Assembly (NCBI RefSeq): GCF_026343955.1
Contig: NZ_JAPKNI010000010.1
Coordinates: 1-64,000 of the forward strand
DNA length: 64,000 nucleotides
Reading direction: 5' to 3'
Source of the DNA: Kaistia defluvii
Lineage (GTDB): Bacteria; Pseudomonadota; Alphaproteobacteria; Rhizobiales; Kaistiaceae
Numbering within the stretch: the first letter of the stretch is position 1; the number at the start of each line of letters is the position of its first letter. Of this stretch, positions 1-64,000 are shown one piece after another. Made by a program: the position numbers and the translations under genes. Below the pieces are notes generated by a model. That model searched no databases. It was not told where the DNA came from and was given only the letters and a program-made list of their open reading frames with translations.

Positions 1-111
1 TGGTGCAGGCTCAAGGACTTCCGCCGCGTCGCCACCCGATACGACAAGCTGGCCAGAAACTACCTCTCCGGCGTGCTCCTGGCCGCAATCCGCGCCTACT
101 GGCTCAATTGA
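1..111 (+). CDS. IS5-family transposase, C-terminal fragment (cut by window edge)
   Basis: The first 36 codons of the window read in frame to a TGA at 109-111. They contain the motif KDFRRVATRYDKLARNYLSG followed by an alanine-rich stretch ending AYWLN, which is the characteristic C-terminus of IS5-family (IS427-like) DDE transposases. The gene starts outside the window, so it cannot be judged intact. The stop codon sits inside the probable terminal inverted repeat, as is usual for this group. No other transposase is present in the window. Confidence 0.8.
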   Translation, partial: WCRLKDFRRVATRYDKLARNYLSGVLLAAIRAYWLN

Positions 112-124
112 GTCCGGACCCTAG
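109..124 (+). mobile_element. Probable right terminus of the IS5-family element plus CTAG target site
   Basis: The bases following the transposase, tgagtccggacc, resemble IS427-group terminal repeats (knowledge of the family). They run directly into CTAG at 121-124, which fits the YTAR targets used by IS5-type elements. The left end lies outside the window, so the target duplication cannot be confirmed. Confidence 0.5.
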
Positions 125-212
125 GACGCCTGGAACCCGCTCCGCCCGCGGGCGGGCGCGGCGCTGGTCTTTCCCTCCCGCGGAGAGGGGAGGGAGAGCC
201 GCGGCGCCGGTC

Positions 213-659
213 TCAGGTGGCGACCACCTTCAGAACCGAGCCGTCGAAGCCGGTGACGCGGACGCGGGTGCCGGCCGGCAGGTCGGGGCCGGTGACGCTC
301 CAGGTCGTGTCGTCGATGCGGATGCGGCCATGGCCGTTGGAAATCGCCTCGGCCAGCGGATAGACGCCGCCGACGAGCCGCGCCGCGCGCTGGTTCAGAT
401 GCGGCTGGTCGCCTGGCCGCCGCGCGCTGGAATAGAATCGCCGGCCGAGAATGACCAGAAGCAGCGCCAGCGCGACGAACAGAATCGCCTGCGCCTGCCA
501 GCTCACGACCACCATGAGCGCCAGCGCACCGACGATCAGCGCGGCGATGCCGAACCACAGGAAGAAGGCGCCGGGCGCCAGCACCTCGACGCCGAGCAGC
601 AGCAGGCCGAGGATCCACCAGCTCCAGGGGCCGAGCTGCCGGACCGCATCGACGATCAT
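213..659 (-). CDS. NfeD-family membrane protein
   Basis: This 148-residue protein has two or three hydrophobic segments in roughly residues 12-70, including a GVEVLAPGAFFLWFG stretch. A soluble C-terminal part (about 80-148) ends in the GTRVRVTGFDGSVLKV pattern of the NfeD OB-fold. NfeD proteins partner with SPFH (stomatin/prohibitin-like) proteins in membrane microdomains. That partner lies immediately upstream on the same strand, and its stop codon overlaps this ATG (TGATG), so the two are almost certainly co-translated. The protein is the short NfeD form without the N-terminal ClpP-like protease domain. Its precise cellular role is not defined by the sequence. Confidence 0.88.
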   Translation of the reverse strand: MIVDAVRQLGPWSWWILGLLLLGVEVLAPGAFFLWFGIAALIVGALALMVVVSWQAQAILFVALALLLVILGRRFYSSARRPGDQPHLNQRAARLVGGVYPLAEAISNGHGRIRIDDTTWSVTGPDLPAGTRVRVTGFDGSVLKVVAT

Positions 660-1648
660 CAGAGCGATCCTTCGCCGGAGCGCGGCACGCTGGAGGTCGG
701 GCGGCGGCGCGGCGCGGGTTCCGGGTCGGGGCCGCCAAAGGCGCCGCGCGCGAGCTCCGCGATGCCGCCGATCGAGCCGATCAGCGCCGTCGCCTCGACG
801 GGCAGCATCAGCACCTTCTGGTTGGGGGCGGAAGCGAGCTTTTCCAGCGCCTTGGTGTAGCCCTGCGCGACGAAATAGTTGATCGCCTGCACATCGCCGG
901 CCGCGATCGCCTTGCTGACCAGCTCGGTCGCCTTGGCCTCGGCTTCCGCCAGGCGCTCGCGTGCCTCGGCGTCGCGATAGGCAGCCTCGCGGCGGCCCTC
1001 GGCCTGCAGGATCTGCGCCTGCTTCTCGCCTTCGGCCTTCAGGATCGCCGACTGGCGCGATCCTTCCGCCTCGAGGACCTGCGCGCGTTTCTCGCGTTCG
1101 GCCTTCATCTGACGGCCCATCGAATCCACGAGATCGGCCGGCGGCACGATGTCCTTGATCTCGATGCGGGTGATCTTGATGCCCCAGGAGGCGGCGGCCG
1201 AGTCGACCACGCGCAGCAGCTTGTCGTTGATCTCGTCGCGATGCGACAGCAGCTGGTCGAGATCCATCGAGCCCATGACGGTACGGATGTTGGTCATGGT
1301 CAGGTTGAGCAGCGCGTTCTCCAGGCCGCGCACCTCATAGGCGGCGCGGGCCGCGTCCAGCACCTGGTAGAAGGTGACGCCATCGACCGAGACGGTGGCG
1401 TTGTCCTTGGTGATGATTTCCTGCGTCGGAACGTCGAGCACCTGCTCCATCATGTTCATCTTCGCGCCGATGCGGTCGATGAACGGAACGATCAGGTTGA
1501 GGCCGGGCGACAGGGTCCGGGTATAGCGGCCGAAGCGCTCGACCGTATAGCTATGGCCCTGCGGAATGGTCTTGATCCCGGCGATCAGCACCAGAACGAC
1601 AAGAACGACGATCACCAGAACCGTGATGTCGAAACCGAAAAATCCCAT
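659..1648 (-). CDS. SPFH/band-7 domain protein (stomatin-like, QmcA type)
   Basis: The 329-residue protein has one N-terminal membrane helix (about residues 7-24). The band-7 domain starts at [20 protein letters not shown] and extends to about residue 200. A long charged, alanine-rich coiled coil (about 185-260, with repeated [15 protein letters not shown]-like heptads) follows, then a glycine/proline-rich tail. This matches QmcA-like membrane scaffold proteins in length and order. It is translationally coupled to the NfeD gene downstream. SPFH-NfeD pairs are thought to organise membrane domains and assist protein quality control; nothing here shows a specific client. Confidence 0.92.
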
Positions 1649-1725
1649 CGCCCGATCCCTCTGCCGCGCCTGTCGCGGTCAGAGGAGGTGTAGGGATTTC
1701 GATCCGGCGACGCAATTGGCGCGCG

Positions 1726-2778
1726 TCACACCCAGCCGAGCAGTTCGCGTCGCACGAGGTGCTCCAGCAGCGCCATGCCTTCCGGGCTGTCGTTGAGGCA
1801 GGGAAGGGCGGCAAACTGCTCGCCGCCATGATGGCGGAAGATCTCGGCGTTCTCGCCGGCGATTTCCTCCAGCGTCTCGACGCAATCGGCCGAGAAGCCC
1901 GGCGTCACCACGGCAATGCGCTTGACGCCGGCCCTGGCCAGCGCCTCGACGGTCTTGTCGGTATAGGGCTGCAGCCATTCCGCCTTGCCGAAGCGCGACT
2001 GGAAGGTCGCGCGCAGCTTGTCCTGCGGCCAGCCGAGCTGCTCGCGCAGCAGGCGGGCCGTCTTCACGCAATGGCAGTGATAGGGATCGCCCAGTTCGAG
2101 ATTGCGCCTGGGCAGGCCGTGGAACGAGGCGAGCACGATCTCCGGCTCGAAATCGAGCGCCGCGATCGAGCGCTCGACCGAGGTGGCGAGCGCCGCGATG
2201 TAGACGGGGTCGTCGTGATAGGCGGGCATGGTGCGGACGGCCGGCTGCCAGCGCATGGTGCGCAGCTTGTCGAAGGCCTTGTCGTTGACCGTCGCGGTCG
2301 TCGTCGCGGAATATTGCGGATAGAGCGGCGCGATCAGGATCCGGTCGCAGCCGGCGCGCTTCAGCCCGTCGATCTTCTCCGCGATCGAGGGGGTGCCATA
2401 GCGCATCGCCCATTCGACGACGATCTTGCCGTTGTCGGCAAAGGCGGCGGAGAGCTTGTCGGACTGCGAGCGGGTGATGGTGCGCAAGGGCGATTCGTTG
2501 CGCTCCTTGTTCCAGATCGACTCGTAGTTCTTGCCGGATTTCTGCGGTCGCGTCGTCAGGATGACGCCGTTCAGCAGCGGCCACCAGATCAGCTTCGGCA
2601 CCTCGATGACGCGCGGATCCGAAAGGAATTCCTTCAGATAGCGCCGCATCGACCAGTAGTCGGTCGCATCCGGCGTTCCGAGATTGACGAGGAGCACGCC
2701 GACCCGGCCGATCAGAATCGGCGGATGGTCGGCAGGCTTGCTCTTGGGAGGGGCGATATCGGCGATCTGGCTGGTCAT
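1726..2778 (-). CDS. hemH: Ferrochelatase
   Basis: This enzyme inserts Fe2+ into protoporphyrin IX, the last step of haem synthesis. The protein (350 residues from the chosen ATG) begins its catalytic fold at GVLLVNLGTPDATDYWSMRR. It carries IVLASFHGLPRRN with the catalytic histidine, YHCHC, and TFQSRFGKAEWLQP with the conserved acidic and aromatic residues. The ATG at 2778 (MTSQIADI) was chosen because it gives the usual ferrochelatase length. An in-frame ATG 19 codons upstream adds only low-complexity residues. The gene lies alone between the SPFH gene and a divergent nucleotidase gene. Haem made here is also the signal sensed by Irr, encoded at 6544-6996. Confidence 0.95.
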   Translation of the reverse strand: MTSQIADIAPPKSKPADHPPILIGRVGVLLVNLGTPDATDYWSMRRYLKEFLSDPRVIEVPKLIWWPLLNGVILTTRPQKSGKNYESIWNKERNESPLRTITRSQSDKLSAAFADNGKIVVEWAMRYGTPSIAEKIDGLKRAGCDRILIAPLYPQYSATTTATVNDKAFDKLRTMRWQPAVRTMPAYHDDPVYIAALATSVERSIAALDFEPEIVLASFHGLPRRNLELGDPYHCHCVKTARLLREQLGWPQDKLRATFQSRFGKAEWLQPYTDKTVEALARAGVKRIAVVTPGFSADCVETLEEIAGENAEIFRHHGGEQFAALPCLNDSPEGMALLEHLVRRELLGWV

Positions 2779-2981
2779 CGTGCCGGAACTTACCCTCAAC
2801 CCCGCGCGGCGCGAAGGGGCGGGGTGCATTTTCATCCGTCGCGCGTTGTCGCAGCGCCACGGGCGGCGTCATGTCCCTGAAGCCGCCCCGCTCGTGCGCG
2901 TCGGCGCTATGCGATTGCAACAGGACCGTGGCATGCTCATGCCACACGCCCCTCGCACAACCCTGACCGGAGATCGCCCTC

Positions 2982-4484
2982 ATGTTCGGACGCCAGCGCA
3001 GCCTGCGATTCGGCCTTCTCGCCTTCGTCGCCCTCGTCGCGATGCCGGCATGGGCCGCGCCGGTGACGATCACCTTCGTGCAGACCAACGACATAGACCG
3101 GATGGAGGAGCTGGAGGGTCGCGGCGGCTTTGCCAAGCTCGCCGCCGTCGTCGAGGCCGAGCGCGCCAAGGGGCCGACCTTGTTCGTCCATTCCGGCGAC
3201 ACCATCTCGCCGTCGCTGCTCTCGGGCATCGACAAGGGCGTCCACATCATCGACATCCTCAACCGGATGCAGGTCGACGTGATGACGCCCGGCAACCACG
3301 AATTCGATTTCGGGCCGGACGTTTTTCACGCGCGCATCGGCGAGGCGACTTTTCCGGTCGTGACCTCCAACATCCGTGAGAAGGACGGCAGCCAGCCGAA
3401 GAACACGGTCGACGAGAAGATCGTCGAGATCGAGGGCATCAAGATCGGCTTCTATGGCCTGACCACCGAGGACACGCCGGTGGTCGCCACCGCCGGCGAC
3501 ACGGTCTTCAATTCCTCGATCGAGACCGGCAAGGCCAAGGGCAAGGCGCTGCGCGAGGCGGGCGCGGATTTCGTCGTCGCCGTCGTGCACACGCCGCTTT
3601 CGGTCGATATCGCGCTGGTGCGCAACCACGCCGCCGATCTGGTTCTCTCCGGCCATGACGAACACCTGCTCACCTTCTTCGACGGCAAGACGGCGCTGAC
3701 GGAATCCGGCGCGCAGGCGGACAGCATCGTCGTCACGCGGGTGACGATCGACAAGAGCGAGAAGGACGGCAAGGCGAAGGTCGAGTGGCGGCCGCATTTC
3801 GAGATCATCGACAGCGCCGCCGTGACCCCGGATCCGAAGATCGCCGGGGTGGTCAAGGCCTATCAGGACAAGCTCGACGCCGAGCTGAAGGTCGAGATCG
3901 GCACCACGCAGACGCCGCTCGACAGTCGCCGCGCCACCGTGCGCGGCGAGGAGGCGGCGATCGGCGACCTGATCGCCGATGCGATGCGCGCCTCGGTCGG
4001 CGCCGACATCGCCCTCACCAATGGCGGCGGCATCCGCGCCGACAAGGAATATCCGGCCGGCACCGTTCTGACGCGCGCCGACGTCTTCAGCGAACTGCCC
4101 TTCGGCAACAAGACGGTGAAGCTGGCCGTCACCGGCAAGGCGCTGAAGGCAGCGCTCGAAAGCGGCTTCAGCCTGGTGGAGGCGGCCGCCGGCCGCTTCC
4201 CGCAGGTCTCGGGCCTCGTCGTCGAGGTCGACCTGAAGCAACTGCCCGGCATGCGGGTGAAGAGCGTCACGGTGAACGGCGCGCCGCTCGATCCGGACAA
4301 GAAATACACGCTCGCCACGAACGACTATGTCGCCGATGGCGGCGACGGCTATGTCGCGTTCAAGGACGCGGCGCGGCTGATCAGCCCGGTCGACGCCAAG
4401 CTGATGGCAAGCGACGTGATCGACTATATCGCGGCGCAGAAGACGATCGCCCCGAAGTCGGAAGGGCGGATCGTGTTCCGCTAG
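2982..4484 (+). CDS. Periplasmic 5'-nucleotidase / bifunctional metallophosphatase
   Basis: The 500-residue protein starts with a Sec signal peptide ending near AMPAWA-AP. The N-terminal calcineurin-like phosphoesterase domain carries FVQTND, GDTISPS, PGNHEFDFG and SGHDEH metal-binding motifs. The C-terminal 5'-nucleotidase substrate-binding domain includes TNGGGIR at about residue 345 and NDYVADGGDGY near the end. Such enzymes hydrolyse nucleotides or UDP-sugars in the periplasm to salvage nucleoside and phosphate. The exact substrate is not predictable. It is divergent from hemH and stands alone. The family's usual Asp-x-His after TND is Asp-Ile-Asp here, a variant known in many alphaproteobacterial members. 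Confidence 0.88.
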   Translation: MFGRQRSLRFGLLAFVALVAMPAWAAPVTITFVQTNDIDRMEELEGRGGFAKLAAVVEAERAKGPTLFVHSGDTISPSLLSGIDKGVHIIDILNRMQVDVMTPGNHEFDFGPDVFHARIGEATFPVVTSNIREKDGSQPKNTVDEKIVEIEGIKIGFYGLTTEDTPVVATAGDTVFNSSIETGKAKGKALREAGADFVVAVVHTPLSVDIALVRNHAADLVLSGHDEHLLTFFDGKTALTESGAQADSIVVTRVTIDKSEKDGKAKVEWRPHFEIIDSAAVTPDPKIAGVVKAYQDKLDAELKVEIGTTQTPLDSRRATVRGEEAAIGDLIADAMRASVGADIALTNGGGIRADKEYPAGTVLTRADVFSELPFGNKTVKLAVTGKALKAALESGFSLVEAAAGRFPQVSGLVVEVDLKQLPGMRVKSVTVNGAPLDPDKKYTLATNDYVADGGDGYVAFKDAARLISPVDAKLMASDVIDYIAAQKTIAPKSEGRIVFR

Positions 4485-4608
4485 TCGGATGACTTCCGGA
4501 CAAAGTCTGCGCTGCCGGCCACAGGCCGGGAGCGCAGGGTGCGGGACGTGCTGCCAGGCGCGGCTCGAGATGGATCCGAATCCGGCTTAGTTCCGGCGCT
4601 TAGCCGAC

Positions 4609-5604
4609 TCAGAGCATCGAGGGCAGGACGCGATCCGGCGGCTTGTGGCCGTCGAAATAGGCGCGGATGTTGATCAGCACCTTCTCGCCCATGGCGATGC
4701 GGCCCTCGATCGTCGCCGAGCCCATATGCGGCAGCAGCACCGCCTTGCCCTTGGCCGCGAGGCGCAGCAGCTTCGGGTTGACCGTCGGCTCGTGCTCGAA
4801 CACGTCGAGCCCGGCGCCGGCGATGGCGCCGGATTCCAGCAGCTTCGCCAGCGCGTTCTCGTCGATGACGTCGCCACGCGAGGTGTTGACGACATAGGCT
4901 TCCGGCCGCAGCAGCTTCAGCCGCCGTTCGGAAAGCAGGTGGAAGGTGCCGGGCGTGCGCGGGCAATTGACCGAGATGATGTCCATCCGGGCCAGCATCT
5001 GGTCGAGGCTGTCCCAATAGGTCGCCTCCAGCCCTTCCTCGATCTCCGTCGAAAGGCGGTGGCGGTTGTGATAGTGGATCGACAGGCCGAACGCCTTGGC
5101 GCGACGCGCTACAGCCTGGCCGATGCGGCCCATGCCGACGATGCCGAGCCGCTTGCCGGCCATGCGCCGGCCCAGCATCCAGGTCGGCGACCAGCCGGCC
5201 CAGTCATGGTCGGGCGTCAGCACGCGCGCGCCCTCGACCAGCCGGCGCGGCACGGCGAGGATCAGAGCCATCGTCATGTCGGCCGTGTCCTCGGTCAGCA
5301 CGCCCGGCGTGTTGGTGACGGTGATGCCGCGCGCCAGCGCCTTTTCCACGTCGATATGGTCGAAGCCGTTCGAAAAGCTGGCGATCACCTTCAGCTGCTC
5401 GCCGGCCTCGGCCAGGATGGCGCCGTCGATGCGGTCGGTGACAGTCGGCACCAGCACGTCCGCGACCTTGACCGCCTCGACCAGTTCGGCCGGCGACATC
5501 GGCCGGTCGTCGATGTTGAGCTGCGTGTCGAACAGTTCGCGCATGCGCGTCTCGACCGCATCGGGCAGGCGGCGTGTGACGATGACAAGCGGCTTCTTCT
5601 TCAT
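4609..5604 (-). CDS. D-2-hydroxyacid dehydrogenase (glyoxylate reductase type)
   Basis: This is a 331-residue NAD(P)-dependent oxidoreductase of the D-isomer-specific family. The catalytic N-terminal segment contains IASFSNGFDHIDV. The Rossmann motif GIVGMGRIGQAVARR is at about residue 153. NTSRGDVIDE supplies the catalytic arginine region, and LLPHMGSATIEGR carries the catalytic histidine. The probable reaction is reduction of glyoxylate or hydroxypyruvate. The family is promiscuous, so a specific symbol is not assigned. It is convergent with the nucleotidase gene. A second, only distantly related member of the superfamily (ghrA-like) occurs at 38770-39729. Confidence 0.88.
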   Translation of the reverse strand: MKKKPLVIVTRRLPDAVETRMRELFDTQLNIDDRPMSPAELVEAVKVADVLVPTVTDRIDGAILAEAGEQLKVIASFSNGFDHIDVEKALARGITVTNTPGVLTEDTADMTMALILAVPRRLVEGARVLTPDHDWAGWSPTWMLGRRMAGKRLGIVGMGRIGQAVARRAKAFGLSIHYHNRHRLSTEIEEGLEATYWDSLDQMLARMDIISVNCPRTPGTFHLLSERRLKLLRPEAYVVNTSRGDVIDENALAKLLESGAIAGAGLDVFEHEPTVNPKLLRLAAKGKAVLLPHMGSATIEGRIAMGEKVLINIRAYFDGHKPPDRVLPSML

Positions 5605-5796
5605 CGCGGCGGCCTCTCCGTTGAGAGCTCCTTAACCATGGAGCGTCAAACTACGCGCGTTGGCTGGTATACCCCGTCGCTGCGTATCTCGATCCTCTAC
5701 CAGACAGTCCGGCGATCACAAATGGTTCGGTGGTCGGGCGGTCGGGAAAGAACCTCCGGTCGCAGCCACGGGCGGTAAAGAAGGGGTGTCTACGCG

Positions 5797-6387
5797 ATGG
5801 TTTTGGCTGCGATCCTGGGAATGTCCCGTCGGCTGCGCGACGGGCGCCTTTTAGCCTCGGCGCTCACCATTGCCTCGGTCGCCGCCCTCGTGCTCGTCGC
5901 CCAGCCGACCGCTCCCGCCAGCGCCCAGGGCGCGGCCGGCGCCGCGCCGAAACTGGGACCGAGCGGCCTGCCCTTGCCGCGATTCGTCTCGCTCAAGGCC
6001 GGCCGCGTGAATGTCCGCGTCGGCCCCGGCCAGGGCTACAAGGTTTCCTGGGTGTTCACCCGCTCCGGCCTGCCGGTCGAAATCGTGCAGGAATTCGACA
6101 ACTGGCGCCGCATCCGCGATTCCGACGGCACGGAGGGCTGGGTTTTCCACAGCCTCCTCGTCGGCAAGCGCACGGCCGTCGTCGCGCCCTGGCAGGACGG
6201 CGACCCGCTGCCGATCCGCGCCGATCCGACCGACACGGCCGAGATCACCGCCTATCTGCAGCCCAAGGTCGTCTCCTCGGTGACCAATTGCGCCGGCGGC
6301 TGGTGCCGCCTGGTCGACAAGCGCTTCCGCGGCTGGATCAAGCAGACCAACCTCTGGGGCGTCTATCCGAACGAGGATATCGACTGA
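5797..6387 (+). CDS. Exported protein with tandem bacterial SH3 domains
   Basis: This 196-residue protein has a basic N-terminus and a hydrophobic segment (about 16-40) ending in PASAQ, a plausible signal peptide. The first SH3_3-type domain starts GRVNVRVGPGQGYKVSWVF with GWVFHSLLVGKR at its end. The second, more divergent repeat (LPIRADPTDTAEI to GWIKQTNLWGVYP) holds two cysteines in NCAGGWC. Such periplasmic SH3 proteins usually bind peptidoglycan or assist envelope enzymes. The ATG at 5797 follows an AAGGGG sequence; an internal ATG at 5821 is possible. The gene is monocistronic and ends at a shared hairpin terminator. Confidence 0.75.
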   Translation: MVLAAILGMSRRLRDGRLLASALTIASVAALVLVAQPTAPASAQGAAGAAPKLGPSGLPLPRFVSLKAGRVNVRVGPGQGYKVSWVFTRSGLPVEIVQEFDNWRRIRDSDGTEGWVFHSLLVGKRTAVVAPWQDGDPLPIRADPTDTAEITAYLQPKVVSSVTNCAGGWCRLVDKRFRGWIKQTNLWGVYPNEDID

Positions 6388-6487
6388 GGCCTTCCTTTTT
6401 GGGGGGCGAGGGACCAAGACCCTCACTCCAGCCCTCGCCCGCTCGCGGGAGAGGGTAGGGGCTTGCTTGCGAGGCCAAAACAAACGA

Positions 6488-6519
6488 GAACGCCGCGCGG
6501 CTGGGCCGGCGCGGCGTTC
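6488..6519. terminator. Bidirectional rho-independent terminator between the SH3 gene and irr
   Basis: Perfect 11-base arms (6488-6498 and 6509-6519, gaacgccgcgc with its complement) enclose a 10-base loop. The plus-strand exit reads tttaaaa and the minus-strand exit reads tcgtttgtttt. It therefore can end both the SH3 gene on the plus strand and irr on the minus strand. Confidence 0.75.
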
Positions 6520-6543
6520 TTTAAAACTCGAAAAATCCGGAAA

Positions 6544-6996
6544 TCAGCTGCCGATGCGGCGCAGGCGCACGACGATGTCGACGCGGGTGATTTCCATGCC
6601 TTCCGGCGGAATGGGGACGTCCTCGACGCGCAGGGTCGACATCGGAATGTCGAGCACGCGGTTTTCGCCTTCGACGAAGAAGTGGTGGTGGTCGTCGACA
6701 TTGGTGTCGAAATAGGTCTTCGAGCCGTCGACCGCGACTTCGCGCAGCAGGCCGGCTTCGGTGAACTGGTGCAGCGTGTTGTAGACGGTGGCGAGCGACA
6801 CCGGCACGCGATGGCTCATCGCCTCTTCATGCAGCCCTTCGGCCGAAATGTGGCGGTTGCCGCGCTCGAACAGGATCTCGGCCAGAGCCAGGCGCTGGCG
6901 CGTCGGACGCAGGCCCGCCGTCCGCAGCATGACGCGCACTTCCGAAGCCTTCTTGTCGGCTGTGCGGGTTGCTTTTCTGACGAGATCCATACGCAT
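6544..6996 (-). CDS. irr: Iron response regulator Irr (Fur family)
   Basis: This is the 150-residue global regulator of iron and haem metabolism in Rhizobiales. The Fur-type winged helix includes LRPTRQRLALAEILF and VSLATVYNTLHQFTEAGL. The dimerisation part carries DDHHHFF at about 102-107, the HHH haem-binding motif that separates Irr from Fur, Mur and Zur. The Bradyrhizobium-type N-terminal GCPWHD haem motif is absent, as in Rhizobium/Brucella-type Irr. The start at MRMDLVRK gives normal family length. Irr represses iron storage and haem synthesis when iron is low; an Irr-like box precedes bfr at 11549-11565. It lies downstream of argG on the same strand, behind its own upstream region. Confidence 0.93.
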   Translation of the reverse strand: MRMDLVRKATRTADKKASEVRVMLRTAGLRPTRQRLALAEILFERGNRHISAEGLHEEAMSHRVPVSLATVYNTLHQFTEAGLLREVAVDGSKTYFDTNVDDHHHFFVEGENRVLDIPMSTLRVEDVPIPPEGMEITRVDIVVRLRRIGS

Positions 6997-7078
6997 TTGC
7001 GGTCTGTCCGTATCTTGGCGTTCGAGCGACGAACCGACCCGCGCCCGGAAAGGCTGGGTCAGTCCGAATAACCTAACT

Positions 7079-7095
7079 CTAAAATGAAGCTTTAG
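7079..7095 (-). promoter_or_regulatory. Inverted repeat in the irr upstream region
   Basis: The 17-base sequence ctaaaatgaagctttag forms 5-base arms around a 7-base centre, about 85 bases upstream of the irr start. On the minus strand it overlaps a possible TTGCTA / TAGGTT promoter pair with a 17-base spacer. It may be an operator for autoregulation, but it does not match the ICE consensus, so the assignment is tentative. Confidence 0.3.
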
Positions 7096-7139
7096 CAACA
7101 GACCGATGAAAACGGCCTGCTGCCTCGCTTCCCAGAGTC

Positions 7140-8354
7140 TCAGCCGCGCTGATCGCGCGCCGCCAGCGTGCGCAGACGGAGCGCGTTCAGGCGGATGAAG
7201 CCGGCCGCGTCCTTCTGGTCATAGGCGCCGCGATCGTCCTCGAAGGTGACGAGCGCGTCGGAATAGAGCGACTTCGGCGACGAGCGGCCGACGACGATGG
7301 CGTTGCCCTTGTAGAGCTTCAGCCGCACCGTGCCTTCGACATGCTCCTGGCTCTTGTCGATCAGCGCCTGCAGCATCTCGCGTTCCGGCGAGAACCAGAA
7401 GCCGTAATAGATCAGCTCCGCATAGCGGGGCATGATCGAATCCTTCAGATGCGCGGCCTCGCGGTCGAGCGTCAGGCTTTCCATCGCGCGGTGCGCGGCG
7501 AGCAGGATGGTGCCGCCCGGCGTCTCGTAGATGCCGCGCGACTTCATGCCGACGAAGCGGTTCTCGACCAGGTCGAGACGGCCGATGCCGTTGTCGCGGC
7601 CAAGCTCGTTCAGCTTGGTCAGGATGGTGGCCGGCGACATGTGCACGCCGTCGATCGAAACCGCGTCACCCTTCTCGAAGCCGATCTCGACATAGGTCGC
7701 GACATCGGGCGCATCTTCCGGCGCCACGGTGCGCATGAAGACGTAGGGCGGGGCTTCCTGCGACGGGTCTTCCAGAACCTTGCCCTCGGAAGACGAGTGC
7801 AGCAGGTTGGCGTCGACGGAGAACGGCGCCTCGCCGCGCTTGTCCTTGGGAACCGGGATCTGGTTCTTCTCGGCGAAATCGAGCAGGTCGGTGCGCGACT
7901 TGAAGTCCCACTCGCGCCAGGGAGCGATGACCTTGATGTTCGGGTTCAGCGCATAGGCCGAAAGCTCGAAGCGGACCTGGTCGTTGCCCTTGCCGGTGGC
8001 GCCATGCGCGATGGCGTCGGCGCCGACTTCGCGCGCGATCTCGACCAGGCGCTTGGCGATCAGCGGCCGTGCGATCGAGGTGCCGAGCAGGTAGGTGCCT
8101 TCGTACAGCGCATTGGCGCGGAACATCGGGAACACGAAGTCGCGGACGAATTCCTCGCGCACGTCCTCGATGTAGATCTGCTGGATCCCCATCATCTCGG
8201 CCTTCTTGCGGGCCGGCTCGAGCTCTTCGCCCTGGCCGAGATCGGCCGTGAAGGTGACGACTTCCGCGCCGTATTCCAGCTGGAGCCACTTCAGGATGAT
8301 GGAGGTGTCGAGCCCGCCGGAATAGGCGAGGACGACCTTCTTGACGTCGGACAT
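7140..8354 (-). CDS. argG: Argininosuccinate synthase
   Basis: This enzyme condenses citrulline and aspartate with ATP in arginine synthesis. The protein has 404 residues from the ATG at 8354, the expected length. The N-terminal P-loop is [18 protein letters not shown]. Further family blocks include [14 protein letters not shown] and [15 protein letters not shown]. The longer open frame upstream of this ATG overlaps the neighbouring glycosyltransferase in another frame and was discarded. The gene appears monocistronic. Another arginine gene, argB, lies at the far right of the window but is not linked to it. Confidence 0.97.
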
Positions 8355-8437
8355 TGTGAGGCCGTTTCCGCGAAGATGAAGGATGGCAGCGCTTATAGTA
8401 TGCGCGTCCCCCGCCAGCAACCGCAGCGGCGCGGACG

Positions 8438-9967
8438 CTAGTCCGTGTCGTTGCCGCAGAGCGGCACCGGGGCGAGCGGCGCGATCGGCCGGTCGAGGCG
8501 GAACAGATGGTATTGCCGGCTCGAACTCGGGCCGCTCGCGACGGTCAGCCGGCCCTTGTCCTCGACCTCGCCGAAGAAGCGGGCGAGCCGCGCGGGGTCG
8601 GCGCAGCCGGCGACCAGCAGGGCCGGGCCGGTCGGCGCGTGGTCGAGGAGGCTGCGCGTCAGTTCGAACTGGTTGTCCGGTCCCGGATCGTCCGGCCACA
8701 CGGTGACGGCGATGGGATCGTTGCGAAGATCGTAGACGAGGGCGGCCGCGTCGGCGCGGCTGAGCGCCACCACCATGGTCGCGCCGGAGGCCTTCGCCTC
8801 GGCCCGCACGGCGTCGCCGAGCCGGCTCCAGCCCAGCACCTGCTTGTAGATGTCGCCATGCTTGAGCAGCGGCAGCGTCACCCGGTCGGCGACGGAATTG
8901 CCGATGAACAGCACCAGCTGCGCGACAATGCCGATGGCGAGCCCGGCCTGGACCAGTCGGAAGCGGCCGCTGCGGATCAGGAATGAGGTGCCGACAAGGG
9001 CGGTGGCGACGAGGCCGGAAGCGGCCCAGTTGGCGTTGGTGACCGTCAGGACGCTGGCGATCGTGACGACCAGGATCACCGGAAGCGCGAAGGCGAGCAG
9101 CATCCCGTCCTCGCCAGGCACGCCCCGGCGCCAGGCGGCGATCGCGGCGGCGAAGGCGCCGCCCATCAGGAACGGCCCGATGATGCCGAACTGCGCCGCG
9201 AGGAAGCCGATGGCGTTGCCGAGGCTGATCCGGAGCCCGTCGCCGGAGATGTTCTCATTGGTGTGGCGCAGCGTGACCAGGCCGTTGTTCAGGTTCCAGA
9301 CGATGTTGGGCGAAAGCAGAAGCAGCCCGATCGCCACCGCCAGCCAGAACCGGCCGGAGCGGATGACGGCGCGCGATGGCGGATCGATCAGGGCGGCGAT
9401 CAGCGCGCAGCCGAGAAAATAGGCCATGGCGTATTTCGCCAGCAGCCCGAGCCCGAGCCCCAGGCCCAGCAGCAGGCTCCAGCGATAGCCGCCGCCGGCG
9501 CGCAGCCGGACGAAGGCATAGAGCGACAGCGCCCAGAAGAACAGCAGCAGCACGTCCGTCGACAGGATCGCCGAGGAGAAGGCGACGCCCGGCGCCAGCG
9601 CGAAGCCGAGCGCGGCCCAGAAGCCGATGCGCGGGCCATAGAGCGCGCGGCCGGTCGCGTAGATCAGAAGCGAGGTGCCGAAATAGAACAGCGGCGATGG
9701 CGCCCGCACGCAGGCGATGCCGGTGCCGCAGATCCCGTCGACGGCGGCGATGGTCCAGCCGATCAGCGGCGGCTTGGAGAAATAGCCGAAGGCGAAATGC
9801 TGCGACCAGTCCCAGTATTGCGCCTCGTCGACCTGCAGGTCGGTGACGGAGAAGCGCAGGGCCAGCAGACGCAGGAGGGCGATGGCGACGAGCAGGGGAA
9901 CGAGCAGGCCAAGGCCTTCGCTGCCGGCGCGCCTCGCGGCCGCCGCTGTTTCCGTTCGGTTGGTCAC
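8438..9967 (-). CDS. Membrane glycosyltransferase, GT39/ArnT family
   Basis: This is a 509-residue polytopic protein with about ten to twelve hydrophobic segments. The first periplasmic loop carries [16 protein letters not shown], the Asp-Glu pair that is catalytic in PMT/ArnT-type enzymes. They use polyprenyl-phosphate sugars to modify lipid A, proteins or other envelope acceptors. The only sensible start is the GTG at 9967, six bases after the PAP2 gene ends. Co-transcription with a lipid-A-phosphatase-like PAP2 protein suggests envelope lipid remodelling. The donor and acceptor are not evident. Confidence 0.82.
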
Positions 9968-9972
9968 GTCCG

Positions 9973-10824
9973 TCAAGCCCGCTCGCGATGATCCGTGGAT
10001 CTTCCCTTCGCAATACGCCCCAGGGCAGGCGCCGCCGCAAGAGCGATTCGCCGTAGCGCGCTTTCGGTCGCAGCATCGATGCGCGCACGGAACGGGCCTG
10101 CGACCAGGACACGATGCAGCCCGAGCATGACCACCAGCGTGATCGCCCATGCAATCAGCACGTCGGAAAGGAAATGGCCGCCAAAGGCGATGCGGTTCAG
10201 CGACAGGGCGAAGGCGAGCGCGCCGATGGTTCCGGCAAGCGCCGGCCGGTAGCGCGGCGGCGCCAGCATGGCGAGGCCGATGAGCCACATGGCCGAGGCC
10301 GCCTCGCCGGACACGAAGGAACAATTGGACAGGCAGGCGCCGCCGATCTTCCAGGCGGGTTCGAACGGCGCGGCGCCGCCGAACAGATCCACCTGGATCG
10401 GCCGCGGCCGGCCCCAGAAGCTCTTGAGCACGCCATTGACGATCAGGCCGGGCCCGAGCGCCAGCGTCGCGAACAGGAACCAGACATGGCTGGCGCGGAT
10501 CGGCATGGGGCGCAGCGGGCGCGCCAGCTTCGCGCCGAGGCTCGCGAGCAGGATGAGGCAGACCAGCACGACCAGATCCTTGCCGAGCAGGCGCAAGGTC
10601 ACGAGCCCGGGAAGCCGCGATGCGGGAAAGGCGCCATCGAGATGGAACAGCGCGGCGAAGCGGAGGTCGAGGCCGGGAAAGGCCATGAAGAGCAGCGAGA
10701 TCGCCGCGAGGCCGGCCAGCGCCAGAGAAAGCGGCCTCCCCGAAAGCGGGTTTGCGGACCGACGGGCGGGAGCCGCGCCGTAACTCCCTGCGCTATCGCG
10801 TGAAGCGATGTCCCGCTCTGCCAT
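9973..10824 (-). CDS. PAP2-superfamily membrane phosphatase (LpxE/LpxF-like)
   Basis: The 283-residue protein has about six membrane helices. It carries the three PAP2 signature segments: KSFWGRPRP, CSFVSGEAASA and NRIAFGGHFLSDV. The third holds the catalytic histidine. The second has SGE where generic PAP2 enzymes have SGH, a variant seen in lipid A phosphatase-like alphaproteobacterial proteins. The ATG at 10824 (MAERD) was preferred over one 42 codons upstream. Together with the downstream GT39 enzyme it probably dephosphorylates an undecaprenyl or lipid A substrate so that it can be modified. The substrate is inferred only from family and neighbourhood. Confidence 0.82.
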   Translation of the reverse strand: MAERDIASRDSAGSYGAAPARRSANPLSGRPLSLALAGLAAISLLFMAFPGLDLRFAALFHLDGAFPASRLPGLVTLRLLGKDLVVLVCLILLASLGAKLARPLRPMPIRASHVWFLFATLALGPGLIVNGVLKSFWGRPRPIQVDLFGGAAPFEPAWKIGGACLSNCSFVSGEAASAMWLIGLAMLAPPRYRPALAGTIGALAFALSLNRIAFGGHFLSDVLIAWAITLVVMLGLHRVLVAGPFRARIDAATESALRRIALAAAPALGRIAKGRSTDHRERA

Positions 10825-10962
10825 TCTCCGGCCCCCGCTGCCATCCGGAGGCGCCGCGAGGCGCCATGCAGCACATGCATAGAGCAGGGTGTGTGACAGG
10901 ATCAGGACAGTCGCGGCGGCGAAAGGGTCCGCGCGGCGCGCATTGGGCAACCCAGAATGAAA

Positions 10963-11001
10963 CCGGCGCCGCCGCGGTGTGGTGACCCGCGGCGGCGCCG
11001 G
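10963..11001 (-). terminator. Rho-independent terminator of bfr
   Basis: Perfect 15-base GC arms (10963-10977 and 10987-11001) with a 9-base loop are followed on the minus strand by tttcattct. It lies about 50 bases after the bacterioferritin stop codon. Confidence 0.75.
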
Positions 11002-11049
11002 AGAGCCCCGGGGAACCCCGAGACGGTGCGAAATCTGTGGCGCCCGCGC

Positions 11050-11535
11050 CTATTCGGCTTCGTTGCTGGGCGCAGCCTGGAGCTGGTAGTAGAATTCCTT
11101 GCCGAGATCGTTCAGCAGGCCGAGCTGGGTCTCGAGGAAGTCGATATGGCCTTCCTCGTCCTTCATCAGCTCTTCGAACAGGGCCATGGAGACGTAGTCG
11201 CCGGCGGCGTGGCAGACGTCGCGGCCTTCCTTGTAGTAGTTCCGCGCCGTGTATTCGCCGCGCAGATCCGCCTCGAGCACTTCCTTGACGTTCTGGCCGA
11301 TCTCGAGCGGGTCGAGCACCTGCAGGTTGGGGAAGCCGTCGAGGAAGATGATGCGCGCGATCAGCTTGTCGGCGTGGTGCATCTCCTCGATCGATTCCGC
11401 CCGCTCCTTCTTGGCGAGCTTGGTGTAGCCCCAATCCTCGGTGAGGCGATAATGCAGCCAGTACTGGTTGACCGCCGTCAGCTCGAGGCGAAGCGCGCGG
11501 TTGAGATACTCGATGACCTTGGCATCGCCCTTCAT
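11050..11535 (-). CDS. bfr: Bacterioferritin
   Basis: This haem-containing iron-storage protein forms 24-subunit shells that oxidise Fe2+ and store it as mineral. At 161 residues it carries every ferroxidase ligand at canonical numbering: Glu18, Glu51, His54, Glu94, Glu127 and His130. The haem-ligating Met52 lies within [12 protein letters not shown]. An AGAAGG ribosome site precedes the ATG at 11535. Its own promoter lies just after bfd, and an ICE-like Irr box covers the transcription start region, so repression at low iron is expected. The gene ends at a strong hairpin terminator. Its ferredoxin partner, bfd, is directly upstream. Confidence 0.97.
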
Positions 11536-11548
11536 GGCGGCATCCTTC

Positions 11549-11565
11549 TCTGGAATTGTTCTAAT
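11549..11565 (-). promoter_or_regulatory. ICE-like Irr operator of bfr
   Basis: Read on the minus strand, attagaacaattccaga agrees at 15 of 17 positions with the iron control element consensus as I recall it (TTTRGAAYNRTTCYAAA). It lies between the -10 box and the ribosome site of bfr, an ideal position for repression. The match was made by eye. Confidence 0.6.
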
Positions 11566-11568
11566 CCA

Positions 11569-11597
11569 AGAATAGGGTGCGCCTCGGCGATCGTCAA
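11569..11597 (-). promoter_or_regulatory. Sigma-70 promoter of bfr
   Basis: On the minus strand TTGACG (11597-11592) is separated by exactly 17 bases from TATTCT (11574-11569). The predicted start site falls inside the ICE-like box. The promoter sits in the bfd-bfr gap, so bfr can be transcribed independently of bfd. Confidence 0.65.
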
Positions 11598-11624
11598 ACG
11601 TCGATTCCGGGCTTGTGGAAGGAC

Positions 11625-11876
11625 TTAGCCGTAAACGGCGATGTCGTCGGATTCCTCGGAACTGCTGCCGAGCGGTTCCGGACAGGTGACGATGGCGCCC
11701 GATTCCGCCAGCAGCTTGCGCACCAGGATGAAGCAGACGGTGCACTGCGCCTTCATGCCGAGGGCGCGATAGACGCGGGCCGGGGTGAGCGGTCGGCCGG
11801 GGGTCTCGCGCGCCAGCCGTTCGGCGGCCTCGAGAATGCGGGCCTTGGTGAGGAAATTGCAGGAACAGACGATCAT
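11625..11876 (-). CDS. bfd: Bacterioferritin-associated ferredoxin
   Basis: This 83-residue [2Fe-2S] protein donates electrons to bacterioferritin to release stored iron. The cluster ligands are visible as MIVCSC at the N-terminus and QCTVCF at about residue 45, the Bfd arrangement C-x-C...C-x2-C. The middle contains a helix-rich region, and the C-terminal 20 residues are acidic and variable. It lies immediately upstream of bfr on the same strand with a 90-base gap that carries the bfr promoter. No ICE box was seen ahead of bfd itself. Confidence 0.92.
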
Positions 11877-12146
11877 GGCGGGGGAGGTTGCCTCCGTGGG
11901 CTTCCGTTTTACCAGAGATAGGCCTTCACGTCCGCGCCCGCCAGCCGGTGGACCGGCGGAGAGAGGGTCATGCCCGCGCCAGGCGCGGGCCGCCGGGCCG
12001 CTTTCGATCGCTTCTTTGGCCGAAAACGGGGCGTTTCGATGACCGCATCGATCCTCCGCCCGCCGCTGTCCGGAAAGTGGGGTGTTGCCCCTCCGCTTCG
12101 TCCGCCATCCCGGCGGGCCGAAGCGGGAGAGTGTATTCGCCGGAAC

Positions 12147-12872
12147 CTAGCGGCTGACGACCGCGAGGAACAGGATCACGACGATCAGCGCCAGCAGGCC
12201 CCAGACATAGGGGCCGCCGAGGAAGCCGCGCGCCGCCGCGACCTCGACTTCTTCCTCGATCTCTTCCGCGACTTCGCCGAGATCGAGCGCTTCGTCGTCG
12301 ATCTTGTGCTCGATGCGGTCGGTCAGCTCGTCGGTCGCCGCCGCGTCGGCGGGCTCCAGATTGGCGGGCGCCGGCTTGACGGGCTCGGCATCGGGCGGGG
12401 TGGTCGGCGTGAGGGAGGCCATCGTCGGCTCGTCTCCAGAAAGGCGGTTGGCAATAGCGCCGACAAAAGCATCGGCTATCTTCTTGGTTGTGCTGTCTAT
12501 CAGTCTTGTGCCCAGTTGCGCCAGCTTGCCGCCGACGTCGCCGCTCGCATCATAGGTCAGGATCGTCGCATCGCCATCCCCGGCGAGCTCGAGATCGGCC
12601 CGGCCGGTGGCAAAGCCGGCGACGCCGCCCTTTGCCTCGCCGCGGATCGTGCAGCGCTCAGGCGGCTGCACATGGGCAAAAGCCAGGCGGACGACGAAAT
12701 GCGCCTGGATCGGCCCGACTTTGGCGGCGATCGTGGCGCTGATCGCATCCTTCGCCGGCCGCGACAGCGTCTCGCAGCCGGGAATGCAGGCCCGCAGCAC
12801 CTCCGGATCGCTCAGGGCCCGCCAGACTGCGTCACGACGGGCGGGGATGCGGTATTCGCCCGTCATCTCCAT
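12147..12872 (-). CDS. CoxG-like SRPBCC protein with C-terminal membrane anchor
   Basis: The 241-residue protein begins MEMTGEYRIPARRDAVWRAL, the typical start of the CoxG/SRPBCC fold. It continues through IPGCETLSR and FAHVQPPERCTIRGE to about residue 145. An acidic, proline-rich linker follows. The last 25 residues (GLLALIVVILFLAVV) form a single membrane helix. CoxG proteins are linked to carbon monoxide dehydrogenase maturation and membrane attachment. No cox structural gene is in the window, so this is a stand-alone homologue of uncertain role. Its start faces the divergent methyltransferase gene at 13051. Confidence 0.75.
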   Translation of the reverse strand: MEMTGEYRIPARRDAVWRALSDPEVLRACIPGCETLSRPAKDAISATIAAKVGPIQAHFVVRLAFAHVQPPERCTIRGEAKGGVAGFATGRADLELAGDGDATILTYDASGDVGGKLAQLGTRLIDSTTKKIADAFVGAIANRLSGDEPTMASLTPTTPPDAEPVKPAPANLEPADAAATDELTDRIEHKIDDEALDLGEVAEEIEEEVEVAAARGFLGGPYVWGLLALIVVILFLAVVSR

Positions 12873-13050
12873 GGCTGTCGTCCTCGTCAGCCGGCGCCGG
12901 GCCAATTCGCCTGTCGCCGTCTTCCGCGCGAGGGCGCGGGTCGGTCTCCTCCATTTTATCTTGCATGGAGCCCCGGAGTCGGCAAGACGGGCGGCGCCTT
13001 CGTTGCCGGCATCGATTGGCTTTCGGCGCGGCGAACGCTATGAACCGACC

Positions 13051-14031
13051 ATGACGACCGCTTCCGAGATTTCCCCCGCCGCCGGCGCTCCCCAGACACC
13101 GGCCTCCCGCTGGCCGGTGATGCTGACGACAGAGGGCTGGCCCGATTATGCGCTGATCGATTCCGGCCACGGCCGGAAGCTCGAGCGCTATGGTCCCTAT
13201 CGCATCGTGCGCCCCGAGGCGCAGGCGCTGTGGACGCCGCGCCTCTCCGCCGAGGAATGGGATCGCGCCGACGCGATCTTCACCGGCGCCAAGGACGAGG
13301 ATTCGGACGGCCGCTGGAAATACAGGAAGCCGCTCGGCGAGACCTGGCCGATGGCCTGGCCATTGCCGCGCGCGGTCGGCGAGGGCGAGGTGCGCTTTCT
13401 GGGCCGCTTCACCGCCTTCCGCCATGTCGGCTTCTTCCCCGAGCAGGAAATGCACTGGGCCTGGTTCGGCCGGAAGATCCGCGACGCGAAATATGCCGAT
13501 CCGAAGCGCCAGCCCAAGGTGCTGAACCTCTTCGGCTACACCGGCATCGCCTCCTTCGTCGCGGCGATGGCCGGCGCGCAGGTGACGCATGTCGACGCCT
13601 CGAAGAAGGCGATCGGCTGGGCTCGCGACAACCAGACCATGTCGGGCATCGCCGATCTGCCGGTGCGCTGGATCGTCGACGACGCGATGAAGTTCGTGCA
13701 GCGCGAGGTTCGCCGCGGCTCGAAATATGACGGCATCATCCTCGACCCGCCGAAGTTCGGCCGTGGCCCGAATGGCGAGGTCTGGGACATCTTCGAGCGC
13801 CTGCCCGAGATGATGGCGCTCTGTCGGCAGCTGCTCGCCGACGACGCGCTGTTCCTCTGCCTTTCCGCCTATTCGATCCGCGCTTCCTTCATGGCGATCC
13901 ACGAGACCTCGGCCGAGGCGCTTTCCGGCCTGCCGGGCACGCTCGAATCCGGCGAATTGCTGATCCGCGAGGAAGGCGAAGGCCGTTTCCTTTCCACGTC
14001 GCTCTTTTCCCGGTGGTCCCGCGATGGCTGA
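13051..14031 (+). CDS. Class I SAM-dependent methyltransferase (RlmI/RlmK-like)
   Basis: The 326-residue protein has an SAM-binding motif VLNLFGYTGIASFVAAMAGA at about residue 155. HVDASKKAIGWARDN follows, and the catalytic loop IILDPPKFGRGPNG has the DPPK signature typical of RNA base methyltransferases of the RlmI group. The N-terminal PUA-like domain is replaced by an alphaproteobacterial region (about 1-100). Its likely target is rRNA, but the exact nucleotide is unknown. The stop overlaps the next gene by 8 bases, so the two methyltransferases are probably translated together. Confidence 0.82.
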   Translation: MTTASEISPAAGAPQTPASRWPVMLTTEGWPDYALIDSGHGRKLERYGPYRIVRPEAQALWTPRLSAEEWDRADAIFTGAKDEDSDGRWKYRKPLGETWPMAWPLPRAVGEGEVRFLGRFTAFRHVGFFPEQEMHWAWFGRKIRDAKYADPKRQPKVLNLFGYTGIASFVAAMAGAQVTHVDASKKAIGWARDNQTMSGIADLPVRWIVDDAMKFVQREVRRGSKYDGIILDPPKFGRGPNGEVWDIFERLPEMMALCRQLLADDALFLCLSAYSIRASFMAIHETSAEALSGLPGTLESGELLIREEGEGRFLSTSLFSRWSRDG

Positions 14032-14860
14032 TCCTTCCCCGATTGCCGCGCCCGGCGCGGTCAAGACCATCACCAGCTTGACCAATCCGACGATCAAGGA
14101 CATTCGCGGCCTCGCTTTGCCGAAGAACCGCAAGGAAAGCGGCCTGTTCGTCACCGAGGGCATGAAGCTGGTCGCCGACGCGGTCGAGGAAGACTGGCCG
14201 ATCAAGATTCTTGTCTATGGCGCGAAGGTCGCGGACCACCCGGTGGTCAAGCGCGTCGCGACGACGGCGCATGCGCGCGGCGGCGACGTTCTGGAAGTCT
14301 CGGAGGCCGTGCTTTCCAAGATCACGCGCCGCGACAATCCGCAGATGGTCGTCGGCGTGTTCGAGCAGAAGCTGACGCCGAAGAGCGAGATCCAGCCCGG
14401 CCCCGCCGGCGTCTGGGTGGCGCTGGAAGGCATCAAGGACCCCGGCAATCTCGGCACCATCATCCGCACGGCCGATGCCGTAGGCGCCGAGGGCGTGATC
14501 CTGGTCGGCGACACGGTCGATCCGTTCGGCGTCGAGGCGGTGCGCGCCACCATGGGCTCGATCTTCCACATGAAGCTCGCCCGCATGAGCGTCGACGAGT
14601 TCAAGGCCTGGCGGAAAAGCTGGCCCGGCATCGTCGTCGGCACGCATCTTTCCGGCAAGTCGGATTATCGCACGATCGATTACGACCGGCCGGTGATGCT
14701 GTTCATGGGCAACGAGCAATCCGGCCTGCCGGACGATCTCGCGGCGACCTGCGACCATCTGGTCAAGATCCCGCAGGCGGGCCGTGCGGATTCGCTGAAC
14801 CTGGCGATTGCCACCGGCGTGATGCTCTACGAGATCCGCCGCGACAAGCTGAAGCTCTAG
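14024..14860 (+). CDS. TrmH/SpoU-family RNA 2'-O-methyltransferase
   Basis: The 278-residue protein has an N-terminal substrate-binding domain (TNPTIKDIRGLALPKNRKES) and a C-terminal SPOUT knot. The latter carries GIKDPGNLGTIIRTADAVGA, MLFMGNEQSGLP and IPQAGRADSLNLAIATGVML, the three SpoU motifs. Enzymes of this family methylate ribose 2'-OH groups in rRNA or tRNA; the site is not predictable here. It overlaps the preceding methyltransferase and is followed after two bases by lspA, giving a tight three-gene operon. Confidence 0.9.
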   Translation: MADPSPIAAPGAVKTITSLTNPTIKDIRGLALPKNRKESGLFVTEGMKLVADAVEEDWPIKILVYGAKVADHPVVKRVATTAHARGGDVLEVSEAVLSKITRRDNPQMVVGVFEQKLTPKSEIQPGPAGVWVALEGIKDPGNLGTIIRTADAVGAEGVILVGDTVDPFGVEAVRATMGSIFHMKLARMSVDEFKAWRKSWPGIVVGTHLSGKSDYRTIDYDRPVMLFMGNEQSGLPDDLAATCDHLVKIPQAGRADSLNLAIATGVMLYEIRRDKLKL

Positions 14861-14862
14861 GC

Positions 14863-15390
14863 ATGGGTGCGATGACGCCAGAGACGGACACCCAGGCCGC
14901 CCCGGGAGCCGCCCGCATTCCCGGCCCGTTCTCGGCGCTGGGTCTTTCGATCATGGCGCTGACCATCCTCGTCGACCAGCTCTCCAAGTGGATCGCCGAC
15001 GCCTATCTGGTCTACCAGCAGGGCATCGCGGTGCTGCCGGTCCTGGCGCTCTACCGCATCAACAATACCGGCATCGCCTTCTCGCTCGGGAACAGCGCCG
15101 ACAGCCTGGTCCTGATCGTGCTGACCGCGATCGTGACCGGCGTGGTGTTCTGGGTCTGGCGCGGCTCGACCGAGGGCGGCCGCACCGCCGCCACCGGCTT
15201 CGCGCTGATCGCCGGCGGCGCGATCGGCAATCTGATCGACCGCATCTGGCACGGCCACGTCATCGATTTCCTGTATCTGCACTGGAACGAGCGCGGCTTC
15301 TTCGTCTTCAACCTCGCCGACGTGGCCCTGACCCTCGGCCCGATCCTGCTCGCCTGGGTCTATCTGCTGCAGCCGGGCAAGAAGGGCTGA
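14863..15390 (+). CDS. lspA: Lipoprotein signal peptidase (signal peptidase II)
   Basis: This inner-membrane aspartyl protease removes signal peptides from diacylglyceryl-modified prolipoproteins. The 175-residue protein has four membrane helices. Conserved blocks are LVDQLSKW near residue 40, NTGIAFSLG, GAIGNLIDR, HVIDF (first catalytic Asp region) and FNLADVALTLG (second catalytic Asp). The N-terminus is about 20 residues longer than in E. coli. A start at the internal ATG (MTPETD, three codons later) is also possible. It ends the methyltransferase operon and is convergent with the next gene at a 6-base gap. Confidence 0.95.
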   Translation: MGAMTPETDTQAAPGAARIPGPFSALGLSIMALTILVDQLSKWIADAYLVYQQGIAVLPVLALYRINNTGIAFSLGNSADSLVLIVLTAIVTGVVFWVWRGSTEGGRTAATGFALIAGGAIGNLIDRIWHGHVIDFLYLHWNERGFFVFNLADVALTLGPILLAWVYLLQPGKKG

Positions 15391-15396
15391 GGAGTC

Positions 15397-15843
15397 CTAG
15401 CGTCCGAATGCCTCGATCGCGGCCCCTTGGCACGCACTGGCGGCTCCGACGAAAAGCAGCTCGCCGATTGAAGCGCTCTTCTTACCCAATTCTCGGCGCA
15501 GCTCCCCATTGGCCGGCTCGGATGCATTGAGCGGCTTCGTTGATTGGGCGTAGAGGTCTCGTGCCATGCCACGCGTGCAGGATACGACACGAGCGGCGAT
15601 GGGCTCGGCTCCGCAAGCGGCACCGGCCGCATTCAGTGGAACTCTGCTCCAAGCTGCTGTCCTCTTCTTCAGATAGGCCATCGAAGCTGCGCGCTGGTCC
15701 TTGTTCAGGCCGGTATTGCCCAACCAGGATGACAAGGCGTTTGTCTCCTTGCGCAGATCAAGCTTTGGGCAACTTGGCGCGGCGCCAGCTAAGTTAAAGG
15801 CGAGCAAAGAAAGGGCCGAGGCGACGAAGAGCCGTCTGATCAT
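15397..15843 (-). CDS. Secreted hypothetical protein, four cysteines
   Basis: No family was recognised. The 148-residue product has a signal peptide (IRRLFVASALSLLAFNLAGA followed by APSC). The mature part has four cysteines, suggesting two disulphides, and contains DLRKETNALSSWLG and LNKDQRAASMAYLKKRT. This pattern resembles small periplasmic proteins that follow a DUF1311-like lysozyme-inhibitor fold, but the match is too weak to name. The coding region and its flanks are visibly AT-richer than the genes on either side, which suggests recent acquisition. It is convergent with lspA. Confidence 0.65.
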   Translation of the reverse strand: MIRRLFVASALSLLAFNLAGAAPSCPKLDLRKETNALSSWLGNTGLNKDQRAASMAYLKKRTAAWSRVPLNAAGAACGAEPIAARVVSCTRGMARDLYAQSTKPLNASEPANGELRRELGKKSASIGELLFVGAASACQGAAIEAFGR

Positions 15844-15917
15844 TCGTATATCCAGTTCGCAGTAAATCTACATTCAGTGTCCAGGCTGACGCGCGGATCT
15901 CGTGTCGAATTTGGCCC

Positions 15918-17141
15918 CTAAAACACCGTCCCGTCGCTCTCGATCATCAGCGGCGGGCCGCCATCGGCGCGCTTTGCCCTGGCAATCCGGCGCCCGGCCG
16001 CCCAGGTGCCGCCCTCCAGAACCTTGGCGAGCGGCAGCGTCTCGGCATCGCTTCCGAGCGTCTCGCGGATCAGCGCCGCCGTGCGGTCGAGCAGCGCGAC
16101 CGTCAGCGCCCGCCATTCGACGATGAACTCGTCCTCGGCCTTCCAGCGCCGCGAGAACGCGGCGGGGTCCCTCGGCACCAGCACGCCGAGATCGAGGAAC
16201 AGCCCGCCATTGCGGTATTCCGGCAGCCCGGTCAGCCCGTCGAGGTCGACGACCTCGACTCCGGTCCAGAGCAGCGGCTCGATCAGCGAATAGGTCAGCC
16301 ACTGCGACAGCTTGTGGAACGGCATCAGGCCCGAGGTCGCGTCGTCGGTGACGAGCTTGCGATGCTCCCAGGTGTCGCCGAGCGCGACGCCCTCGCGCAG
16401 CAGCCGGCTCGGCCAGATCGGCCCGAAGGCCTCCAGCACCAGCTCCAGGATTGTCGGCGCCGAGACCCGGCCGTCCTCGTCGGCGGTGGCGAGCACCGCG
16501 TCGAACAGCCCGCCCGGCCGTGCCTCGTCGGAGCCGAACAGATCGGCGCGGTCGGCGACGACCCGGCCCAGCGCGTTCAGCAGCTTCGCGCGGCCCTCGA
16601 GCCCGACCATCGGGTTTTCGGGCGAAACCTGGAAACCCTCGGCGAGATCGGACGCTTCCAGCACGGCGAGCGCCGCCGCGTCGGCGCGCAGCGGATCGGC
16701 CGGGTCCTGCGAGAACAGGCCGGAGGCGAACATGGCGAAGCTCGCCACGCCCAGCCCCTCCGAGCGGGAGAAGGTCTCGCCGGTCATCGCCTCGTGATAG
16801 CGCCAGTCGGGTCCGGCCCCGGCGTCGAGCAGCACGGAAACGATGGCGAGGTCATAGGCGGCGCGGCCGAAGACGAAGGGATCGGTGATGCCGGCGGCAT
16901 CCACCAGGCCGCCGAAGCGGTCGATCTGGCCGGCTTCGAAGTGGCGCCAGCGCGCATGGAAGGGGATGTCGCGGTCGCCGTAGTTTTCCCGCATCGTCTC
17001 GATGACGTAGTCGGCCACCGCCGGCAGGCGGTCGAGATCGACGGTGAAATGGTCGAGCTCGCCGGCGATGCCGAGGTCGAGCAGCCGGTTGGCGCGCTCG
17101 CGTACGGCGCTGGCGGAGAGGAGAGAAGGGATCGATGCCAA
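15918..17141 (-). CDS. DUF1688 protein, Urc4/Urg3-like uracil catabolism protein
   Basis: The 407-residue protein matches the DUF1688 family from its N-terminus (LLSASAVRERANRLLDLG) through HARWRHFEAG, VSVLLDAGAGPDWRYHE and GLPEYRNGGLFLDLG. Fungal members are Urc4p/Urg3, required for growth on uracil as nitrogen source in the URC pathway. The gene immediately upstream on the same strand encodes a Urc1-type GTP-cyclohydrolase-II homologue, the other conserved URC component. This neighbourhood makes the assignment strong. The chemical step performed by Urc4 is not established, and no uracil phosphoribosyltransferase (Urc6) is visible in this window. Confidence 0.85.
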   Translation of the reverse strand: MASIPSLLSASAVRERANRLLDLGIAGELDHFTVDLDRLPAVADYVIETMRENYGDRDIPFHARWRHFEAGQIDRFGGLVDAAGITDPFVFGRAAYDLAIVSVLLDAGAGPDWRYHEAMTGETFSRSEGLGVASFAMFASGLFSQDPADPLRADAAALAVLEASDLAEGFQVSPENPMVGLEGRAKLLNALGRVVADRADLFGSDEARPGGLFDAVLATADEDGRVSAPTILELVLEAFGPIWPSRLLREGVALGDTWEHRKLVTDDATSGLMPFHKLSQWLTYSLIEPLLWTGVEVVDLDGLTGLPEYRNGGLFLDLGVLVPRDPAAFSRRWKAEDEFIVEWRALTVALLDRTAALIRETLGSDAETLPLAKVLEGGTWAAGRRIARAKRADGGPPLMIESDGTVF

Positions 17142-17178
17142 GGGACGCTCCGTCAGGTCGATGAGTGGCTGTTTTCAC

Positions 17179-17330
17179 CTCTCCCGGGGGGGAGGTCGAC
17201 GGCGGAGCCGGCGGGTGAGGGTTTACGGCGTTTCCGGAGAGGACGTAAACCCTCGCCGGACGTTTGGGCCGATCTCTCCCTTGCGACGCGAGGGGGAAGG
17301 ACGCCTTCCTCCCGAACGCCGGCAACCGGC
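17179..17330. repeat. Intergenic palindromic repeat region between the two URC genes
   Basis: This 150-base spacer holds GC-rich inverted repeats. One pairs gggtttacg near 17219 with cgtaaaccc near 17244. Another is the cctctcccgggggggagg type. Similar ccctc/gaggg palindromes occur near 6420 and 29264-29510, so these look like dispersed repeats rather than gene-specific signals. They may attenuate transcription from the upstream gene into the DUF1688 gene. Confidence 0.45.
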
Positions 17331-18590
17331 TCAGTATTTCTCCAGCGGCCGGCCGATCGTGCGCGCCAGATCCTCGGCGGTCGGCGGCGCGTCGGCGGAG
17401 AAATAGCCGTGCGCCTTCTTCGCCTCCATCTCGACGCGCGCGTCGACCGGAATCAGCGCATCCGGCAGCGCCACCCGCTCGCGGATCTCGATGCCGGAGC
17501 CGGTAATGGCGTCGTATTTCATGTCGGACATCGAGACGAAGCGGTCGATCCTGGTGATGCCGAGCCAGTGCAGCACGTCCGGCATCAATTGCTGGAAGCG
17601 GGCGTCCTGCACGCCGGCGACGCATTCGGTGCGCTCGAAATAGGTGGCCGCCTGGTCGCCGCCCTCCTGCCGCTTGCGCGCGTTGTAGACGAGGAACTTC
17701 GTCACCTCGCCAAGCGCCCGGCCTTCCTTGCGGTTGTAGACGATCAGCCCGACGCCGCCCGCCTGCGCCTCCTTCACCGCCTCCTCGATGCCATGCACGA
17801 GATAGGGCCGGCAGGTGCAGATGTCGGAGCCGAACACGTCGGAGCCGTTGCATTCGTCATGCACGCGGCAGGCGAGCGTCCGCTTCGGATCCGCGATCGC
17901 CGCCGCGTCGCCAAAGATGTAGAGCGTGATGCCGCCGATCGGCGGCAGGAACAGGGAGAGATCCGGCCGCGTCACCAGTTCCGGATACATGCCGCCGGTC
18001 TGCTCGAACAGGGTGCGGCGCAACTGGTCCTCCTCGACGCCGAAGCGCGCCGCGATGCCCGGCAGGTGCCAGACCGGATCGATCGCCGCCTTGGTGACGG
18101 CGACGTCGCCATTGCCATGCACGATGGTGCCGTCGATCGGCAGCCGCTTCAGCCGGATCGCCTCATGCAGTTCGATCATGGTGAGCCGCGCCTTGGTGAT
18201 GGCGATGGTCGGGCGGATGTCGACGCCCTCGGCGATCCGGTCGGCGAAAAGCTCGGCGGCGAGGTGGCCGAACGGGTCGAGCGAGACGATCTTGGCGGGG
18301 TCGGCCCATTGCGGGTGCGGGCCGATCGTGACGGCCGGCGAGGTGTTGCGATAGTCCGGCCGCTGGATCGGGTTCAGCGCGCCGGAGGAGACGGCAAGCG
18401 CGCGATAGAGCGAATAGGAGCCGCCATGCGTGCCGATCGTGTTGCGGTCGGCGGGGTTCGACACGGTTCCCACCACAGGCCCGCGCCGGCGTGGATCGGG
18501 ATCGCCCCAGCGGATCGGAAACCGGACCGGCGCCTGGGCGCCGGGATGCGAGGTGAGACGGATATGCGTCGAACGGTTGATCGTCGTCAT
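17331..18590 (-). CDS. GTP cyclohydrolase II homologue, Urc1-type (uracil catabolism)
   Basis: At 419 residues this is about twice the length of riboflavin-type RibA. The first ~170 residues form an extension (THIRLTSHPGAQ, GTHGGSYSLYRAL, RPDYRNTSP) characteristic of Urc1. The C-terminal half is GTP-cyclohydrolase-II-like with the zinc triad C-x10-C-x-C in HDECNGSDVFGSDICTC. NRKEGRALGEVTKF replaces RibA's RQEGRGIGL, and MSDMKYDAI sits where RibA has TNNPxK. These changes, the length and the DUF1688 neighbour argue for the URC uracil route, not riboflavin synthesis. The ATG at 18590 begins MTTINRSTH. The reaction in this pathway remains uncertain. Confidence 0.85.
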   Translation of the reverse strand: MTTINRSTHIRLTSHPGAQAPVRFPIRWGDPDPRRRGPVVGTVSNPADRNTIGTHGGSYSLYRALAVSSGALNPIQRPDYRNTSPAVTIGPHPQWADPAKIVSLDPFGHLAAELFADRIAEGVDIRPTIAITKARLTMIELHEAIRLKRLPIDGTIVHGNGDVAVTKAAIDPVWHLPGIAARFGVEEDQLRRTLFEQTGGMYPELVTRPDLSLFLPPIGGITLYIFGDAAAIADPKRTLACRVHDECNGSDVFGSDICTCRPYLVHGIEEAVKEAQAGGVGLIVYNRKEGRALGEVTKFLVYNARKRQEGGDQAATYFERTECVAGVQDARFQQLMPDVLHWLGITRIDRFVSMSDMKYDAITGSGIEIRERVALPDALIPVDARVEMEAKKAHGYFSADAPPTAEDLARTIGRPLEKY

Positions 18591-18718
18591 GATGCTCCAG
18601 CGAACCGGCCTGCGAGAGCACGTCAGAATGATCCGCGCCGCTGCGGAAGGGAAGAAAATTCGCGCGGGAGTTGGGTTTTGGGTTCGCGGCATTTCGGCAG
18701 AGCGCCGGACAGGCTCCA

Positions 18719-18858
18719 CCATCATCCTGAGGTGCCCGGCAAGACCGGGCCTCGAAGGAGGGTTCAGGGAACGGCCTTGGGGCGACGCGCCGTCCGCGAA
18801 GATGCCCGCTGGACCCTCCTTCGAGGCTTCGCTGACGCGAAGCACCTCAGGATGATGG
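18719..18858. repeat. Dispersed palindromic repeat, copy 1
   Basis: The 140-base element is bounded by perfect 17-base inverted repeats, ccatcatcctgaggtgc and its complement. Internal segments cctcgaaggagggt and accctccttcgagg are also complementary, so the whole element can fold into a long hairpin. A second copy with the same ends lies at 29597-29758. Confidence 0.75.
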
Positions 18859-19161
18859 TCGGCGCAGGCTTTCGCGAGCGAAGCCCACCAGGATGACGGC
18901 GAGGGTGGGGCGAGGGGGCGAACTTCCGCGTGGCGCGGTCGGCCGGCGCCGTCAGAACGTGCTGTCCGCCCGGCCGGCGCTGTCTTCACATCCGCCAGTC
19001 GCCCCCTGCGCTCCGCCCGCCCAAACCCGCCGGCGTCATTCCGGCGGAGGCCGGGATCCAGACGCGCCGGCGTCAACGGAAAGGTCTCGGCCAAGATTTC
19101 CATACCCGGTGTTCCTGGGCCCCGGCCTTCGTCGGGGCGACGGTCCGCAGCCTCGGCCAAC
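18859..19161. other. Non-coding stretch with degenerate repeats
   Basis: No convincing gene was found. The stretch includes a cattccggcggaggccgggatccag segment and its loose inverted counterpart near 19115-19143, a pattern typical of intergenic repeats in this order. Codon-level features of coding sequence are absent. Confidence 0.4.
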
Positions 19162-19197
19162 AAAAAAGCGACCGCGCCGGTGGAGGCGCGATCGCTT
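19162..19197 (-). terminator. Rho-independent terminator of galM
   Basis: Thirteen-base arms (19166-19178 and 19185-19197, one G-U type mismatch) with a 6-base loop are followed on the minus strand by ttttttgttgg. The hairpin lies 50 bases after the galM stop. A further perfect palindrome, ctcctcccgcgcgggaggag, sits between them at 19209-19228. Confidence 0.8.
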
Positions 19198-19245
19198 CAT
19201 CAAGGGCCGCTCCTCCCGCGCGGGAGGAGCCAGCGAAGAAAGTGC

Positions 19246-20259
19246 TCAGCCGGTGCGGCTGAAGCGGAACAGGGTTTCCTGGTGATAGGTCTCGCCGGGG
19301 CGCAGCACCGCGCTCGGGAAATCCTTCTGGTTCGGTGCGTCGGGGAAGAGCTGTGCCTCGAGGCAAAGGCCCGCATTGGCGCCATAGACCTCGCCATTGA
19401 TGCCGGCGTCCTTCGAGGCCACCATCTGGCCGCCATAGAATTGCACGCCCGGCTCGGTAGAGGTGACTTCGAGCGCGACGCCGCTCTTGGACGAGGAGAG
19501 CACGGCGATCGGCTGCGGCGTGGCGACCTTTTCGCGTCGGACGACCATGTTGTGGTCGTAGCTCTCGACCACGCCGTCATGGCCTTCGCCGAAGCGGCGG
19601 CCCGTGCGGAAGTCGTATTCGGTGCCGGCGACGGGACGGAACTCGCCGGTCGGGATCTTGCCGGCGTCGATCGGCAGGTAGGTCTCGGCCGGGATGGTCA
19701 GCATGTGGTCGCGGATCGTGCCGGCGCCGTCGAGGTTGAAATAGCTGTGCTGCGCCAGGTTCACCAGGGTCGGCTTGTCGGTCGTGGCGGAGATCACGGT
19801 CTTCAGCGTGCCGGGCGCCTCGATCGAATAGGTCAGTTCGACCTCGACCTTGCCGGGATAGCCCTCTTCGCCATCGGCGCTGGTGATGCCGAGCGTGACG
19901 CTGGACGGCGTCGATCGCAGCAGCGTCCAGACGCGCGTGCCGAAGCCGTCGAAGCCGCCATGCAGGTGGTTCGGCGCCTCGTTCTGCGACACCTGGTAGG
20001 GCGTGCCGTCGATCTCGAAGCGGCCGTCGGCGATGCGGTTGGCGAAGCGGCCGGCGATCGCGCCGAAATAGGTGCGGTTGCGCAGATAGGCATCCATGTT
20101 GTCATAGCCGAGCACCAGCGGATGCGTCACGCCGGCGAGACGAATGTCCTGGATCACGGCGCCGAAGGTCAGGATCGTCGCCGTCAGGTCGCCATTCGAG
20201 ATGGTGATGGCCTCGACAGGCGTGCCATCCGGCATCGTGCCGAAGGAGCGGGAAGTCAT
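19246..20259 (-). CDS. galM: Aldose 1-epimerase
   Basis: The 337-residue protein interconverts alpha and beta anomers of hexoses such as galactose or glucose. Motifs are GRFANRI, NHLHGG (first catalytic His), LAQHSYFNLDG (second catalytic His) and AGLCLEAQLFPDAPN with the catalytic Glu. The ATG at 20259 is preceded by GGAGAG, which is itself part of an upstream in-frame ATG; the ribosome site therefore favours the later start. The gene is monocistronic with a strong terminator and is divergent from the nucleoside hydrolase gene. Confidence 0.93.
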   Translation of the reverse strand: MTSRSFGTMPDGTPVEAITISNGDLTATILTFGAVIQDIRLAGVTHPLVLGYDNMDAYLRNRTYFGAIAGRFANRIADGRFEIDGTPYQVSQNEAPNHLHGGFDGFGTRVWTLLRSTPSSVTLGITSADGEEGYPGKVEVELTYSIEAPGTLKTVISATTDKPTLVNLAQHSYFNLDGAGTIRDHMLTIPAETYLPIDAGKIPTGEFRPVAGTEYDFRTGRRFGEGHDGVVESYDHNMVVRREKVATPQPIAVLSSSKSGVALEVTSTEPGVQFYGGQMVASKDAGINGEVYGANAGLCLEAQLFPDAPNQKDFPSAVLRPGETYHQETLFRFSRTG

Positions 20260-20656
20260 GTGCGTTCTCTCCATGGGTGTTTTCTAGGCGTTTGTTATCG
20301 GCCCCGGCCGGCGAACCGGCTGCGGGCGTCTTGGACATCGCAACTCAGGAACGGTCGCCCGGCGTCGGAAACATGGGAAACTCCGTTCGAAGAACCGGAG
20401 CGGAGATTGGCGTGGAAATCATTGCCAAAGCAACACCATAGCGGGTGCTGCCGGTGGGTTACGCGCTGAAACCAGCGCAAAGGAACGAATGCCCGCCGCG
20501 CCGCCCCATGCCAAGGCCGGGCGGCGCAGCCTCCGGCTTGACGCTTCCCTGCGCGCGCCCCTAACGTCCGCCGGCCCCTGTGCCGGCCCCTGACGGCCGG
20601 CAGGGCCGGGAGCCGTTTCCCGTCTTCCTCTTGTCCCTGCCCATGGAGTGCCGCGC
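20260..20656. other. Divergent intergenic region between galM and the nucleoside hydrolase gene
   Basis: The 397-base region should carry both promoters. An imperfect palindrome, ctccgttcgaagaaccggag, at 20381-20400 is a candidate operator. GC-rich direct repeats of ccggcccctg type occur near 20570-20600. No additional gene was recognised and no promoter could be placed with confidence. Confidence 0.35.
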
Positions 20657-21616
20657 GTGGCCCAGAAGCTCATTCTCGATGTCGATACCGGAACCGATGA
20701 CGCGGTCGCCATCATGCTGGCGGCGCTGCATCCGGAAATCGAGCTGATCGGCGTCACAACGGTCAACGGCAATGTCGAGGTCAAGTTCTGCACCGACAAC
20801 ACGCTGCGCGTGCTCGACCATATCGGCCGTTCCGACATCCCGGTCTATGAGGGCTCCAACCGCCCCTTCGTGCGCGACAATTTCCCCGTCGCGCGCGGCG
20901 TCACCGACCAGGCCTCGAAATTCCATGTCGAGACGCTGCCCGTCCCGGCGGCGAAGTCGAAGAAGGCCGACAAGGGCGCCGTCGATTATCTGGTCGAGAC
21001 CTATCGCAATGCCAAGGAGCCGATCGTGCTGATGCCGGTCGGCCCGCTTACCAACATCGCGGCGGCGCTGGCGGCCGATCCGGATTTCGCCAGGCGCGTG
21101 CCGGAGCTGATCATCATGGGCGGTGGCCATGAGATCGGCAACATGACGCCCTCGGCCGAATTCAACATCTGGGCCGATCCGGAAGCGGCGGCGCGGGTGT
21201 TCTCGGCCGGCTTCGAGAAGGTGACGCTGGTGACGCTCGACGCGACGCACCGGGCGCTGATTTCCTATGCCGATTGCGACCATCTCGCCATGCTCGGCAC
21301 GCCGGCCGCCCAGGCGACCTCGGACATCGTGCGCTTCCGCATCGAGATGCACGACATCTCCCAGAAGATGGAGGTGCTCGGCACGGCGCCGGTGCATGAC
21401 GCGGTCTGCGTCGCCTATCTGGTCGATCGCGACGTGCTGACCACCCGCCACCTGCATGTCGACGTCGAGACCGGCGGCGCGCTGACGGTTGGCCGCACGG
21501 TGATCGACACGCATTTCCGGGGCAATCGCGCCCCCAACGCCCACGTCGCCTTCGACGCCGACCCGAAGCGCTTCGTCGCCATGCTGACCGAGATCTTTTC
21601 GCATCCGCACGGGTAG
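20657..21616 (+). CDS. Inosine/uridine-preferring nucleoside hydrolase
   Basis: This 319-residue enzyme cleaves the N-glycosidic bond of ribonucleosides to base and ribose. The N-terminal calcium-binding motif is LILDVDTGTDDAVAIMLA. Further family blocks are MPVGPLTNIAAAL, IIMGGGHEIGNMTPSAEFN and the histidine segment TAPVHDAVCVAYL. The GTG at 20657 is chosen because GGAG lies eight bases upstream; another GTG at 20648 overlaps that site. If it accepts uridine it would release uracil for the nearby URC-type genes, but that link is an inference. Confidence 0.92.
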   Translation: MAQKLILDVDTGTDDAVAIMLAALHPEIELIGVTTVNGNVEVKFCTDNTLRVLDHIGRSDIPVYEGSNRPFVRDNFPVARGVTDQASKFHVETLPVPAAKSKKADKGAVDYLVETYRNAKEPIVLMPVGPLTNIAAALAADPDFARRVPELIIMGGGHEIGNMTPSAEFNIWADPEAAARVFSAGFEKVTLVTLDATHRALISYADCDHLAMLGTPAAQATSDIVRFRIEMHDISQKMEVLGTAPVHDAVCVAYLVDRDVLTTRHLHVDVETGGALTVGRTVIDTHFRGNRAPNAHVAFDADPKRFVAMLTEIFSHPHG

Positions 21617-21720
21617 GGGAGAGGCTGTGCCATCGTCACCAAGTAGGCGAACAGCGCAGAATCCAGACTAAGCCGCAGGCGGCACGATCCACTATTTGAT
21701 CATCCGCCTGCAACAGCACT

Positions 21721-23448
21721 CTATCCGCGCACTCGCAGATTTAGTGACTTTCGAGCCTCTCGAATATCGATCTTGGCGCGATAGCCATGTTTCTCCAACA
21801 GGTAAAGGAGATTTGCGCCGGTGAAGAGAGTGATCGGCTTTCCAGACGCAAAGGAGTGGGCGTCTGCTCCATAGTCAGCAGTCGTTATGAGGATACCCCT
21901 TGATGCCCCCTCGTGCTGCATTGTGCCATACAGATCTCTTACAGAATTGACACCGACGGTTCTAGTGTATCGCTTGGCCTGAATCACAATCTTTCCGCCC
22001 GTGATCGGGTCTGGATCGAAAGCGACAGCATCGACACCACCGTCGCTGCTGGCTTGGGTTATCTTCACCTCTCCACCCCTTGTCGCGAATTCTTTCTCGA
22101 ATAGCTCACGAACGAGATGTTCAAAGTCCTCCCAATCCATCGACGCCAGATTGGTCGCATCGGTTAAACTATCGGCGGTTTCGCGGGCGGGGACAAACCG
22201 GCGGTCCTCCTTATTGAGTTCCATGACGGGAGGAATCGGCGCAAGTGCCGAGAGGGTTGAGGCGGATACCCCCTTTAGGCTCTTGAAACAGGCCTTTGGA
22301 TCTACGCGGCGAAGATCGATCATCTCGAAATCGCTACGTTTTACCAGAACAGACATGATGCAGCTCGTAGTGTCACGGCCAGTCGTACGATCCACGTAAT
22401 TTGCGTAGCCGTTGAAGAGAACCTTTTCGATATTTCGACATTCGTCGGCCTCCAGTACTTCGTGAATCGTTCTGAGACAGATTTGGTAGCATGTCATATC
22501 GAAATTAGACTTCTGTTCTCGCTCGGAAATGAACGATTCCTTTATTTCTCCGGTGGCTGGAACAAATCGGACGGTCTTCAGCTTAGGCATATCGTCGGGA
22601 GAGGGTAGCCCATACGCGATAAGCAGGGTCCTATCATCAGAGGCGTAGTCAACCTCCAGCGATTTTTCGAAAAGATCACCGTAATTAGACCTTTCGAGGA
22701 CGAGACTGGCATGTTCGATGATGGACTGGGGTTCGGCAGTATATACGCCTCGGGCGAGAGCGTCGATTTTTGCGTTTCTTTCGGTTTGCTCGGCCAGGAA
22801 TGCGCTCTTCCGTGCGGCAAAATCGTTCTCAAATGCCGTCTTGCGGGCCTCCCACAGGAGCATCTGCTGCTTGAAACTAGCTTCGGCTTTGTAGCTCTGA
22901 TCCTGCCAAGTGTTCACAGCGTCTGAGTAAGTGTGCCGCGCTTCCTCAAGCTTTCGGTTCTTCCGCCCTAGAATGTAGTCCCAGATCGTCAGTGTCGGCG
23001 GGGAGAAATCAGGCTTTGGGACATTCTGGATTTGGGGCTTCTGCTCTCGGAAACGGTTCGCCTCGGGAAAGGGCCTCTTGTCTTTGAGCGCCTCCCAGTC
23101 GACTCTATCATCGACTGAAAGCGTGTGAGCGAGGATGCCTGCCAGGGCTTCAAGCCGTGCTGAAGCTTCGAGATTCCTTTGTTCAGCAGTATCCTTTCCG
23201 GCGATGACCGCAGTTTTTTTGCGATATTCTTCTAGTCTTTTATCCCAGTTTGCCATGAGCGCATCGACCTTGCCTTGTAGAAGATAAAGCTCTGGTGCAC
23301 TGAGTTCTTTGTGTAGAGATAGTTCTTTGTGCCAAAAATCTATGAAATATCGAAGGACTCTCGTTCCATCGACGCTATATTTTGCTTGAAGCTTTCCGAT
23401 CGAAATAGATGGAAGACTTGTTGACTTGATTTCGATCTCGTCGTGCAT
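21721..23448 (-). CDS. Mrr-like restriction endonuclease domain protein
   Basis: The 575-residue protein ends in an Mrr-type PD-(D/E)xK nuclease domain (about 439-560). It starts WEDFEHLVRELFEKEF, has SSDGGVD with the catalytic Asp near 473, and IQAKRY with the Q-x-K active site at 490-492. The N-terminal 430 residues are not recognised; about 150-235 are charged and likely coiled coil, with a KLEEARHTYSDAV segment. Mrr enzymes cut foreign or modified DNA. No methyltransferase or partner is adjacent. Base composition is distinctly AT-richer than the surroundings, indicating horizontal acquisition. A GGGGGGGCAGGG stretch precedes the ATG. Confidence 0.78.
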   Translation of the reverse strand: MHDEIEIKSTSLPSISIGKLQAKYSVDGTRVLRYFIDFWHKELSLHKELSAPELYLLQGKVDALMANWDKRLEEYRKKTAVIAGKDTAEQRNLEASARLEALAGILAHTLSVDDRVDWEALKDKRPFPEANRFREQKPQIQNVPKPDFSPPTLTIWDYILGRKNRKLEEARHTYSDAVNTWQDQSYKAEASFKQQMLLWEARKTAFENDFAARKSAFLAEQTERNAKIDALARGVYTAEPQSIIEHASLVLERSNYGDLFEKSLEVDYASDDRTLLIAYGLPSPDDMPKLKTVRFVPATGEIKESFISEREQKSNFDMTCYQICLRTIHEVLEADECRNIEKVLFNGYANYVDRTTGRDTTSCIMSVLVKRSDFEMIDLRRVDPKACFKSLKGVSASTLSALAPIPPVMELNKEDRRFVPARETADSLTDATNLASMDWEDFEHLVRELFEKEFATRGGEVKITQASSDGGVDAVAFDPDPITGGKIVIQAKRYTRTVGVNSVRDLYGTMQHEGASRGILITTADYGADAHSFASGKPITLFTGANLLYLLEKHGYRAKIDIREARKSLNLRVRG

Positions 23449-23597
23449 CCCTGCCCCCCCTTGTCACTTTGGCGACATACTGCGCTAAGATCCGGGGGGG
23501 CTTCAATAGATGGTAGCGAGCTCCACGCTTCGCAATCTTACCGCGACTGATGCAGTGCCAACGTCGAGCATTAGCTCGTCGCTTTTTGAGGCTCAGC

Positions 23598-25271
23598 TCA
23601 ACCCCCCCGCCGCACCACCTTCTCCGATGGCACGTCGAAGCGGCGGATGCCTTTGCGATCCGCCTCGTCGAGGGCGTCCTCGTAGCCGGCGTCGGCATAG
23701 CGCATCACGCCCAGCGAGGTGTCGTTGGTGAGCGCGCGGGCCAGGCGCTCGCCGGCGGCGGGCGTGCCGTCGGCGACCAGCGTCACGCCAGCCGAGGTCA
23801 TGTAGCCGGCATAGCCGCCGCCGCCCGAATGCACCGTGACGAGATCGGCGCCGGAGGCCGAGAGCGTCATCGCGTCGAGCAAGGGCCAGTCGGCGATCGC
23901 ATCCGACCCGTCGCGAAGATTTTCCGTCATGATGTTGGGATGCGCCATCGCCCCGGCATCGAGGTGATCGCGCGAAAAGGCGATCGGGCCGGAGAGCGCG
24001 CCGGCCGCCACCAGGTCGTTGACGGCGAGCGCCAGTTCGGTGCGCGCGCCATGGCCGAGCCAGGCAATCCGCGCCGGCAGGCCCTCGAACGGCACGTTTT
24101 CGCGCGCGAGGCGTATCCAGTTGGTGACGATGGCGTTGTCGGGAAAGCGCTCCAGCACCAGGTCGTCGATGCGGCGGATGTCGTCGGGATCGTTGGAAAG
24201 CGCCATCCAGCGGAACGGACCGATGGCGCGGGCGAAGAGCGGCCGCAGATAGGCCTCGGTGAAGATCGGGATGTCGAACGCGTTTTCGACGCCCGCTTCC
24301 CGCGCCTGGGTGCGGATCAGGTTGCCATTGTCGAACACCACCGAGCCATGCTTCTGGAAATCGAGCATGGCGCGGACATGCGGGACGATGGACGCGCGGG
24401 AGAGCGCCATGAGTCTTGTCGGATCGCTCTGACGCAATGCCCGCACTTCGGCGAGCGAAATCCCGGCCGGCACATAGCCATAGACGAGGTCATGCGCCGA
24501 GGTCTGGTCGGTGACGATATCGGGCACGATGCCGCGCCGAAAGATTTCGGGATAGATCTCGGCCGCATTGCCGACCAGCGCGATGGAGAGCGGCTCGCGG
24601 TGGTGGCGGGCATGCGCGATGCGCTGCAGCGCCGTGTCGAGGTCGGGCGCGATCTCGTCGACATAGCCGATCGCCTTGCGCTTCTCCGCCCGTTCGGGGT
24701 CGACGTCGACGGTGAGGATGGCGGCGTTGGCCATGCGACCGGCCAAGGGCTGCGAGCCGCCCATGCCGCCGAGGCCGGCGGTCAGGATGAAGCGTCCGGC
24801 GAGATCGCCGCCGAAATGCTTCTCGGCGATGCGCATGAAGATCTCGTAGGTGCCCTGGATGACGCCCTGGCTGCCGATATATTGCCAGGCGCCGGCTGTC
24901 AGCCCGCCCCAGCAGATCAGGCCCTTGCGCTCCAGCTCGTAGAAATACTCCGCCTTGGCCCATTGGCCGACGATGTTGCAATTGGCCATGATGACGATCG
25001 GCGCCTGCACCTGCGTCTTCAGGATGCCGATCGGCTTGCCGGACTGGACGATCAGCGTCTCGTCCTCGTCCATCGTCTTCAGTGCCCGGACGATGGCGTC
25101 ATGCGCCGCCCAGTTGCGCGCCGCCTTGCCGAGCGCCGCATAGACGATCAGGCTGTCCGGGTCCTCGCCGACCGCGAGCACGTTTTCGAGCAGCCGCAGC
25201 AGGCCCTCCTGCCGCCAGCCCTTGCAGCGAAGCATCGTTCCCGAGGTGACGGGATAGCGGGGATTGACCAT
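23598..25271 (-). CDS. Urocanase-family hydratase, probable thiourocanate hydratase
   Basis: The 557-residue protein aligns with urocanase throughout: VYAALGKAARNW, QSGKPIGILKT, TAGAWQYIGSQGVIQGTYE, LTAGLGGMGGSQPLAG and RDGSDAIADWPLLDA. The urocanase signature FQGLPARICWxGxGER, however, reads FEGLPARIAWLGHGAR (395-410), replacing its conserved Cys with Ala. SLHHGGGVGMGFSQHSG has become TVHSGGGGYAGYMTSAG (about 478-494). These changes in the substrate and NAD region, plus the neighbours, suggest water addition to thiourocanate during ergothioneine degradation rather than histidine use. Its ATG overlaps the DUF917 stop (TAATG). It is the last gene of the cluster. Confidence 0.8.
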   Translation of the reverse strand: MVNPRYPVTSGTMLRCKGWRQEGLLRLLENVLAVGEDPDSLIVYAALGKAARNWAAHDAIVRALKTMDEDETLIVQSGKPIGILKTQVQAPIVIMANCNIVGQWAKAEYFYELERKGLICWGGLTAGAWQYIGSQGVIQGTYEIFMRIAEKHFGGDLAGRFILTAGLGGMGGSQPLAGRMANAAILTVDVDPERAEKRKAIGYVDEIAPDLDTALQRIAHARHHREPLSIALVGNAAEIYPEIFRRGIVPDIVTDQTSAHDLVYGYVPAGISLAEVRALRQSDPTRLMALSRASIVPHVRAMLDFQKHGSVVFDNGNLIRTQAREAGVENAFDIPIFTEAYLRPLFARAIGPFRWMALSNDPDDIRRIDDLVLERFPDNAIVTNWIRLARENVPFEGLPARIAWLGHGARTELALAVNDLVAAGALSGPIAFSRDHLDAGAMAHPNIMTENLRDGSDAIADWPLLDAMTLSASGADLVTVHSGGGGYAGYMTSAGVTLVADGTPAAGERLARALTNDTSLGVMRYADAGYEDALDEADRKGIRRFDVPSEKVVRRGG

Positions 25272-26407
25272 TATTTCTTCTTCCGCTTCCTCTTCTTCGG
25301 TTCGTCCGCGAACACATAGCGCGCGAGCTCGATGCCCATCGCGGCTTCCACCGGCGGATAGACGGAGGGGTCGAGCACGCCGGCCGAAAGCGGGAGGATC
25401 GCCCCGGGCACATGCAGCACATGCACCGTCATGCCGACATGCAATTGCCCGACCGAGAGCGGCTCGCCATCCTTGTCGAGCGTGGTGATGACATCCGGGA
25501 AGGTGGCGAGCCGGGTGCCGCCGGCATCGTCGATCGCCATATATTCGTTCATCACATGCAGCGTCGTCGCCTTGTCGCCGGCGCCGATCACCACCGTGCC
25601 GATGTCGAAGGCGGCGTTGGTGTAGACGACGTCCTTGCGGGCGATCCGGCCGGAAACCGCGATATGGCCGCCCGTCACCTTGCAGATCGCGTCGATGACG
25701 GCGGTGCCGCTGCCCTTGCCGGCCCCCTTGCCGTCGGCCGCGACGATCGCCTCGCCCAGCGCCAGCGCCATCGAGATGCCGCCGAGCGCCGCGTTTTTCC
25801 GCACATAGCTGGCGCGGACCGGATTGCGCGCCGAGGCGATGAAGCCGCCCGACATGTCGGAGGCCGTGCGCAGGATCGGTGACACCTTGGCGGTCGCGCC
25901 GCGCACCACCAGCTCGATATAGCGGTTGTCGGCCCGGTTGCCGCCGACTGCCGTCTGGATCATCGGCTCGGGCGAGGCGGCGAGGCCGATCGAGCCCATG
26001 TCGCCGGTCGGATGCGCGCGGATATCGCCGACGGCGTCGAGCACCTTGGTGCCGAGAATGGCGGAGGGCAGCCAGCCGTTCAGCGTCGAGGAGCGGCCGT
26101 TCTGGCCCACCATCAGCGCCGCCAGCGGCTCGCCCAGCGCTTCCTGCAGCAGCCGCACGGCGTGGACATAGTCGACGCCCTGCATCTCCCATTGGGTGGT
26201 GCCGGCCGGCGCGCCGATCGCGGCGGCGGTCGCGACCCAGTCATTCTTGTCGAGTTCGTCGACGCTGACCAGTTCCGGCTTGCCGATGCGCACGGCCGCG
26301 AGCCCCAGCATGCGGCCATGGTCGGCCCAGCCGCCGCCCCCGGCGGCATAGACCGAGCCGCCGCGCACGGCGGGTTCGACGTCTTTCTCGGTCAGGATGC
26401 GGCCCAT
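25271..26407 (-). CDS. DUF917 protein, candidate thiohydantoin desulfurase
   Basis: The 378-residue protein matches the DUF917 family: AAGGGGWADHGRMLG near the N-terminus, VGQNGRSSTLNGWLPSA, AHPTGDMGSIGL and TFPDVITTLD. It ends in a lysine/arginine-rich tail. The family often accompanies hydantoinase genes. In ergothioneine degradation an otherwise unrelated enzyme removes sulfur from the thiohydantoin intermediate. Here DUF917 is the only enzyme of the cluster not otherwise accounted for, so that role is assigned by elimination. The stop overlaps the next ATG as TAATG, so it is translationally coupled to the urocanase homologue. Confidence 0.72.
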   Translation of the reverse strand: MGRILTEKDVEPAVRGGSVYAAGGGGWADHGRMLGLAAVRIGKPELVSVDELDKNDWVATAAAIGAPAGTTQWEMQGVDYVHAVRLLQEALGEPLAALMVGQNGRSSTLNGWLPSAILGTKVLDAVGDIRAHPTGDMGSIGLAASPEPMIQTAVGGNRADNRYIELVVRGATAKVSPILRTASDMSGGFIASARNPVRASYVRKNAALGGISMALALGEAIVAADGKGAGKGSGTAVIDAICKVTGGHIAVSGRIARKDVVYTNAAFDIGTVVIGAGDKATTLHVMNEYMAIDDAGGTRLATFPDVITTLDKDGEPLSVGQLHVGMTVHVLHVPGAILPLSAGVLDPSVYPPVEAAMGIELARYVFADEPKKRKRKKK

Positions 26408-26418
26408 GCGGTCCTCCT

Positions 26419-27678
26419 TCAGGCGAGCAGGGTATCGAGGCGCAGCACCGCGTCGAGCAGCACCGCCGCCCCGGCGGCGATCTCGCCCGGCTCCGACCAT
26501 TCCTCCGGCGTATGGCTCCGGCCATCCTTGCAGGGAACGAAGATCATAGCCGAGGGGGCGATGCGCGAGAACCAGGCCATGTCGTGGCCGGCGCCCGAGG
26601 CCATGCGGCGCGGCGCCAGCCCCAGCGCCTCGGTCGATTGCTCCAGCACGTCGAGCAGCAACGGATCGGAAAGCGCCGGGCGGTTGTCCGAAATGGCGCG
26701 GAATTCGGTGATCCGCGCGCCCGTGCCGGCCATGGCGCGCAGGATCAGGGGCCGCAATTCGGCGACGAAGCCTTCCATGAAGCTGCGTTCCTCGGCCCGC
26801 GCATCGACCAGCAGCGTCACCCGGCTGGGCACGACATTGGCGGCGTTGGGCTCGACGCGGAATTCGCCGACCGTGGCGACGAAATGCCCGTGCCCCGCCT
26901 TGGCGCGGCGGCTCGCATCCTTGGCGATGACCGACACGGCGGCGGCGGCGCCGGCCAGCGCGTCCTGGCGCAGGTGCATCGGCGTCGTGCCGGCATGGTC
27001 GGCGCGGCCCTCGATGACGATCTCGAGCCGCGTGATGCCGGAGATCGCCGTGACGATGCCGATGTCGCGGCGCTCGTCCTGCAGGATTGGCCCCTGCTCG
27101 ATATGCAGTTCGAGATAGGCGGCGATGTCGTCGCGCCGCGCCTCGGCGAGATAGGCAACGTCGCCGCCCATGCGGTCGATCGCGTCGCGCAGCACCTCCC
27201 CGGTATCGGGCTCCGGCCGTTCCAGTTGCTCGGGCGTCAGCAGCCCGGCGATGGCGCGGCTGCCGATGCAGGAGAGGCCGAAGATCGAGACCTCTTCCGC
27301 CAGGCAGTCGATCACCTCGAACGGGTGGTCGAGCTCGGCGCCGTCCTGCTGCAGGCTGCGGGCGACCGCGATGCCGGCCATGACGCCGGCGGTGCCGTCG
27401 AAGCGGCCGCCATCCGGCACGGTGTCGCTGTGCGAGCCGATGACGATGGTCTTGTGGTCGGGAAAGCGGCCCTCGCGCCGGCCGATCAGGTTGCCGGCCG
27501 CGTCGAGGCGGATGGCGAGCCCGGCCTCCTGCATGCGCCGGGCGACGAAGGCGCGGCCTTCGAGAAACATCGGCGTGAAGGCGCGACGGGTCCAGGGCCG
27601 CCCGGGATCGGTCCGTTCGGCGAGCGCCATCAGATCGTCCCAGAGCCGGGTCTCGTCGATCGGCAGGTTGTTGCGCAT
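26419..27678 (-). CDS. M20-family N-carbamoyl-L-amino-acid hydrolase, probable N-carbamoyl-glutamate hydrolase
   Basis: The 419-residue protein is a dinuclear metal amidohydrolase of the allantoate amidohydrolase/carbamoylase group. Visible ligands are His83 and Asp94 in GSHSDTVPDGGRFDG, Glu128-Glu129 in CLAEEVSIFG, His192 in LELHIEQGP and the histidine in SGAGHDMAWF. It should hydrolyse an N-carbamoyl amino acid to the amino acid, CO2 and ammonia. In this cluster the expected substrate is N-carbamoyl-L-glutamate formed by the adjacent cyclic amidohydrolase, six bases upstream. Allantoate is an alternative, but no ureide pathway genes are nearby. Confidence 0.85.
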   Translation of the reverse strand: MRNNLPIDETRLWDDLMALAERTDPGRPWTRRAFTPMFLEGRAFVARRMQEAGLAIRLDAAGNLIGRREGRFPDHKTIVIGSHSDTVPDGGRFDGTAGVMAGIAVARSLQQDGAELDHPFEVIDCLAEEVSIFGLSCIGSRAIAGLLTPEQLERPEPDTGEVLRDAIDRMGGDVAYLAEARRDDIAAYLELHIEQGPILQDERRDIGIVTAISGITRLEIVIEGRADHAGTTPMHLRQDALAGAAAAVSVIAKDASRRAKAGHGHFVATVGEFRVEPNAANVVPSRVTLLVDARAEERSFMEGFVAELRPLILRAMAGTGARITEFRAISDNRPALSDPLLLDVLEQSTEALGLAPRRMASGAGHDMAWFSRIAPSAMIFVPCKDGRSHTPEEWSEPGEIAAGAAVLLDAVLRLDTLLA

Positions 27679-27684
27679 GGAGAA

Positions 27685-29058
27685 TCAGGTCTCGGTCGGC
27701 AGGGTGGGGGGCGGACGCACGAACCGGCCCGAACCAGGTTCGGCCAGCACGGAACGCCCGTCAAAGACCTGGATTCCGCGCAGGAACGTGCCGCTCACCC
27801 GCCAGGGGAGCGTCATGCCGTGATACGGACTCCAGCCCACCACATTATGCCCACTCGCCGCCGCATCATAGAGCGCCGGTTCATGCGTCAGCACGGCGAT
27901 GTCGGCATCCTTCCCGATCTCCAGCGCGCCCTTCTGGTCGGCGATGCGGAAATGCCGGGCCGGGTTGCGGGCCATCAGCCGCGCCGCCCAGGTGAGCGGG
28001 ATGCCGCGTTCGATCGCGCCCTTGACGAAGAGCGGCAGCAGGACTTCCAGCCCCGGCACGCCGGAGGCGTTGTCCAGCATGGCGGGCTTGGTCTTGCGGT
28101 CCTCCGACCAGGAGACGTGATCGGTCGAAACGAGGTCGACATGGCCGAGGGCCACTTGCCGCCAAAGCGCCTCGACCTCGGCGCGCGGCCGGATCGGAGG
28201 ATTGATCTTGGCCTTGCCGCCGAGCCGGCAGACATCGTGCTCCTCGTCCAGCGTCAGATAGTGGATGCAGACCTCGACGGAGGCGGCATGGCCCTCGGCC
28301 CGGTAGCGCGCCGCGAGCTCCGCCCCGCGCGCCAGCGAGGAATGCACCACATGCGCCGGGCAGCCGGTGAGCGCGCCGGTCTCGAAAATCTCGACATCCG
28401 CGAGGAGTTCGGTGATCGGCGGCCGCGACAGGCCGTGTGCCCGCCAGTCGGTGATCCCTAAGGCGCGCACCCGCGCCATATGCGCGTCGACCGCCTCGTG
28501 GATCTCGTTGTGCACGCCGGCGGTCAGCCCCGTTGGCGCGATCGCGGCGAAGCATTCCGCCAGCAGGGCCGGGGGAATGCGGGGAAACCGCTTGGCATCG
28601 GTGCCGAAGGTGGAGAACTTGAACGCGGCGACGCCGGCCGCCGCCATTTCGCGGATGCGCGCCGTGCCTTCCTCCGGGTCGATCGTGCCATAGAGCGCGA
28701 AATCGACGCGCGCCTGCGGCCCGGCATGGTCGAGCTTCCTTTGCACCGCTTCGGCCGAGCAGACGAGGTTGCCTTCGTCATAGGGCATGTCGACGATGGT
28801 GGTGACGCCGCCGGCCGCGGCCGAGCGGGTCGACCAGATGAAATCCTCCTGGTCCCTCTGGCTCAGCGAATGCACCTGCGCGTCGATGGCGCCCGGAAGG
28901 ATCAGCGCCTTTCCGAGCGCGTGTTTTTCCCGCGCCGAGGGCGCCGCGCCCTGGCCGACCATGGCGATCTTGCCGCCGCGCGCCGCGACGAACCCGCCCT
29001 CGATGACGCGGTCGGCGGTGACGACGGTTCCGGACAGGACGAGATCGAAATCGCTCAT
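27685..29058 (-). CDS. Cyclic amidohydrolase, probable hydantoin-5-propionate hydrolase
   Basis: The 457-residue protein belongs to the dihydropyrimidinase/allantoinase/dihydroorotase superfamily. Metal-site residues can be placed: His63 in GAIDAQVHSL, Lys147 in AAFKFSTFG (the carboxylated lysine), His183 in VHNEIHE, His239 in VVHSSLARG and Asp313 in STDHVSW. The first histidine of the usual H-x-H pair is Gln61. The C-terminal region shows NPARHFRIADQKGALEIGKD, typical of the family. It likely opens hydantoin-5-propionate to N-carbamoyl-glutamate, the substrate of the next enzyme. The ATG at 29058 (MSDFDLVLSG) starts the first beta strand. Confidence 0.82.
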   Translation of the reverse strand: MSDFDLVLSGTVVTADRVIEGGFVAARGGKIAMVGQGAAPSAREKHALGKALILPGAIDAQVHSLSQRDQEDFIWSTRSAAAGGVTTIVDMPYDEGNLVCSAEAVQRKLDHAGPQARVDFALYGTIDPEEGTARIREMAAAGVAAFKFSTFGTDAKRFPRIPPALLAECFAAIAPTGLTAGVHNEIHEAVDAHMARVRALGITDWRAHGLSRPPITELLADVEIFETGALTGCPAHVVHSSLARGAELAARYRAEGHAASVEVCIHYLTLDEEHDVCRLGGKAKINPPIRPRAEVEALWRQVALGHVDLVSTDHVSWSEDRKTKPAMLDNASGVPGLEVLLPLFVKGAIERGIPLTWAARLMARNPARHFRIADQKGALEIGKDADIAVLTHEPALYDAAASGHNVVGWSPYHGMTLPWRVSGTFLRGIQVFDGRSVLAEPGSGRFVRPPPTLPTET

Positions 29059-29263
29059 GGCGTCACCGGCGGTTGTCGGGAAGGGAGATTGCGACTCGCT
29101 GCACCCGCGACGCAGGCTGGTCGCCATGTTGACGGCTTTGCCGACGAAATGGGAAGGCCGATTTGCGTTTGGGCTGCTTGCTCAACATGAGGGCTGCGCG
29201 GTCAGTCAGGTCAATGGTTGGCCCAGCAAGGTTTCCCCCTCCCCAAAGCCGGCAGGCTGGTTT

Positions 29264-29386
29264 TGACCCTCCCTCAAGGGGACGGTTCAGGATGAGCACG
29301 CCGTGCCGGCAAACCTCTGCTGATCGATCCGGGTGGCTCTTAGCCAAATTGCGCTTCGCTTGAACCCTCCCCTTGAGGGAGGGTCG
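29264..29386. repeat. Palindromic repeat, ccctccctcaagggg type
   Basis: Near-perfect 26-base inverted arms (29264-29289 and 29361-29386) share the core ccctccctcaagggg. They lie in the 780-base gap between the hydantoinase gene and the transporter genes. Related ccctc/gaggg sequences continue to about 29510. No gene was recognised in the gap. Confidence 0.65.
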
Positions 29387-29596
29387 AAAGCGCGTGGCGC
29401 TTTCGGGGAGGGGGCTCTTGGCATGCGGGATAGGGAGTTCTGCCGCGCTCGATCTTTGTGAAGAGCGCCGGCCAAAAACCCTCGCCCGCTTGGGAGAGAG
29501 GGTAGGGTGAGAGGCTTTGCTTGCGCTTTCCCTGTTGCGCGCTGGGTGCGTGGTTCGAGACGCCACTGAGTGTCCGGCCCACAATCAAAACTCGCT

Positions 29597-29758
29597 CATC
29601 ATCCTGAGGCGCCCGGCAAAGCCGGGCCTCGAAGGAGGGTCCAGCGAACGCTCTGAATGCAGGTGATTTCGGCGGGGTCGTGACTTGGTTTGCAAGCCGA
29701 AATGCCCACTGGAGCCTCCTTCGAGGCTTCGCTGACGCGAAGCACCTCAGGATGATGG
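29597..29758. repeat. Dispersed palindromic repeat, copy 2
   Basis: The ends catcatcctgagg and cctcaggatgatg and the inner segments cctcgaaggagggt and agcctccttcgagg are the same as in the copy at 18719-18858. The centre differs in length and sequence. This identifies a mobile or amplified intergenic repeat family. Confidence 0.75.
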
Positions 29759-29840
29759 CGGAGCCTCTCAATCGGCTTGGACGCCTGACAGCCGCGCGAG
29801 CGAACCATCCATTCGCTCGACATGCTCGTCGCCAAAGCCC

Positions 29841-30599
29841 TCACCCCGCCACCTCCGCCAGCCGCCCTGTCCGCCTGGCCACCCGGCGCTCAAGGATCGA
29901 CAGCGCGTCATAGATCAGCACCGCCAGCAGCGCGACGATGATGCCGCCCTGCAGGATGAACGAGGTGTTGGAGGTGAGAAGCCCGGCGATGATCACCTCG
30001 CCAAGCCCCTTCGCGGCGACTGTCGAGCCGATCGTCGCCGTGCCCATGTTGATGACGACCGACAGCCGGATGCCGGCGAGGATCACGGGAAGCGCCAAAG
30101 GCAGCTCGACGCGAAACAGCTGCTGCGTCGGGTTGAGGCCCATGCCGCGCGCCGCTTCGACGACATTCGCCGGCACTTCCTTGAGCCCGGTAATGGTGTT
30201 CTCGAAGATCGGCAGCAGGCCGTAGAGCACCAGCGCGATCAGGGTCGGCTTCAGCCCGAAGCCGACCACCGGCACGGCCAGCGCCAGCACCGCGACGGGC
30301 GGGAAGGTCTGGCCGATATTGACCAGGCTGCGCGACAGCGGCAGGAACTCGGCGCCGACCTTGCGCGTCACGAATACGCCCATGACCAGCGCCAGCGCGG
30401 TGCCGATCAGACTGGCGATGGCGACAAGGCCGAGGTGATAGAGCGTCAGGCTGAGCAGGCTGCCCTGATTGTAGATCACCGGCGCGCCGTTTTCGGTGAA
30501 CGGTTTTAAAACCGGCACGAACCAGTCGGGCTTGAGGATGAGCGCCAGCAGTAAGGCCAGCGTCGCCAGCCGGGCGAGGGGTCCGATAATGCGGCTCAC
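29841..30599 (-). CDS. ABC transporter permease, glycine-betaine/choline type (OpuC-like)
   Basis: The 252-residue membrane protein has about six helices. The coupling loop NVVEAARGMGLNPTQQLFRVE is followed by LPLALPVILAGIR, diagnostic of OpuCB/ProW-type permeases. NMGTATIGSTVAAKGLGE is also typical. Its start overlaps the stop of the ATPase gene by 4 bases, so it is the last gene of the transporter operon. Together with the other permease it forms the membrane channel for a quaternary-amine-type substrate; the enzyme neighbours suggest ergothioneine. Confidence 0.88.
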   Translation of the reverse strand: MSRIIGPLARLATLALLLALILKPDWFVPVLKPFTENGAPVIYNQGSLLSLTLYHLGLVAIASLIGTALALVMGVFVTRKVGAEFLPLSRSLVNIGQTFPPVAVLALAVPVVGFGLKPTLIALVLYGLLPIFENTITGLKEVPANVVEAARGMGLNPTQQLFRVELPLALPVILAGIRLSVVINMGTATIGSTVAAKGLGEVIIAGLLTSNTSFILQGGIIVALLAVLIYDALSILERRVARRTGRLAEVAG

Positions 30600-31534
30600 G
30601 CGGCGGCCCCGGCATGGGCGCGCAGCGCCGCGAGCGAGACGCGGCCGACCAGCGTGCCGTCCGCGCTCGCCACCGGCAGCGCGTCGCGCTGGTGCCAGAG
30701 CAGCTCGGACAAGGCATCGCGCAGCGTGGCGGTCGCGGCGATCGGCGGGCCCTCCGCCGTGCCGGGCTCGACGATCGACGAGACGGGCGCGAGCGACAGC
30801 AGCCGGAACGGTCGGTCGACGCCGTTCACCAGCTTTTCGACGAAGCCATGCGCGGGTCGCGCCAGGATTTCCGCCGGCGGCGCATATTGCAGCAGCCGGC
30901 CGCCATCCATGACCGCGATCCTGTGTCCGAGATGGATCGCTTCTTCCATGTCATGCGTCACCAGCACGACGGTGATGCCGAGGCGCTGCTGCACGGCGAG
31001 CAGATCTTCCTGCGCCTTGGCGCGGATGATCGGGTCGAGCGCGCCGAACGGCTCGTCCATCAGCAGCAGGCCTGGCTCGGCCGCCAGCGCCCGGGCGACG
31101 CCGACGCGCTGCTGCTCGCCGCCGGAAAGCTGGTGCGGAAACTTCTGCGCGAACTCTTCCGGCTTCATGCTGAACAGGGTCAGAAGCTCATCGACCCTTT
31201 TGGCGATGCGCGAAGAATCCCAGCCGAGCAACGTCGGCACGGTGGCGATGTTGCGGGCGACGGTCCAGTGCGGGAACAGGCCGTTGCCCTGGATGACATA
31301 GCCGATGCCGCGGCGCAGTACCTCGCCGGAGACGGAGGCCGTGTCCTTGCCGTCGATGCGGATCGTGCCGGCGCTGGGCTCGATCAGCCGGTTGATCATC
31401 CTGAGCGTCGTCGACTTGCCGGAGCCGGAGGTGCCGACGATGACGGTGATGGTGCCGCGCTCGACGGAGAAGGAGACGTCGTCGACGGCGAGCTGGTCGC
31501 CGAAGCGGCGGCTGACATGTTCGAGTTCGATCAA
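30596..31534 (-). CDS. ABC transporter ATPase, glycine-betaine/choline type (OpuCA-like)
   Basis: The 312-residue protein carries Walker A IVGTSGSGKSTTLRMINRL, the Q-loop GYVIQGNGLFPH, the ABC signature HQLSGGEQQRVGVARALA, Walker B LLLMDEPFGALDP and the switch THDMEEA. A CBS-like C-terminal segment (PVASADGTLVGRVSLAAL) is typical of OpuCA/ProV-type ATPases. The only plausible start is TTG at 31534, which overlaps the upstream permease stop as TTGA. Subunits of this type include EgtV, the ATPase of the ergothioneine importer. Confidence 0.9.
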   Translation of the reverse strand: MIELEHVSRRFGDQLAVDDVSFSVERGTITVIVGTSGSGKSTTLRMINRLIEPSAGTIRIDGKDTASVSGEVLRRGIGYVIQGNGLFPHWTVARNIATVPTLLGWDSSRIAKRVDELLTLFSMKPEEFAQKFPHQLSGGEQQRVGVARALAAEPGLLLMDEPFGALDPIIRAKAQEDLLAVQQRLGITVVLVTHDMEEAIHLGHRIAVMDGGRLLQYAPPAEILARPAHGFVEKLVNGVDRPFRLLSLAPVSSIVEPGTAEGPPIAATATLRDALSELLWHQRDALPVASADGTLVGRVSLAALRAHAGAAA

Positions 31535-32715
31535 AGCCGGCGCCTTTCGGAAAGCTCGATGGCCGCATCGAGAAGGATGGCGGCGGTGAAGGCGAGCGCG
31601 ATGGTGGGAACCGCGCCGAGCAGGACGAGGTCGGTGGCGGCCTGGCCGATGCCCTGGAACACGAAGGTGCCGAAGCCGCCGCCGCCGATCAGCGCGGCGA
31701 TGGTGACGAGGCCGATATTCTGCACCAGCACGATGCGGATGCCGGTGAGGATGACCGGCAGCGCCAGCGGCAGCTCGACCTGGAACAGGCGCTGGAATTT
31801 CGTCATGCCCATGCCCTCGGCCGCCTCGACCACCGAGCGGCGCACCTCGCCGAGGCCGGCGACGGTGTTGGCGACGACCGGGAGCAGCGAATAGAGGAAC
31901 AGCGCGATCAGCGCCGGCGCCGTGCCGATGCCGCGAATGCCGAGCGAGGCGGCGAGCGGCGACCAGGCGGCGAGCAGGCCGAGCGGCACGATCATCAGCC
32001 CGTACATCGCCATGGACGGCACGGTCTGGATGACGTTGAGGACCGGCAGTGTGATGCCGCGCAGCGTGGCGTTGCGGTGGCAGGCGATGCCGAGCGGCAG
32101 GCCGATGACGACGGCGGCGGCGAGCGATCCCAGCGCCAGCTCGATGTGCTTGGCCCCCTCGCGCCAGAATTTCTGCGCGTTGGTGGCGTATTCCTTCAGG
32201 ATCGACAGCCCGTCCCAATGGCCGGAGCCGAGGATGAGGGCGACCGCGATGGCGGCCCCCGCCAGCATGGGGAGCCGCGCGAGAGGCCCCAGTTGCAGCT
32301 TGGCGATGGCGTCGGTGGTCAGCACGGCGAAGGCGAAGGCCATCAGCCAGAAGCCGGCGGCGGGCGACACCCGGGCATAGCTGTTGTCGGGTGGCACGAC
32401 CGTCGCCGGAACGATCCCGATCAGCACGGCCAGCAGCAGCAGTGACCCGATGCCCACCGCCAGCCGCAGCAGCGCGCCGGTCCGCAGCACGGCGACGATG
32501 GTGGCGATCGACAGCAGGGCGATGCCGATCGCCGCCCAGAGCGTCGGCAGCGACTGGGCGAGGCTGAGGCCCTGGCCGGAGATCAGGCGGTTGGGTTTCA
32601 GCGTCGCGAAGGACTGCCAGTCCATGCCGACGATCGCGATCACGGCGACGACGATGCCGACGCGGTCGAGGCGCGCGGTCAGGGGCTGGGCTGCGGTCTC
32701 GCTCGCTTCCGTCAC
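31531..32715 (-). CDS. ABC transporter permease with N-terminal membrane extension
   Basis: The protein (394 residues from GTG 32715, or 411 from ATG 32766) has an OpuC-like permease domain in its C-terminal half: SVVEAAEGMGMTKFQRLFQV, LPLALPVILTGIR and LIGGGGFGTFVFQG. The N-terminal ~200 residues add about five further hydrophobic segments not found in minimal OpuC permeases. GAGGGAG precedes the GTG, whereas the ATG has no ribosome site, so the GTG is preferred. It is coupled to the ATPase gene by TTGA. The two dissimilar permeases presumably form a heterodimer. Confidence 0.85.
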   Translation of the reverse strand: MTEASETAAQPLTARLDRVGIVVAVIAIVGMDWQSFATLKPNRLISGQGLSLAQSLPTLWAAIGIALLSIATIVAVLRTGALLRLAVGIGSLLLLAVLIGIVPATVVPPDNSYARVSPAAGFWLMAFAFAVLTTDAIAKLQLGPLARLPMLAGAAIAVALILGSGHWDGLSILKEYATNAQKFWREGAKHIELALGSLAAAVVIGLPLGIACHRNATLRGITLPVLNVIQTVPSMAMYGLMIVPLGLLAAWSPLAASLGIRGIGTAPALIALFLYSLLPVVANTVAGLGEVRRSVVEAAEGMGMTKFQRLFQVELPLALPVILTGIRIVLVQNIGLVTIAALIGGGGFGTFVFQGIGQAATDLVLLGAVPTIALAFTAAILLDAAIELSERRRL

Positions 32716-32812
32716 GCCGGATGGCTCCCTCTCGTTGCGCAAGAGCTTAGGGGTAAATCGGCGCATCGCAAGGTTAACGGGGAGCTAACAGGCCGGCGGC
32801 TGTTAACAGCGG

Positions 32813-32843
32813 CCCGGACGGCGCGTCTCCTTCGCCGTCCGGG
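32813..32843. terminator. Hairpin between binding-protein gene and permease gene
   Basis: Perfect 11-base arms (32813-32823 and 32833-32843, cccggacggcg and its complement) lie just after the binding-protein stop. There is no T tract on the minus strand. It is therefore more likely to be an mRNA-stabilising or attenuating element that keeps binding-protein expression above permease expression. A 12-base palindrome gctgttaacagc is adjacent. Confidence 0.5.
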
Positions 32844-32868
32844 TTTCACGTGAAGCGCGTTGTCGCGC

Positions 32869-33780
32869 CTATTTCACGAAGCCCTTCTGGGCCAGATAGG
32901 CCTTGGCGACGTCCTTGGCAGGCTCGCCGCCGACCTGGATGCGGCCGTTCAGTTCCTGCAGGGTCTTGAGATCGAGCGAGGCGAAGACCGGCTTCAGCAC
33001 TTCCTCGATCTTGGGGAACTTCTTGAGCACTTCCTCGCGGATGATCGGCGCCGGGGCATAGACCGGCTGCACGGCCTTGTCGTCGTCGAGCACGACCAGG
33101 CCAGCCGCCTGGATGGCGCCGTCCGTGCCATAGACCATGGCGGCGTTGACGCCGTCGGTCTGTTCGGCCGCCGCCTTGATCGTCGCCGAGGTGTCGCCGC
33201 CGGAGAGAACCAGCAGCTGCTCCGGCTTCAGGGAGAAGCCATAGGCGGTCTGGAAGGCGGGGAGGGCGGCGGCGGAATTGACGAATTCGGCCGAGCCGGC
33301 CAGCTTCACCTTGCCGCCACCGGACACCCACTTGCCGAAATCGCTGAGCGATTTCAGCTTGTTGCCTTCGGCGACGTCGCCGCGAAGGCCGATCGCCCAG
33401 GTGTTGTTGGCGGGCGAGGGCGACAGCCAGACGATCTTGTTGGCGTCATAGTCGAGCGTCTTTGCCGTCTCGAAGCCCTTGGCCGCATCCTTCCAGAGGG
33501 GGGCGTCCGCCTTGTTGAAGAAAAAGGCCGCGTTGCCAGTATATTCCGGATAGATATCGATTTCGCCGGCGGTGATCGCCTTGCGCACCACCGGCGTGCC
33601 GCCGAGCGAGATGCGGTCCTCGACCGTGATGCCGTTCGCCTCGAGCACCTGGGCGATGACGTTGCCGAGCAGCGTGCCTTCGGTATCGATCTTCGACGAA
33701 ACGACGACGTCGGCTGCGTGCGCCCCGCCGATCGAGGCCAGGATCGCGGCCGCTGCCGCGATGGTCTTCAGAGCTTTCAT
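32869..33780 (-). CDS. ABC transporter substrate-binding protein, OpuAC/ProX family
   Basis: The 303-residue protein has a signal peptide (MKALKTIAAAAAILASIGG, cleaved after AHA). The fold begins ADVVVSSKIDTEGTLLGNVI. GEIDIYPEYTGNAAFFF is the conserved signature of quaternary-ammonium-binding proteins such as OpuCC and the EgtU binding domain. It captures substrate in the periplasm for the permease/ATPase genes that follow. The substrate could be betaine, choline or ergothioneine; the adjacent catabolic genes favour ergothioneine. The gene follows the lyase gene after 64 bases. Confidence 0.88.
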   Translation of the reverse strand: MKALKTIAAAAAILASIGGAHAADVVVSSKIDTEGTLLGNVIAQVLEANGITVEDRISLGGTPVVRKAITAGEIDIYPEYTGNAAFFFNKADAPLWKDAAKGFETAKTLDYDANKIVWLSPSPANNTWAIGLRGDVAEGNKLKSLSDFGKWVSGGGKVKLAGSAEFVNSAAALPAFQTAYGFSLKPEQLLVLSGGDTSATIKAAAEQTDGVNAAMVYGTDGAIQAAGLVVLDDDKAVQPVYAPAPIIREEVLKKFPKIEEVLKPVFASLDLKTLQELNGRIQVGGEPAKDVAKAYLAQKGFVK

Positions 33781-33844
33781 GGCGGAAGTTCCTCTACTGT
33801 CGGTGGTCTGGGCGAGCATCGTACTTCTTAGGGTTCCGCGCGCG

Positions 33845-35413
33845 TCAACGCGAGAAAATGAGCTCATCCGTCGTGATGGATTCGTAGAAATTTCTGACTG
33901 TTTCCAAGAGCGCAGGCTGAAAAAGGTTGCGTTCGATGGTCTCGATATCGAGCGAAAGCGCACGATCCTTCTCCAGGAAGGCCACTTCGGAGCGGACGGA
34001 ATCATAGACCATGCCGACCAGCCCGGCCGGCTTCAGCCCCTGCATGTCGAGGCCCTGGGCGGCCAGAAGCGCCTCGATCGCCGTCAGCATCTTCAGCGAG
34101 GCGATCTGCCGGTTGAGGCGTTCGACGACCAGCGGCGCGAACATGGCCTCGTCCTCCATGCCGCCGGCGATCAGCAGCGGCATGGCGGAAACCGGGGCCA
34201 GGTCGGCCATGACGCGGCTGGCGAGGTCGCCCGCCAGCTTGACCAGCGGCCCGAAACCGGTGGCGTCCGTCGTCTCCGAGACGAGATTGGCCGGCAAAAC
34301 GCCGCGCCCGCCATTGGCGATCAGGATGATGCGGTTGAGGATGTTGCGGGCAAGATGCGCCAGGCCCGGCCCGACCGATTGCAGCGTCAGCGCCAGTTCG
34401 AGCGGCAGCGACCCGCCCGAGGTCATCGGGATGCCGTCGATGACGACGGGATTGTCGTCCGGCCGTGCGGTCGCGGCCTCGACGCTGGCGGCCGCGAAGG
34501 CGACGACCCCGGCCGAGGCGCCGAAGATCTGCGCCATCATGCGCAGGCTGAGCGGATCGTGCAGATGGGTGGCCGGCGCCCAGGGAAAGGCATCCGCCAC
34601 CGCCATCAGCACGGTTCCTGCCGCCGCCTCGCGCGGCGAGCCGATGCGCGTTGCCACCCGCCATGGCTCGGGCGAAGCGCGCAGCGCGGCGGCGGCGCTG
34701 GAGCCGGTCGCCATGGCGACGCGGATCAGCTGCGCGGCCTCGATCAGCGTCGCGCCGGCGCTGGCGACCGTCAGCGCGTTGGTGCTGACGGCGGAAAGGG
34801 CGTCCTTGAGCCGGAAGACCAGCGGCGTCAGTCCGGCTTCGCGCAGCGCCTCCTCGGCGGATTTCAGAACGCCGCGATGAAAGACCTGCCCCTCGCCGGC
34901 CAGCGCCGTCGCGACCTGGCTCATCAGTCCGATATCGGCGGCGCCGATCGAGCCGAGCCGGCGCACGACCGGCACGATGTCGGCGTCGAGCGCCGCGACA
35001 TAGGCACGGACGAGTTCCGGGCTGCAGCCGACCATGCCGGAAAGCGCCGTGTTGACGCGGATGGCGATGCCGGCGCGGACGATCTCCGGCGGCAGCGGCT
35101 CGCCGACGCCAAAGTGATGGGCTCGGACCAGATCGGTGCGATCGGCCGAGGCGGCCAGCGGGATCGACCGGTCCTTGATGGCGCCGACGCCCGTCGTCAC
35201 GCCATAGAGCTGGCGCCCGCCCTCGACCGCTCCGCGCACGGCCTCATAGGCGTTCGCGACCTCGACCAGGCGCACTTCGCAGGGCACGGCGTGCAGCAGG
35301 CCGCGGCCGATCAGCGAAAGCGTCGACAGACGCAGCGGGGAGCCATCGAGGATCACGGTTTCGCGCGGCGACGCCGTCCGATCGTCAAGCATAACTTCGA
35401 CAGCAGCTGGCAT
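33845..35413 (-). CDS. Aromatic amino acid lyase homologue, probable ergothionase
   Basis: The 522-residue protein has the histidine ammonia-lyase fold. QLYGVTTGVGA (about 69-79) corresponds to the catalytic-tyrosine motif YGxNTGFG, and RARPDDNPVV-like and SGGSLPLEL blocks lie downstream. The MIO cofactor triad Ala-Ser-Gly in GSVGASGDLAP is missing: the segment reads GSIGAADIGLMSQ (154-166). A deaminating lyase needs MIO, but elimination of trimethylamine from ergothioneine does not. With a urocanase homologue, hydantoinase, carbamoylase and betaine-type importer on the same strand, ergothionase (giving thiourocanate) is the best call. GAAGGA precedes the ATG; it is the first gene of the cluster. 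Confidence 0.82.
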   Translation of the reverse strand: MPAAVEVMLDDRTASPRETVILDGSPLRLSTLSLIGRGLLHAVPCEVRLVEVANAYEAVRGAVEGGRQLYGVTTGVGAIKDRSIPLAASADRTDLVRAHHFGVGEPLPPEIVRAGIAIRVNTALSGMVGCSPELVRAYVAALDADIVPVVRRLGSIGAADIGLMSQVATALAGEGQVFHRGVLKSAEEALREAGLTPLVFRLKDALSAVSTNALTVASAGATLIEAAQLIRVAMATGSSAAAALRASPEPWRVATRIGSPREAAAGTVLMAVADAFPWAPATHLHDPLSLRMMAQIFGASAGVVAFAAASVEAATARPDDNPVVIDGIPMTSGGSLPLELALTLQSVGPGLAHLARNILNRIILIANGGRGVLPANLVSETTDATGFGPLVKLAGDLASRVMADLAPVSAMPLLIAGGMEDEAMFAPLVVERLNRQIASLKMLTAIEALLAAQGLDMQGLKPAGLVGMVYDSVRSEVAFLEKDRALSLDIETIERNLFQPALLETVRNFYESITTDELIFSR

Positions 35414-35490
35414 GATATCCTTCGCGGGATGGCCGGAACGACGCCCCTGCCCACCTTAGCTCAAATTCCTGGCGGGTCAGCCATCATCCA

Positions 35491-35501
35491 CAAACCGTTT
35501 G
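35491..35501. promoter_or_regulatory. Small palindrome in the ergothionase/aminopeptidase divergent region
   Basis: caaaccgtttg is a perfect 5+1+5 palindrome, 78 bases upstream of the ergothionase start and 104 upstream of the divergent peptidase start. It is the only symmetric motif noticed in this control region and may be an operator. It is too short to be assigned to a regulator family. Confidence 0.25.
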
Positions 35502-35604
35502 GCACGATCCCGGTGGCGGGCAGCGTCATCGCGGCGCAATTGATCCGTCGGCGCGCCGGGGCCATGATCTGCGCCGATTTCGAATCGAGGCCAGCAAGGC
35601 AAGG

Positions 35605-37005
35605 ATGATTGAAGTGAGCGACAGCCTAATCGACCGTTCCGACGTCGCCATTCCGATTCATGCGGTGGATCCAGAAGGTCTGGAGTCCCTGCTCGCATCC
35701 ATCGGAGATGTCGAGGCTGCCTGGGCGCGCTCGACCGGCTTCGATGCATCGGCCGGCGCCGTCACGATCATAGCCGACACGCGCGGCGTCATTGGCCGCG
35801 TGCTGTTCGGGCTGGGGCGGGCCGACAGCCGCCGCGCCGCGCCGCTGATCACCGGAAAGCTGCCGATGATCCTGCCGCAGGGCGACTATCACTTCGTTAC
35901 CGATCTGCCGGACCCGATGCTGGGCGCAGTCGGCTGGGCGCTCGGCAATTACCGTTTCGAGCGCTACAAGAGCAATCCTTCGCCGATCCCGCGGCTGGTC
36001 GTGCCGAAGGGCGCCGACCCGACGCGGGCCCGGAGCATGGCGCGGGCCATCGCCATGGTGCGCGATCTCATCAACACGCCGGCCAGCGATCTCGGCCCGG
36101 CCGAGCTTTCCGGCGCGATCCACGACCTCGGCGCGCGCTTCGGCGCCAAGGTCAGCGAAATCGTCGGCTCGGATCTGCTTCCCGCCAATCTGCCGATGAT
36201 CCACGCCGTCGGCCGCGCCGCCGACCTGGATCGCGAGCCGCGCCTGGTCGATCTGGTCTGGGGCGATCCCTCGCATCCGAAGGTGACGCTGGTCGGCAAG
36301 GGCGTCACCTTCGATACCGGCGGGCTCGACATCAAGCCGTCCAGCGGCATGCTGCTGATGAAGAAGGACATGGGCGGCGCCGCCAACACGATGGGGCTGG
36401 CGCACATGATCATGGAGGCGAAGCTGCCCGTGCGGCTGCGTCTTCTGGTTCCCACCGTCGAAAACGCCATCTCCGGGCCCGCCTTCCGGCCCGGCGACGT
36501 GTTGCGCTCGCGCGGCGGCGTCACGGTCGAGATCGGCAATACCGACGCCGAGGGCCGCCTGATCCTCGCCGATGCGCTGGCCGTCGCCGCCGAGGAGAAT
36601 CCGGCCCTGCTGATCGACCTGGCGACATTGACGGGGGCGGCGCGCGTCGCGCTCGGCCCCGAACTGCCGGCTGTCTTCACCCATGACGACGCGCTCGCGG
36701 CGGACCTCGCGCGCCATGCCGCGCTGAGCCTGGATCCGCTCTGGCGGCTGCCGCTCTGGGCGCCCTACGAATCCATGATCGACTCCAAGATCGCCGACAT
36801 CAACAATGCCGGCGCCGGCGGCTTCGCCGGGGCGATCACGGCGGCACTTTTCCTCGATCGTTTCGTTCCCAAGTCGATCCCCTGGATCCATGGCGACATC
36901 TATGCCTGGAACCCCTCGGGCAAGCCCGGCAAGCCGGAAGGCGGCGAGGCACAGGCCATCCGTGCGCTGTTCTCGCTGATCCAGGAACGTTTCGCCGCCG
37001 AATAG
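35605..37005 (+). CDS. M17-family leucyl aminopeptidase-like protein
   Basis: The 466-residue cytosolic metallopeptidase shows the M17 catalytic blocks: LVGKGVTFDTGGLDIKPS, MLLMKKDMGGAAN, NTDAEGRLILADAL (family signature, about residue 312) and LIDLATLTGAA. The N-terminal domain is short and divergent from E. coli PepA, as in PepB-like members. The ATG at 35605 is used; a GTG at 35614 has a similarly good AAGGA ribosome site. It is divergent from the ergothionase gene. Whether it shares control with that cluster is unclear. Confidence 0.88.
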   Translation: MIEVSDSLIDRSDVAIPIHAVDPEGLESLLASIGDVEAAWARSTGFDASAGAVTIIADTRGVIGRVLFGLGRADSRRAAPLITGKLPMILPQGDYHFVTDLPDPMLGAVGWALGNYRFERYKSNPSPIPRLVVPKGADPTRARSMARAIAMVRDLINTPASDLGPAELSGAIHDLGARFGAKVSEIVGSDLLPANLPMIHAVGRAADLDREPRLVDLVWGDPSHPKVTLVGKGVTFDTGGLDIKPSSGMLLMKKDMGGAANTMGLAHMIMEAKLPVRLRLLVPTVENAISGPAFRPGDVLRSRGGVTVEIGNTDAEGRLILADALAVAAEENPALLIDLATLTGAARVALGPELPAVFTHDDALAADLARHAALSLDPLWRLPLWAPYESMIDSKIADINNAGAGGFAGAITAALFLDRFVPKSIPWIHGDIYAWNPSGKPGKPEGGEAQAIRALFSLIQERFAAE

Positions 37006-37131
37006 CTCGGCTCGGTGCGCGCGATCGGTGCAATCGGAGCCCGCGCTGCGATCAGGCCTTGTGGCCATCGCAGCGCGACGCTTAAATAGAACGGGTCCGA
37101 AACGATCGCGGATGTTGCAGGGGAGCCGTTC

Positions 37132-37482
37132 ATGCCTGTCGAACTGCGTCCAACGCAGGCGCTTCGCCTCTGGCATGACGTCACGCTCGATCTCGTCCGC
37201 GACGGCGAGCACGATCTTTCGGCACGCCAGATGGCCGTGCTTCTCACCGTCTATCTCGAAATGCCGCCGCATACGGTGCGCGGGCTTGCCGCCAAGCTTG
37301 GCGTCACCAAGCCGGCGATCACACGCGCGCTCGATACGATGGGGCGGCTCGGCCTGGTCAGCCGGCACCGCGATGCCAAGGATCGCCGCAATGTCGTGAT
37401 CCAAAGGACCGTCGCCGGCGCCCTTGCCGTCGAACGATTGGGCGATCTCGTCATCGCCCGGCACAGGGAACTGCCGTTTTGA
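37132..37482 (+). CDS. MarR-family winged-helix regulator
   Basis: The 116-residue protein contains LSARQMAVLLTVYLE and VRGLAAKLGVTKPAITRALD (recognition helix). DTMGRLGLVSRHRDAKDRRN is the wing with the conserved D-x-R-D/N pattern. It is shorter than typical MarR proteins because the dimerisation helices are reduced. AGGGGAG precedes the ATG. It overlaps the NlpC/P60 gene as TTGA and may regulate that operon; the effector is unknown. Confidence 0.82.
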   Translation: MPVELRPTQALRLWHDVTLDLVRDGEHDLSARQMAVLLTVYLEMPPHTVRGLAAKLGVTKPAITRALDTMGRLGLVSRHRDAKDRRNVVIQRTVAGALAVERLGDLVIARHRELPF

Positions 37483-38351
37483 CGCTGGATGCGCGTATCA
37501 ATGCCCATCGGCCCGATCTCGCCGACAGCAGGCTTCAGGGTCAGGTCGAAGCGTCGCGTTTCGTCGAGGGCGAGCTTCGCCGCATCGCGGTCGCCTCGAC
37601 CCCGATCCGCCGCGCGCCGCGCCCCGACGCGATGATCGACAGCGAGGCGCTTCGCGGCGAACAGGTGCGCGTGTTCGAGGAGACGGTCGAGGGCTGGGCC
37701 TGGATCCAGGCCGAGACGGATTCCTATGTCGGCTTCGTCGCTTCGGATGCGCTCGGCCCTGTCGATCCCGCGCCGACCCACCGAGTTACCGCGCTGCGGA
37801 CCTTCGTCTATCCCGCCGCCGACATGAAGTTCCCGCCCGTGGCCGCGCTGTCGATCGGCAGCCTGCTGTCGCTTGGCAAGGCGGCGGAGACACGCGGTAC
37901 CCGGTTTTTGTGGCTGGCGGATTTCAGCGGCGCTGTCGTCGCCCGGCATGTCGCGGCGCCGGAGCAGCCTGCTGAACCGGATTTCGTCGCCGTTGCCGAA
38001 CGCTTTCTCGAGACGCCCTATCTCTGGGGCGGACGGACCAGCCTCGGCCTGGACTGTTCGGCCCTGGTGCAATTGTCGCTGGCGGCGGCCGGCCTGCCGG
38101 TCCCGCGCGATACCGACCAGCAGGAACAGGCGATCGGTCATCCGGTCGACGGGACAATTGCCGGTGCGTTGCGCCGGGGCGATCTGGTCTTCTGGCAGGG
38201 CCATGTCGGCATCCTGCGCGACCCCGAAACGCTGCTGCACGCCAGCGGTTTTCACATGGCCGTGGTTTCCGAACCATTCCAGGACGTGCTCGCCCGCTAT
38301 GAAGGGGCCGGCTCTCTCGTCACGGCGGTCCGTCGGCCGTCTTTTGGATGA
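37479..38351 (+). CDS. NlpC/P60 cell-wall peptidase with SH3 domain
   Basis: The 290-residue protein has an SH3-like region (about 40-95, RGEQVRVFEETVEGWAWIQA). The NlpC/P60 domain starts at VAVAERFLETPYLWGGRTS. Its catalytic Cys is in LDCSALVQL, the His in WQGHVGIL and a third polar residue in LLHASGFHM. Such enzymes cleave D-gamma-glutamyl-meso-diaminopimelate bonds in peptidoglycan. No signal peptide is evident, so export is unclear. Translation begins at TTG overlapping the MarR stop; no in-frame ATG exists nearby. Confidence 0.88.
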   Translation: MTLDARINAHRPDLADSRLQGQVEASRFVEGELRRIAVASTPIRRAPRPDAMIDSEALRGEQVRVFEETVEGWAWIQAETDSYVGFVASDALGPVDPAPTHRVTALRTFVYPAADMKFPPVAALSIGSLLSLGKAAETRGTRFLWLADFSGAVVARHVAAPEQPAEPDFVAVAERFLETPYLWGGRTSLGLDCSALVQLSLAAAGLPVPRDTDQQEQAIGHPVDGTIAGALRRGDLVFWQGHVGILRDPETLLHASGFHMAVVSEPFQDVLARYEGAGSLVTAVRRPSFG

Positions 38352-38382
38352 ATCGACGGGATCGCCGCGCAACGCGGCTGCT

Positions 38383-38398
38383 TACCTCATTTGAGGTA
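38383..38398. promoter_or_regulatory. Palindrome tacctcatttgaggta upstream of the 61-residue protein gene
   Basis: The 16-base sequence is symmetric at seven of eight pairs and lies 110 bases before the small gene. Its symmetry and isolation suggest a regulator-binding site. No regulator can be named. Confidence 0.4.
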
Positions 38399-38507
38399 TG
38401 TCCCTCCTGCCCATCCTGCCTAGTCTGTCAGCCAAGGGGGCGGCATGCGGCGCAGCGAGCGTCCTTCGCACCAAGCGCGCCGTTTGGGGCGTGACAGGAG
38501 GAACAAG

Positions 38508-38693
38508 ATGCAGGCCACCGCGCAATACATTGAAGAATTGTCGGATCAGCTGAGCAATCTGGCCAAGCAGCACGAGATGCACGATCTCGCCTATCTGCTG
38601 CGTCTGGCCTCGGACGAGGCTCGCGCCAACGCGCAACGCGCGGCGACCACGGTGCGGGTTCCGGCCTATGAGGGTCTCAGCCAGCACGGCTAG
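38508..38693 (+). CDS. Small hypothetical protein (61 residues)
   Basis: A strong GGAGG ribosome site precedes the ATG at 38508. The product (MQATAQYIEELSDQLSNLAK at the N-terminus) is amphipathic and helical, with no signal peptide or cysteine. It ends RVPAYEGLSQHG. Its compact helical character, own upstream palindrome and strong translation signal indicate a real small gene, probably of the type widespread in Rhizobiales. A function cannot be assigned. Confidence 0.65.
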   Translation: MQATAQYIEELSDQLSNLAKQHEMHDLAYLLRLASDEARANAQRAATTVRVPAYEGLSQHG

Positions 38694-38769
38694 CCGCAAT
38701 CCCGCGCCTCGGGAGGTGGCGAACGGCTTCCGCCCGGGCCGGACCCGCGTCTCCGGCCGCGAAAACACG

Positions 38770-39725
38770 TCAGTAGCCGCGCGAAACATCCACCAGATTG
38801 GCCAACGGCTTTCCCGCCTCGAAATCGAGGATCTGGCGGTGGATACCGTCGGCCAGCACGCTCGCCTCGCTCGAGGCCGCGACATGCGGGGTCAGCACGA
38901 CGCGCGGATGGCTCCAGAACGGGCTGTCGGGGCCGAGCGGCTCCGGTTCGAACACGTCGAGGCTGGCGCCGACCAGCCGGCCGTCGTCCAGGGCGGCCAG
39001 GATGTCGGCCTCCACCTGAAGCCCGCCACGACCGCCATTGATCAGGACCGCCCCGCCCAGCGCGCCATTCCTGGCGAGCCGGTCGAACACCGAGGCGTCG
39101 AGAATGCCGCGCGTGTCCGGCGTCAGCGGCACCAGCACGACGAGAATGTCGGTGCGGCCGAGAAAGGCCGTCAGCCCGTCCGCGCCATGGAAGGTCTCGA
39201 TCCCCGGAATATCCTTGGCCGAACGGCTCCAGCCGGCGACCTGGAAACCGAGCCGGGCAAGCACTTCGGCCGCGTCGCGGCCGAGTTCGCCAAGGCCCAT
39301 GATGCCGATCCGCACGTCGTTGGCGACCGGCTGGCGCAGTTCGCGCCACTGATGTGCCGCCTGCTGGCGCGCATAGGCGAGATGCTGGCGGTGGTGCAGC
39401 AAAACCTGCAGCGTCACCCATTCGGTCATGCGGGTGGTGAGGTCCGGGTCGACGACCCGCACGATCGGCACGTCGGGCAGCGCGGCATTGCCGACCACAT
39501 GGTCGACGCCCGCGCCGAGCGAGAACACGGCGCGCAAGTTCGGCAGATTGGCGAAAGCTTCGGCCGGCGGCCGCCAGGCCAGCACATAATGGATCGCCTC
39601 GCGGTCCGGGACGTCGGGCCAGATCGCCAGGGGCCGATCCGGCTCGCTGGCGAAGGGTACCGCCCATGGCTCGGGCGCCCAATTGCCCGAGGCGATCAGG
39701 ACGCCGGGCAGAACGGTCTTCTCGG

Positions 39726-39729
<4 letters not shown>
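38770..39729 (-). CDS. ghrA: Glyoxylate/hydroxypyruvate reductase A
   Basis: The 319-residue NAD(P)-dependent dehydrogenase has the GhrA features LRAVFSLGAGVDHVV, the Rossmann motif RIGIMGLGELGRDAAEVLARLG, LINGGRGGLQVEADIL with the catalytic Arg, and VVLTPHVAA with the catalytic His. It reduces glyoxylate or hydroxypyruvate to glycolate or glycerate. Its start overlaps the stop of the YejF-type ATPase gene by 4 bases, so it is co-translated with a peptide transporter, an unexpected metabolic partner. Confidence 0.9.
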
Positions 39730-41384
<1,655 letters not shown>

Positions 41385-41400
41385 GGTCTTGTCCATCCTG

Positions 41401-42549
41401 TCAGCCGAACGTCTTTCTGGGGTCGAAGGCGTCGCGCACGGCCTCGCCGATGAACACCAGCAGGCTCAGGATCACCGAGATGACGACGAAGCCGGTCAGG
41501 CCGAGCCAGGGCGCCTGCAGGTTGTTCTTGCCCTGCGCCAGGAGTTCGCCGAGCGATGGCGAGCCGGGCGGCAGGCCGAAGCCGAGGAAGTCGAGCGAGG
41601 TCAGCGTCGTGATCGAGCCGTTCAGGATGAAAGGCAGGAAGGTCAGCGTCGCCACCATGGCGTTAGGCAGCACGTGGCGCACGATGATGGTGCGGTTTTT
41701 GACGCCGAGCGCCCGGGCCGCCCGCACATATTCGAAGTTTCGGGCGCGCAGGAATTCGGCCCGCACCAACCCGACCAGCCGCACCCACGAGAACAGCAGC
41801 AGGATGCCGAGCAGCACCCAGAAGCTCGGCACCAGGATCGAGGCCATGATCAGCAGGATGTAGAGTTCGGGCAGCGAGGTCCAGATGTCGATGAAGCGCT
41901 GGAAGATCAGGTCGAGCCAGCCGCCGAAATAGCCCTGCACCGCGCCGGCCAGAATGCCGATGGCCGAGGAGACGACCGTCAGCACCAGGCCGAACAGCAC
42001 CGACAGGCGCACGCCATAGAGCAGGCGAGCGACCACGTCGCGCCCCTGGTCGTCCGTGCCCATCCAGTTGAAATTGCCGAGCGTGCAATTGGGGTCGGCG
42101 TCGCCGAGCGGATAGGCGCGGCAGCGATCCTCCTGGGGGATCATCCACCAGGGCGGGGCCGGCGCCGGCGTCGCCATCTCGTTGTTGACGGTGTCGAACG
42201 AGTAGCGGATCGGCGGCCAGATCATCCAGCCATTGGCGTTGATCTCTTCCTGGATGAAGGGATCGCGGAAATTGGTCGTCGCCAGGAAGCCGCCGAATTT
42301 CTCCTCCGGATAGTCGGCGAACACCGGCAGAAGGAGTTCGCCCTTGTAGGAAGCGACCAGCGGCCGGTCATTGGCGATGAAGTTGGAGGCGAGCGTCAGC
42401 CCGAACAGCGCCAGGAACAGCCAGAGCGACCAGTATCCACGGCGATGCGCCTTGAAATTGCGCCAGCGGCGCAGGTTGAGCGGCGACAGCGCCAGCCGGC
42501 GCGGCTCGATCTCGCGGGCTTGAATGGAGACATCGGTCACGTCAGACAT
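41401..42549 (-). CDS. yejE: Peptide ABC transporter permease YejE
   Basis: The 382-residue membrane protein has an N-terminal region [20 protein letters not shown] before the first helix, a large periplasmic loop (about 75-165) and then five helices. The permease loop [20 protein letters not shown] is followed by [16 protein letters not shown]. This OppC-like order with the long loop is that of YejE. It overlaps yejB by 8 bases and precedes yejF. The complex imports microcin-like and other peptides; in Brucella the homologous system contributes to peptide resistance. Confidence 0.93.
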
Positions 42550-43654
42550 CCCGCCGTTCGAAATCGATGCGCGGATCGATCCAGGTGTAGGTCAAGTCGG
42601 AGAGCAGGCCGATCACCAAGCCCATCAGCGAGAAGATGAACAGGGTTGCGAACACCACCGGATAATCGCGGTTGATGACGGATTCGAAGCCGAGCAGGCC
42701 GAGTCCGTCGAGCGAGAAGATCGTCTCGATCAGCAGCGAGCCGGCGAAGAAGGCGGAGATGAAGGCTCCCGGGAAGCCGGCGATGACGATCAGCATCGCG
42801 TTGCGGAACACATGGCCGTAGAGCACCTTGCGCTCCGACAGGCCCTTGGCGCGGGCCGTGACGACATATTGCTTGCGGATCTCGTCGAGGAACGAGTTCT
42901 TGGTGAGCAGCGTCGTCGTCGCGAAGGCCGACAGCGACATGGCGGTGATCGGCAGGGCGATATGCCAGAAATAGTCGACGATCTTGCCGCCGAGCGACAG
43001 GCTGGCGAAATTGTCGGAGGTCAGGCCGCGCAGCGGGAACCAGTCGAAGAAGCTGCCGCCGGCGAACAGCACGACCAGTAGGATGGCGAACAGGAAGCCC
43101 GGAATCGCATAGCCGACGACGATCACCGCCGAGGTCCAGACATCGAAGCGGGCGCCGTCGCGCACTGCCTTGGCGACGCCGAGCGGGATCGAAATTCCGT
43201 AGGAAATCAGCGTCATCCAGAGCCCGAGCGAGATCGAGACCGGCATCTTTTCCTTGATCAGTTCCAGAACGCTGATGTCGCGGAAATAGCTCTGGCCGAA
43301 ATCGAAGCGGATGTAATTCCAGAGCATCAGGCCGAAGCGTTCCAGCGGCGGCTTGTCGAAGCCGAACTGCTTCTCGAGCTTGGCGATGAACTCCGGGTCG
43401 AGGCCCTGCGCGCCGCGATATTTGGACGAGACGGGCGCGCTTCCGAGCGTCCGGTCCTGACCGCCCATGCCGGCATCGGCGCCTCCGCCGCCGCCGATCC
43501 GGCTGGTTGCCGAAACGTCATTGCCCTGTAACTGCGCGATGACGCGCTCGACCGGGCCGCCGGGCGCGAACTGCACGATGATGAAGCTGATCGCCATGAT
43601 GCCGAAGATCGTCGGGATCATCAGCAGGATGCGTCGGAAAATATAGGCTGCCAT
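42542..43654 (-). CDS. yejB: Peptide ABC transporter permease YejB
   Basis: The 370-residue OppB-like permease starts [20 protein letters not shown] with the conserved first helix, followed by [20 protein letters not shown] glycine-rich periplasmic insertion (about 50-80, [14 protein letters not shown]) follows. The C-terminal coupling loop is [20 protein letters not shown]. It pairs with YejE to form the channel. The gene follows the second binding-protein gene after 12 bases and overlaps yejE. Confidence 0.93.
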
Positions 43655-43666
43655 CTGTCTCCCGCC

Positions 43667-45574
43667 CTAGCCGGCTTTGCCGATGGCGATCGCCTTGGCC
43701 TCGTCCTGCCACCATGTCGTTTCCGGGGAAAAGCCATAGTCGGGCTTTGTCTCCGGCCAGCCGAACTTGTCCCAGACGGCGACGCGATGCGCCGTCGAAA
43801 GCCAGGCCGGAAACCAGATATGCAGGGATCGGAGCACGCGGTCCAGTCCGCGCATCAATGTGACGAGTTCGGCGCGGTCTCTGACGTTCGCCGCTCGGGC
43901 CACCAGCGCGTCGATAACGGGATTTTTCAGCCCCGCCAGATTGGATCCGCTGGGAATGTCGGCGCTCGCCGAGCCGAAGATCTGCTCGATGCCATCGATC
44001 GGCGTGGCGTCGAACATGATCCGCTGCGCCATGACGTCGAAATCGAAGGCGTTCTTGCGGCTCTGATACTGCGCGGCGTCGACCATGCGCATCGAACTGT
44101 TGATCCCGATCGCTTTGAGATTGGCGATCAGCGGCGACAGGACGCGTTCGAAAGCCTGCGACTGGATCAGGAATTCCAGCGTCAGCGTTTCGCCGGCGGC
44201 GTTGACCAGGCCGCCATCCTTGCGCTGCCAGCCCGCATCCGCCAGCAAGGTCGCCGCCTGGCGCAGAAGCTTGCGATCGCGCCCGCTGCCATCGGCCTCG
44301 GGCGGCATCACCGCCGGGCCGAAGACTTCGGCCGGCAGCGGGTCGCGATATGGTTCGAGAAGCGCCAGTTCTTCCGCGCCCGGCAGGCCGGAAGCGGCAA
44401 AATCCGACATCTCGAAGAACGACGTCGACCGGACATAGAGCCCGAAGAACAGGTTCTTGTTGGTCCAGGGAAAATCGAACGCCATGCCGATCGCCTGGCG
44501 GGTGCGTGGATCGGCGAACTTGGCGCGGCGCAGATTGAAGAACCAGCCATACATGTCGGGCCGGCGCTCGGCCGCGAAAGACGGCTTCTGCACGCGCCCA
44601 TCCCGGGCGGCCGGAAAATCATAGCCCGTCGCCCAGGTCTTGGACGAGGGTTCCTCGCGAAACAGCAGCTCGCCCTTGGCGAAGGCCTGAAACTGCACCT
44701 CTTCATCCTGGTAGAATTCGACCTGGATGCGGTCGAAGTTGAAGGCGCCGACGGCGACCGGCAGATCCTTGCCCCAATAATCGGCGACGCGCTGATATTC
44801 GATCGAGCGACCGGGGCTGATCTTGCCGACGCGATAGGGCCCGGAGCCGAGCGGCGGGTCCATGGTCGAGGCTTCGAAATCGCGGCCGGCGAAATAGGCC
44901 TTTGAGAAGATCGGCAGCGTCGAAGCGACGATCAGCGGAACCTTGCGGTTCTGTTTGCCGGAGAACACGATTCTGACGTCTCGCGGCCCGTCCGCCGTCA
45001 CCGAAACCATCTCGCGGATCGATTGCGAAATGTCGGGATGGCCCTTTTCCTTCAGCGTCTGCAGCGAGAAGACGACATCGTCTGCCGTCAGAGCCGAGCC
45101 ATCGTTGAATTTGACGTTGTCGCGCAGGCGGAACGCGTAGGTATTGCGGTCTTCCGAGACGGTGACGCTTTCCGCGACGAGTCCGTAGGCGGAGCCGGGT
45201 TCATCGGATGCCGATGCCATCAGCGTGTCGAAGCAGAGCTCGATGCGAGGCGGCGCGTCGCCCCGGAAGGTGAAGCCGTTCAGCGTGTTGAAGGTGTAGG
45301 CGTTCTGATTGTAGTACCAGCTTGGTGCGGCGAAGATGAAGCTGCCGCCTTTTGGCGCTGCCGGGTTCAGATAGTCGAACCGCTGGAAATCGGCGGGATA
45401 TTTGAGTTCGCCGAACACGGAAAGCCCGTGCGAACGGGTCGATTCGGCGGCGCCGGCGCGGAGCGGCGACAGGCCGAGCATCGGGAGGGCGGCACCGACG
45501 GCCGCGCCGCCCAGCAGGGCACGGCGCGTGATCGAGGACAAGCGGCGCGGTTCGGGCGAAGGGCGTTCGCTCAA
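43667..45574 (-). CDS. yejA2: Peptide ABC transporter binding protein YejA2, Tat-type signal
   Basis: The 635-residue SBP_bac_5 protein begins with a twin-arginine-like leader (SSITRRALLGGAAVGAALP) followed by a hydrophobic stretch. The mature fold has GLSVFGELKYPADFQRFDYL, PAAPKGGSF, LRDNVKFNDGSALTADDVVFS and PLGSGPYRVG, typical of YejA. The start is TTG at 45574, overlapping the yejA1 stop as TTGA. It is a paralogue of the next gene upstream, and both presumably feed the single YejBEF channel, perhaps with different peptide ranges. Confidence 0.9.
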   Translation of the reverse strand: MSERPSPEPRRLSSITRRALLGGAAVGAALPMLGLSPLRAGAAESTRSHGLSVFGELKYPADFQRFDYLNPAAPKGGSFIFAAPSWYYNQNAYTFNTLNGFTFRGDAPPRIELCFDTLMASASDEPGSAYGLVAESVTVSEDRNTYAFRLRDNVKFNDGSALTADDVVFSLQTLKEKGHPDISQSIREMVSVTADGPRDVRIVFSGKQNRKVPLIVASTLPIFSKAYFAGRDFEASTMDPPLGSGPYRVGKISPGRSIEYQRVADYWGKDLPVAVGAFNFDRIQVEFYQDEEVQFQAFAKGELLFREEPSSKTWATGYDFPAARDGRVQKPSFAAERRPDMYGWFFNLRRAKFADPRTRQAIGMAFDFPWTNKNLFFGLYVRSTSFFEMSDFAASGLPGAEELALLEPYRDPLPAEVFGPAVMPPEADGSGRDRKLLRQAATLLADAGWQRKDGGLVNAAGETLTLEFLIQSQAFERVLSPLIANLKAIGINSSMRMVDAAQYQSRKNAFDFDVMAQRIMFDATPIDGIEQIFGSASADIPSGSNLAGLKNPVIDALVARAANVRDRAELVTLMRGLDRVLRSLHIWFPAWLSTAHRVAVWDKFGWPETKPDYGFSPETTWWQDEAKAIAIGKAG

Positions 45575-47430
45575 GGCTTGGCCCCCAGCGCCGCTTCCTT
45601 GGCCGGATCGACCCACCAGGAATAGGTGTCGATGCCGACATATTCGGGCTGCTTCTCCGGAATGCCGAACTTGTTCCAGTAGGCGACATTGATCGTGTCG
45701 CTGTACCATTGCGGCACGACGTAATAGTTCCACAGCAGGACGCGATCGAGCGCATGAGTGGCGGCGACCAGGTCGTCGCGGTTGGTCGCGAAGACGACGC
45801 GGTCGATCAGAGCGTCGACGGCCGGGTCCTGAATGCCCATCAGATTGCGGCTGCCCGGCGTCTTGGCGGCGGCCGATCCCCACATTTCGCGCTGCTCGTT
45901 GCCGGGCGAATGCGATTGCGCGATCACCGTCGAGACCACATCGAAGTCGAAATCATTCACGCGGGCGACATATTGCGCGGTATCGACGATGCGCAAGCTG
46001 GCGTCGATACCGATGCGCTTCAGGTTCTGGATATAGGGCGCGACCACGCGCTCGAACGACGGATCGCTCTCCAGGAATTCGATGGTAAAGGGCTGGCCGG
46101 TCTTCGCATTGACCAGCTTGTTGCCCTTGAGCTCCCAGCCGGCTTCCTTGAACAGTGCCAGCGCCTTGCGAAGATTGTCGCGAAACGCCTGCGGCGTATC
46201 ATTGACCGGCAGCTTGAACGGCGTTGTGAAGACCTCCGGCGGGACCTTGTCGCGCACCGTCTCCAGGATCTCCAGTTCCTTGCCTTGCGGCAGGCCGCTG
46301 GAGGCGAGGTCGATGCCGGCGAAATAGCTCTCGATCCGCTTGTACTTATCGAAGAACAGGGTGCGGTTCATCGTCTCGAAATCGAAGACGTAGTTGAGCG
46401 CCTGGCGGACGCGCGGATCCTGAAACTTGTCGCGGCGCTGATTGAGCACATAGCCCTGCATGCGGCCGGAGGAGGCCAGCGGGAAGGAGCGCTGCACCAC
46501 CTTGCCGCTCTTCACGGCGTCGAAATTATACTCCGTCATCCATCGCGCGATGCGGTTCTCGAGCCGGTAGTCGTCGAGGCCACCCTTCTTGAAGGCTTCC
46601 CACGATGCATTCGGATCGCGGTAGTAGTCGACCTTGATGCGATCGAAATTGTTGCGCCCGACCTGGGTTGGCAGGTCCTTGCCCCAATAGTCCGTCACCC
46701 GCTTCCAGACAATCTGGCGCCCGGGCGTCACGGATTCGATCTGGTAGGCACCGGAGCCGAGCGGGATTTCCAGCGTCGATTTCGAGATGTCGCGCTTCTT
46801 GCCGCTGGCGTCGGTGCCCTCCCACCAGTGCTTCGGCAGCACGGCGAGGTCGCCCATGATGTTTGGCAATTCGCGATTGCCCGGCTTGTCGAAGGTGAAG
46901 GTCACTTCCCGATCGCCGGTGATCTCCGCCTTCACCACATTGGCGTAGTACTTGTTGTACATCGGGCTCTGGGCCTTCAGCGTCTCGAACGACCAGATGA
47001 CGTCCTCCGCCGTGACCGGTTTGCCGTCATGCCAGCGCGCGTTCGGATTCAGACGAAACTTGGCCCAGGCAAAATCGTCGGGATAGCTGATCGCCTCGGC
47101 CAGCAGGCCATAGTTCGTACCGGCCTGGTCTGTCGCCTGCTCCATCAGCGTGTCGTAGAGCAACCCGCCGCCAAACGCCGCGAATCCCGCTGCCGGACTA
47201 CCCTGGACGATATAGGGATTGAGGCTGTCGAAGGTGCCGACGGCGGCCTGGTTCAGCGTACCGCCCTTCGGGGCATCGGGGTTGACGTAGTCGTAGTGCT
47301 TGAAGCCGTCTTCGTATTTCGGCTTGCCGATGAGGGAGGTCGATGTGCGCCAGACATCGTCCGCTTTCGCGCCGGATGTCGCGGGCAACAGGAGCGACAG
47401 GCTGAGCAGGGCGGCGGCGACGAACTTCAT
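45571..47430 (-). CDS. yejA1: Peptide ABC transporter binding protein YejA1, Sec signal
   Basis: The 619-residue protein starts with a standard Sec signal peptide (MKFVAAALLSLSLLLPATSG to AKAD). It then shows WRTSTSLIGKPKYEDGFKHY, NPDAPKGGTL, FRLNPNARWHDGKPVTAEDV and PLGSGAYQIESVTPGR, the YejA/SBP_bac_5 pattern. GGAGAA lies eight bases before the ATG. It is the first gene of a tight operon yejA1-yejA2-yejB-yejE-yejF-ghrA. Such paired binding proteins are known for Brucella yej. Confidence 0.92.
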   Translation of the reverse strand: MKFVAAALLSLSLLLPATSGAKADDVWRTSTSLIGKPKYEDGFKHYDYVNPDAPKGGTLNQAAVGTFDSLNPYIVQGSPAAGFAAFGGGLLYDTLMEQATDQAGTNYGLLAEAISYPDDFAWAKFRLNPNARWHDGKPVTAEDVIWSFETLKAQSPMYNKYYANVVKAEITGDREVTFTFDKPGNRELPNIMGDLAVLPKHWWEGTDASGKKRDISKSTLEIPLGSGAYQIESVTPGRQIVWKRVTDYWGKDLPTQVGRNNFDRIKVDYYRDPNASWEAFKKGGLDDYRLENRIARWMTEYNFDAVKSGKVVQRSFPLASSGRMQGYVLNQRRDKFQDPRVRQALNYVFDFETMNRTLFFDKYKRIESYFAGIDLASSGLPQGKELEILETVRDKVPPEVFTTPFKLPVNDTPQAFRDNLRKALALFKEAGWELKGNKLVNAKTGQPFTIEFLESDPSFERVVAPYIQNLKRIGIDASLRIVDTAQYVARVNDFDFDVVSTVIAQSHSPGNEQREMWGSAAAKTPGSRNLMGIQDPAVDALIDRVVFATNRDDLVAATHALDRVLLWNYYVVPQWYSDTINVAYWNKFGIPEKQPEYVGIDTYSWWVDPAKEAALGAKP

Positions 47431-47524
47431 GGACGCGATTCTCCGGCTGACTACGCTCATTACTAAGGCGGATCGCGCGAAGGGCAACTCCGCGTGATCG
47501 CATGCAACCGACTTGGCAATAGAA

Positions 47525-47552
47525 AAAGGCCGGAGAATGATCTCCGGCCTTT
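47525..47552 (-). terminator. Rho-independent terminator of the cytochrome c gene
   Basis: Perfect 12-base arms (47525-47536 and 47541-47552, aaaggccggaga and complement) with a 4-base loop are followed on the minus strand by a T-rich run, tttctattg. It lies 28 bases after the cytochrome stop. Confidence 0.85.
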
Positions 47553-47579
47553 CGAAATTGTCGCAGTGACGCGCGGGAC

Positions 47580-48398
47580 TTAGGGCGTCGCGGGCTGCTC
47601 GGCGGGGGCCGGAGCCGGCTCGGTTGCCGGTACGGCGGGAGCCGGAGCTGCCGGAGCGGGCTCTGCGGCGGGAGCTGCCGGGGCAGGCTCTGCGGCGGGA
47701 GCCGGGGCCGGCTCTGCGGCCGGAGCAGCGGGCGCTGCCGGGGCAGGCTCGGCAGCCGGAGCCGCGTCGGTCGCGGGAGCCGCATCCGGCGCAGGAGCCG
47801 CCGGCGCTTCGGCTGCGGCCGGAGCGGCCTCGGCGGGAGCGGCAGCCTCGGGTGCCGGCAGCGGGACCGGCTCATGCGCCAGCGTCCGCAGATAGGCGAT
47901 CAGGTTGGCGCGATCCTCGGGCTTCGGCAGGCCGGCGAAGCCCATCGCGGTACCCGGCATGTCGGCCTTGGGGTTCTTCAGGAAGTGGTAGAGGTGCTCA
48001 TAGGTCCACTTCTTGCCTTCGCCATGCGCGGCCTGAAGCGGCGCGGAATACTTGAAGCCCTCGACGGAGCCGATGCCCCGGTCGACGACATTGTAGAGAT
48101 CGGGGCCGACCTTGGCGCCGGCGCCTTCGACGAAATTGTGACAGGCGCCGCACTTCTTGGCGACGGCTTCGCCTGCATCGACCTTGGCGCTGGCCAGAAG
48201 AACCGCGATCGGCGGATCCTGCGCCACGACCGGGGCCGCGCCACCTTCCGTCGACTCTTCGGCGACCTCGATGACAAAACCGGGTTTCTCCGGAACGGAC
48301 GGCGAATAGATCTCTCCCGCGAAGATGCTCAGCGACATCACCACGAGAAGCGTGAACAGGATCGCGCCGAGAATCTTGTTGCGTTCGAATGAATCCAT
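47580..48398 (-). CDS. Membrane-anchored cytochrome c with Ala/Pro-rich tail
   Basis: The 272-residue protein has an uncleaved N-terminal helix (about 9-28) and a class I cytochrome c domain. The haem site is KKCGACHNF (Cys83, Cys86, His87), with GPDLYNVVDRGIG and an axial Met in PGTAMGFAGL (Met152). This is the CycM/c552 type that carries electrons between the bc1 complex and terminal oxidases. Residues from about 175 to the end (almost 100) are nearly all Ala, Pro and Glu in PAPAAEPAPA-like repeats, an unusual low-complexity tail. The gene is divergent from kdsB. Confidence 0.9.
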   Translation of the reverse strand: MDSFERNKILGAILFTLLVVMSLSIFAGEIYSPSVPEKPGFVIEVAEESTEGGAAPVVAQDPPIAVLLASAKVDAGEAVAKKCGACHNFVEGAGAKVGPDLYNVVDRGIGSVEGFKYSAPLQAAHGEGKKWTYEHLYHFLKNPKADMPGTAMGFAGLPKPEDRANLIAYLRTLAHEPVPLPAPEAAAPAEAAPAAAEAPAAPAPDAAPATDAAPAAEPAPAAPAAPAAEPAPAPAAEPAPAAPAAEPAPAAPAPAVPATEPAPAPAEQPATP

Positions 48399-48583
48399 CG
48401 GTCTTGGCCCCAGGCGCTTCAAATAGGCTATGGGAACCGGCAGCCCCTTGGCGCCACCTCCCCCGCATGTGGCGCGGAAACTACAAGCTTTCCAGTGTTG
48501 GGTGCAATACGTATGAACGCTTCCAGATTGAGACGTTTTGACACCTACAGGCCCGAAACCGGGCAATATTCGAGGAAAACCTG

Positions 48584-49342
48584 ATGCCTTCCGCCTCCGA
48601 GGCCCTGGTGCTTATCCCCGCCCGCATGGCGGCGACGCGGCTTCCGGGCAAGCCTTTGGCCGATATTCACGGCGTTCCGATGATCGTCCACGTCTGGCGG
48701 CGCGCCAGCGAGGCCCGGATCGGACCCGTGGTCGTGGCAACCGACGACACGGATATCGCCGCCGCCGTGCGCCGCGCGGGCGGCGAGGCGGTGCTCACCC
48801 GCGCCGATCACGAGAACGGCTCGGCGCGCATCCATGAGGCGGCTGGCCTGGTCGATTCGGCCCGGCATTATGACGTCATCGTCAACGTCCAGGGCGACCT
48901 GCCGACGATCGAGCCGGCCTCGATCGCCGCCTGCTTCGCGCCGCTCGCTGATTCGGCCGTCGACATCGCCACCATCGCGGCGCTGATCGACCGCGAGGAG
49001 GAGCGCACCAACCCGAACGTGGTCAAGATCGTCGGCTCGCCGATCGACGCGAACCGCCTGCGGGCGCTCTATTTCACCCGCGCCACGGCGCCCTGGGGCG
49101 AAGGGCCGCTGCTGCACCATATCGGGCTCTACGCCTATCGCCGTTCCGCGCTCGACCGCTATGTCGCGCTGCCGCCCTCGGTGCTGGAAAAGCGCGAAAA
49201 GCTGGAGCAGCTGCGCGCGCTCGAGGCCGGCATGCGCATCGACGTGGCGCTCGTTGACGCCGTGCCGCTCGGTGTCGATACTCCCGCCGATCTCGAAAGG
49301 GCGCGCAGCCTGCTGGCGGCCTCCCGCGGGTCCGGTCGCTAG
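48584..49342 (+). CDS. kdsB: 3-deoxy-manno-octulosonate cytidylyltransferase
   Basis: This enzyme activates Kdo with CTP to CMP-Kdo for lipopolysaccharide core synthesis. The 252-residue protein has [32 protein letters not shown] (GDEP in enterobacteria), [37 protein letters not shown] and [13 protein letters not shown]. The DHxSGTDR motif of other species is [12 protein letters not shown] here. GAGGAAA precedes the ATG. The pheA gene follows 32 bases later. Confidence 0.93.
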
Positions 49343-49374
49343 AACCGGCAATCTTGAACAGAAGTCTCAATCGC

Positions 49375-50223
49375 ATGAAGAAGATCGTGTTCCAGGGCGA
49401 GCCTGGCGCCAACTCCCATATCGCCTGCGCCGACGTCTATCCCGACTATGAGGCCGTGCCGGCCCCGACCTTCGAGGATTGCTTCCAGGCGATCTCCCGC
49501 GGCGACGTCGACCTCGCCATGATCCCGATCGAGAACTCGCTCGCCGGCCGCGTCGCCGATATCCACCATCTGCTGCCGGATTCGGGCCTGCACATCATCG
49601 GCGAGTATTTCCTGCCGATTCGCTTCCAGCTGATGGCGGTGAAGGGCGCGACGCTCGAGACGATCAAGACGGTGGAAAGCCATGTCCATGCGCTCGGCCA
49701 ATGCCGCCGCATCATGCGCGAACATGGCTATCGCGCCGTCGTCGCGGGCGATACGGCGGGGGCTGCCCGCATCATCTCGGAAACCGACGATCTCACCCGC
49801 GCCGCCCTGGCGCCGCGCTTCGCCGCCGAGATCTACGGCCTCGACATCCTGGCCGAGAACGTCGAGGACGCCGCCCACAACACCACGCGATTCGTCATCC
49901 TGTCGCGCGAGCCCGAGCACGCGGCCTTCGGAGCCGGTCCGGTCATCACCACCTTCGTCTTCCGTGTCCGCAACATTCCGGCCGCCCTCTACAAGGCGCT
50001 TGGCGGCTTCGCCACCAACGGCATCAACATGACGAAGCTGGAGAGCTACCAACTCGACGGCCGCTTCTCGGCCACGCGATTCTATGTCGATGTCGAGGGG
50101 CATCCGCAGGATGTCGGCCTTGCCCATGCGCTGGAGGAGCTTGCCTTCTTCTCGGCCGAGATGCGGATCCTGGGTGTCTATCCGGCCGCGACCTTCCGCG
50201 CCGAGGTCGTCCCGCCGCGCTGA
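49375..50223 (+). CDS. pheA: Prephenate dehydratase
   Basis: The 282-residue monofunctional enzyme converts prephenate to phenylpyruvate in phenylalanine synthesis. The catalytic domain runs from KIVFQGEPGANSHIACADVY to NTTRFVILSR, which has the essential Thr-Arg pair, including MIPIENSLAGRV. A C-terminal ACT domain with GALYKAL-like and ITKLESYQL-type residues (NMTKLESYQLDGRFSATRF) gives feedback control by phenylalanine. No chorismate mutase domain is fused. The ATG at 49375 replaces a TTG seven codons earlier. kdsB-pheA is a common pair in this order. Confidence 0.95.
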   Translation: MKKIVFQGEPGANSHIACADVYPDYEAVPAPTFEDCFQAISRGDVDLAMIPIENSLAGRVADIHHLLPDSGLHIIGEYFLPIRFQLMAVKGATLETIKTVESHVHALGQCRRIMREHGYRAVVAGDTAGAARIISETDDLTRAALAPRFAAEIYGLDILAENVEDAAHNTTRFVILSREPEHAAFGAGPVITTFVFRVRNIPAALYKALGGFATNGINMTKLESYQLDGRFSATRFYVDVEGHPQDVGLAHALEELAFFSAEMRILGVYPAATFRAEVVPPR

Positions 50224-50306
50224 TGGCGGCGGCCTGACACAGGAGGGCCGCGGAGCCCCCCGGCCTGCCCGCGGAAAAGGGTGGGGCGAGGGCTTCGCCT
50301 ACGCGC

Positions 50307-51272
50307 TCAACCCGCCTCGACCCAGGCGCGGATCAGCGTGTGGGCGATGGCCATGCGCGGCGGCGTCGAGAGGCCGTCCGGGTGGTCGCTGTCCAGCATG
50401 GCGCGGGTCTCGTCACGCGAGAACCAGCGGCAATCCTCGAGTTCTTCCGTGTCCGGCACGATGTCGGTCGAGGTCGCCTCGGCGATGCAGCCGATCATCA
50501 GCGACATCGGGAACGGCCATGGCTGGCTCGCATGATAGGCAACCCGGCCGATCTGGATGCCGGCCTCTTCCTGGATCTCGCGGCGCACGGCGTCCTCGAT
50601 CGTCTCGCCCGGCTCGACGAAACCGGCGAGGCAGGAATAGGTGCCCGGTGCGAATCGCGCCTGGCGGCCCATCAGGCAACGCTCGCCATCGACGGCCAGC
50701 ATGATCGCCACCGGATCGGTGCGCGGAAACTTCTGCAGTCCGCAATTCGGGCAGTCGCGGCGATAGCCGCCCTGCGCCATGGTGGAGCGGGTACCGCAGC
50801 GGCCGCAATGCCGGTTCGAGGCATGCCAGTGCAGCAGCGCGCGCGCCTGGGCGAGCGCCCCCAGCGTGGCCGGCTCGACGGTATCCATCAGGATCCCGCC
50901 GGAGTAGGCGGCGGTCGCCAGCGTCCGCAGCGGCACGGCGTGGAAGGCGTCGACGTCGAAGGAGGTGTCGTTGCCGACGATCGCAGCGATGCGGGGCGAA
51001 GAATCCTGCCATCCGAGCAGGATGGCGTCATCCATCAGCGCGCCGAGCGCCTTGGCTTCCTTCAGGCTGAACAGGCTTTCCGACGTGCCGCCGGCGCGCA
51101 TCATCGCCTCGTCGCCGCGCAGAAGGAACACGCGCACATTCGGATCGGCCAGCGCGGCGACATAGGTCGATTCGTTGCGGGCCTCGCTGCGGCGGTCGAG
51201 CGTATTGCCGGAAAAGCCGACGGTCGTGCTCGGCTCGACGGGAGGCAAGCGATCAAAGAAATTGCGGGTCAT
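50307..51272 (-). CDS. nudC: NADH/NAD-capping pyrophosphatase NudC
   Basis: The 321-residue Nudix hydrolase cleaves NAD(H) and can remove NAD caps from RNA. The zinc ribbon is HCGRCGTRS and CPNCGLQKFPR. The Nudix box is GFVEPGETIEDAVRREIQEE with the EAGI continuation. The signature SQPWPFPMSLMIG downstream is the NudC SQPWPFPxS array. The N-terminal domain is of the longer alphaproteobacterial form. The gene is monocistronic and divergent from the SRP RNA gene. Confidence 0.94.
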   Translation of the reverse strand: MTRNFFDRLPPVEPSTTVGFSGNTLDRRSEARNESTYVAALADPNVRVFLLRGDEAMMRAGGTSESLFSLKEAKALGALMDDAILLGWQDSSPRIAAIVGNDTSFDVDAFHAVPLRTLATAAYSGGILMDTVEPATLGALAQARALLHWHASNRHCGRCGTRSTMAQGGYRRDCPNCGLQKFPRTDPVAIMLAVDGERCLMGRQARFAPGTYSCLAGFVEPGETIEDAVRREIQEEAGIQIGRVAYHASQPWPFPMSLMIGCIAEATSTDIVPDTEELEDCRWFSRDETRAMLDSDHPDGLSTPPRMAIAHTLIRAWVEAG

Positions 51273-51381
51273 GGTGCTGCTGTGGTGTGCGGAAGGGTGG
51301 CCGACATGCGTCGACTCGAAATGAATCTGGTGATTACGCCATAGACGTTTTCATCGCGATAGCCCCGATCACGCTTCGGGC

Positions 51382-51410
51382 TTGCCATTTCGATCGGGAA
51401 CGACGATATG
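51382..51410 (+). promoter_or_regulatory. Sigma-70 promoter of ffs
   Basis: TTGCCA (51382-51387) and GATATG (51405-51410) are separated by exactly 17 bases. The predicted start, about seven bases downstream, coincides with the 5' end of the SRP RNA stem. Confidence 0.65.
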
Positions 51411-51417
51411 TCTCCGC

Positions 51418-51516
51418 GGGAGGTTGGTGGTGGACGAGCCACTCGCCAATCGGGTCAGGTCCGGAAGGAAGCAGCCCCAACGAGCCAAGGCACGGGTCGC
51501 GTGCCAGCCTCCTACC
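51418..51516 (+). ncRNA. ffs: Signal recognition particle 4.5S RNA
   Basis: The conserved apical loop ggtcaggtccggaaggaagc is present around 51453-51473 and is diagnostic of SRP RNA. The 5' sequence gggaggttgg pairs with ccagcctcc near the 3' end, closing a single long hairpin of about 100 bases. A cctacctttt follows as probable end of transcription. The RNA binds Ffh to target membrane proteins. The ends are placed by pairing and the promoter, with an uncertainty of a few bases. Its position before dnaX is conserved in many bacteria. Confidence 0.95.
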
Positions 51517-51610
51517 TTTTCCCAGCCATCGCGTCAGCCTCGATGATCAGACGGCGCGCCCCTGCGCGTGTGCTAAGGTCGAAGAGGCTTGCCCGCGAGG
51601 GCGGCGTGAA

Positions 51611-53470
51611 ATGGAACAGCAGGGACGGCAGCGGCGACGCATGGACGGCGGCGATCTTTCCAGCACTCCGAAGGATGGCGCGAACGGCGCCTACCGCGTC
51701 CTTGCGCGCAAATACCGGCCGCGCAGTTTTGACGACCTCGTCGGCCAGGAGCCGATGGTCCGCACCCTCAAGAACGCCTTCGAGACCGGCCGCATCGCGC
51801 AGGCCTACATGCTCACGGGCGTTCGCGGCGTCGGCAAGACGACGACGGCCCGCATTCTGGCGCGCGGCCTCAATTATTCCATTCCCGGCCAGGTCGATCG
51901 GCCGACCATCGACATGCCCGAACTCGGGGTGCATTGCGCCGAGATCATGGAAGGCCGCCATGTCGACGTGCTCGAGATGGACGCCGCCTCCAACAACGGC
52001 ATCGACAACATCCGCGAGATCATCGAGGCCGTGCGCTACAAGCCGGTCTCGGCCCGCTACAAGGTCTACATCCTCGACGAAGTGCACATGCTGTCCGGCG
52101 CGGCCTTCAACGGCCTGCTGAAGACGCTCGAAGAGCCGCCCGAGCATGTGAAGTTCATCTTCGCGACCACCGAGATCCGCAAGGTGCCGGTCACCGTCCT
52201 GTCGCGCTGCCAGCGCTTCGATTTGCGACGGATCGAATCGGACCGGTTGATCGGCCTGCTGCGCTCGATCACCGAGAAAGAGCATGTCGATATCGGCGAC
52301 GACGCGCTGGCGATGATCGCCCGTGCCGCCGAGGGCTCGGCCCGCGATTCGCTGTCGCTGCTCGATCAGGCCATCGCGCATGGCGCCGGCGCGATCACGG
52401 CCGAGGACGTGCGCGGCATGCTCGGCCTGGCCGACCGCGCCCGCATCATCGATCTGTTCGAGGGGCTGATGGGTGGCCGCATCGCGGAAGCGCTGGCGCT
52501 GCTCAAGGAACAATACGACATCGGCGCCGATCCCGCCGTCGTGCTGCAGGATCTTGCTGCGTTCACCCATGCGGTGACCCGCTTCAAGGTGGTGCCGGAC
52601 AGCGGCGAGGACGCCGCCCTACCGCAGGACGAGCGGATTCGCGGGCGCGCCTTGGCGCAGACCGTGTCGCTGCGCGTCCTGGCGCGCGCCTGGCAGATGC
52701 TCTTGAAGGGCATCGAGGAAGTCTCCAGTTCGAGCCGGCCGCTGGCCGCCGCCGACATGGTGCTGATCCGCATCGCCCACGCCGCCGATCTGCCGACGCC
52801 GGACGAGGCGCTGCGTCTGCTGAAGAGCGGCAATTTCCCGGCCGCCTCCTCGGGCGGCGGCGCGACGCCGCAGGTTTCGCATCAGCCGCCATCCGCGCCG
52901 CAGGGGGCGGGTGGTTCGGGTGGCGGGCCGATCGGCCAGATGCGCACGATCACCAATACCTCGCCGATTCCGGCCACTGCGACGATGGCTCAGCCCGCGA
53001 GCGCGCCGCAGGCCAAGGCCGAGCCGGCGATCCGCTTCCAGCGGTTCGAGGATCTCGTCGCCTATGTCGGACTGAAGCGCGATATCCCGCTCAAGCTGGC
53101 GCTGGAACAGCAGGTCAAGCCGATCCGTTTCGAGCCCGGCTTGCTCGAATTCGAGCCGACCGAGGACGCGCCGCGCACGCTGGCGCAGGATCTCGGCCGC
53201 AAGCTCTCCGACTGGACCGGCGATCGCTGGGTCGTGGCGCTCGGCAAGGGATCGACCGAGCCGACGATTGCCGAGGCGCGCGCCTTCGCCAAGGACAAGG
53301 CGCGCTCGGACGCCGCAGCCGACCCACTGGTCGCGGCGGTGCTATCGCGCTTTCCCGGCGCCAAGATCGTCGACATCCAGATCCGCGGCGCCGAGGAGCC
53401 GGAGGGCCTGCCGTCGCCGGCCGTTCCGGTCGACAATCCGGACGAAGCGCCCGATCCCGACGACGACTGA
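51611..53470 (+). CDS. dnaX: DNA polymerase III subunit gamma/tau
   Basis: This 619-residue clamp-loader ATPase has Walker A GVRGVGKTTTARILA (about 70-84), VLEMDAASNNGIDNIRE, the DExx-type VYILDEVHMLSG and the sensor FIFATTEIRKVP. The four zinc cysteines of most DnaX proteins are reduced to one: the segment reads RPTIDMPELGVHC. A glycine/proline-rich linker (about 420-460) separates the tau C-terminal part, which binds the polymerase core. ATG 51611 is preferred; ATG 51641 is possible. No slippery A-run for a gamma frameshift was noticed. ybaB and recR follow. Confidence 0.95.
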   Translation: MEQQGRQRRRMDGGDLSSTPKDGANGAYRVLARKYRPRSFDDLVGQEPMVRTLKNAFETGRIAQAYMLTGVRGVGKTTTARILARGLNYSIPGQVDRPTIDMPELGVHCAEIMEGRHVDVLEMDAASNNGIDNIREIIEAVRYKPVSARYKVYILDEVHMLSGAAFNGLLKTLEEPPEHVKFIFATTEIRKVPVTVLSRCQRFDLRRIESDRLIGLLRSITEKEHVDIGDDALAMIARAAEGSARDSLSLLDQAIAHGAGAITAEDVRGMLGLADRARIIDLFEGLMGGRIAEALALLKEQYDIGADPAVVLQDLAAFTHAVTRFKVVPDSGEDAALPQDERIRGRALAQTVSLRVLARAWQMLLKGIEEVSSSSRPLAAADMVLIRIAHAADLPTPDEALRLLKSGNFPAASSGGGATPQVSHQPPSAPQGAGGSGGGPIGQMRTITNTSPIPATATMAQPASAPQAKAEPAIRFQRFEDLVAYVGLKRDIPLKLALEQQVKPIRFEPGLLEFEPTEDAPRTLAQDLGRKLSDWTGDRWVVALGKGSTEPTIAEARAFAKDKARSDAAADPLVAAVLSRFPGAKIVDIQIRGAEEPEGLPSPAVPVDNPDEAPDPDDD

Positions 53471-53509
53471 TCCATCCATTTTTTGACCCTTCGAACCAGG
53501 AGAACCCGC

Positions 53510-53833
53510 ATGCGCGACATTCTCGGCATGATGAGCAAGGCCAAGGAACTGCAGTCCAAGATGCAGGACATGCAGGCCGAAGTCGCCAACATCGAAGTCG
53601 AAGGTTCGGCCGGCGCCGGCCTCGTGACCGTGGTGATGACCGCCAAGGGTGACCTGCGCAAGCTCTCGATCGATCCGTCGCTGCTGAAGCCGGAAGAGGT
53701 CGAGATCCTGGAAGACCTGATCGCCGCCGCCCATGCCGATGCGCGTGCCAAGGCCGAGCGCACCATGGCCGAAAAGATGGAAGCCCTGACGGGCGGCCTC
53801 GGCCTGCCGGCCGGCCTGAAGCTGCCGTTCTAG
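53510..53833 (+). CDS. ybaB: YbaB/EbfC nucleoid-associated protein
   Basis: The 107-residue DNA-binding protein begins [20 protein letters not shown] and has the [19 protein letters not shown] segment and [20 protein letters not shown] helix of the family. AGGAG is seven bases upstream of the ATG. The dnaX-ybaB-recR order is conserved across bacteria and implies coupling of replication and repair functions. It binds DNA as a dimer without known catalytic activity. Confidence 0.96.
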
Positions 53834-53898
53834 TTTGATGGAGAGGGGGCGGGTGCGTTTGCGTTCGCCCTTTTCGGTCCGCGAATCCAAGTAGAAAA

Positions 53899-54504
53899 AT
53901 GTCCCGCAGCACTGCCGGTCCCGAGATCGAACGCCTGATCCAGCTGCTGGCGCGGCTGCCTGGGCTTGGGCCGCGTTCGGCCCGGCGCGCGGCGCTGGCG
54001 CTGGTCAAGAAGAAGGACCAACTGCTGGTGCCGCTGGCCGGCGCGATGACGGTCGCGGCCGAACGGATTCTCACCTGCTCGGTCTGCGGCAACATCGATA
54101 CGTCGGATCCCTGCACGATCTGCACCGATGTCACGCGCGACGAGAAGACGATCGTCGTGGTCGAGGACGTCTCGGACCTCTGGGCGCTGGAGCGCGCCGG
54201 TGCGATCCGGGCGCGCTATCACGTGCTGGGCGGCACGCTCTCGCCGCTCGATGGCGTCGGGCCGGAGGATCTCAACATCGATTCGCTGGTGCGGCGCTGC
54301 TCGACCGGAGACGTGGCCGAGGTGATCCTGGCAGTCAACGCCACCGTCGACGGCCAGACCACGGCGCATGTCATCACCGACCGCCTGACCGGCACGCCGG
54401 TCAAGGTTTCGCGGCTGGCGCATGGCGTGCCGGTGGGCGGTGAACTCGACTATCTCGACGAAGGCACGCTCGCTGCCGCCATCCGCGCCCGCACGCCCTT
54501 CTGA
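53899..54504 (+). CDS. recR: Recombination protein RecR
   Basis: The 201-residue RecFOR-pathway protein loads RecA at gaps. It contains the helix-hairpin-helix [17 protein letters not shown] and the zinc finger [17 protein letters not shown] Toprim domain ([32 protein letters not shown]) and the Walker-like C-terminal segment [20 protein letters not shown] follow. It is the third gene of the dnaX operon. Confidence 0.97.
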
Positions 54505-54658
54505 GGGAGTGCCTCACGCCTCGATCTGCGCCCGCAGGCCGGCAAGGCTGGCGTCATCCGGCTCTCCATGGCCTTATCCCTGCGGCAGACGGGGCCTTTC
54601 CCGCCCGCGGGGGGCGGAGGCTCGTCCATAGACTTGCGACTTACGGGGAGAAAGCAGC

Positions 54659-55273
54659 ATGCCGACCGAACAACCCGATCCCGCCATTCTGCTGGAGGCC
54701 CACCGCTTCTGGTTCGAGGACCTGGTCGCCGGCGTCGAACCGCTCGCCGAGCGGGTCAAGGTCTGGTTCTCGCGCCGCGATGCCACCGATGACGCCATCC
54801 GCGCCCGCTTCGCCGATCATCTCGACACCGTCGCGGATGCGGACTGGGACTTCGAAACCCTGCCGCCGGCGGCCGCCATCGGTTTCGTCCTGTTCCTCGA
54901 CCAGTTCCCGCGCAATCTCTTCCGCGATGACGGCCGGGCCTTTGCCTATGACGCGCGCGCCCGGGCGGCGGTGCGGCGGCTGATCGCGGGCGGAGCGGAT
55001 CGCTTCGCGCCGATCGAGCGCGTCTTCCTCTATCTGCCGTTCGAGCACAGCGAGGAACGGGCCGACCAGGATCTTTCGGTCCACCTCTACGAGGCGCTTC
55101 TGGCCGAGGTGCCCGAGGCTGAGAAGGAGGACTATCGGTCGTTCGTGGACTATGCCGAGAAGCACCGCGACCTGATCCGCCGGTTCGGCCGCTTCCCGCA
55201 TCGCAATGCCGATCTTGGCCGCGAGTCCACGCCGGAAGAGATCGAGTTTCTGAAGGATGGCCGCGGCTACTGA
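54659..55273 (+). CDS. DUF924 family protein
   Basis: The 204-residue protein matches DUF924: FWFEDLVAGVEPLAERVKVWF, VLFLDQFPRNLFRDD, RVFLYLPFEHSE and FGRFPHRNADLGRESTPEE. The fold is an all-helical TPR-like bundle, and no enzymatic activity is established for the family. GGGGAGAAAG precedes the ATG. It is convergent with the next gene and overlaps its end by 7 bases. Confidence 0.88.
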   Translation: MPTEQPDPAILLEAHRFWFEDLVAGVEPLAERVKVWFSRRDATDDAIRARFADHLDTVADADWDFETLPPAAAIGFVLFLDQFPRNLFRDDGRAFAYDARARAAVRRLIAGGADRFAPIERVFLYLPFEHSEERADQDLSVHLYEALLAEVPEAEKEDYRSFVDYAEKHRDLIRRFGRFPHRNADLGRESTPEEIEFLKDGRGY

Positions 55274-55674
55274 GGCCGGAAACGCCCCCATCGACATCGG
55301 ACCACGGGGAGGGCGACGAAAACGAGTTGGCCGGCGAGGCCCAGCGCGCCGGCTGCCGTCGCATAGCTCGCCAGGATGCCGGCGGGCGTGCGGCCGAAGG
55401 CGAGGATGCCGAGCGCGAATTCGGCAAGGATGAGGAACAGAAGGGCCATCGCGCCCATGCCGATGTCCCGATGGTTCGTGGCGGATATGCCGAAGCGGCG
55501 CAGGGTGAGGCCGCAGACGAGCCACGCGATGCCCAGCATGATGGGCAGTTCCAGAAGGACCGCGGCGACCTCGCCCCATCGGGACGCGATGAGCAGCACG
55601 CGGAGCGTGCCCAGCACGAAGCCGGCCGCGAAGGTCACTGCGAAATAAAGGGCCGCGGCACGCAGGGTGTTCAT
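55267..55674 (-). CDS. Small integral membrane protein, unrecognised family
   Basis: The 135-residue product is almost entirely hydrophobic, with four predicted helices (about 5-28, 38-58, 72-92 and 99-122). It contains RVLLIASRWGEVAAVLLELP and ATNHRDIGMGA. No enzymatic motif is visible. A GTG at 55689 two bases after the rmuC stop is an alternative start that would couple it to rmuC. Its 3' end overlaps the convergent DUF924 gene. Confidence 0.65.
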   Translation of the reverse strand: MNTLRAAALYFAVTFAAGFVLGTLRVLLIASRWGEVAAVLLELPIMLGIAWLVCGLTLRRFGISATNHRDIGMGAMALLFLILAEFALGILAFGRTPAGILASYATAAGALGLAGQLVFVALPVVRCRWGRFRPQ

Positions 55675-55691
55675 GGCCGCTCTGCCCACGC

Positions 55692-56864
55692 CTATTCGCC
55701 GGCCAGCAGGTCCGGCTGGCGGTCATAGGCCGGCGAACCCTCGTCGCCGAATTCCAGCGCCTCGATTTTGGCGCCCCGTGCCGTCAGCTTGCGGGTCGAG
55801 ATCAGGATGTCGTCGATGTCCTTGGAAGCCTGGTCGAAATGCGTCTTCAGCTTGAGGACGCGGTCGTTCACGCGGCCGACATCCTCCATCAGCTTCATCA
55901 CCTCGCCCTGGATCAGATGCGCCTGCTCGCGCATGCCGGCATCCTTCAGCACCGACTGGACGACCTGGATCGACAGCATCAGCAGCGATGGCGAGACGAT
56001 GACGATCCGGAGCCGGTGCGCGGCCTGGATCAGGTCCTCGAAGCGCTCATGCACGTCGGCGAAGATCGATTCCGACGGCACGAACATGAAGGCCGTGTCC
56101 TGCGTCTCGCCCGGGATCAGATAGCGCTCGGCGATGTCCTTCAGATGCTTGGTCACGTCGCGGCGGAATTGCGCCTCGGCGGCCCGGGTCAGTTCGGGGC
56201 CTTCGGCGGCGCGGATCGCGTTCCAGGCCTCGAGCGGGAATTTCGCGTCGACGACGAGCCCGGCTGCGCCATTCGGGAAGGCGATGACGCAATCCGGCCG
56301 GTTGCCGTTCGAGAGGGTCGCCTGGAACTGGTAGCCGCCCATCGGCAGGCCGTCCTGGACGATCGCCTCCATCCGCGCCTGGCCAAAGGCGCCGCGCGTC
56401 TGCTTGTTGGCGAGGATGTGCTGCAGCCCGACGACCTGGCTCGAAAGCTCGGTGATGTTGCGCTGCGCGGTGTCGATGACGGCGAGGCGCTCGTTCAGCC
56501 GGGTCAGGTTCTCATGGGTGCTGCGGGTCGATTCGACCATGGTCTGGCCGATGCGGTGGCCGAGCCCGTCCATGCGGTTGGACAGTCCGTGCAGCAGTTC
56601 CGATTGGCGCGACCCGAACACCTCCGCCATGGTCTGCATGCGGCCGGTCATCTCGCTCTGAATCCGCACCAGCTCGCCGATCCGACGCTCGAATTCGCCG
56701 CCCAGCATCGCCTGCTCGGCTTCTGCCGAGTCGCGCCGGCTCATCCCGCGCCACACCACGATCAGCACGAGCAGAAGCAGCAGGACGGCGGCCGCCGCGG
56801 CAACCAGCATCAGCATGGCGACGGAGATCGGCCGGTCGCCGACGAAGAAGAGGACATCCTGCAT
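55692..56864 (-). CDS. rmuC: DNA recombination protein RmuC
   Basis: The 390-residue protein has an N-terminal membrane helix (about 15-38). A coiled-coil region (60-130) precedes the RmuC nuclease-like domain with TRGAFGQARMEAIVQDGLP, VVDAKFPLEAWNAI, QDTAFMFVPSESIFADVHER and IVSPSLLMLSIQVVQSVLKD. RmuC limits recombination at inverted repeats. It is divergent from def across a 139-base gap and is followed by a small membrane protein gene. Confidence 0.92.
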   Translation of the reverse strand: MQDVLFFVGDRPISVAMLMLVAAAAAVLLLLLVLIVVWRGMSRRDSAEAEQAMLGGEFERRIGELVRIQSEMTGRMQTMAEVFGSRQSELLHGLSNRMDGLGHRIGQTMVESTRSTHENLTRLNERLAVIDTAQRNITELSSQVVGLQHILANKQTRGAFGQARMEAIVQDGLPMGGYQFQATLSNGNRPDCVIAFPNGAAGLVVDAKFPLEAWNAIRAAEGPELTRAAEAQFRRDVTKHLKDIAERYLIPGETQDTAFMFVPSESIFADVHERFEDLIQAAHRLRIVIVSPSLLMLSIQVVQSVLKDAGMREQAHLIQGEVMKLMEDVGRVNDRVLKLKTHFDQASKDIDDILISTRKLTARGAKIEALEFGDEGSPAYDRQPDLLAGE

Positions 56865-57003
56865 GCCCCTTCATACCAGATTCGCATGCCAAGACGAGAT
56901 CAAAACAAGAACACGCCTCGCATGGCCGGGCTTGGCCTCCATCATTCCTCGTTGACCCACCCCGCCGCATCTCTTATCTGAAACGGCTCAATCTGAGGTT
57001 TTC

Positions 57004-57558
57004 ATGGCCCTACTCGACATCATCACCCTGCCGGACGCGAAGCTGAGGCTCGTCAGCGAGCCGGTGGAGCGCATCGACGACGAACTGCTGCGCTTCATGG
57101 ACGACATGCTGGAGACGATGTACGAGGCGCCGGGCATCGGCCTCGCCGCGATCCAGGTCGGCGTGCCGCGCCGGATCGTCACCATCGACGTGTCGGGCCG
57201 CGAAGAGGGCAGCAAGCCCGAGCCGCTGTTCCTGATCAATCCCGAGATCCTGACGTCCTCCGACGAACGTTCGGTCTATGAAGAGGGCTGCCTCTCGATC
57301 CCGGATTATTATGCCGAGGTCGAGCGCCCCGCTTCCGTGCGCCTGCGTTATCTCGATCGCGCCGGCAAGCTGCAGGAAATCGAGGCCGACGACATTCTGG
57401 CCACCTGCGTGCAGCACGAAGTCGACCATCTCGATGGCAAGCTGTTCATCGACTACCTGTCCCGGCTGAAGCGCGACATGGTGATCAAGAAGTTCGTCAA
57501 GGCCGCCAAGACGGGCGTCCGGCCGGAATTCAAGTCGCATACCCCCGACGAGATGTGA
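57004..57558 (+). CDS. def: Peptide deformylase
   Basis: The 184-residue metalloenzyme removes the N-formyl group from nascent proteins. All three motifs are present: [11 protein letters not shown] (motif 1), [14 protein letters not shown] (motif 2 with the metal-binding Cys) and [16 protein letters not shown] (motif 3 with two His and the catalytic Glu). fmt follows after seven bases, pairing the formylating and deformylating enzymes. Confidence 0.97.
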
Positions 57559-57565
57559 GGCGGAT

Positions 57566-58498
57566 ATGAGCCTCCGCGTCGTTTTCATGGGCACGCCCGA
57601 ATTCTCCGTGCCCACGCTTGTCGAGATCATCGGCCAAGGGCATGAGGTCGTCGCCGTCTACTCGCAGCCGCCGCGTCCCGCCGGACGCGGCATGGCCGAG
57701 CGCAAGTCGCCCGTGCACGAGACGGCGGAGCGCTTCGGCATTCCCGTCTTCACGCCGAAATCGCTGAAGAGCGCCGACGAGCAGGAGGCCTTCGCCTCGC
57801 TTGAGGCGGACGTCGCCGTGGTCGTCGCCTATGGGCTGATCCTGCCGCAGGCGATCCTGGACGCGCCGCGCGAAGGCTGCCTCAACCTGCATGCCTCGTT
57901 GCTGCCGCGCTGGCGCGGCGCCGCCCCTATCCATCGCGCCATCATGGCCGGCGATGCCGAGACCGGCGTCATGGTCATGCGCATGGAGGCGGGCCTCGAT
58001 ACCGGCCCCGTGGCCATGGCGGAAAAGATCGCGATCGCGCCCGATATCACCACCGGCGACCTGCATGACAAGCTGGCGCGGCTTGGCGCCGATCTGATGG
58101 TGCGCGCACTCGCCGCCGCCTCGCGCGGCGGGCTCGATGCCGTGCCGCAGGCGGAGGAGGGCGCCACCTACGCCGCCAAGATTGACAAGGCCGAGACGCG
58201 GATCGATTGGCAGAAGCCCGCCGCCGACGTGCACAACCATATTCGCGGCCTGTCGCCTTTCCCGGGCGCCTGGTGCGAAATGACGTTTGGCGACAAGGTC
58301 GAGCGGGTGAAGGTGCTGCGCTCGACGCGGGCTGCCGGCTCCGGCGCGCCGGGCACGGTGCTGGACGACCAACTGACCATCGCCTGCGCCGACGGCGCCG
58401 TCCGGCTTGTCGAGGTGCAGCGCGCCGGAGGCAAGCCGCTCCGCGCCGTGGACTTCCTGCGCGGAGCATCGGTCGAAGCCGGTGCTCTCGTCGGCTAG
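57566..58498 (+). CDS. fmt: Methionyl-tRNA formyltransferase
   Basis: The 310-residue enzyme formylates initiator Met-tRNA. The N-terminal Rossmann domain has [15 protein letters not shown]. The catalytic region includes [20 protein letters not shown] (SLLPxxRG signature) and [17 protein letters not shown]. The C-terminal OB-like domain ends in [14 protein letters not shown] and later binding residues. It lies between def and truA in a co-directional block. Confidence 0.97.
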
Positions 58499-58506
58499 GC
58501 CGGCCG

Positions 58507-59295
58507 ATGCCACGCTACAGGATCCTGATCGAATATGACGGCACGCCCTATGCGGGCTGGCAGCGGCAGAAGAATGCGCCCTCCGTGCAGCAGTCGCTGG
58601 AAGCCGCCATCAAGCGCTTCACCGGCGAGGACGTGCTGACCTTCGGTGCCGGCCGCACGGACTCGGGCGTCCATGCGACCGGGCAGGTCGGGCATTTCGA
58701 TCTCTCGGGAACCTGGTCGGGCCTGCGCATCCGCGACGCCATGAACGCGCAATTGCGCCCCGAGCCGATCGCCATCCTCCAGGCCGAGCCGGTCGACGAC
58801 AGCTTCGACGCGCGCTATTCGGCGGTGAAGCGGCATTACATCTATCGCGTCATCGACCGCCGCGCCCCGGCCGCGCTCGACATCAATCGCGTCTGGGATG
58901 TGCGCAAGCATCTCGATATCGAGGCGATGCAGCAGGCGGCCAATTCGCTGCTCGGCTGGCACGACTTCACCACCTTCCGCTCTGCCGACTGCCAGGCGCT
59001 GAGCCCGATGAAGACGCTGGAGCGGCTGGACATAAGCCGCGACGGCGACCAGGTTCTGTTCGAGGTCTCGGCGCGATCGTTCCTGCATAACCAGGTGCGG
59101 TCCATGGTAGGCACGCTGAAGAAGGTCGGCGAGGGCAATTGGCCGGTCGCCCGCGTGGCCGAGGTTTTGGAAGCGCGCGATCGCAAGGCCTGCGGCCCGG
59201 TGGCGCCGCCTGGCGGGCTCTATCTCGTTCGCGTCGACTATGCCGCCTCAGGCGCCGAACAGCCGGCTGAAGATGCCGCTGAGGATGAGGCTTAG
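58507..59295 (+). CDS. truA: tRNA pseudouridine(38-40) synthase
   Basis: The 262-residue enzyme modifies the anticodon stem of tRNAs. It has [17 protein letters not shown], the catalytic motif [16 protein letters not shown] with its nucleophilic Asp, [17 protein letters not shown] and [13 protein letters not shown]. The last 16 codons, rich in Ala and Glu, overlap the 3' end of the convergent membrane-protein gene by 48 bases. It starts 8 bases after fmt. Confidence 0.96.
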
Positions 59296-59832
59296 CGCGA
59301 GGTCGGCCGCGACCAGCCCGACCCGGAAGCCGACCGACTTGCCGAGCGTCGCGCCGACGATCTGGTAGTGGTAGCGCAGCATGACGCCGACGATCGCCAG
59401 CGAGACGACGGCGGCGAATTCGATCGGCACCACGCCAAGACCGGCCAGCAGCGCGATGGCCGCCTGCGGCGCGGCCATGATCACCGAGGCCCAGTTGCGC
59501 ACCACGATATAGGAGGCGTAGCTGCGCGCGATGCCGAGCCGCCTGGCGAAGATCGCCAGCAGGATGGGCATGGCGATCCAGTCGAGCACCAGGTCGAGCC
59601 CGCGCGAGACGAGGAAGATCGCGTCCGTCGGACCGGCAATGGTGACGTCTTCCGGCCGCAGCCGATGCTCGACGGCGACGCTGATGGCGAAGAACGGCAG
59701 CATGTAGAGAACGGCACCGAACGAGCGCCAGAAGCCGTCGACGCTGAAGTCGAAACGCGTCAGCCCCTCGCGCCGGCCGAGAAACAGCTCGAACGCGCCC
59801 GTCAGCGCGCTGGATGCGGAGGGGGTGATCAT
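59248..59832 (-). CDS. Polytopic membrane protein, unrecognised family
   Basis: The 194-residue protein has about five hydrophobic segments and the motif [19 protein letters not shown] before the first helix. No enzymatic residues are evident. It follows dapE on the same strand; a TTG at 59853 overlapping the dapE stop is an alternative start. Its 3' end overlaps truA by 48 bases. Proteins of this sort commonly lie between dapE and truA in Rhizobiales, but I cannot name the family. Confidence 0.7.
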
Positions 59833-59845
59833 AGGGCCGCCGCCG

Positions 59846-61003
59846 TCACGCAAAATACTGGTCGAGGAAGCCGCGATAGATTGCCGTCAGGGTCTGGAGA
59901 TCGGCGACGGATACCCGTTCGTCGATCTGGTGCATGGTTTGCCCGACAAGGCCGAACTCGACCACCGGGCAATAGTCCTTGATGAAGCGCGCATCCGAGG
60001 TTCCGCCGCTGGTCGAGAGCGCCGGCCGGCGGCCGGTCGAAGCCTCGACCGCGTCCGAGAGCGTGCCGATGAGCTTGTCCGAATGGGTCAGGAACGACGC
60101 ACTCCAGGTCGGCACTAGCTCAAGTTCGAAGTCGATCTCGTTGCCGGCCGCTTCCTGCAGCCGGCTCATCAGCCAGGCCTCCAGCGTGTCGCGATTCCAC
60201 TCGTCGTTGAAGCGGATGTTGAAGCGGGCGCTGGCCTCGGCCGGGATGACGTTCCAGGCTTTGTTGTCGACCTCGAGACCGATGAATTCGAGGTTCGAGG
60301 CGTCGAAGCGCTCATTGCCATGATCGAGCGCCTCCGCCGTCAGCCGGCGGATCAGCTTCATCAGCTGCGGGATCGGGTTCACGGCCAGATGCGGATAGGC
60401 GACATGACCCTGCCGTCCCTGCACGGTGATCGTGCCGGAGAGGCTGCCGCGCCGGCCGACTTTTATCGCGTCGCCCAACCGCTCGGGGTTGGTCGGCTCG
60501 CCGACGATCGCGGCGTCGAAGTGGTGGCCCTTCTTCGCCGCCCAGTCGAGCAGCTTGACCGTGCCGTTGATCGAGGGGCCTTCCTCGTCGCCGGTAATCA
60601 GCAGCGAGATCATGCCCTGCTGCAACCCGCCCTCGGCCAGGAAATCGAGCGCTGCCGCCGCGAAGGCGGCGATGCCGCCCTTCATGTCGACCGCGCCCCG
60701 GCCATAGAGCATGCCGTCGGCGATGTCACCGGAGAAGGGCCCATGCAGCCAATGCGCCTCGTCGCCCGGCGGTACCACGTCGGTATGGCCCGCAAAGACG
60801 AAATGCGGCGCGCCGCTGCCGATGCTGGCGAACAGGTTTTCCACGTCCGGCGTGCCGGCCTCGGAAAACACCGGTCGCTCGACCGTGAAACCGGCTTCGG
60901 TCAGGACGCCATCCAGATAGGAGAGCGCCCCGCCTTCGGCTGGCGTTACCGATGGGCAGCGGATGAGGTCTTGCAACAGGAGGATGGGATCATGGCGGTG
61001 CAT
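59846..61003 (-). CDS. dapE: Succinyl-diaminopimelate desuccinylase
   Basis: The 385-residue M20 metallohydrolase removes succinate from N-succinyl-LL-diaminopimelate in lysine/peptidoglycan precursor synthesis. Visible motifs are IRCPSVTPAEGGAL, FAGHTDVVPPGD (first metal ligand), YGRGAVDMKGGIAAF, ITGDEEGPSINGT (catalytic Glu pair), VGEPTNPERLGD and TSGGTSDARFI. It is separated from dapD by an AT-rich DUF805 gene, whereas the two are usually adjacent. Confidence 0.96.
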   Translation of the reverse strand: MHRHDPILLLQDLIRCPSVTPAEGGALSYLDGVLTEAGFTVERPVFSEAGTPDVENLFASIGSGAPHFVFAGHTDVVPPGDEAHWLHGPFSGDIADGMLYGRGAVDMKGGIAAFAAAALDFLAEGGLQQGMISLLITGDEEGPSINGTVKLLDWAAKKGHHFDAAIVGEPTNPERLGDAIKVGRRGSLSGTITVQGRQGHVAYPHLAVNPIPQLMKLIRRLTAEALDHGNERFDASNLEFIGLEVDNKAWNVIPAEASARFNIRFNDEWNRDTLEAWLMSRLQEAAGNEIDFELELVPTWSASFLTHSDKLIGTLSDAVEASTGRRPALSTSGGTSDARFIKDYCPVVEFGLVGQTMHQIDERVSVADLQTLTAIYRGFLDQYFA

Positions 61004-61030
61004 GCCATCTCGTTGCCACGCGTTCTCGCG

Positions 61031-61519
61031 TCAGGCAAGCCCGGGCTCGGCGGAAACTGGTGTGGAAGACGTTGGGGCGAGTGGATCCGGGCCGAAGCGG
61101 TTCTCACCACGCGTGCCGCGCAAATGGACAAGCTCAATCCATGACCAGAGGAGCACCACGATGGAGATTGTGGCTACGATTGTGGCGATCGTGGCCAACG
61201 GGCCGCCCATCTGCGCGACTTCGATCGCAGGGTATAGGATCAGAGATGGGACAACTTGAATTGCCAGTATCCACCAGCCAGACTTATTTCTGTCGTGCAG
61301 TCGTTTGACGCCGAGAGCAGCCCATATAAACGCAGCGAACATTGCGTTTATCATGCTTATCGTCAGCCAAAACAAAATATCGTCGGTCTCAACGGAAAAT
61401 ATCTTGTGTAGAGCTAGCTCTAGACCTGCCAATAATACATTGACCAGAATTATGGAAATCAGGAACTTTGTTCGTGCAATCCGCCCCTGAAATGAAAACA
61501 GTAACTGCCACAAACTCAT
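61031..61519 (-). CDS. DUF805 membrane protein
   Basis: The 162-residue protein starts WQLLFSFQGRIARTKFLISI, the DUF805 opening GRIxRxxF/W. It has four helices and the conserved loop GVKRLHDRNKSGWW. The family's function is unknown. The gene is clearly AT-richer than its neighbours and sits between dapD and dapE, so it is probably an insertion. The C-terminal 20 residues (ENRFGPDPLAP onward) are typical of the family's tails. Confidence 0.85.
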   Translation of the reverse strand: MSLWQLLFSFQGRIARTKFLISIILVNVLLAGLELALHKIFSVETDDILFWLTISMINAMFAAFIWAALGVKRLHDRNKSGWWILAIQVVPSLILYPAIEVAQMGGPLATIATIVATISIVVLLWSWIELVHLRGTRGENRFGPDPLAPTSSTPVSAEPGLA

Positions 61520-61524
61520 AGTAC

Positions 61525-61564
61525 GCCCCCACCCCGATAGGCGTTGAACCTATCAGGGCGGGAG
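61525..61564. terminator. Hairpin between dapD and the DUF805 gene
   Basis: The segments cccgatagg (61533-61541) and cctatcaggg (61549-61558) pair with one mismatch, extended by flanking gccccca/gcgggag. The hairpin lies 19 bases after the dapD stop. No T tract follows, so termination efficiency is uncertain. Confidence 0.45.
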
Positions 61565-61582
61565 TGTTTGGCAATCTGCAAT

Positions 61583-62434
61583 CTAGTCGCGAAGCAGTTC
61601 GTTGACGCTGGTCTTGGAGCGGGTCTTGGCGTCGACCTTCTTGACGATCACGGCGCAGTAGAGCGACGGGCCGGGCTGGCCGTTCGGCAGGTTCTTGCCC
61701 GGCAGCGAGCCGGAGACGACAACGGAATAGGGCGGCACGCGGCCGATATGGATCTCGCCGGTCTCGCGGTCGACGATCTTGGTCGAGGCGCTGATGAACA
61801 CGCCCATCGAGATGACGGAGCCCTCGCCGACGATCACGCCCTCGACGACTTCCGAGCGGGCGCCGATGAAGCAATTGTCCTCGATGATGGTCGGGCTCGC
61901 CTGCAGCGGCTCAAGCACGCCGCCAATGCCGACGCCGCCGGAGAGATGCACGTTCTTGCCGATCTGGGCGCAGGAGCCGACGGTCGCCCAGGTGTCGACC
62001 ATGGTGCCGGTATCGACATACGCGCCGAGATTGACGAAGGACGGCATCAGCACGACGCTCGGCGCGATATAGGCGGAGCGACGCACGACGGCGCCCGGCA
62101 CGGCGCGGAAGCCGGCCTTGGTGAATTCATCCGCGCCCCAGCCCTCGAACTTGGTCGGCACCTTGTCCCACCAGGTCGAGCCGTTCGGCGCGCCGGGGAT
62201 CGGGGCCATGTCGTTCAGGCGGAACGAGAGCAGCACGGCCTTCTTCAGCCAGTCATTGACGACCCAGTCGCCATCGATCTTTTCCGCCACGCGGACTTCG
62301 CCCCGGTCGAGCAGGCCCAGCGTCGTCTCGACGGTGGAGCGGACGGCGCCCTGCGTCGCGGAGCTGACATTCGCGCGATCCTCGAAGGCGGCTTCGACGG
62401 TGGACTTGAGGGCGGCGAGGTCTTGCGTGGTCAT
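61583..62434 (-). CDS. dapD: Tetrahydrodipicolinate N-succinyltransferase
   Basis: The 283-residue enzyme succinylates tetrahydrodipicolinate in the succinylase branch of lysine synthesis. The N-terminal helical domain contains [17 protein letters not shown] and [11 protein letters not shown] left-handed beta-helix of hexapeptide repeats follows ([59 protein letters not shown]). AAGGAAG precedes the ATG at 62434. It is downstream of the HAD phosphatase gene. Confidence 0.97.
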
Positions 62435-62562
62435 CGTTCTTCCTTGGAAAGCGGGCATCTCCGGCGCAGGAGAGGCCGGCATGGTTCGGGCCGGACGATA
62501 TCGGGCAATCGGGGGAAGTCAACGCGCAAGGCAGGCGGGTCGTCTTTTTCGCCGACGCCGTC

Positions 62563-63279
62563 TCAGGCGTTCGGGGCGATTCGGGCCAGGAAGGCGGGGA
62601 GATCATCGGTCTGGTGATCGATATGCGCCGTGTTGGCGCGCGCCTCCCAGGCCTCGACGGGGGCTTCGGCGGTGCCGCGCGGAACCACCAGGACGGTCGC
62701 CATGCCGAGCGATTTAGGCACTTCGAGATTGCGCGGCAGATCCTCGAACATCGCGGCCGAGGCCGGGTCGATGCCGTTCCGGCCGAGGAAGCGGGCATAG
62801 GTGTCGGGATGCGGCTTCGGCACGAAATCGGCGCGGATGATGTCGAAGATGTCGTCGAAAGGGTCGCGGAAGCCCAGCCTGGCGAGGATGCGCTCGGCAT
62901 GGTCCTGCGAGCCATTGGTCAGCACGAAGCGCCGACCGGGCAGGCGCTCTATGGTGGCGACCAGGGCCGGGTCGGCCTCAAGCTTCGAATGATCGATGTC
63001 GTGCACGAAGTCCAGGAAGGGTGCGGGATCGATGCCGTGCTCGACGATCAGGCCGCGCAGCGTCGTGCCGTGGCGCCGGCAGAAATCGGCGCGAACCGCC
63101 AGCGCCTGCTCGCGACCGCACGAAAGTTGGCGCTCGACATAGAGAAGGATCCGCTCCGACACCTGCTCGAACAGGCCCGTATGGTGCGGATACAGCGTGT
63201 CGTCGAGATCGAACACCCAGGCGCGGATGCCGGCGAACCGGGCAAGCGCCGGGTCCGTCGGCAAGGGGATCTCGGGCAT
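62563..63279 (-). CDS. HAD-family pyrimidine 5'-nucleotidase
   Basis: The 238-residue HAD phosphatase has motif I WVFDLDDTLYPH, motif II FVLTNGSQDHAERILARLG, motif III lysine in ADFVPKPHPDTY and motif IV FEDLPRNL. This pattern (DLDDTLYP with the ERILARLG helix) is typical of the Sdt1-like pyrimidine 5'-nucleotidases, which dephosphorylate UMP/CMP-type nucleotides. The gene lies eight bases after argB in an argB-HAD-dapD order common in Rhizobiales. Confidence 0.87.
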   Translation of the reverse strand: MPEIPLPTDPALARFAGIRAWVFDLDDTLYPHHTGLFEQVSERILLYVERQLSCGREQALAVRADFCRRHGTTLRGLIVEHGIDPAPFLDFVHDIDHSKLEADPALVATIERLPGRRFVLTNGSQDHAERILARLGFRDPFDDIFDIIRADFVPKPHPDTYARFLGRNGIDPASAAMFEDLPRNLEVPKSLGMATVLVVPRGTAEAPVEAWEARANTAHIDHQTDDLPAFLARIAPNA

Positions 63280-63287
63280 GCGGCCGG

Positions 63288-64000
63288 TCAGCGCTTGATC
63301 AGCGTGCCGGCGCCGCGCTCGGTGAAGAGTTCGAGCAGCACGGCGTGTGGCGTCTTGCCGTCAAGGATGACGACGCCCTCGACGCCGCGATCCAGCGCCT
63401 CGATGCAGGTCTCGACCTTGGGGATCATGCCGCCGGAGATGGTGCCGTCGGCGATCATGGCGCGCGCCTCGGCGACGGTCAGTTCCTTGATCAGGTTCTT
63501 GTCGCGGTCCAGGACGCCGGGGACGTCGGTGAGGAACAGCAGGCGGCTGGCGTCGAGCGCGCCGGCGATGGCGCCGGCAAAGGTGTCGGCATTGACGTTG
63601 TAGGTCTCGCCATCCTCGCCGGCGCAGACGGGCGCCAGAACGGGTATGATTTCCGACTTCGCCAGCACTTCCAGCACTTCCGTGCGGACGCGGGTCGGTT
63701 CCCCGACGAAGCCCAGATCGATGACCTTCTCGATGTTGGAATCGGGATCGACGACCTTGCGGGTCAGGCGCTTGACCGTGACCATGTTGCCGTCCTTGCC
63801 GGTCAGGCCGATGGCGCGGCCGCCCGCTTCGGTGATCGTCTGCACGATCTCCTTGTTGATCGAGCCGGCCAGCACCATCTCGACGACCTCGACGGTCGCC
63901 TTGTCGGTGATGCGCATGCCGGCCGCCCATTCGGACTTGATGCCGAGGCGGGTGAGCATGGCGTTGATCTGCGGGCCGCCGCCATGGACGACGACCGGAT
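63288..64000 (-). CDS. argB: Acetylglutamate kinase, C-terminal part (cut by window edge)
   Basis: The window holds about 237 codons up to the right edge, reading on the minus strand from [19 protein letters not shown] to the stop at 63288. Recognisable blocks are [53 protein letters not shown] and [17 protein letters not shown]. The enzyme phosphorylates N-acetylglutamate in arginine synthesis and is usually inhibited by arginine. The N-terminus lies outside the window. Confidence 0.96.

Follow-up and report, generated by a model that had tools for sequence, protein, structure and literature searches.

A predicted MIO-free ergothionase of a divergent lineage within a probable ergothioneine-degradation gene cluster of Kaistia defluvii

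The window analysed here, a stretch of 64,000 nucleotides of Kaistia defluvii (contig NZ_JAPKNI010000010.1, positions 1 to 64,000), carries a HAL/PAL-family gene whose product, judged from its sequence and setting, is very probably an ergothionase (ErtA), encoded in a complete cluster for ergothioneine degradation. We base this reading on homology, a one-residue gap in the MIO loop, conserved residues and gene neighbourhood, all documented below, and from them we infer the substrate, catalysis and transport. The chemistry, the loss of MIO and the pathway are already known, and only the divergent lineage and its setting are new here, without a claim that they are absent from the literature. Ergothioneine is a dietary antioxidant. 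Ergothionase converts ergothioneine to trimethylamine and thiourocanic acid without MIO, and sources identified so far, according to one recent paper, are Treponema denticola, Burkholderia, Cupriavidus and Agrobacterium radiobacter (PMC13405746).

The lyase gene and its cluster

The lyase is encoded on the minus strand by an open reading frame with an ATG start, and the motif AAGGA ends four bases ahead of this ATG. PF00221 covers residues 51-474 at 246.8 bits (cut-off 27.3), which places a full-length protein in the HAL/PAL superfamily by sequence and bears out the family assignment of the earlier note. HutH models fall short of their cut-offs: the HutH equivalog model TIGR01225 scores 191.3 bits, well under its cut-off of 539.15, and NF006871 scores 211.8 bits, under its cut-off of 524. 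Given these scores and the absent MIO triad, a histidine ammonia-lyase identity was set aside. A pseudogene reading was set aside as well. An ordinary HutH, with the loop GSVGASGDLA, is encoded on another contig of the same genome. In phmmer searches, the T. denticola ergothionase chain 6s7j aligns with residues 21-495 (E 4.2e-38), and 7tqr, a 'probable histidine ammonia-lyase' chain (1.8e-39), ranks slightly ahead of it. The lyase is 26.8% identical to 6s7j versus 25.3% to HutH of its own genome, and the eight families matched in the profile search include no NCBIfam ergothionase model. A structure prediction, run on the window protein with full-length L033, L034 and L035 (partial L036 was left out), gave a mean pLDDT of 36.1, too low to use.

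The minus-strand order is lyase, OsmF-type binding protein, permease, ATPase, permease, ErtD, ErtE, ErtC and ErtB. The features are as follows.

33845..35413, minus strand: predicted ErtA, an MIO-free ergothionase (ergothioneine trimethylamine-lyase) of the HAL/PAL family, 522 amino acids (PF00221, 6s7j match, ert neighbours)
34916..34954, minus strand: MIO loop of the lyase, residues 154-166, GSIGAADIGLMSQ, with the triad one residue short (alignments)
32869..33780, minus strand: OsmF-type substrate-binding protein of the glycine-betaine family (NF049931, 509.9 bits, cut-off 400; PF04069); searched as 32869-33792, with the ATG at 33780 picked as start
31531..32766, minus strand: ABC transporter permease 1 (PF00528)
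30596..31534, minus strand: ABC transporter ATP-binding protein (PF00005); start codon uncertain, reading frame open to 32218
29841..30599, minus strand: ABC transporter permease 2 (PF00528)
27685..29058, minus strand: ErtD, hydantoin-5-propionate amidohydrolase (NF058538, 762.3 bits, cut-off 600); reading frame open to 29127, 29058 picked as start
26419..27678, minus strand: ErtE, N-carbamyl-L-glutamate amidohydrolase (NF058540, 589.9 bits, cut-off 520)
25271..26407, minus strand: ErtC, thiohydantoin desulfurase (NF058529, 575.3 bits, cut-off 440); reading frame open to 26500, 26407 picked as start
23598..25271, minus strand: ErtB, thiourocanate hydratase (NF058530, 1040 bits, cut-off 930); reading frame open to 26192, 25271 picked as start
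35605..37005, plus strand: leucyl aminopeptidase-family gene (PF00883), diverging from the cluster and thus a boundary outside the pathway

We take NF058530, NF058529, NF058538 and NF058540 to be models for the pathway described by Beliaeva et al. 2021. ErtE also exceeds the generic Zn-hydrolase model NF009531 (587.1 vs 486), and ErtB passes the broader hutU model (704.6 vs 375). An S-methyl pathway was set aside because both ErtB (758.4 vs 880) and ErtC (277.3 vs 450) miss the cut-offs of the S-methyl models. In the transporter, the ProV family model TIGR01186 scores 285.1 bits on the ATP-binding protein, under its cut-off of 326.6; the binding protein matches the OsmF-type chains 5teu (E 2.3e-140) and 4nd9 (E 1e-136), versus a best E of 1e-28 to EgtUC chains. 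The EgtD model TIGR03438 has no match in the genome, which fits degradation rather than synthesis, and this absence is weak evidence because the search control gave a match, under the cut-off, in only 1 of 14 genomes.

Between ErtD and permease 2, some 780 bases (29059-29840) hold no convincing gene. Measured by match ends, K. granuli has about 70 bases at this position and K. adipata about 500, so something may have been inserted here. An Mrr-type restriction endonuclease domain is encoded just past the ertB end of the cluster, by a gene at 21721-23448 (minus strand).

The shortened loop and the active-site region

The loop of the window lyase is one residue shorter than that of MIO lyases, with GSIGAADI facing GSVGASGDL. 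Alignments differ in whether the gap falls in the Ser or the Gly column, and either placement leaves Ala-Ala in place of Ala-Ser-Gly, with the Asp opposite the one that comes after the triad in MIO lyases. The earlier note had reported a missing MIO triad, read as a change from Ala-Ser-Gly to Ala-Ala-Asp. Its account of residues 154-166 and of the loss itself holds; the one-for-one substitution does not, as the triad is shortened and, in the alignment of GSVG-ASG-DL with GSIG-AA-DI, the Asp is simply the residue that normally comes next. An intact ASG elsewhere, which by the earlier note would count against its claim, was looked for across all 522 residues and is absent. The inability to deaminate histidine that the same note claimed is an inference. 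The loop of 6s7j, SSIGEGDI, has the same one-residue gap. The GSIGAADIGLMSQ loop is conserved in every one of the six full-length Kaistia copies (the own-genome copy and five others, 89-99% identical), which rules out a slip in sequencing or assembly, an explanation we therefore set aside.

Ten residues of the active-site region (Y70, K80, H99, N212, L288, R291, D319, H353, K392 and E420) are identical to those of 6s7j and constant in 21/21 core non-MIO rows, a set that includes 6s7j and six near-identical Kaistia rows. Six of them, K80, N212, L288, D319, H353 and K392, are missing from 22 to 24 of the 24 MIO rows: K80 and N212 are each present in two (L055, L084), D319, H353 and K392 in none. 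Every MIO row has Y70, R291 and E420, and 23 of the 24 have H99. The Leu288 column, which we take to be the Tyr280 position in HAL numbering, holds Leu in 21/21 core non-MIO rows and Tyr in 24/24 distinct MIO rows. Partial rows L073 and L052 were swapped for L078 and L077 in this alignment, and the non-MIO rows L014 and L085 were excluded from the counts and displayed separately. In L014, the gap, Leu288, H353 and K392 are present and K80, H99, N212 and D319 are absent; L085 combines a three-residue gap and Leu288 with the absence of K80, N212, D319, H353 and K392. The latter is a HAL paralogue (G100:C1:350607-351977) whose loop, GSVGY---LS, lacks three residues relative to MIO lyases.

The gap and Leu288 are also present in all of six additional rows of the T. 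denticola type. K392 is missing in two of them (L104, L109) and H353 in another two (L106, L108); neither residue is universal among T. denticola-type lyases. For annotation, a possible aid in telling ergothionases from histidine ammonia-lyases is the loop gap combined with K80, L288 and, in most cases, H353 and K392.

Two lineages and their distribution

A single 100/99 branch separates MIO from non-MIO rows (24 and 17, respectively), and both the window and T. denticola enzymes fall on the non-MIO side. The columns of the loop, the S-x-N motif and Leu288 were removed before this tree was built, and those of K80, D319, H353 and K392 were retained. The single split holds with L085 excluded: a first tree (42 rows, L085 included) needed two changes of MIO label because L085 falls among MIO rows, and the later two trees omit it. 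All three trees omit L083, which repeats the L055 gene, and the near-duplicates L004, L005, L007, L011 and L043, and the two-lineage tree further omits eight MIO rows (L015, L021, L022, L023, L025, L026, L027 and L029).

The non-MIO rows include two separate groups with 100/99 support each, one of 14 rows for the window type and one of 8 for the T. denticola type. Identity between the window protein and those eight rows runs from 26.8 to 31.1%. Both lineages are found in ert clusters and have the loop gap and several residues in common; in Burkholderia arboris and Paracoccus denitrificans, T. denticola-type lyases belong to ert clusters whose ErtB, ErtC, ErtD and ErtE are over their cut-offs. 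The window protein thus appears to belong to a second ergothionase-like lineage, apart from the Treponema/Burkholderia type, a modestly new finding. A joint group of the window type and the two T. denticola-type rows included in that test, with L014 outside, was not rejected (p-AU 0.144); as the trees are also unrooted and several branches are long, one origin and two origins are both compatible with the data.

Named records yielded four loci with the lyase, at 93% identity in K. terrae, 91% in K. granuli, 89% in K. adipata and, as a partial match, 90% in a Hyphomicrobiales assembly. The lyase search covered 61 genomes, its own among them, and gave matches at E 1e-20 or better in 28; 11 of these have a match of 47-100% identity and 17 only matches of about 26-31%. 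Among 398 genomes spread across the phylum, 5 have a match at E 1e-60 or better, again counting its own. Searches with ErtB only selected 5/289 genomes of the class (E 1e-250) and 6/398 of the phylum (E 1e-230), 10 distinct genomes with the own genome in both sets. A window-type lyase is present in 8 of these 10 (7/9 without the own genome), always within 10 kb of ErtB.

The two exceptions differ. In G146, the lyase beside ErtC and ErtB retains the MIO triad; at this locus (G146:C3, about 77083-83000; L055, L075), ErtC and ErtB are over their cut-offs, the ASG triad of the HAL is intact, and a neighbouring gene resembling sulfide:quinone reductase scores under the cut-off of the corresponding model. 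Seven urocanase-family matches occur in the genome, and the locus may degrade unmethylated thiohistidine instead of ergothioneine. G610 encodes ErtD, ErtC and ErtB, and its sole lyase at E 1e-15 is of the MIO type and lies elsewhere. At this locus (L072, G610:C78:109001-129000), neither ErtA nor ErtE occurs in the 20 kb, and an amino-acid-type ABC transporter lies ahead.

Among 14 Kaistia genomes, own included, six have both ErtA and ErtB, seven have neither, and one (G006, a fragmented genome of 720 contigs) has a partial ErtA only. The two genes are on separate contigs in G012, one of the six. In G025, ErtA and ErtB lie about 95 kb apart, and G023, which has ErtA and the transporter, gave no ErtB match at E 1e-100. 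Matches to the lyase occur in 180 records of the plasmid collection. The best three, from Ochrobactrum, Shinella and Rhizobium (44.7-46.5%), all adjoin ErtD, ErtE, ErtC and ErtB, and the remaining 37 of the best 40 reach at most 32.8% identity. A scan of viral contigs with the lyase alignment found no relative.

MIO-less lyases also occur outside ert clusters. Two of the T. denticola type (L106:8908-10596 and L107:12001-13572) lie beside genuine hutU genes, which score 943.5 and 964.8 bits with TIGR01228 and miss the thiourocanate model; these lyases are candidate hercynine lyases. Their nearest tree relatives, L108 and L105, are in ert clusters. Ornithine cyclodeaminase-family genes are found near four of the six such loci examined (L056:376-1452, L068:14759-15763, L106:1-111 and L107:8872-9873), the other two being L104 and L109. 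The L104 lyase (8923-10563, on Sinorhizobium meliloti pSymA) is annotated hutH, has Ala at the K392 position, and lies between LysR-type regulator genes near a gene annotated as dimethylsulfoniopropionate lyase.

A 2026 paper concludes from BLAST with a Burkholderia sequence that ergothionase is not widely distributed, and cautions that divergent homologues are left out of this estimate (PMC13405746). The window lyase represents such a divergent lineage, so searches with a single reference can undercount ergothionases.

Proposed function and comparison with known systems

The earlier note implied that the enzyme resembles the T. denticola ergothionase, a lyase that eliminates a quaternary amine without MIO. 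Similarity to 6s7j, the loop gap and the shared residues argue for this, and the non-MIO placement at 100/99 and the over-cut-off ErtB-ErtE neighbours further back an ergothionase-like reading. The betaine-type ABC transporter, with its OsmF-type binding protein, probably imports ergothioneine. ErtA would then eliminate trimethylamine from the betaine to give thiourocanate, with acid/base residues of the HAL scaffold performing the elimination; as trimethylammonium is already a good leaving group, the MIO electrophile would be unneeded. An MIO-free elimination via acid/base residues is reportedly how the T. denticola enzyme works. The later steps are assigned from the names of the NCBIfam models: ErtB would hydrate thiourocanate, ErtC would take off the sulfur, ErtD would open the hydantoin ring and ErtE would hydrolyse N-carbamoyl-glutamate to glutamate.

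The ErtB and ErtC neighbours also bear on which substrate the lyase takes. A modified ergothioneine, either the sulfonate or an S-methyl form, could be the main substrate and ergothioneine a minor one. The T. denticola ergothionase reportedly accepts ergothioneine sulfonate too, and the window lineage is distinct from that of T. denticola. A catabolic pathway for ergothioneine sulfonate has also been published, which PMC13405746 links to Agrobacterium radiobacter. ErtB and ErtC, however, exceed the cut-offs of the thiourocanate and thiohydantoin models but not those of the S-methyl models, a result that bears on the S-methyl form and not on the sulfonate, and we regard a modified main substrate as unlikely. 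Hercynine (histidine betaine), which would yield urocanate and trimethylamine, is suggested by those T. denticola-type MIO-less lyases that adjoin genuine hutU rather than ertB (L106, L107). The neighbours of the window lyase are instead a thiourocanate hydratase and a thiohydantoin desulfurase, which makes hercynine a very improbable substrate here. A literature search on hercynine in connection with urocanate and trimethylamine found nothing.

Loss of the MIO triad and of the Tyr at the HAL Tyr280 position could also mark an inactive or regulatory HAL paralogue. Against this, the ten active-site-region residues are constant across the 21 core rows and the gene is retained in ert clusters, so that such a paralogue is hardly credible. 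Beyond the ergothionase reading of the window enzyme, the MIO-free HAL/PAL branch might conceivably be a wider set of betaine (trimethylamine) lyases, with at least two ergothionase lineages, hercynine lyases feeding urocanate hydratase, and recurrent switching between ert and hut settings, a scheme we put forward only tentatively.

Compared with the T. denticola ergothionase (6s7j, 6s7q; Maurer et al. 2019), the window lyase is likewise a HAL/PAL-family protein with no MIO triad and a one-residue gap, and shares K80, N212, L288, D319, H353, K392 and E420 (window numbering). It differs in overall sequence, at 26.8% identity, in its separate group within the non-MIO rows and in the loop, which reads A-A-D rather than E-G-D. 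Relative to HutH, the family and overall length are the same, but the window lyase is without the MIO triad and has Leu for the Tyr280 equivalent and S-T-N for the N-G-T motif. The five-step bacterial ergothioneine catabolism attributed to Beliaeva et al. 2021 is matched by ErtB-ErtE, all over their cut-offs in one cluster of the window; in contrast, the lyase matches no NCBIfam ergothionase model, and an OsmF-type ABC transporter lies inside the cluster. The Streptococcus ergothioneine transporter EgtU (PMC9732360) draws on the same quaternary-amine ABC binding-protein family, whereas the window binding protein is far nearer the OsmF-type chains 5teu and 4nd9.
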